In this document: positions 1-21,451 of the stretch, piece by piece
Layout of the letters: each line of letters starts with the position of its first letter
Numbering within the stretch: position 1 is the stretch's first letter
Origin: a virus
Direction: 5' to 3' (one strand)
Virus record (IMG/VR): IMGVR_UViG_3300029267_000359
Span: 1-21,451 of that record
Length of the DNA stretch: 21,451 nucleotides
Position numbers and translations under genes: made by a program
Notes under the pieces: generated by a model
Seen by the model: only the letters and a program-made list of their open reading frames with translations
Databases searched by the model: none
What the model was told of the DNA's origin: nothing

Positions 1-49
1 TTCCCACTGCTAGCGTCTGGAAACAAGACAGAGTCCGTCCGTCCCTGAA

Positions 50-748
50 ATGTTATCAAAATCAGACAACCCGATCCTATCCGCCGCCGACCTGCCCGCG
101 CCGGCCGCCAGCAAGCAGAAGGCCGCCCGGCAACACGCCGCAATTCGCGACGACTTTCGCAGATCGCGCCGAATGAAATCTATTCGCGACGATCGCAAAC
201 TAATCAGAACGGCGCGGCGTGAACACAAGGCACACCTTCGCCAACTGCTCGACGTGTCGTTCGCCGCGGAGCATCTCGGCCACCTGCCTACACCGCAAGA
301 ATCGTTTCATTGTGTGATGGGTGGCAACTACACGGGATGGTCACTTGTGCCCGCCGTCTTGCAACTAGTCGCCGGCGACCATTTGCTCGAACTCAAGATC
401 GCGACCCTTGGATTCAACCGGCGGATCGCCCGCGACCTTCTGAAACTAATTGACGCCGGCCGCATTGAAAACGGGTCGCTGATTTGCTCGTCTTTCTATC
501 GTTCGCACGATCAAGACGTCTACGCGTGGATCGCCGCCGAACTTAGCGCGCGGGGGTTCGATGTTGCTTGCACCCGATGCCATGCAAAGGTTCTATTGAT
601 GCACACGTCGGCCGATCATTGGCTAGTTGTGGAAGGATCGGCGAACCTGCGTTCTTGTAACAATATCGAGCAATTCGCGCTTTTCAATGATCGCGAAGTC
701 TACCAATTCCACGCCGGATGGATGCAAGAGGTCCTGGCCGCCGCCTAA
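50..748 (+). CDS. Phospholipase D-like (HxK motif) phage protein
   Basis: The 232-residue protein has a basic, probably disordered N-terminus (about residues 20-65) followed by a PLD-fold-like domain. The supporting motif is H178-A-K180 followed by a hydrophobic strand and then GSANLRSCNN (residues 196-205), the arrangement of the H-K-N half-site of PLD-superfamily nucleases and lipases. Only one half-site is visible, so a working enzyme would have to dimerise, as single-motif PLD nucleases do. The usual Asp six residues after the Lys is not evident. The reading frame has a stop at 11-13, so the gene starts inside the window; ATG 50 has no clear Shine-Dalgarno, and ATG 173 is a possible later start. 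Its stop overlaps the next start (TAATG at 746-750), tying it to the terminase operon. PLD-like proteins do occur beside phage packaging genes; substrate (DNA or lipid) is unknown. Confidence 0.68.
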   Translation: MLSKSDNPILSAADLPAPAASKQKAARQHAAIRDDFRRSRRMKSIRDDRKLIRTARREHKAHLRQLLDVSFAAEHLGHLPTPQESFHCVMGGNYTGWSLVPAVLQLVAGDHLLELKIATLGFNRRIARDLLKLIDAGRIENGSLICSSFYRSHDQDVYAWIAAELSARGFDVACTRCHAKVLLMHTSADHWLVVEGSANLRSCNNIEQFALFNDREVYQFHAGWMQEVLAAA

Positions 749-1152
749 TGCCGCCGAAGAAACGAAAGACGAAAACCAAACGCAAGCCGCCGGTGAAACG
801 CAAGGCGACGCCGACGCCCGCACAGCTACACCAGGTCTACAAGTGGATTCTCGAAGGAAACGATACCGAAGACATCGCCGAGGCGATCGCCGAACACTGG
901 CCGGGCCTGGCCGTCGCCGCCGTCCTGCCCGCCGCACGCGACAAGCTGGTCGAGGCCGCGGAGGCCGACCCGGCGATCGTCGCCGGCTGGGCGATCGCGT
1001 CCGCCCGCGAACTATACCGCCGGATGGTCGCGATCGGCGACTATGTCGGCGCGCTGAAGGCCCTTAGAACCGTTGCCGACCTGGCCGCGAAATATGGGGA
1101 TATTCCAACCGAACCGGAAACAGCGGAGGAGGACGCCCGCGAAAAAACCTAG
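748..1152 (+). CDS. Putative terminase small subunit
   Basis: The 134-residue protein opens with a Lys/Arg-rich tail (first about 20 residues) and continues as a predicted all-helical protein. It contains a segment about residues 25-60 that could form a helix-turn-helix (YKWILEGNDTEDIAEAIAEH). Small terminase subunits bind the packaging start site through such a domain and recruit the large subunit. Assignment rests on size, basic and helical character, and its position directly before the large terminase gene, not on a recognisable signature. ATG 748 is chosen over an upstream ATG at 718 because it forms a TAATG overlap with the preceding stop and removes ten residues that only shadow the previous gene. 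Its 3' end overlaps the large terminase gene. Confidence 0.6.
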   Translation: MPPKKRKTKTKRKPPVKRKATPTPAQLHQVYKWILEGNDTEDIAEAIAEHWPGLAVAAVLPAARDKLVEAAEADPAIVAGWAIASARELYRRMVAIGDYVGALKALRTVADLAAKYGDIPTEPETAEEDAREKT

Positions 1153-3247
1153 TCGCCGCGCCGGCACCAAGAGCGAGCGCCGACGCGACGCCGAACGAAA
1201 ACGCAAGAGCCGACAGACAGAGCGGATCGTCTCGATCGTGGTCGACGCCGACGCGATCAAACGCCGCCGCCGGCTGGAACGCAATATATTCCGCTGGTTG
1301 CGATACTACTTTCCCGAAATCTTTACCCAACCCTTTACCGCACAGCAAAAAGAAATGGCCGCCGCGATCCTATCCGCCGCGAAATATGGGGGCGACCAGG
1401 CCATCGCCGCGCCGCGAGGCGAGGGCAAGACGACCATTGTCGAGTGTGTCGTTATCTATTGCGTATTGACCGGCGCCCTGGCCTTCCCCGTGATCTTTTC
1501 CGCGACCGGCCCCGACGCCGAACGTATCTTACGCAATATCAAGGGTCGAATCGACGGAACCGAAAGCGATCGACTCGCCGCCGATTACGCCGAGGTTTGC
1601 GGGCCCGCCGCCGCGCTTGAGGGGTTGCCGAACCGCGCGAACGGCCAGATCGCGACCGGCCGGATCGGCGACCAGGCGTTTGGGCCGACCCGTACCCGAA
1701 TTCGCTGGTCGGGCCGGGAGATCACCTTGCCGACGATCGACGCGCCCGAAAGCCGGGCCCGCGGTGCCCTGATTATGACCCGCGGTCTCGACGCCGCGGT
1801 CCGCGGCCTGCGCGTCGGCCGCCGTCGGCCCGACCTCGCCGTGATCGACGACCCGGAGACCCGCGAGATCGCCGAATCGGACGAGCGCCCGAACAAGCTG
1901 GCCCGCAAGATCGACCAGGACATCGCCGGCCTTGCCGGACCGCGCAAGCGATTGTCGCGCGTCATGCTCACCACGATCATGAATCGCCGATGTTTATCGT
2001 ACCGATTCACCGACCCCAAAGAAAAACCCTCTTGGAAGGGTCGGCGATTCCGCCTTCTAATCAAGCCGCCCGCCCGCGAGGATCTATGGGAAGAGTATAT
2101 CCAACTACGCCAGGACGGCCAGGTCGAGGGCGACGAATTCGGCCGCGCCGCGCACGCGTTCTACCTGGCGCACCGCCGGCAAATGGACCGCGGCGCCCGG
2201 GTCGGCAACCGCAACCGATTCACGCCCGACGTTCTGCCCGACGGGTCGACAATGCAAGTCTCGGCGCTGCAATTCTGCTACGACACAATCGCCGATATGG
2301 GGCGCGACGCCTTCGACGCCGAATACCAAAACGACCCGCCCGAAGAAGCCGGGCCGATCGAGTCGGGGATTACCGCCTACCGAATCCAGCGCCAGCTATC
2401 CGGCCACGATCGACGGATCGTACCGCCCGGCGCCACCGTGTTGACCCAAGGCGTCGACGTCCGCAAACTCGCCTTGCACTGGGTCGTTGCCGCCTGGCAA
2501 CCGGGCGCGACCGGCTTCGTCGTCGATTACGGCGTTACCGAGGTCCGCGGCACAATCCGCGGATCGGACGAGGGCGTCGAACACGCGATTCTTCGCGCGC
2601 TCGAAGAGCGCCGCGACGACCTGATCGAAAACCCATACACCACCCCCGACGGCGAGGTCGTCGAGGTCAAGACGAGCCTGGTCGACGCCGGATGGAAGAC
2701 GCCGGCGATCTATCACTTTTGCAAGGCCGCGGGCAAGCGCTTCCGGCCGGCGATGGGATTCGGGCGGTCCAATGGATGCGTTCAAGCCTCTTTCAACATG
2801 CCGGCGAAGGACAACGAGCGACGCCGGTCGGGTCATAACTGGTTCTTGTCCTATCGCGAGGCCGACCGGGTCTGGTTGGTCTGTTGCAACGCCGACTACT
2901 GGAAGGGCTGGATTCACTCGCGCTGGTTGACCGGCCCGGGCCACCCTGGATCGCTGCAACTGTTCGGCACGCCCGGCGGCGCCGATCGCATGAACGCCGA
3001 CGAGAAGGCCCATTTTAGCTTTGCCAAACACCTAACCGCCGAGGTCGAGGTCGAAGAGGTCGTCAAGGGGATTCTTACCCGCCGATGGAGCGCAAAAAGC
3101 GATACGAACCACTACTTCGACGCGTCCTACCTGGCCGCGGTCGCGGCGAACATGCACGGAATTAAGCTACTCGGCCGCGCGGCGAAGAAACCGAAACAAA
3201 AGATCAAAATGTCAGACCGGATCGCGCAACGCCGCGGCCGTCGATAA
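1094..3247 (+). CDS. terL: Terminase large subunit (lambda GpA-like)
   Basis: This is the ATP-driven DNA packaging motor and headful or cos nuclease. Numbering from ATG 1094 (717 residues), a very basic N-terminal extension (about 1-65) leads into the ATPase domain. Walker A is APRGEGKT at about 106-113 and Walker B is the DLAVIDD segment ending at about 253. The C-terminal nuclease domain shows acidic residues in GVDVRK (D455), SLVDAG (D531) and NHYFDA (D676), the three-acid pattern of RNase H-like terminase nucleases. GVDV and the terminal NHYFD block resemble the GpA family. The start is uncertain: ATG 1094 overlaps the small subunit gene by 59 bases and has no good ribosome site; TTG 1073 and GTG 1238 are in frame. 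The next gene starts 15 bases downstream. Confidence 0.9.
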   Translation: MGIFQPNRKQRRRTPAKKPSRRAGTKSERRRDAERKRKSRQTERIVSIVVDADAIKRRRRLERNIFRWLRYYFPEIFTQPFTAQQKEMAAAILSAAKYGGDQAIAAPRGEGKTTIVECVVIYCVLTGALAFPVIFSATGPDAERILRNIKGRIDGTESDRLAADYAEVCGPAAALEGLPNRANGQIATGRIGDQAFGPTRTRIRWSGREITLPTIDAPESRARGALIMTRGLDAAVRGLRVGRRRPDLAVIDDPETREIAESDERPNKLARKIDQDIAGLAGPRKRLSRVMLTTIMNRRCLSYRFTDPKEKPSWKGRRFRLLIKPPAREDLWEEYIQLRQDGQVEGDEFGRAAHAFYLAHRRQMDRGARVGNRNRFTPDVLPDGSTMQVSALQFCYDTIADMGRDAFDAEYQNDPPEEAGPIESGITAYRIQRQLSGHDRRIVPPGATVLTQGVDVRKLALHWVVAAWQPGATGFVVDYGVTEVRGTIRGSDEGVEHAILRALEERRDDLIENPYTTPDGEVVEVKTSLVDAGWKTPAIYHFCKAAGKRFRPAMGFGRSNGCVQASFNMPAKDNERRRSGHNWFLSYREADRVWLVCCNADYWKGWIHSRWLTGPGHPGSLQLFGTPGGADRMNADEKAHFSFAKHLTAEVEVEEVVKGILTRRWSAKSDTNHYFDASYLAAVAANMHGIKLLGRAAKKPKQKIKMSDRIAQRRGRR

Positions 3248-3262
3248 CAGGGAGTCGAGACC

Positions 3263-3781
3263 ATGCCAGAATCGCACGTAACGGTAATTAAGTATCACTC
3301 GCAACTGCGGATCAAGGAGTCGATCGAGGGCGTCGGGTCCGCCGAAAATGCCGAGGTCGATCACAAGGACTGGAACCTCGACCAAGAGGTTCTCAATTCC
3401 TCGAATACCGATCTGATCGACAGTTTCCGCCGCGGGGGTGGTGAATACACGATCGGGACCGGCGATACAACGATCGACCTAACCGCGTTGTCGGGAACGC
3501 AAAGCGACATCGACGCGACCGGCGACAAGGTCCAATATCTGCAACTAATCACCGACGACGAGAACGTCGCCGCCATAACGATCAAGCCGGGATCGTCAAA
3601 CCCTTATAACCTGTTTGGGTCGTCGAACGAAATCGACCTAGGCGCCGGGGTCGAGGTCCTGGCGAAATTCGCCGAGACCCTCGACGACGTCGCCGCCGGC
3701 GCGAAGACGATCGAGATCGCCGGGACCGCCGGCGACAAGATCAAAATACAGATCGTTACCGGACCCGCCGCGGGGACGTAG
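3263..3781 (+). CDS. Beta-rich presumed virion protein
   Basis: The 172-residue acidic protein has no catalytic motif. Its second half (about residues 95-172) alternates hydrophobic strands with Gly/Asp turns (ITIKPGSSNPYN, EIDLGAGVEVL, KTIEIAGTAGDKIKIQIV). This resembles beta-sandwich modules of phage virion decoration or tail-associated proteins, in which a residual-signal strand, an x-PG-x-SNP-like loop and a final GxAxxxxxxV strand recur. The start at ATG 3263 is supported by GGGAG eight bases upstream. It lies between the large terminase and the accessory cassette, so it may be either a head-module gene or the first gene of the insertion. I do not recognise a named family. Confidence 0.5.
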   Translation: MPESHVTVIKYHSQLRIKESIEGVGSAENAEVDHKDWNLDQEVLNSSNTDLIDSFRRGGGEYTIGTGDTTIDLTALSGTQSDIDATGDKVQYLQLITDDENVAAITIKPGSSNPYNLFGSSNEIDLGAGVEVLAKFAETLDDVAAGAKTIEIAGTAGDKIKIQIVTGPAAGT

Positions 3782-3792
3782 ACTGTTAGACC

Positions 3793-3897
3793 ATGAAACG
3801 CAAACGACGAGTCAAAGGGCACCGCCAGGCCGGGCGGAAGACCAACCGGTCGCGAAAGGCGTTACGAAAACGACGATTGCAGCGCGCCGCAAAATGA
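3793..3897 (+). CDS. 34-residue highly basic peptide
   Basis: The small reading frame starts at ATG 3793 and its TGA (3895-3897) overlaps the ATG of the next glycosyltransferase gene in an ATGA junction. It encodes 34 residues of which 18 are Lys or Arg, plus one His; there is no acidic residue, no Cys and no hydrophobic stretch. The composition suggests nucleic-acid or polyanion binding. The perfect start-stop coupling to the downstream gene, which has no ribosome site of its own, suggests that it is translated and acts at least as a leader that delivers ribosomes to the cassette. A chance reading frame in GC-rich DNA is the alternative. Confidence 0.5.
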   Translation: MKRKRRVKGHRQAGRKTNRSRKALRKRRLQRAAK

Positions 3898-4670
3898 AAC
3901 ACTCGATCTTGATTACCCACCGGAACCGACACGCGCACTTGCATCTTTGCTTGTGGTCGATCGAGCGGTCGGCCGCCTGTTGCCGCGTCGATCCCGCCGA
4001 GTGGGAGGTCGTCGTCGCCGACAACGGGTCGCGGCTTCCCCCGTTCGACGACTGTCGCGACAATGTCCGCCTGATCGTCGACCGGTCCGACATGCCGATC
4101 TTCTGCAAGCCGCGCCTTTGGAACGTCGCGATCGCCGCCGCCCGCGGCCGGGTCTTGACCTTCTTGGACGCCGACGCGATCGTCGGCCGCCGATGGATCG
4201 AGGGGATCGCCGCCTTCGACCACGATCCCGCCTTGATTCGGCTTTGCTACCGCGTCCGCTACTTGCCGAAAGACTACGCCGCCCGAATCCAACACGCCCG
4301 CCACCGCGGCCGCTTCGTCGACGGCCTGTTCGACCGCTACGCCGACTTCAATATGGCGTGGGAAGCCTACGGCCGCGCGACGACGAACCGCTTTGACCCG
4401 ACCCAGATCGACCGCGTGTTCGGCAACTCGCAATTCAGTGTTCGCCGCCGCGACCTGGCCGACCTGCGCCCCGACGAGGGATACGTCGGCCGCGGCTTCG
4501 AGGATATTGATTTTATCCGCCAGTTCGAGCGCCGCTACAGCGACCGTTACCGCGGTTTTCTCGACACGGACCCGGCCGCGGGCATGTTTCACCTTCAACA
4601 CGAAAAGGGCAAGGATTGGGCGGACCCCGCGAGTGTGCGGGCCAATCTGGAAAGGTTTCGCGCGACATGA
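3894..4670 (+). CDS. GT2-type glycosyltransferase with GalNAc-transferase-like C-terminal motif
   Basis: The 258-residue protein has the GT-A fold layout of family 2 glycosyltransferases: N-terminal strand HSILITHRNR, VVVADNGS (about 39-46), and the metal-binding DxD motif as LDADA (91-95). GRGFEDIDF (199-207) matches the G-x-G-x-ED-x-D-x acceptor-site motif seen in the galactosyl/GalNAc-transferase C-terminal domain. FHLQHEK (232-238) supplies the late His expected for metal coordination. No transmembrane segment is present, so it should be cytoplasmic. It would transfer a sugar from a nucleotide-sugar to a protein, lipid or glycan; donor and acceptor are not visible. It starts by ATGA overlap with the basic peptide and ends by ATGA overlap with the next gene. 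Confidence 0.82.
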   Translation: MKHSILITHRNRHAHLHLCLWSIERSAACCRVDPAEWEVVVADNGSRLPPFDDCRDNVRLIVDRSDMPIFCKPRLWNVAIAAARGRVLTFLDADAIVGRRWIEGIAAFDHDPALIRLCYRVRYLPKDYAARIQHARHRGRFVDGLFDRYADFNMAWEAYGRATTNRFDPTQIDRVFGNSQFSVRRRDLADLRPDEGYVGRGFEDIDFIRQFERRYSDRYRGFLDTDPAAGMFHLQHEKGKDWADPASVRANLERFRAT

Positions 4671-5020
4671 GCTACCTGGCTTGTTCGCACACCGCGCCGG
4701 TTACGCAAACCGCGTTCTGCGTCGCCACCATCACCGCCGGCGACGTGGTCGCAAGCGGTACGTTCGACGCTGGCGCGAGTGCCGCACATGGCGAAATCAG
4801 CGAGGAAATGCGCAGGGCGCTTTATTGCCTTCGGCCTTGCCCCGACGCGCAGGCCCTGGCCGAAATCGGCGAGGCACTAGCCAAGGTTTGCAATACCAGG
4901 CCGCGGCGACCGCCCCGCGCCGCCGTCTATACGCCGTATAAATTCCGCCGTTCCGCGCCCCGCAAGTGCGCCGCCGCAAAACGGATCGGCCGAAAGAAGA
5001 AACGGAGTAAGTTAGAATGA
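4667..5020 (+). CDS. Unknown Cys-containing protein with basic tail
   Basis: This 117-residue protein matches no family I recognise. The first about 40 residues are Ala/Thr/Val-rich, with C6 and C18. A central helix-like segment carries C54 and C58 (CLRPC) and C75. The last 40 residues are strongly basic, with C101 and a closing RKKKRSK block. The start at ATG 4667 is chosen because it forms an ATGA overlap with the upstream glycosyltransferase stop and has AAAGG upstream; the frame itself is open further up. Its stop overlaps the start of the sulfotransferase-like gene. Candidate roles are an accessory subunit, a nucleic-acid binder, or a substrate of the neighbouring enzymes; none is shown by sequence. 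Confidence 0.6.
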   Translation: MSYLACSHTAPVTQTAFCVATITAGDVVASGTFDAGASAAHGEISEEMRRALYCLRPCPDAQALAEIGEALAKVCNTRPRRPPRAAVYTPYKFRRSAPRKCAAAKRIGRKKKRSKLE

Positions 5021-5595
5021 GAATCTTTGTTACCGGAACCGGGCGATGCGGATCGGTTACGTTTTCCCGCGCTTGCCGCCATATCACGAACTACACCGTC
5101 GGCCACGAAACCCACACGAACAAGCGCGACGCCGGCCGGATGGTCGGCGATATTCTCAATCTCGACTACCCCGACGATCATATCGAAGTATCGCCGCAAC
5201 TCGCGATCCAAATCCCGCTATTGCGCGACCGCTACCCCCACGCGAAATGGGTTCACCTGATCCGCACCGATCGCGACGCCTGCGCCCGGTCGTTGCTGCA
5301 CCGGTCCGACATGCGGGCCTTCGCCCGCTACAACTTCCTAAGCGAGGGCGACGACGGCCAGGCCGTCGCCTATGCGATCTACGATACGATGCGGACCGTC
5401 GTCGACGCCTGCCTTGATCCCGACCGACTCACGATCGCGACCGCCCCGGGCCTGGTGATCCCGGCGATCGCGCTTCACCTGGAAACGATCAAGCGGGAAT
5501 GGCGCGGCTTTTGGGATTGGGCCGGCGCCGAGGGCGACTTCGACGCGAGCCTCGCCGAGTGGGATCGCCGCTACAACAAAGGAATCTACCAATGA
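5017..5595 (+). CDS. Sulfotransferase-like P-loop protein
   Basis: The 192-residue protein begins with a strand and phosphate-binding loop, VTGTGRCGSVTFSR (about 5-18), of the form used by sulfotransferases to bind the 5' phosphosulfate of PAPS. A second block, HLIRTDRDACARSL (80-93), fits the 3'-phosphate motif, with R83 and S92 in the expected spacing. Together these indicate a PAPS-dependent sulfotransferase fold, which moves sulfate onto a sugar or other hydroxyl. The protein is shorter than typical sulfotransferases (about 250-300 residues), so a lost function or different donor is possible. GGAG lies upstream of ATG 5017. It overlaps both neighbours by ATGA. No PAPS synthesis genes are present, so the host would supply the donor. 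Confidence 0.68.
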   Translation: MRIFVTGTGRCGSVTFSRACRHITNYTVGHETHTNKRDAGRMVGDILNLDYPDDHIEVSPQLAIQIPLLRDRYPHAKWVHLIRTDRDACARSLLHRSDMRAFARYNFLSEGDDGQAVAYAIYDTMRTVVDACLDPDRLTIATAPGLVIPAIALHLETIKREWRGFWDWAGAEGDFDASLAEWDRRYNKGIYQ

Positions 5596-6257
5596 TTCGA
5601 CCGTCGCCGGAAATCGACACCCGCGAGCAGTTCGCCCGACTCTGCAATCTCCGCGGCCTGAAAAACTTCGCCGTCGAGATCGGCGTCGAGCGCGCCGGGT
5701 TCGCCGTCCGATTCCTGCAAAAGTGGGCGGGTCATAAGCTGTGGTGTATCGACCCCTGGCGCGACGACCTCGAAGGATACCACGAGCCCGATCTAACCCG
5801 ATTCGATCGCGAGCCCGACTTCTTGATGACTTGCGCCGCGCTCGCGCGGTTCGACCGCCGGGTTACGATCAAGCGCACCACGTCCGAGGCCGCCGCGCCG
5901 CGGTATCCCGACGGCCTGTTCGATTTTATCTATCACGACGCAAACCACGCGTACCCGTTTATAAGCCGCGACCTGGCGGCCTGGTGGGACAAACTGCAAC
6001 CCGCCGGCATTTATGCCGGCCACGACTTCGACGAGGCGAACCACCCCGGCGTGGCCCGCGCGGTCCGCGAATTCGCCGCCGAGAAGGGGCTCGACGTCCT
6101 GTTGACCCATGAACCGCACTATCGGTCGTGGTATATCTACAAGACCCCGCCGCTACGCCTGTTCGAGTCGGCCGAAGAAACCCTCCGACAAATTGCCTTT
6201 TTAGAGCGACAAGCGAGTCGAGACGATGAGACTATCGATACTGATCCCGGCGCTTGA
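5592..6257 (+). CDS. Class I SAM-dependent methyltransferase (Methyltransf_24-like)
   Basis: The 221-residue protein has the class I methyltransferase sequence of motifs. Motif I is VEIGVERAGF (28-37), and an acidic residue ends strand 2 (CIDPW, D54). Motif IV-like DFIYHDANHAY is at 111-121, and a following strand carries AGHDF (142-146). The HDANHAY and GHD pattern is typical of the small Methyltransf_24/CmcI-like methyltransferases that modify sugars and secondary metabolites. No membrane segment is visible. ATG 5592 overlaps the preceding TGA and has AAAGGA upstream; a longer reading frame exists but would lie wholly over the previous gene. The 3' end overlaps the next gene by 32 bases. 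Confidence 0.82.
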   Translation: MIRPSPEIDTREQFARLCNLRGLKNFAVEIGVERAGFAVRFLQKWAGHKLWCIDPWRDDLEGYHEPDLTRFDREPDFLMTCAALARFDRRVTIKRTTSEAAAPRYPDGLFDFIYHDANHAYPFISRDLAAWWDKLQPAGIYAGHDFDEANHPGVARAVREFAAEKGLDVLLTHEPHYRSWYIYKTPPLRLFESAEETLRQIAFLERQASRDDETIDTDPGA

Positions 6258-6996
6258 GTCGCGCCGGTTCGCCGCCTTCCCCTTGATCGCCGATTTACGC
6301 GCACAAGCCCGCGCATTTTCCGACGTCGAGGTTCTCGTCGAAGAAGACAACGGCGAAAAACCGTCGGGCGCGAAGCGCAACGCCCTTATTCGCCGGTCGA
6401 CCGGCGACTATTTCTGCCAGGTTGACGACGACGACTTCGTCGCGCCGGACTATGTCGCCACGATCCGCGCCGCTTGCGACGGCGACGTCGACCTGGTCTC
6501 GTTCGACCTGTTGCGGATCGACGTCGAGCGCGGGAACTGCCGCACCCACTCGTTCGCCGTCGCGCACGCCGATAAGCAGACCCGATCCCGCGGACACTGG
6601 AAAATGACCGCGAACCACCTTTGCGCGTGGCGCCGCGACATCGGGACGAAGGTCGCGTTCCCCGACAATCTCGGCTACGCCGACGACTGTTTCTGGTACA
6701 GGCCCTTGATCGCGTCGGGCCTGGTCCGCGCCGAAACCCACCTAGACCGCATATTGTATTTCTATCTGTACGGCCACGCGGCGACCCGCAACCAATCCGC
6801 CGACTCGATCCGCCGCACGCGCGAATGGCAGGGCGGGGGGATCGAGTGTTTCCGACGGGGGTCCGAAATCTACATTGCTAACAAGCCGATCGAGCGGTCG
6901 CACGCCGAGGCCGCCGTCGAGTGCCGCAACCGGTTCGGCCAGGTCGTTACCCTCGACCGGTCGACCCTCGACCGATTCCTCGTTGTAAAGGTATAG
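6226..6996 (+). CDS. GT2 glycosyltransferase
   Basis: The 256-residue protein starts MRLSILIPAL and shows the diagnostic GT2 stretch: SGAKRNALIRRSTGDY at about 47-62, then the metal-binding QVDDDDFV (65-72). These are the nucleotide-binding strand, the KRN sugar-nucleotide contact and the DxD motif of GT-A enzymes. A later YADDCFWYRP block (near residue 150) supplies the usual ED-like catalytic acid region. It has no transmembrane segment. The first 32 bases overlap the upstream methyltransferase. This is the second glycosyltransferase of the cassette and is not an obvious duplicate of the first, so a different linkage or acceptor is likely. Confidence 0.85.
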   Translation: MRLSILIPALESRRFAAFPLIADLRAQARAFSDVEVLVEEDNGEKPSGAKRNALIRRSTGDYFCQVDDDDFVAPDYVATIRAACDGDVDLVSFDLLRIDVERGNCRTHSFAVAHADKQTRSRGHWKMTANHLCAWRRDIGTKVAFPDNLGYADDCFWYRPLIASGLVRAETHLDRILYFYLYGHAATRNQSADSIRRTREWQGGGIECFRRGSEIYIANKPIERSHAEAAVECRNRFGQVVTLDRSTLDRFLVVKV

Positions 6997-6999
6997 CCG

Positions 7000-7542
7000 A
7001 TGATAGAAGCCTGGTCGCACAGGGACTACCGCGGATTTACTCTCATGGCCCCCGACGAACGCGACGCCGTCGTCGCCGAATGGCGACGCGTCGGCGGCGC
7101 CGCGCTGGAGATCGGCACCTTCCAAGGCGTCGCCGCCGGCGTGTTCGCCGACGCAATGCCCGACAATCGCCTTGTGTGCCTCGACACCTTCGAGGCGAAT
7201 CACGATGCGATTGCGACCTGGCTTGCGAACCAGCGCCCGAACGCGACGCTGATCGTCGGCGACGCCGACACGCTCGAACGCTTGATGCCGCCGCGTCAAT
7301 TCCGCCTGATCCTCGTCGACGGGGGCCACGATTACGACGCTTGCCTGTGCGACGTCGACGTCGCCCTGCGCCACGCGCTCGACCGACCGGGGTCGATCCT
7401 GGTCCACGATTACACCTGCCAGTGTTTCGCCGGGATTCGCCGCGCCTGCCTCGAATTGTTGGGCGTCCCGACGACTATCGTCAACACACTGGCGATCTAC
7501 CGTTTACCCGCGATCGCTCCCGACGAAAAGGAAACGACATGA
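7000..7542 (+). CDS. Class I SAM-dependent methyltransferase, second copy type
   Basis: The 180-residue protein carries ALEIGTFQGV (35-44) as SAM-binding motif I, the strand-2 acid in CLDTF (D62), LILVDGGHDY (103-112) and ILVHDY (133-138). The DGGHDY plus HDY pair places it in the same small Methyltransf_24-like group as the methyltransferase at 5592, but the two differ in length and in most residues. It starts three bases after the GT2 stop with AAAGG upstream and ends in an ATGA overlap with the radical SAM gene. Likely an O- or N-methyltransferase acting on a sugar; the acceptor is not visible. Confidence 0.84.
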   Translation: MIEAWSHRDYRGFTLMAPDERDAVVAEWRRVGGAALEIGTFQGVAAGVFADAMPDNRLVCLDTFEANHDAIATWLANQRPNATLIVGDADTLERLMPPRQFRLILVDGGHDYDACLCDVDVALRHALDRPGSILVHDYTCQCFAGIRRACLELLGVPTTIVNTLAIYRLPAIAPDEKETT

Positions 7543-8420
7543 TTCCGCCGCGCGAACAATGGTGTATCCAAATCGAGGTTACGAACGCCTGCCCGCGGCG
7601 CTGCGCGAATTGTACGCGACTCCTGGCGCACGCCCGCGAGCCCTTCTTTATGTCGGTCGACCAGTTCGCCGAGTCGGTCGAGGCCGTCCGGCGATTCCCG
7701 ACGCAATCGACGCCCGACCGAAACGGCCGCCGCAAGTGTATCGGGATCATGGGCGGCGAACCGCTTTTACACCCGGAATTCCCGCGCCTGGTCGACCTGG
7801 TCGTCGACGCGATTCCGATCGAGAACCGCGGCCTTTGGACCGGGGTCGCCGACTGGCAAGCCCACCGGTTTGCCGGCGACGTCCGCCGGCTGTTGGGCGA
7901 CGAGCCGTCGGCGTCGACGAAACCGACCCCGGGCCGCGGCTATCTGAATCACAACCCGCACACCGCGCGGGTCGAACACCAGCCGGTTCTAGTGGCGATC
8001 GCCGACGTCGTCGCCGACCGCGACGACCGCGACGCCCTGATCGCCGACTGTTGGTTGCAACGCGACTGGGCGAGCGCGATCACGCCAAAGGGGTTTTTCT
8101 GTTGCGAGGTTATGGCCGCCTTCGACGAGATATTCGAGGGCGGGGGCGGGATGACCGTCGACGACGGCTGCTGGCGATTCGACGTCGAGGATTACTACTT
8201 CTCGCAGATTGCGAAATGGTGCCCGCGCTGCGGGGTCTGCCTGCCGTTGCCCGGGCGCCGCGACTCCGACAATCTCGACGACGTGTCGCGATCCAATCTG
8301 CAAGCGCTGCAACGCCTGGGGAGCCCGCGGATTGCCGCCGGCGACTTCTGCCTGATCGAGACGGCCGCCGGCCCGCGGCCCGCCGACTGGCGCCCGGGCC
8401 AGTATATCAAGGGGAAATAA
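7539..8420 (+). CDS. Radical SAM protein with extra C-terminal cysteines
   Basis: The 293-residue protein has the canonical radical SAM CX3CX2C motif as C18-PRR-C22-AN-C25, which binds the 4Fe-4S cluster that cleaves S-adenosylmethionine. MGGEP (71-75) is the GGE SAM-binding motif. The C-terminal half carries C171, C188, C189, C211, C228, C231, C234 and C271; the KWCPRCGVC block and the FFCCE block resemble a SPASM-like auxiliary cluster domain. ATG 7539 overlaps the previous stop and has AAGGA upstream; the open frame extends further up but only as a shadow. Reaction is unknown: radical SAM enzymes in glycan clusters can deoxygenate, epimerise or methylate sugars, while SPASM enzymes often modify peptides. 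Confidence 0.85.
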   Translation: MIPPREQWCIQIEVTNACPRRCANCTRLLAHAREPFFMSVDQFAESVEAVRRFPTQSTPDRNGRRKCIGIMGGEPLLHPEFPRLVDLVVDAIPIENRGLWTGVADWQAHRFAGDVRRLLGDEPSASTKPTPGRGYLNHNPHTARVEHQPVLVAIADVVADRDDRDALIADCWLQRDWASAITPKGFFCCEVMAAFDEIFEGGGGMTVDDGCWRFDVEDYYFSQIAKWCPRCGVCLPLPGRRDSDNLDDVSRSNLQALQRLGSPRIAAGDFCLIETAAGPRPADWRPGQYIKGK

Positions 8421-9142
8421 TGAAAGCGCTAACCGTTTGCGTACAGTACGACGACCTTCTCGCGTTGACGTTGCCGAAAAACCTGCGCCGCCTCGATCGC
8501 GTCGTCGTCGTTACCTCGCCGGCCGACCGGGCGACGGTCGACCTGGTCGAGAACATGCCGGGCCCGGTCTACTGCCACCAGACCGACGCCTTCTACCGCC
8601 ACGGCGCCGAATTCAACAAGGGCGCCGCGATCGAAGAGGCGCTCGATCGGTTGGGCCGCGACGGCTGGATCATGCTACTCGACGCCGACACGGTCCTGCC
8701 CGACCGGCCCGACTTCCGCGGGATCGAGCCGGGAAAATTCTACTGCCCCCGCCGCCACTGGTGCCTTGACGCCGCGGCGTGGAATGGGTCGTTCGACTGG
8801 TCCGCGTTTCGCGTCCCGATTGAAAAGGACATGGGGGGTTACTGTTGTTTCTTTCACGCCGACGATCCGGTCCTGGCGACGCGCCCCTGGTATCCGACCA
8901 ACTGGCGACACGCCGGCGGCGCCGATACGATCTTCAACCACAAATGGCCGAAGGATCGCCGGCGACGCCCCGACTGGCATGTCTTGCACTTGGGGCCGAC
9001 CTATGAGAACTGGTACGGCCGCACGTCGCCGCGGCTCGACGGCTCGATGCCAGCCGGCCACGAAACCCGCGCCGGCAAAATCCAACAAATGCACCGCGAC
9101 CGCGCGAGCGGTTACGGGTTCTCGCGCGAAAAGGTCAGGTAG
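8420..9142 (+). CDS. GT-A-like glycosyltransferase
   Basis: The 240-residue protein begins with strand ALTVCVQYDD, followed by VVVVTSPAD (28-36), a TDAFY block (55-59), FNKGAAIEEAL (65-75) and a DxD motif in MLLDADTVLP (85-94). This order (nucleotide-binding strand, N-K-G acceptor loop, DxD) fits a small GT-A glycosyltransferase related to GT2. A late HVLHLGP motif could supply the metal-binding His. It starts in a TAATG overlap with AGGGG five bases before the ATG. It is the third transferase-like gene in the cassette and differs clearly from the other two. Confidence 0.72.
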   Translation: MKALTVCVQYDDLLALTLPKNLRRLDRVVVVTSPADRATVDLVENMPGPVYCHQTDAFYRHGAEFNKGAAIEEALDRLGRDGWIMLLDADTVLPDRPDFRGIEPGKFYCPRRHWCLDAAAWNGSFDWSAFRVPIEKDMGGYCCFFHADDPVLATRPWYPTNWRHAGGADTIFNHKWPKDRRRRPDWHVLHLGPTYENWYGRTSPRLDGSMPAGHETRAGKIQQMHRDRASGYGFSREKVR

Positions 9143-9369
9143 TGTCTTGGAGGGAACGCGTCGCAATGTGTCGAGACGACGACGACCGGGGCGGTCTGAT
9201 CTGCCGGCGCTGCGGGTGCCGCGACTTCCGGGTCGAGAAGACCGACCGACGGCCCGACGGCTCGATCCGCCGCCTCCGCAAGTGCCGGCATTGCGGCTAC
9301 CCGCTTCGGACCGTCGAGCGGCCCGACCGCGCCCCGCCGCCGCCTGATCTGCCGGCAGACCCCGACTAA
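9142..9369 (+). CDS. NrdR-like zinc ribbon mini-protein
   Basis: The 75-residue protein has two CxxC knuckles, C21-RR-C24 and C48-RH-C51. The spacing and intervening text (DFRVEKTDRRPDGSIRRLRKC, then PLRTVERPD) parallel the N-terminal zinc ribbon of NrdR, which reads TxVxxSR, IRRRRxC and RFTTYE. The NrdR ATP-cone is absent, and the C-terminus is a short Pro/Asp-rich tail. GTG 9142 overlaps the previous stop (TAGTG); ATG 9166, with GGAGGG eleven bases upstream, is an equally good start giving 67 residues. It is probably a small DNA-binding or protein-binding regulator, and is the last gene before the terminator. Confidence 0.6.
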   Translation: MSWRERVAMCRDDDDRGGLICRRCGCRDFRVEKTDRRPDGSIRRLRKCRHCGYPLRTVERPDRAPPPPDLPADPD

Positions 9370-9424
9370 CGGGGGACGCCGCGGCTACATATAGACGACT
9401 TCCCGAATTCCGCCCCGCTTTCTC

Positions 9425-9454
9425 TTGGGGAAATCTTGCGCCGCGACGTATAAC
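9425..9454 (+). promoter_or_regulatory. Weak candidate sigma70-like promoter
   Basis: TTGGGG (9425-9430) and TATAAC (9449-9454) are separated by 18 bases in the only sizeable gap of the operon (9370-9576). The -10 box matches five of six consensus bases, the -35 box three. A transcript from here would run straight into the terminator at 9509-9553, so it would have to read through it. Apart from this and the terminator I see nothing else in the gap. Confidence 0.2.
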
Positions 9455-9508
9455 TCCGATAGAACCAGACCCCGAAAGAGCGGCCCGGCCAGGCCGTGTC
9501 TTTTGACG

Positions 9509-9553
9509 AGCCCCTTCGATTCTCGCGAGAAGGATCGAAGGGGCTTTTCTTTT
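9509..9553 (+). terminator. Rho-independent terminator
   Basis: AGCCCCTTCGAT (9509-9520) and ATCGAAGGGGCT (9534-9545) form a perfect 12-bp stem around a 13-base loop, followed by TTTT C TTTT. The T-tract lies on the + strand side, so it ends transcripts coming from the accessory cassette. The loop itself contains the palindrome TCTCGCGAGA. The reverse strand has no comparable T-tract. Confidence 0.88.
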
Positions 9554-9576
9554 GGGGCCGCCGCCGAGGTCCGACC

Positions 9577-9777
9577 ATGCCGCAAAGCGACCTGCAAGAC
9601 GAGATCGAGCAAGCGGCCAAAGAGCCCCGCCAGGCGAGCGACGACGGGGGGAGCATGTCGGCGCACCCGATCGCCGACCAGATCGCCGCCGACGGCTACA
9701 TCACCGGCGCCGGCGTGGTCAAGGCGAAGAAGCGCGGTTTACTCACGATGAAATTCAAGCGCCCGGGGTGCCAATGA
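9577..9777 (+). CDS. Small head-tail joining protein at the lambda gpW position
   Basis: The 66-residue protein sits directly before the portal gene, where lambda encodes gpW, the small joining protein that binds the portal vertex. The sequence has a short N-terminal helix (DLQDEIEQAAKEP), a DGGS turn, a second helix (HPIADQIAADGY) and a basic end (AKKRGLLTMKFKRPG). This layout recurs in small proteins encoded between terminase and portal genes of other phages. The similarity to gpW itself is positional rather than residue by residue. ATG 9577 is preferred over an in-frame start at 9496 that would read through the terminator hairpin. Its stop overlaps the portal start by ATGA. Confidence 0.6.
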   Translation: MPQSDLQDEIEQAAKEPRQASDDGGSMSAHPIADQIAADGYITGAGVVKAKKRGLLTMKFKRPGCQ

Positions 9778-11243
9778 TGACCGCCGCCGGAATCCCCCGC
9801 CGCCGACTGCGCATTCTGGGGCCCGACGGGAACCCCTTGCCCCGATCGCCGCGCAACCGGATCGGCGCGAGCTACGACAACGCCGCGACGACGACCGACA
9901 ATACCCGCCACTGGGCGCACGCCGACAACCTATCGGCGCGCGCGGCGAATTCCCTCGCCGTCCGCAAGAAGCTACGCGAGCGGGCCCGTTATGAGATCGC
10001 TAACAATAGCTACGCCCGCGGAATCACCTTGACGCTGGCCGGCGACACGATCGGCACCGGTCCCCGGTTGCAACTCGGATTCGACGAGGGGGAAACGCGC
10101 ATAAACGCCGCGATCGAATCCGCCTGGCGATCCTGGTCGCGGGGTATCAATCTCGCCGAAAAGTGCCGCGTCCTGCGCCTGGCGAAATGCGGCGACGGCG
10201 AGGCGTTCGCCCTGATCGGCACCAACCCGCGGGCCCGGTCGCGAATCAAACTCGATCTTGCCACAATCGAGTGCGATCGCGTTACTGAACCTTATTGGGA
10301 TTTTCTGCCGGAATCGGCCCGCCGCAATGATGGGATCGATTACGACGAATACGGGAACCCGACGACTTACCACGTTCTGAAAACCCACCCGGGCGACACG
10401 GGTCTCTTGCTCCTGGCCGAACAAGACCAGTACAACGCCGACGCGATCGTTCACCTGTTCCGATCCGACCGGCCCGGGCAACAGCGGGGGGTGCCCGAGG
10501 TTACGCCCGCCCTGGGGCTGTTCGCCGATCTGCGCCGATTCACCGAGGCCACGATCGCCGCCGCCGAGACCGCCGCCGACTTCGCCGGGGTGATGCACAG
10601 CGACACACCGCCGATTGACCCCGACGACTCCGACGTCGAAGACGCGGTCGAGGTCGGCGACGCGTTCGAGCTAGAAAAGGCAATGGGCTTGACCTTGCCG
10701 CGGGGGTGGAAGTTCGAGCAGTTCAAGGCGCAACACCCGGCGACGACCTTCGATATGTTCGTCGACGCAATGCTCCGCGAATTGGCCCGTTGCGTCAATA
10801 TGCCGTTTGGAATCGCCGCCGGCGATTCGAGCGATTACAACTACGCGTCGGGCCGGCTCGACGATCGAATCTACCTACTCGCGATCCGCCTCGAACGCGA
10901 TTACTTCGAGATCGAGTTACTCGACCGGTTACTGGCCGCCTGGTGGCAAGAGGCGATTCTCGTCCGCGACCTGATCCCGCCGTCGCTGCGCCGCCTGGCC
11001 GTCGAAGAGATTCCGCACGAATGGCGATGGGATCGACGGCCGCACGCCGACCCGGTCAAGGAAGAAATGGCGCGGAAGCTCCGCCTCGAAATCGCCGACG
11101 GCACACTCGCCGAATTCGCCGCCGAAGACGGCGTCGACCCCGACGGCCGAATCCAACAGCGCGGCCGCGAGATCAAGCAGCTACGCGAAGCCGGGATCGC
11201 CGTCGGCCCGCAACCGAAACCCCAACCCCCCGGCGCCCGATAG
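9774..11243 (+). CDS. Portal protein, lambda gpB family
   Basis: The 489-residue protein forms the dodecameric DNA channel at one capsid vertex. Recognisable family text is ARYEIANNSYARG (71-83) followed by GDTIGTGPRLQL (90-101), the conserved block of lambda-family portals in which residues read R-x-N-x-Y-A then V/I-G-T-G. The usual FxxDRPGQxRGVPxxTPAL segment is also present (LFRSDRPGQQRGVPEVTP, beginning near residue 230). Length is close to the family norm. ATG 9774 gives an ATGA overlap with the upstream gene; ATG 9777 directly after it is equally possible. The C-terminus is Pro-rich. Confidence 0.92.
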   Translation: MMTAAGIPRRRLRILGPDGNPLPRSPRNRIGASYDNAATTTDNTRHWAHADNLSARAANSLAVRKKLRERARYEIANNSYARGITLTLAGDTIGTGPRLQLGFDEGETRINAAIESAWRSWSRGINLAEKCRVLRLAKCGDGEAFALIGTNPRARSRIKLDLATIECDRVTEPYWDFLPESARRNDGIDYDEYGNPTTYHVLKTHPGDTGLLLLAEQDQYNADAIVHLFRSDRPGQQRGVPEVTPALGLFADLRRFTEATIAAAETAADFAGVMHSDTPPIDPDDSDVEDAVEVGDAFELEKAMGLTLPRGWKFEQFKAQHPATTFDMFVDAMLRELARCVNMPFGIAAGDSSDYNYASGRLDDRIYLLAIRLERDYFEIELLDRLLAAWWQEAILVRDLIPPSLRRLAVEEIPHEWRWDRRPHADPVKEEMARKLRLEIADGTLAEFAAEDGVDPDGRIQQRGREIKQLREAGIAVGPQPKPQPPGAR

Positions 11244-11254
11244 GAGTCGACCCC

Positions 11255-13357
11255 ATGTCGAAACCGTTTGAGCTATGCCCCGCCCGACTCGAACTGGTCG
11301 CCGCGCCCGACGCCCTGGAAATCCAGGCCGCCGAAGGCGAGGGCAAGCCGCCGACGTTTGCCGGCGTGGTCTACACCGGCGGCCCGATGCAGTTAAACGG
11401 ATTCTATCGGCCCGTGATCGTCGACCTCGCCGGCATGAAGGCCGGCCAGGAAAACCCCGTATACAAGCAACACGACCCGAACCAGATCGTCGGCCACACG
11501 ACGGCCGTCCCGATCACGCCGCAACGGATCACCGTCGAAGGCGTGGTCTCAGGCACCGGCGCCGCCGCGCAGGAGGTCGTCGCGAACGCCCGCAATAAAT
11601 TCCCCTGGAAATTATCGCTGGGCGCGTCGGTCGACCGGCTCGTCCGCGTCGACGACGGCGAGTCGGTCCAAGTAAACGGCCGAACATTCCGCGGGCCCGT
11701 TCTGATCGCCCGCAAGACCACGCTCGGCGAGGTCTCGTTCGTCCCGCGCGGGGCGGACGCGAAAACGAAAGTAAAGGTCGCGGCGACGATCGCGGCCGAA
11801 CCCCTTTTTCTGAAAGGAAATGCCCCCATGACCTTTGAACAATGGCTTAAAGCAAAAGGTTTCGACTCCAACCTCTTGACAGAAAGCGGCCTGGCCACGC
11901 TGCGCGCGTCCTACGACGACGAGCAGCGCGCCGACGCCGGCGCCAAGCCCGCCGACGATGCAACCGGCGCCAAGCCGATCCAGGCCGCCGCCGTCGAGAC
12001 CGCCGACGAAATCAAGGCCGCCGCCGCGACCGGGCTTGACGAATTCCGCAAGGAAGCCGCCGCCGAGACCCGACGGATCGGCGCGATCCAGGCCGCCGCC
12101 AAGGACTTCCCCGAAATCTGCGCCGAGGCGATCGAGGCCGGATGGTCGAAAGAGCAGACCGAACGCGAGGTCACTCGCGAACGAGAGTTGCAGGACCTGC
12201 GCGCGAGCCGCGCGTCGATCGGTCCCGCGATCCACATCGAGGGCGCCGGCGACGGCGCGTCGGCCCTGGTTCTCGAATGCGCCGCGCGCATGAACACGTC
12301 CGAAGATCGCGAGCTGGTTGAAAAGGATTACGACGAGAAAATCCTCGCCGCCGCGCACAAGCATTTTCGCCGCCTGGGCTTCAAGGACCTCATTCGCGCC
12401 TGTTGCGACATGGAACACGTCGCCGCGCCGCGCCCGGGCGCGACCGAGACCGACTATATCCGCGCCGCCTTCTCGACAACCAGCTTGTCGGGGATTCTGG
12501 GCGACTCCGCGAACAAGTCGATGCTGGCCGCCTACCGCGCCGTTCCGTCGACCGCGAAGAAGATCGCGCGGAAACTCTCGGCGAACGACTTCAAGACGCA
12601 CACCGGCTACCGCTTGACCGGCGACCCGAAACTGTTAGAGGTCGACGGAAAAGGCGAACTCAAGTATGGCAACCTCGACGAGGAATCTTTCACCTATTCG
12701 GTCGCCACCTACGGGAAGATATTCGGGATCACCCGGGAGATGATCGTCAACGACGATTTGAACGCCTTCTCGGAAATCCCGCGACTTCTGGGCAAGGGCG
12801 CCGCGCTCACCCTCGAAGACCTCTTTTGGACCCTGGTCCTCGCGAACACGGGGTCCTTCTTCGCGTCGGGCAACAATAACACCTTGACGAACTCCCTCAG
12901 TTCCGCCGGCCTGGCCGCCGCGGTCGCCCTGTTCCGCAACCAGACCGACGCCGACGGCCACCCGGTTTTGCTCACCCCGACGACCCTGGTCGTACCGCCC
13001 GCGCTCGAAGAGACCGCCGACGAACTCTACACGTCGACAAATATCGTTCTCGGCACGTCGACCAAGGCCAAGGTCGGCAGCGCGAACACGCACAAGGCGA
13101 AATACAAGCCCGAAGTTTCGCCGTACATCTCCAACAGCAGCTACACCGGCTATTCGACCACGCGCTGGTATCTGTTTCCCGAGAAGGACGAGTCGCCCTT
13201 CGGGATCGCGTACCTCAACGGCGCCGAGAACCCGATCGTCGAAGAGGCCGACCAGCCGGCCGAATTCCTGGGGAAGGCGTGGCGAGGTTACACGGACCTA
13301 GGCGTTTGCCAGGTCGATTCGCGCTGCGGCGTGATGAGCGACGGCGACGACAGCTAA
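11255..13357 (+). CDS. Prohead protease / scaffold / major capsid fusion protein
   Basis: The 700-residue polypeptide joins two activities. Residues 1-185 resemble HK97-type prohead proteases: H73 in QHDPNQIVG, S121 in KLSLGAS and E159 in LGEVSFVPRGAD match the His, Ser and acidic residues of that family. Residues about 192-340 are Ala/Glu/Lys/Asp-rich and look like a scaffold delta domain. Residues about 345-700 are a major capsid domain related to the Mu gpT group; YGKIFGITREMIVNDD followed by a helix ending in LEDLFW (near 480-515) is the clearest block. Protease-capsid fusions of this type are known in phages. AGGAG lies upstream of ATG 11255. An internal in-frame ATG at 11828 has its own ribosome site. 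Confidence 0.87.
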   Translation: MSKPFELCPARLELVAAPDALEIQAAEGEGKPPTFAGVVYTGGPMQLNGFYRPVIVDLAGMKAGQENPVYKQHDPNQIVGHTTAVPITPQRITVEGVVSGTGAAAQEVVANARNKFPWKLSLGASVDRLVRVDDGESVQVNGRTFRGPVLIARKTTLGEVSFVPRGADAKTKVKVAATIAAEPLFLKGNAPMTFEQWLKAKGFDSNLLTESGLATLRASYDDEQRADAGAKPADDATGAKPIQAAAVETADEIKAAAATGLDEFRKEAAAETRRIGAIQAAAKDFPEICAEAIEAGWSKEQTEREVTRERELQDLRASRASIGPAIHIEGAGDGASALVLECAARMNTSEDRELVEKDYDEKILAAAHKHFRRLGFKDLIRACCDMEHVAAPRPGATETDYIRAAFSTTSLSGILGDSANKSMLAAYRAVPSTAKKIARKLSANDFKTHTGYRLTGDPKLLEVDGKGELKYGNLDEESFTYSVATYGKIFGITREMIVNDDLNAFSEIPRLLGKGAALTLEDLFWTLVLANTGSFFASGNNNTLTNSLSSAGLAAAVALFRNQTDADGHPVLLTPTTLVVPPALEETADELYTSTNIVLGTSTKAKVGSANTHKAKYKPEVSPYISNSSYTGYSTTRWYLFPEKDESPFGIAYLNGAENPIVEEADQPAEFLGKAWRGYTDLGVCQVDSRCGVMSDGDDS
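11813..11830 (+). promoter_or_regulatory. Internal ribosome site and start within protease-capsid gene
   Basis: AAAGGA (11813-11818) lies nine bases before ATG 11828, which is in frame with the long gene at codon 192. Initiation here would yield a 509-residue scaffold-capsid protein lacking the protease. The site falls exactly at the junction between protease and scaffold regions. A three-codon reading frame (ATG 11820, stop 11827-11829) overlaps it. Confidence 0.5.
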
Positions 13358-13423
13358 CCGCCGCCGCGACCAACCCGGGGCAGATTACCTTTTTTCGGAA
13401 TCCAACGATAGGAGAAATCAGAC

Positions 13424-13771
13424 ATGGCATACACCGCCACATTCAAGGCGATCGGCGACGTCGTCGACCATACGCCGGCCGCCGCCGTTTCGGCCGGAGA
13501 CATCGTTGTCATTGGCGACCGCGTCGGCCTGGCCGAAGACGACATCGCCGCCAGCGCGCTGGGGTCCCTGCGCGTCCGGGGCGTGATTACTTGCCCGAAG
13601 GCCACCGGGACCGGCGAGGCGATCGCCGACGGCAAAATCGTTTATTGGGACGCCACGAACGAGGTCGCGACCGAAACCGCCGGTTCCAACAAGGTCATGG
13701 GGAAGACGGTCGGCGCCGCCGGCGATAGCGCGACCACCGTCGACGTGAACTTGAACGAAAAGGCGAGCTAA
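13424..13771 (+). CDS. DUF2190-type capsid decoration protein
   Basis: The 115-residue protein follows the DUF2190 pattern: VDHTPAAAVSAGDIVVIGDRVGLAEDDIA, then a GV strand, a PKATGTGEAI turn and VYWDATNEV. This family forms small beta-barrel proteins that bind the outside of the capsid lattice and stabilise it, comparable to lambda gpD in role and gene position. Nearly full family length is present. AGGAG seven bases upstream supports ATG 13424. It lies 66 bases after the capsid gene, and I see no terminator in that gap. Confidence 0.85.
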   Translation: MAYTATFKAIGDVVDHTPAAAVSAGDIVVIGDRVGLAEDDIAASALGSLRVRGVITCPKATGTGEAIADGKIVYWDATNEVATETAGSNKVMGKTVGAAGDSATTVDVNLNEKAS

Positions 13772-13807
13772 CCGCCGCCCGACACCTAACCCGATCGGGG
13801 CGTCGCA

Positions 13808-14191
13808 ATGGCCCGAACCCGCAACCTTGCGAGGCGTGGGGCCGAATGGCTTCACAGAAAGCAACGCGACCACGCGTCGCAAATTGTCATCTATTGCCGC
13901 GGCGAGGATCGTTGCCAATGCGAGGCCCTGATCGGGAAAACGGAATTCGAGGCGATCGACGAAGAGGGGATCGCCACGATCACCGAAAGCCGCGACTTTC
14001 TGATCCGCGCCGACGAATTGACCCTATCGACCGGCGCGATCGAGCCCCGCCGCGGCGACACGATCCACGAAAGGCACACCAAGACGACGGTCGTTTACGA
14101 AATCAACGCGCCGAAGGGGCAACGATGCTTTGCCCGCGACCTGTTCCGCGACCGATTCCGAATTCACACGAAAGAAATCGACTCTTACTGA
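13808..14191 (+). CDS. Probable head closure / head-tail connector protein
   Basis: The 127-residue protein has a basic N-terminus and a beta-rich C-terminal part. The text RRGDTIHE followed by VYEINAP and RIHTKEI resembles stopper-type connector proteins, in which a GD-turn precedes a YEV/YEI strand. These close the portal after packaging and join the tail. Position between the decoration protein and tail terminator candidates supports the role. Two Cys (CQC near residue 36-38) are unusual but unexplained. The following gene starts four bases after this stop. Confidence 0.55.
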   Translation: MARTRNLARRGAEWLHRKQRDHASQIVIYCRGEDRCQCEALIGKTEFEAIDEEGIATITESRDFLIRADELTLSTGAIEPRRGDTIHERHTKTTVVYEINAPKGQRCFARDLFRDRFRIHTKEIDSY

Positions 14192-14195
14192 TCCA

Positions 14196-14678
14196 ATGGC
14201 AACCGACCCCACGATCGCGATTCTCGCCGACGCCGTCGCCGACGCCCTGCGCGCCGCGACCTTGTCGCAAGACTTGACGACGTCGAATTGCCGCCGACGC
14301 TGGTTTCCATTCTGGAAATCGCTCGAAGACATTAAGGCGTTGCAAGTGCTTGTTGTCCCGAACGTGTTCGCGGAAACCGAAGACGACGACGACCGGGGCG
14401 ACGGCGACGAGACCTTTACGATCTTCGTCGGAGTGCAAAAGAAGCTAACGGAGGCCGCGACCGACGGGAACGTCGAGAACTCCGAGGTCGACCCGCTTGT
14501 CTATCTGTGCGAGGAAATCCGCGACCTTTTCTTCCGCAAGCGATTGTCCAATCTGGGGATCACGCCGACGGTCGACGCCGCGATCCTCGCCTCGCCCTAT
14601 ACCGTGTCGCCCGAACACATGGCCGAATCGCGCACGTTTACCGGGATCGTTACCCTCACACTACACCGGGAGGGATGA
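14196..14678 (+). CDS. Probable tail terminator / tail completion protein
   Basis: The 160-residue protein starts with an N-terminal helix (ILADAVADAL), then a beta core with KALQVLVVPN, FTIFVGVQKKL, a helix (LVYLCEEIRDLF) and a closing FTGIVTLTLHRE strand. The GVQKK strand and the SPEHMAESRTFTGIVTL ending are typical of phage neck proteins that cap the tail tube before head joining. ATG 14196 is chosen over an upstream in-frame start that overlaps the previous gene. No enzymatic motif is present. Confidence 0.55.
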   Translation: MATDPTIAILADAVADALRAATLSQDLTTSNCRRRWFPFWKSLEDIKALQVLVVPNVFAETEDDDDRGDGDETFTIFVGVQKKLTEAATDGNVENSEVDPLVYLCEEIRDLFFRKRLSNLGITPTVDAAILASPYTVSPEHMAESRTFTGIVTLTLHREG

Positions 14679-14681
14679 CCG

Positions 14682-15179
14682 ATGCCGCGACGACGCGCAA
14701 AATCTGGGGGCGAAACGGTCGGGGGCCGCTTCTTCAAGGGCGGTCAGTTCGTCACGCAAGAGGCGCTCGATCGCGAGGCCGGAATGTGTGGAATGGGGTT
14801 CGGCGCCTGGTTCGACATCGGAAAGATTCTGCGCCGCAAGCGCCGCGCGACGATCCGCACGATTCAGTGGTTCGCCGGCGCCGTCCGCAAGGCCGCGGTC
14901 CGATCGCTCAAGCGCCGCAAAGGCCCGTCGCCCAAAGGATCGCCGCCGCACAGCAAGACCCGCCGCCTGCCAAAGGCGATCCGCTACCACGTCGACCGCG
15001 TCGCCGAGACGGCGATCGTCGGCCCGACGTTCGAGGGCGTCGGCCTCGCCGGCGCCGCCCACGAATTCGGCGACACGTTCCGCGGCGATCGCTTCCCGCC
15101 GCGGCCTTATATGACCCCCGCTTTGGAAGAAACCCTCCCCCGGATTCCGCGACTGTGGACCGGGTCGATCCGCGAATAG
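14682..15179 (+). CDS. HK97 gp10-like tail/neck protein
   Basis: The 165-residue basic protein has the C-terminal block AHEFGDTFRGDRFPPRPYMTPALEE, which is characteristic of HK97 gp10-like or virion morphogenesis proteins (EFG, then PxRPFMxPAL). The N-terminal half is Arg/Lys-rich with an RRKRRATIRTIQ segment. It probably takes part in tail completion or head-tail joining. It follows the previous stop by three bases and is twelve bases before the tail tube gene. Confidence 0.65.
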   Translation: MPRRRAKSGGETVGGRFFKGGQFVTQEALDREAGMCGMGFGAWFDIGKILRRKRRATIRTIQWFAGAVRKAAVRSLKRRKGPSPKGSPPHSKTRRLPKAIRYHVDRVAETAIVGPTFEGVGLAGAAHEFGDTFRGDRFPPRPYMTPALEETLPRIPRLWTGSIRE

Positions 15180-15191
15180 AAAGGAAAAACC

Positions 15192-15659
15192 ATGTCGAAA
15201 GAACAAGCCCCCTTCGGCTTCGAGTGCAAAATGTACTATTTGACGACCGGCACCCGCGCCGCCTGGTCCGACCCTATGTCCAATCTTGGCGAGATCGACG
15301 AGGTCCGCGACGCCAAGTTGAACTGTTCGCACGTCGAGGGCGACGACACCGATCGCTCGACCGCCTACGTCTTGACCGACGTCGGCCTGGTCGAGGCGTC
15401 GGTCGACTTCCAACTCCGCAACGACACCAGCCAGACGCCCTATCAGACGATCCGGGCCGCCTTTACCGGCCGCTCGACGATCGCAATCGCTGTTCTCGAT
15501 GGCGCCTACGACGAGGCCGCGAGCGAAGGAATCTGGGCCGACTGGGTCGTTACCAAATTCGAGCGGCCGGAAGGTCTGCGCGAAAAAACGCATATCGACG
15601 TCACGATCAAGCCGGCGCGGACGAGTGTCGCCCCCGAGTGGGTCGTCGTTACCACATAG
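15192..15659 (+). CDS. Major tail tube protein
   Basis: The 155-residue protein is consistent in length and layout with siphovirus tail tube subunits. It has an N-terminal YYLTTGTRAAW segment, a central VEASVDFQLRNDT strand pair and a terminal VTKFERPEGLREKTHIDVTIKPAR stretch. The last stretch, with EGLREK leading into a VTIKPA strand, is common in tube proteins of TP901/HK97-related phages. Subunits stack as hexamers along the tape measure to make the tail. AAAGGA upstream supports ATG 15192. Position immediately before the tail assembly chaperone is the usual one. Confidence 0.72.
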   Translation: MSKEQAPFGFECKMYYLTTGTRAAWSDPMSNLGEIDEVRDAKLNCSHVEGDDTDRSTAYVLTDVGLVEASVDFQLRNDTSQTPYQTIRAAFTGRSTIAIAVLDGAYDEAASEGIWADWVVTKFERPEGLREKTHIDVTIKPARTSVAPEWVVVTT

Positions 15660-15687
15660 CCGACGCCGAAACCCGACCACCAGGCAC

Positions 15688-15705
15688 GCCGCGGACCGCC
15701 GCGGC
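15688..15705 (+). other. GC-rich hairpin between tube and chaperone genes
   Basis: GCCGCGG, loop ACCG, CCGCGGC form a 7-bp perfect stem in the 68-base gap before the chaperone gene. No T-tract follows, so it is not a standard terminator; a small palindrome CGCAT T ATGCG (about 15710-15720) follows. It could modulate RNA stability or partial termination between a highly and a weakly expressed gene. Confidence 0.35.
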
Positions 15706-15727
15706 TTGCCGCATTATGCGAGGCCCC

Positions 15728-16222
15728 ATGAAAACCTTCCGAGACAACGCCGGCCGCGAGTGGGAAATCGCGGTCAACGCCGCGACCGTCAAGCGGGTTC
15801 GCGCGCTGTTGCAATTCGACCTGGTCGCAACCAAGAACGTTTACGAGCAACTGGTCGCCGACCCCGCCCTATTGGTCGACGTCGTCTTCGTCTTATGCCA
15901 ACGACAAGCCGAGGCGCAGGGAGTGACCGACGAACAGTTCGGCCAGGCAATGGCCGGCGACGCGATCGACGCCGCGACCCGGGCGCTGCTTGAAGAACGC
16001 ATAGCTTTTTTCCCGAACGCCCGGGATCGGGCCCGGGCGAAGAAGGCGCTGGAGAAAATCGAGGGATGGATCGAGACGGCGCAGGACGTGATGGAAAAGA
16101 CCCTCGACGATCCGGCGACCGACGCGAAGATGAAGGCGTTGATTGCGACCCGTTTCAACTCTGCCTTGAACTCGCCGGAATTATCGGCGTCGAACCCTGG
16201 GGATTCACCCTCCGAGAACTAA
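15728..16222 (+). CDS. Tail assembly chaperone, first frame (G-like)
   Basis: The 164-residue protein begins with an N-terminal beta segment (KTFRDNAGREWEIAVN) and continues as a helical protein, the layout of phage tail assembly chaperones that coat the tape measure before tube polymerisation. The ending SNPGDSPSEN is low in conserved structure, because the same DNA encodes the conserved second domain in the -1 frame. Position between tail tube and tape measure is diagnostic. Codons 92-94 are ATA GCT TTT, unlike the GC-rich codon choice around them, and create a slippery run. Confidence 0.75.
   Translation: MKTFRDNAGREWEIAVNAATVKRVRALLQFDLVATKNVYEQLVADPALLVDVVFVLCQRQAEAQGVTDEQFGQAMAGDAIDAATRALLEERIAFFPNARDRARAKKALEKIEGWIETAQDVMEKTLDDPATDAKMKALIATRFNSALNSPELSASNPGDSPSEN
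16006..16012 (+). promoter_or_regulatory. Candidate -1 frameshift site T TTT TTC
   Basis: Read in the chaperone frame as GCT TTT TTC, this is a perfect X XXY YYZ slippery heptamer. The -1 frame has its last stop at 15991-15993 and is then open to 16434. The rare codons ATA, GCT and TTT occur in a row just here. A coding-pattern switch near 16148 is an argument for a shift further downstream instead. Confidence 0.45.
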
Positions 16223-16434
16223 CCCACATGGCCCGCGGACGGGCCGACGCCCAATGGACCCACACTAGCGCGCTAATGGTCATGGTCGAGACGTCGGTCC
16301 GATCGCTATTTTCCGACCGCGAGATCGAAATGGACCTAGGAAAATACCACCCGCGACGGCGCGACGAGGTCGAGGTCGAACCGCCGAAAGCGGACATATC
16401 CTGTTTGAAAGTCTTTCTGCCGAAGAAAGGGTAG
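16066..16434 (+). CDS. Tail assembly chaperone, second frame (T-like, by frameshift)
   Basis: This open frame overlaps the first chaperone frame in the -1 register and ends three bases before the tape measure. Conserved-looking text starts near 16150 (LELAGIIGVEPWGFTLRELTHMARGRADAQWTHTSAL); it matches the second-domain pattern of such chaperones, G-[VI]-x-P-x-x-[FY]-T-L-R-E-L. No plausible start codon with a ribosome site lies just before it, only ATG 16066 inside the first gene and ATG 16228 inside the conserved block. It is therefore most likely made as a fusion to the upstream frame. In lambda the equivalent GT fusion binds the tape measure while G binds the tube. Confidence 0.65.
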   Translation: MDRDGAGRDGKDPRRSGDRREDEGVDCDPFQLCLELAGIIGVEPWGFTLRELTHMARGRADAQWTHTSALMVMVETSVRSLFSDREIEMDLGKYHPRRRDEVEVEPPKADISCLKVFLPKKG

Positions 16435-16437
16435 ACA

Positions 16438-18648
16438 ATGGCCGCGGGTCGATCGATACGCGCTGGTGCCGCTTACGTCGAGCTATTCACGAAAGACGCC
16501 CGCTTTATTCGCGGCCTGCGCCGCGCACAATACCGGCTCCGCGCGTTCGGCATGTCGGCCGTGTCGGTCGGCCGGCAAATGATGATGGCGACCGCCGTCC
16601 TTGCCGCGCCCCTGGTCGGGGGCGTCAAGGTCTTTGCCGACTTTGAAAAGCAGATGGCGAACGTCTCGACGATGCTCGACCGACCGGCCGAACACATGGA
16701 CCGCTTTCGCGCCGGAATCCGTTCTATGTCGGTCGAATTCGGCGAGTCGACCGATACCCTATCCCGCGGGCTTTACGATATTCTATCCGCGTCGATCGCG
16801 CCGGCGAAAGCACTCGACGTCCTGGCCGTCTCGGCGAAGGCCGCAAAGGCCGGCCTTACCGATACCGGGGTTGCCGCCGACGCGATCACGACGATCCTCA
16901 ATTCCTACAAGCTATCGGCCGACCAGGCCGGGTCGGTTTCCGATCTGCTGTTCGCGATCGTGAAAAAGGGCAAGACCACGTTCGCCGAATTGGCGCCGTC
17001 GATCGGTATGGTCGCCTCGACCGCGTCGGTCGCCGGCGTCCCCCTCGAAGAACTCGGCGCGATGATCGCCACCTTGACCCGGAACGGGGTACAGACCGCC
17101 AACGCCGTTACCGCGGTCAACCGCGTGATCGCCACCTTCTTGAAACCGACCGACGACGCCGCCGCCTACGCGAAGACGCTCGGCTTCGACCTATCGTCGA
17201 CCACACTCCACGCCGAGGGCCTCGAAGGCGTCTTTCGGAAAATCGCGACGCTGCCCCCCGACGCGATCGCCCGGCTCTTTCCGAATATCCGCGCCCTGCG
17301 CGGCGTGTTGCCGGCGTTGCAGGACATGAGCGGGTTGACCGAAGATATTGCGTTCATGGCGAACCGGGCCGGCCGGACCGAAGAAGCCTACGCGAAAATG
17401 GCCGCGACCTTGTCCCACGCGTTCGACCAACTCAAACAAAAGGGCGTATTGCTCCTATCGGTAATCGGCGAGCAACTCGCCGAGGCCGTCCGCGACGCCG
17501 GAACGCAACTGATGACCTTCGCCGACTGGTTCGTCGACCTGATCCAACAGAACAAGGACCTGGTCGTCGCCGCCGCCGGCGTCGTCGTTACGATCGGCGC
17601 GGTCGGGGCCGCCCTGGTCGTCGTCGGCGTCACCGCGCAGACCCTGGCCTTTGCGATTGGCGGCCTGATAATGCCGTTGACCGCCGCCGCGACGCTGTTG
17701 TCGACCCTCGCCGGCGTCGCCGCCTTTGTGGTTTCCCCGATCGGCCTGGTGATCGCCGGCCTGATCGCCGCGGCCGCGACGTTCGAGGTCTTTTGGTCGA
17801 CCGCAAGCCGGGTTGTCGACCAGGTCGGCGACCTGTTCGCCGGGCTGAAAAACACCGTCGCCGAATCGATCGCCGGGATCGTCGACGCGCTGAAGACCGG
17901 CGATCTGCGCATGGCATGGCAGATCGGCGTCAAAGGGCTTGAGGTCGTTTGGCTTGAGACGACGGACTTCCTAATGCAGAAGTGGGGCGACCTCACCGCC
18001 TGGATCGTCGAGGCGTGGACCGGGGCGATCGCCGGGATCAAGGAAATCGGATACGAGCTATTCGGGCCGCGGTTCGATAGCATGTTACAGGACCTGCGCG
18101 GCCTGTTGGGCTTGCAGCAACAGGCGAAGGGGATCAAGACCCACGCCGGGAAAGGGACGGCCGTCGACCCCGACACGATCACCAAAGAGGACCGGATCGC
18201 CGCGGCGTGGGACAAGGCCGAACAAGCCGCCGCCGAACACCGGGCCGGCGCCGAGGCCGACCGACGACGCCGCCGCGCCGAACTCGACGCCGCAAAGCGC
18301 GACCTCGACGACCTCACCCGCCGGGCCGCCGACAAACGCCAAACCGTCGACATGCTTCGCGGCCTGCCGTCGGCCGACGAACTCGACCAGATGATCGCCG
18401 AAATGTTCCCCGGCGCCGCCGCCGGCGGCCAGGCCGCGACGGCCGCCGGCCAGGCCGCCGCCGTAGGGACCCGGATCGCGTCGGAGGTCCGCGGTACCTT
18501 TTCCGCTTACGGCCTGCGGGGCCTGGCCGCCGGCGGCCGGAACAAGGTCGAGGATAAGCAACTAGGCCACCTCGAGGCGATCGACGAAAACATCGAGGCG
18601 CTTCTTACCAAGGCGCAGGACCACGGATTGACCTTTACGAACGAGTGA
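16438..18648 (+). CDS. Tail tape measure protein
   Basis: The 736-residue protein sets tail length. Residues about 60-310 match the TP901-type minor tail/tape measure core: FADFEKQMANVSTML, LYDILSASIAPAKALDVLAVSAKAAKAG, AITTILNSY and FAELAPSIGMV in the family order. A long hydrophobic stretch at about 376-448 is typical of tape measures that later insert into the host membrane. A charged coiled coil follows at about 580-650. At roughly 0.15 nm per residue the length suggests a tail near 110 nm, an inference. It begins three bases after the chaperone stop. Confidence 0.9.
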   Translation: MAAGRSIRAGAAYVELFTKDARFIRGLRRAQYRLRAFGMSAVSVGRQMMMATAVLAAPLVGGVKVFADFEKQMANVSTMLDRPAEHMDRFRAGIRSMSVEFGESTDTLSRGLYDILSASIAPAKALDVLAVSAKAAKAGLTDTGVAADAITTILNSYKLSADQAGSVSDLLFAIVKKGKTTFAELAPSIGMVASTASVAGVPLEELGAMIATLTRNGVQTANAVTAVNRVIATFLKPTDDAAAYAKTLGFDLSSTTLHAEGLEGVFRKIATLPPDAIARLFPNIRALRGVLPALQDMSGLTEDIAFMANRAGRTEEAYAKMAATLSHAFDQLKQKGVLLLSVIGEQLAEAVRDAGTQLMTFADWFVDLIQQNKDLVVAAAGVVVTIGAVGAALVVVGVTAQTLAFAIGGLIMPLTAAATLLSTLAGVAAFVVSPIGLVIAGLIAAAATFEVFWSTASRVVDQVGDLFAGLKNTVAESIAGIVDALKTGDLRMAWQIGVKGLEVVWLETTDFLMQKWGDLTAWIVEAWTGAIAGIKEIGYELFGPRFDSMLQDLRGLLGLQQQAKGIKTHAGKGTAVDPDTITKEDRIAAAWDKAEQAAAEHRAGAEADRRRRRAELDAAKRDLDDLTRRAADKRQTVDMLRGLPSADELDQMIAEMFPGAAAGGQAATAAGQAAAVGTRIASEVRGTFSAYGLRGLAAGGRNKVEDKQLGHLEAIDENIEALLTKAQDHGLTFTNE

Positions 18649-18652
18649 TTCT

Positions 18653-19441
18653 ATGGCCGTTACGTTCGAGCTATTCAAGGGTCGCACCGGCGACGACGAC
18701 AACCGCGACCTGTTCTACAAGGTCAAAGGCACGTCGAGCGACCTCACGGCGCGGACCGAGGTCGAGGCCGCCGCGCCGTCGACTTACGACGGCCTGGCCC
18801 GCGACAAGGTCGTTCTTGTCAAACCCTTTCCCCCAACCGGCTGGCTGTTCCGCGTTCATTACGTTCGCCCGGGCTCCCAACGCCCCGAAACAAACGACTC
18901 GAAATTCCGATTTTCGACGACCGGCGGGTCGCAACACATCACGCAATCGATCGCCACCAGCCAACAGCGGGCCGTCGCCGGCGTCACCGCGCCCAACTTC
19001 GGCGGCGCGATCGGCGTTACCAAGGATAGCGTCGAGGGCGTCGACATCGGACAAGGCGTTTACGAGTGGAGCGAAACCCACTATATCCCCGACTCGCAGA
19101 TCGACGACACATACAAGGAATGGCTTCGCCATCTTACGTGGCGGACCAACGACGACTTCTTCCGCGGCTTCGAGGCCGGCGAGGTCCTGTTCATGGGATG
19201 CGAGGGCGGCCCGCGAGAGGATGAGGTCGACTGGGAAATCGAGTTTCATTTCGCCGCGTCCGAAAACCTGGTCAACCAGACCGTCGGCCAGATCACCGGG
19301 ATCAACAAGAAGGGCCACGAATACCTATGGTGCAGCTACGAGGACTCCGACGACGAGGATCAACTTGTCAAGCAACCGATCGTCGCGAACGTCGAGCAAG
19401 TCTATTATGAGGGCGACTTCGACCACCTAAACATTGATTGA
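18653..19441 (+). CDS. Unknown distal tail protein
   Basis: The 262-residue acidic protein follows the tape measure by four bases, the usual place for a distal tail (Dit-like) protein. No family signature is certain. It is beta-rich in the first half (VTFELFKGRTGDDDNRDLFYKVKG, GWLFRVHYVR, SKFRFSTTGG) and contains YEWSETHYIP and a long WRTNDDFFRGFEAGEVLFMG segment resembling structural tail proteins. It contains only two cysteines and lacks a signal peptide. Assignment to the tail tip rests on gene order. Confidence 0.5.
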   Translation: MAVTFELFKGRTGDDDNRDLFYKVKGTSSDLTARTEVEAAAPSTYDGLARDKVVLVKPFPPTGWLFRVHYVRPGSQRPETNDSKFRFSTTGGSQHITQSIATSQQRAVAGVTAPNFGGAIGVTKDSVEGVDIGQGVYEWSETHYIPDSQIDDTYKEWLRHLTWRTNDDFFRGFEAGEVLFMGCEGGPREDEVDWEIEFHFAASENLVNQTVGQITGINKKGHEYLWCSYEDSDDEDQLVKQPIVANVEQVYYEGDFDHLNID

Positions 19442-19450
19442 GGTCGACCG

Positions 19451-20236
19451 ATGCAGAAGAAGAAATCGGGCGACGCCTTCAAGGGCTTTCCGTATCGGCT
19501 CTATAACGACTTGCTCGAAATGCGCCGCCTTTGGAAGGTCGGCAAACTGCTGATCGGCCGCCGCGCCGCCCGCGATCTGCCCGACGCCGATCTGGTCAAG
19601 GTCAAAAATACCACCGGCGCGACGATCGCCCGGTTCGGCGTCCTGGGCATTTCCGGCGTGATTATCACGCCGACCGACCGCGCGAACCAGTTCAAGCAAA
19701 GGCCCGCCTTGACCGGGACCACGCCGACGACCGCCGACCACGCCGGCAAGTTCGTTATCGTACAAGAGCCGATCCGCGCCGGAAAAACCGGCCTGGCGAT
19801 CGTGTCGGGCGTGTCGGTCGCAAAGCTAAACGTCGGCGACGCCGACCACCAGTTCGCCGACGTCCGCAACGCCGACGCGACCGAACTCGACACGGGCAAC
19901 ACCGGCGCCGCGCGGATTCTTTACAAGGAGTCGGGCACCGGGTCGGGCAAGTGGGGGCTTGTGCGCGTCAGCAACGGATCGCCGGGCGGATCGGTTTGGA
20001 TGGTCAAGGCGCAGGTCGACGAGGTCGGGGGCGTCGCCGCCGATGATGCGACGTTCAACGTCGACAACGTGTCGATCGTTCAACCCGACGCGAACGCCGA
20101 CTATCCGAACGGCGCGACGCCGACGCAATTCAACAACTCACTCGACGGCGAACTCGACGACGACGCCTATATATACGCCGTTTACAATGTGACCACGGAA
20201 TTATGGGACACGATCGCGGGACCCTGCCCGGCATGA
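19451..20236 (+). CDS. Unknown virion-associated protein
   Basis: The 261-residue protein has a basic N-terminus (MQKKKSGDAFKGFPYRLYNDLLEMRR), then a beta domain opening with VKNTTGATIARFGVLGISGVIITP. The latter, a VxNxTGxxIxRFxVLGIxG pattern, resembles modules found in phage tail or capsid-associated proteins. The rest has Asp/Gly-rich turns without a catalytic motif, and the final part is strongly acidic (SLDGELDDDAYIYAVYN). Its stop overlaps the next start by ATGA. Likely a tail-tip or baseplate component; specific role unknown. Confidence 0.5.
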   Translation: MQKKKSGDAFKGFPYRLYNDLLEMRRLWKVGKLLIGRRAARDLPDADLVKVKNTTGATIARFGVLGISGVIITPTDRANQFKQRPALTGTTPTTADHAGKFVIVQEPIRAGKTGLAIVSGVSVAKLNVGDADHQFADVRNADATELDTGNTGAARILYKESGTGSGKWGLVRVSNGSPGGSVWMVKAQVDEVGGVAADDATFNVDNVSIVQPDANADYPNGATPTQFNNSLDGELDDDAYIYAVYNVTTELWDTIAGPCPA

Positions 20237-20820
20237 TCTGGCAACCCGACCGAACGCTTTGGACCCCCGGCGACCCGCTGGACATGCGACCGCCGCGCGA
20301 CCGCCGCCGGTTGCCCGCGTGGCGAGAGTACGGCTATGGCTACGGCGAATGTTGTCCGGGCGAAACGTGCGACTATTGCGACGGCTCGATCCCCGACCAG
20401 TACACCGTCACCTTCGCCGACGTTGCGAACGGGACATGCGGCGACGCCGCGCATTGCGCCGCCTATTGGAATTATACGTTTACCCTGATCCGCAACCAGG
20501 ACACGCCCATAAACACTTGCGCATGGATTTATCCGGGGCCCGAATCGACCGATTATGACATCGAGGGCGATTGCGACGACGGTTGCGGCGATCACCTGAA
20601 CCAGGTTCAGCTTCTTTGGTACACCCTGGCGGGAAAGTACGGGGTTTATGTGATCGCCTCGATCGCCACGGTCCATTGCGCCGGCGAATCCGCCGAATTC
20701 TACGTCGAATGGGACGAGCCGGTTAGTTGCGAACTCGACGAGCAAGAGCTAGTTCTCGACGTCGACAATATGGGGACGTGCGACTTTTCCGCCGCGACTT
20801 GCGTTGTTTCGAGTGTGTGA
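20233..20820 (+). CDS. Cys-rich unknown distal tail protein
   Basis: The 195-residue protein has 13 cysteines, several clustered (CCPGETCDYC near residues 39-49, CDDGC near 118). The rest is strand-like text such as YTVTFADVANGTC and WNYTFTLIRNQ. It lacks a signal peptide. Such paired cysteines suggest disulfide- or metal-stabilised beta domains exposed on the tail tip, possibly a receptor-binding element. The start ATG 20233 makes an ATGA overlap with the upstream gene; an in-frame ATG at 20203 is further inside that gene. No named family recognised. Confidence 0.55.
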   Translation: MIWQPDRTLWTPGDPLDMRPPRDRRRLPAWREYGYGYGECCPGETCDYCDGSIPDQYTVTFADVANGTCGDAAHCAAYWNYTFTLIRNQDTPINTCAWIYPGPESTDYDIEGDCDDGCGDHLNQVQLLWYTLAGKYGVYVIASIATVHCAGESAEFYVEWDEPVSCELDEQELVLDVDNMGTCDFSAATCVVSSV

Positions 20821-20821
20821 C

Positions 20822-21169
20822 ATGAACCCCCACCTAAAGCGATTCCTCGAACGTCGCGCCGCCGCGGCCGGCTTGCCCGGGCCCGCCGCGGCCCGCGACC
20901 GCGCCCTGGTTGCGCGGATCGACCAGGCGATCGTAAACGGCCAGGCGAACCGATCGCCCGTCGACGTCGAAAGGTGCCTCGCGATCTGCCGGGGTTGCGA
21001 GCAGTTCACCGGCGACAACTGCCGCCGCATGTTCCGATCTTGCTCGACCCGCGACACCTGGATTCGAGCGCTCTTGATCCTCCGCGGCCGACCGACCCAC
21101 GATTGCGAGCAATGGAGCAAGAAAGATGATCCTTGCGACCCTGGCCTTCGTTGCGTTCGCCGCGGGTGA
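20822..21169 (+). CDS. Small protein with Cys-rich C-terminal motif
   Basis: The 115-residue protein has a basic helical N-terminal half and eight cysteines in the second half. They follow the pattern CxxxCxxC (residues 52-59), a Cys about seven residues later, another in RSC and a CEQW ending, then two more. The CxxC-FTGxxCR-CEQW layout is like small metal-binding proteins found in phage tail regions, where a final C-x-x-G/x-x-W block is usual. It starts one base after the previous stop and its 3' end overlaps the next gene by 44 bases. Metal or iron-sulfur binding is an inference. Confidence 0.5.
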   Translation: MNPHLKRFLERRAAAAGLPGPAAARDRALVARIDQAIVNGQANRSPVDVERCLAICRGCEQFTGDNCRRMFRSCSTRDTWIRALLILRGRPTHDCEQWSKKDDPCDPGLRCVRRG

Positions 21170-21451
21170 TCCGCCCGCGACCGTATGCCTTACCGAATTG
21201 GCAGAGGTTCAATACTACGACGTTACCAGGGCCGACGGCGTCGTCGGCGAGGTCGCCACCTGGACGTGGTCGGTTGAAATTGCCGAGAATCTACCCAACG
21301 GGCTAGTTGGGTGGAATTACGCCGGGGTGGTCGTTGCGTCGCGCCTTATCTGGTACGATTGCAACACCCAAAGCCTGTGGGCCTGGTGGTCCGCCAAGTC
21401 TGGACAATCCGGCGTCGAGGAAACGCCCGACGACGCGATTCGCGCGATCGT
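21126..21451 (+). CDS. Partial gene with signal-peptide-like N-terminus
   Basis: An open frame runs from ATG 21126 to the window edge without a stop (108 complete codons). GGAG eight bases before the ATG supports the start. The first 17 residues (MILATLAFVAFAAGDPP) look like a short signal peptide with a possible cleavage site after AFA. The mature part is Trp-rich, with strands such as VATWTWSVEIAE and LIWYDCNTQSLWAWW. The start overlaps the previous gene by 44 bases. Family not recognised; the 3' end is missing. Confidence 0.5.
   Translation, partial: MILATLAFVAFAAGDPPATVCLTELAEVQYYDVTRADGVVGEVATWTWSVEIAENLPNGLVGWNYAGVVVASRLIWYDCNTQSLWAWWSAKSGQSGVEETPDDAIRAI

Follow-up and report, generated by a model that had tools for sequence, protein, structure and literature searches.

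Gene content of the terminase-portal interval

The window analyzed here, a 21-kb fragment (21,451 nt) of the genome of an uncultured phage, harbors a mostly ATGA-coupled block of seven enzyme genes (3894-9142) between the genes for the large terminase subunit and the portal protein (Table 1). These encode three GT-A glycosyltransferases (GT1, GT2, GT3), one sulfotransferase-like protein (ST), two Methyltransf_24 enzymes (MT1, MT2) and one radical SAM enzyme (rSAM). All open reading frames of the region 3793-9369 lie on the plus strand, with coordinates as given in the preliminary description. Overlaps of 4 nt (ATGA) were found at 3894, 4667, 5017, 5592 and 7539, of 1 nt at 8420 and 9142, and of 32 nt at 6226; a 3-nt gap lies at 7000. 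The codon bias of the seven enzyme genes (0.36-0.48 bits/codon) was about the same as that of the head genes. None of the seven enzymes has a membrane helix (no 19-residue stretch with a mean hydropathy above 1.6).

Table 1. Features of the cassette and its flanks. Percentages are identities to the homolog in the related locus named.
Feature	Position	Strand	Evidence
Large terminase subunit, GpA/lambda type, upstream flank	1145..3247	+	PF20454 7e-21; PHROG 38/15; start approximate, frame already open from 1073
172-aa acidic protein, possible virion accessory protein, candidate glycan acceptor	3263..3781	+	homolog in L341
b1, 34-aa very basic ORF, doubtful gene	3793..3897	+	codon signal weak, 0.15 bits/codon
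GT1, glycosyltransferase family 2 type	3894..4670	+	PF00535 4e-9; L255 46% at same locus
b2, 117-aa basic ORF, ATGA-coupled both sides	4667..5020	+	no family; codon signal -0.03 bits/codon
ST, sulfotransferase-like	5017..5595	+	PF13469 6e-4, under cut-off; L255 42%; L257 36%
MT1, Methyltransf_24 methyltransferase	5592..6257	+	PF13578 9e-14; L255 48%
GT2, glycosyltransferase	6226..6996	+	PF00535 2e-7; PHROG 14775 4e-26; L255 52%; L257 39%
MT2, Methyltransf_24 methyltransferase	7000..7542	+	PF13578 1e-14; L257 30%
rSAM, twitch-type radical SAM enzyme	7539..8420	+	PF04055 2e-5; 23-sequence alignment; structure model; L254 68%
GT3, GT-A fold glycosyltransferase	8420..9142	+	structure model; invariant D88, D90; rSAM fusions
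Zinc ribbon, core head-module gene outside cassette	9142..9369	+	terminase-portal gap of 78/131 relatives; L254 68%
Intrinsic terminator, 16-bp stem then T-rich tail	9508..9546	+	same place in L254
Small pre-portal protein	9577..9777	+	kept before portal in relatives
Portal protein, lambda family, downstream flank	9777..11243	+	PF05136 7.5e-58

The preliminary description had listed ten genes packed as one transcription unit between the large terminase and a gpW/portal pair. The seven enzymes, their tight overlaps and the location were retained. The zinc ribbon was removed from the cassette as a core head-module gene of the relatives, and b1 and b2, small basic reading frames with weak coding signal and no conservation, are doubtful as genes; b2 was matched neither in L255 and L257 nor in the other loci retrieved. 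The name gpW was dropped for the pre-portal gene, which matched no gpW profile and whose start, judged from homologs, is ATG 9577 rather than GTG 9496. Since an intrinsic terminator, kept in the related phage L254 with one compensatory change (A-U to G-C), separates the cassette from the portal operon, the two probably form separate transcription units, as judged from the sequence. No promoter for the cassette was recognized in the window sequence. Upstream of the cassette, the 172-aa acidic protein matched nothing in family-profile searches; the sole homolog found (L341, 6915-7415; 35%) is encoded directly 3' of a presumed major tail protein gene.

Enzyme families and predicted chemistry

The enzyme identities first read from motifs were borne out for GT1, GT2, MT1 and MT2 by profile matches over the Pfam cut-offs and for GT3 by its predicted model; those of rSAM and ST draw support from relatives. 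In Pfam, GT3 reached E-values of only 0.01-0.04. Its model (pLDDT 93) matched a chondroitin polymerase domain with Z 16.5, by which prediction GT3 is assigned the GT-A fold, and the aspartates of its DxD motif were invariant in 18 sequences. ST scored 20.6 bits against the PF13469 cut-off of 27, i.e., below it in the window itself; its homolog in L255 exceeded the PF17784 cut-off (24.6 vs 22.8 bits). Among 294 Planctomycetota genomes, a single weak partial match to ST was seen. The cassette contains no genes for sugar-nucleotide synthesis, so the donors must come from the host.

MT1 and MT2 scored 52.6 and 55.2 bits, respectively, against the PF13578 cut-off of 26.3 bits. The best solved relative of their profile was 6g7d (5e-14), which we take to be MeT1 of mycobacterial methylmannose polysaccharide. 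The pathway to this polysaccharide has been described (PMC9883506). With this profile match and their clustering with glycosyltransferases, both enzymes resemble Methyltransf_24 sugar O-methyltransferases, sugars being their putative substrate. MT1 also matched PHROG 2675, which is labelled DNA methyltransferase, and DNA-glycosylating virus glycosyltransferases exist (Pyle 2024, as cited in PMC12619734). Both points would fit a cassette, next to the terminase, whose enzymes hypermodify the bases of phage DNA by adding tailored sugars ahead of packaging. However, the closest solved relatives of the methyltransferase profile are annotated as small-molecule O-methyltransferase type, and no base-hydroxylating or dNTP-modifying gene was recognized in the window. 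A Tet/JBP gene was found in none of 32 records (fragments, among them the window and the rSAM contigs), a search in which the control genomes gave no match either. Modification of DNA is considered improbable.

The rSAM match to PF04055 is under the Pfam cut-off and, as for ST, is backed by relatives. The CX3CX2C motif, which provides the ligands of the SAM-binding 4Fe-4S cluster, was present with C18, C22 and C25 invariant in 23 aligned sequences, as were four further cysteines (C171, C189, C228 and C231). SpeY and BtrN are twitch radical SAM dehydrogenases that oxidize sugar or aminocyclitol alcohols of antibiotics. In a twitch domain, one cysteine precedes and one follows a beta-hairpin, and two follow a helix (PMC6231123). 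In the rSAM model (pLDDT 89), C171 and C189 flank the strands 178-182 and 185-187, and helix 216-230 has C228 at its end and C231 just behind it. Thus, in predicted model and alignment, the cysteine layout matches the twitch anatomy. The best structural match was SpeY (Z 16.1 over 240 residues), followed by BtrN (Z 11.7), with all others at or below 9.5. At the sequence level, similarity was weak (E 0.018 to 7wzv for the sequence alone; E 0.003 to BtrN for the alignment profile), and rSAM differs from SpeY and BtrN in its identity of about 15%, in being phage-encoded and in being paired or fused with a glycosyltransferase. The model and the shared cysteines suggest that rSAM probably oxidizes a sugar hydroxyl to a ketone by SpeY/BtrN-like chemistry.

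A radical SAM enzyme beside small reading frames, weakly resembling rSAM peptide maturases in profile searches, also recalls a RiPP-like system in which rSAM, the methyltransferases and the glycosyltransferases modify the b1 or b2 peptide. SpeY as the closest fold is, however, well ahead of the peptide maturases, and enzymes of the cassette are present in L255 and L257, yet b2 is absent there. This very improbable reading was rejected, as no conserved precursor peptide lies next to rSAM (b2 was tested; b1 is too short).

Conservation at the site and recurrence of the rSAM-glycosyltransferase module

Relatives of the phage were found mostly in Planctomycetota genomes. In 131 relatives, the terminase-portal gap had a median length of 0.68 kb and contained none of the seven enzymes. 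In two phages that share the head module of the window, L254 and L255, however, the cassette occupies this site. The order in L254 is rSAM-GT3-zinc ribbon-terminator-portal (rSAM 68%, GT3 56%, zinc ribbon 68%, portal 60% identity), and that in L255 is GT1-ST-MT1-GT2-sulfotransferase-GT3-portal, with cassette identities of 42-53%. The additional L255 sulfotransferase is a 264-aa Sulfotransfer_3 protein (9.5e-14). L257 shares the gene order in part (ST, GT2 and MT2). Relative to L254, dN was 0.26 for rSAM and 0.38 for GT3, as compared to 0.33 for the portal and 0.30 for the capsid protein (dS about 1). Since rSAM and GT3 diverged like portal and capsid, the cassette appears to be long resident and maintained with the head genes. 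A recent horizontal insertion is unsupported, and the earlier wording that the cassette had been inserted into the head operon is doubtful. Related phages without the cassette keep the same head genes, so this group can dispense with it.

The terminase-portal gap serves this phage group as a cargo site: in relatives it also carries AbiE, restriction-modification-like and other genes. Unrelated accessory genes (morons) could have piled up in such a hotspot by chance, with no joint function. Against this stand a gene order shared by L255 and, in part, by L257, the rSAM-GT3 fusions, and GT-MT-rSAM groups in unrelated phages, making a chance assembly highly unlikely.

The rSAM family was found at 29 further viral loci. 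GT3 or GTx, a 232-aa glycosyltransferase of other phages, lay no more than 3.5 kb away on the same strand at 22 of these, and a Methyltransf_24 gene at nine. Glycosyltransferase neighbors were counted with separate profiles for each family; GTx and GT3 cannot be treated as one family (hhalign probability 1%). The rSAM loci adjoin terminase, portal or coat genes in different phage types: the gene lies between terminase and portal in L228, after the terminase in L225 and after the coat gene in L231, L233 and L246, and L218 and L234/L248 (coat of PHROG 283) are likewise located by structural genes. rSAM and GT3 are fused in one protein in L235/L236 and L245/L247. L225 also encodes a fusion of CMP-sugar synthetase and NeuB, and L240 encodes a sugar epimerase. 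In a Planctomycetota genome, rSAM neighbors an ABC-2/Wzt polysaccharide exporter and glycosyltransferases. The viral rSAM relatives were reached solely by alignment-based scans; scanning viral contigs with rSAM and GT2 as single proteins gave no matches, and tblastn found no relatives of GT1, GT3 or rSAM in isolated-phage records. A phage module of rSAM, glycosyltransferase and methyltransferase was not described in the openly licensed papers searched.

The neighborhood search proposed in the preliminary description thus found genes that are not merely scattered, with the cassette in L254 and L255 and rSAM-glycosyltransferase groups in unrelated phages. The co-occurrence in phages, the bacterial polysaccharide neighbors, the rSAM-GT3 fusions and the likeness of the rSAM model support its central proposal, and glycan tailoring is very likely the function of the cassette.

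Acceptor and proposed function

Since none of the seven enzymes has a membrane helix, the acceptor is expected in the cytoplasm, where virions also assemble. The glycosyltransferase genes sit among structural genes, as expected of virion-glycosylating phage systems. A virion protein is therefore somewhat favored as the acceptor. Alternatively, a host surface polysaccharide or soluble precursor could be modified, masking receptors and excluding other phages. The polysaccharide export and glycosyltransferase genes beside bacterial rSAM relatives and the NeuB-type sugar synthesis of L225 would suit this, and surface remodelling by glycosyltransferases was proposed for marine phages, including pelagimyophages (PMC7029224). 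However, the block lacks a flippase, a polymerase and a membrane-bound glycosyltransferase, and its genes, set amid late head genes, have diverged at the pace of these, so that a host-surface target is rather unlikely. Such modification of the host surface is known for serotype-converting phages. Serotype conversion by gtrABC likewise involves phage-encoded glycosylation, but the gtr cassette has a membrane flippase and a membrane glycosyltransferase; this comparison was rejected, as no membrane protein is present among the seven enzymes.

Phage-encoded glycosylation is of an already known kind, and the enzyme combination described here is a variant of it. Mycobacteriophage virions carry glycan on capsid and tail subunits, made by phage-encoded glycosyltransferases (Freeman 2023, via PMC12619734 and PMC11256854); GT2 of the window shares about 31% identity with actinophage glycosyltransferases. 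Compared with that system, the cassette combines three glycosyltransferases with predicted methylation, probable sulfation and predicted radical chemistry, within the packaging/head module. Cyanophages and pelagimyophages also bear multiple glycosyltransferases in GT/LPS gene clusters, proposed to remodel surfaces; these clusters lie largely in the host-recognition/tail-fibre region, and the excerpted text describes neither an rSAM-GT module nor the terminase-portal site (PMC7029224).

From the observed gene set and order, the same-site conservation in two head modules, the recurrence, the fusions and the predicted folds, we infer reactions, an order of steps, an acceptor, a timing and an effect. 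The seven soluble enzymes would be co-translated at a late stage of infection, while heads assemble. Sugars would be transferred from nucleotide donors by GT1, GT2 and GT3 and O-methylated at their hydroxyls by MT1 and MT2; rSAM, working directly with GT3, would probably convert a sugar hydroxyl to a ketone, and ST would probably add sulfate. The acidic 172-aa protein, the capsid and a cement protein are candidate acceptors. On balance, we lean towards a co-translated line for assembling and tailoring a short glycan, most likely on a virion protein. More tentatively, the cassette may represent a widespread, previously undescribed decoration system, in which a SpeY-like rSAM, partnered with a glycosyltransferase or fused to it, yields a keto sugar; this sugar, methylated and sulfated as well, would be attached to the particle as the head assembles.

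The usual picture of a phage particle is one of unadorned protein. If the proposal holds true, chemically elaborate virion sugars would be common in environmental phages. It would also offer testable enzymes, namely a putative phage radical SAM dehydrogenase in fusion with a glycosyltransferase and a putative phage sulfotransferase, and with them a route to ask what part such sugars may play, be it in adsorption, in escaping recognition or in excluding competitors.

Gene layout and cargo of the terminase-portal gap

The window, an IMG/VR virus record of 21,451 bases, is probably a fragment of a virus genome and carries further head and tail genes on the plus strand (fused protease-capsid protein, cement protein, tape-measure protein). 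Between terminase and portal lie the 172-aa protein, a 34-aa basic ORF, seven enzyme genes with a 117-aa basic ORF, a zinc ribbon gene, a terminator and a pre-portal gene (Table). As described preliminarily, the enzyme genes are packed by overlaps. The joins are ATGA or 1-nt except for one 32-nt overlap and one 3-nt gap. Codon bias of the seven enzymes (0.36-0.48 bits/codon) was about that of the head genes; that of both basic ORFs and the zinc ribbon was unlike it. The zinc ribbon is nevertheless taken as a real gene because it is conserved.

Features of the window and of loci in other viral contigs or genomes
Feature	Record	Coordinates	Strand	Remark
Possible PLD-nuclease-like protein	window	50-748		directly upstream of small terminase; PHROG 20533, weakly endonuclease PHROG 16945; homologue (27%) adjoins terminase in L202
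Large terminase	window	1145-3247	+	lambda type
Acidic protein, 172 aa	window	3263-3781	+	between terminase and portal
Basic ORF, 34 aa	window	3793-3897
Enzyme genes GT1, ST, MT1, GT2, MT2, rSAM, GT3	window	3894-9142	+	cassette
Basic ORF, 117 aa	window	4667-5020
Intrinsic terminator	window	9508-9546		strong, 16-bp; between zinc ribbon and pre-portal gene
Portal	window	9777-11243	+	lambda family
Long open frames	window	13846-14277, 14507-16222		overlap plausible tail genes at 13808, 14130, 14682, 15192 in another frame; codon signal of the first poor; could mislead an automatic gene caller
Terminator	L254	~1880-1925		one A-U to G-C compensatory change
Gap cargo	L158	7869-9413		AbiEi/AbiEii
Gap cargo	L402	4510-9129		type II methyltransferase operon
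Gap cargo	L349	4341-9446		1,700-aa Avs-like protein
Homologue of 172-aa protein	L341	6915-7415		between presumed major tail protein and tail assembly chaperone
rSAM-TPR fusion	L224	8831-12016		Planctomycetota genome; flanked by TPR proteins, GT41-like by eye
GT-Methyltransf_24-GT fusion	L197	17399-19999		record of L082; at least 866 aa; downstream of tail genes
Large glycan-like cluster	L256	1-12618		172-kb viral contig; polysaccharide deacetylase-like, epimerase-like, sulfotransferase-like (by eye) and GT3 genes

Relatives were gathered by portal- and terminase-based scans of viral contigs, plus 30 from genomes, mostly Planctomycetota MAGs. In the 131 relatives with both genes, the gap had a median length of 681 bases and was below 2,555 in 90%; in the window it spans about 6.5 kb. 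BLAST-detectable homologues of the cassette enzymes occurred in the gap of none of the 131, and 78 carried there a zinc ribbon homologous to that of the window. By this recurrence, the zinc ribbon, counted preliminarily among the cassette genes, is a head-module gene. Other cargo did occur in the gap (Table, and others); the gap is a cargo site of this phage group, and possibly a phage-borne defence hotspot within the packaging module. Cargo-bearing gaps were also noted in L164, L085, L118, L375 and L110. The cargo seen across the group includes a reverse-strand operon with methyltransferase and ATPase genes, HTH plus ImmA/capP-like pairs and a DNA cytosine methyltransferase-like gene.

In lambda, the corresponding region is a single late operon. 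In the window, the terminator interrupts the equivalent stretch ahead of the portal; it is retained at the equivalent place in the related phage L254.

The cassette in other phages

A scan with the GT3 glycosyltransferase family yielded two phages, L254 and L255, which share the head module with the window and carry the cassette at the equivalent position. The L254 contig starts inside the rSAM gene and continues with GT3, zinc ribbon, terminator, pre-portal gene, portal, capsid and cement, with identities to the window of 68% (rSAM), 56% (GT3), 68% (zinc ribbon), 60% (portal), 62% (capsid) and 78% (cement). L255, to which L259 is nearly identical, starts inside GT1 (46%), followed by ST (42%), MT1 (48%), GT2 (52%), a 264-aa sulfotransferase (PF13469, 9.5e-14) in place of MT2 and rSAM, GT3 (53%), the pre-portal gene, portal (42%), capsid (41%) and cement (55%). 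On the 104-kb contig L257, ST, MT, rSAM, GT2 and GT3 are consecutive, with one further gene. The search for the same neighbourhood, proposed in the preliminary description, located related sets at the equivalent site in two phages and a partial row in a third.

The dN values against L254 (dS about 1) were 0.26 (rSAM), 0.38 (GT3), 0.33 (portal) and 0.30 (capsid). They show purifying selection on the cassette and divergence together with the head genes. Its earlier description as inserted in the head operon should therefore not be taken to mean a recent insertion.

Predicted chemistry and distribution of the radical SAM enzyme

In structure comparison, the AlphaFold2 model of rSAM (pLDDT 89) scored highest against the twitch radical SAM dehydrogenase SpeY (Z 16.1 across 240 residues; Foldseek 6e-8), followed by BtrN (11.7), the rest scoring at most 9.5. 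SpeY acts in the synthesis of spectinomycin, where it oxidises a hydroxyl group of a sugar. BtrN carries out the two-electron oxidation of an aminocyclitol alcohol, its auxiliary cluster being held by four cysteines (PMC9012708). Twitch domains have a cysteine on either side of a beta-hairpin and two at a helix end (PMC6231123). Besides C18, C22 and C25, rSAM has C171, C189, C228 and C231, the last four also invariant in 23 sequences; in the model, C171/C189 flank a beta-hairpin and C228/C231 lie at a helix end, as expected for a twitch domain. Because of these closest folds, their chemistry and the twitch cysteines, oxidation of a sugar alcohol is the best guess for rSAM.

GT3 was modelled (pLDDT 93) as a GT-A enzyme, with chondroitin polymerase as its closest match (Z 16.5). 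ST matched weakly alone, and its L255 homologue exceeded a sulfotransferase cut-off. MT1 and MT2 are Methyltransf_24 enzymes, whose profile best matched the solved structure 6g7d (5e-14), which we take to be the mannoside O-methyltransferase MeT1. The MeT1 pathway is treated in PMC9883506.

A search with the rSAM alignment recovered the family in 29 viral loci. Of these, 22 had a glycosyltransferase of either of two families and nine a Methyltransf_24 enzyme encoded on the strand of rSAM and no more than 3.5 kb away. The usual arrangement was GT(232 aa)-MT(175 aa)-rSAM or GT-rSAM, the genes overlapping at their ends. In differing kinds of phages, these modules adjoin terminase, portal or coat genes: between terminase and portal-capsid in L228 (GT-MT-rSAM), after a terminase in L225, after a coat gene in L231, L233 and L246, and with PHROG 283 coat proteins in L234 and L248. 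L235/L236 and L245/L247 encode fusions of rSAM with a GT3 homologue (27-30%) and another C-terminal domain, which in L235 is of the galactosyltransferase type. L225 also encodes a CMP-sugar synthetase fused to NeuB, and inspection of its sequence points to a DegT-type aminotransferase and an acyltransferase-like gene; L240 encodes an NAD-dependent sugar epimerase. In one Planctomycetota genome, rSAM adjoins an ABC-2 permease, a Wzt-type ATPase and two glycosyltransferases; in a second, it is fused to TPR repeats within a glycan-like gene group. L224 could represent a bacterial protein-glycosylation system employing the same radical enzyme. Fusions of other kinds were observed in L197, a phage with a 50% identical portal and no cassette, and in L198/L199, where an MT-GT fusion adjoins the capsid gene.

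Candidate acceptors of the predicted glycan

Phage glycosyltransferases and virion glycans are already known. Mycobacteriophages, with glycans on capsid and tail subunits according to Freeman 2023 as cited in PMC12619734, are a precedent. The open literature searched yielded no description of an rSAM-GT-MT-sulfotransferase module, and rSAM, GT1 and GT3 had no relatives among some 50,000 records of isolated phages.

Modification of the host surface or of DNA is possible. None of the seven enzymes has a membrane helix, the cassette contains neither flippase nor polymerase, and its genes sit in the late, particle-building region in the window and in other phages. Together with the evolution alongside head genes, this favours an acceptor that is cytoplasmic and made late, i.e., a virion protein. 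The 172-aa protein is a candidate, since the sole homologue found (L341) directly follows the presumed major tail protein gene; judged from this position, the window gene may encode a relocated virion accessory protein.
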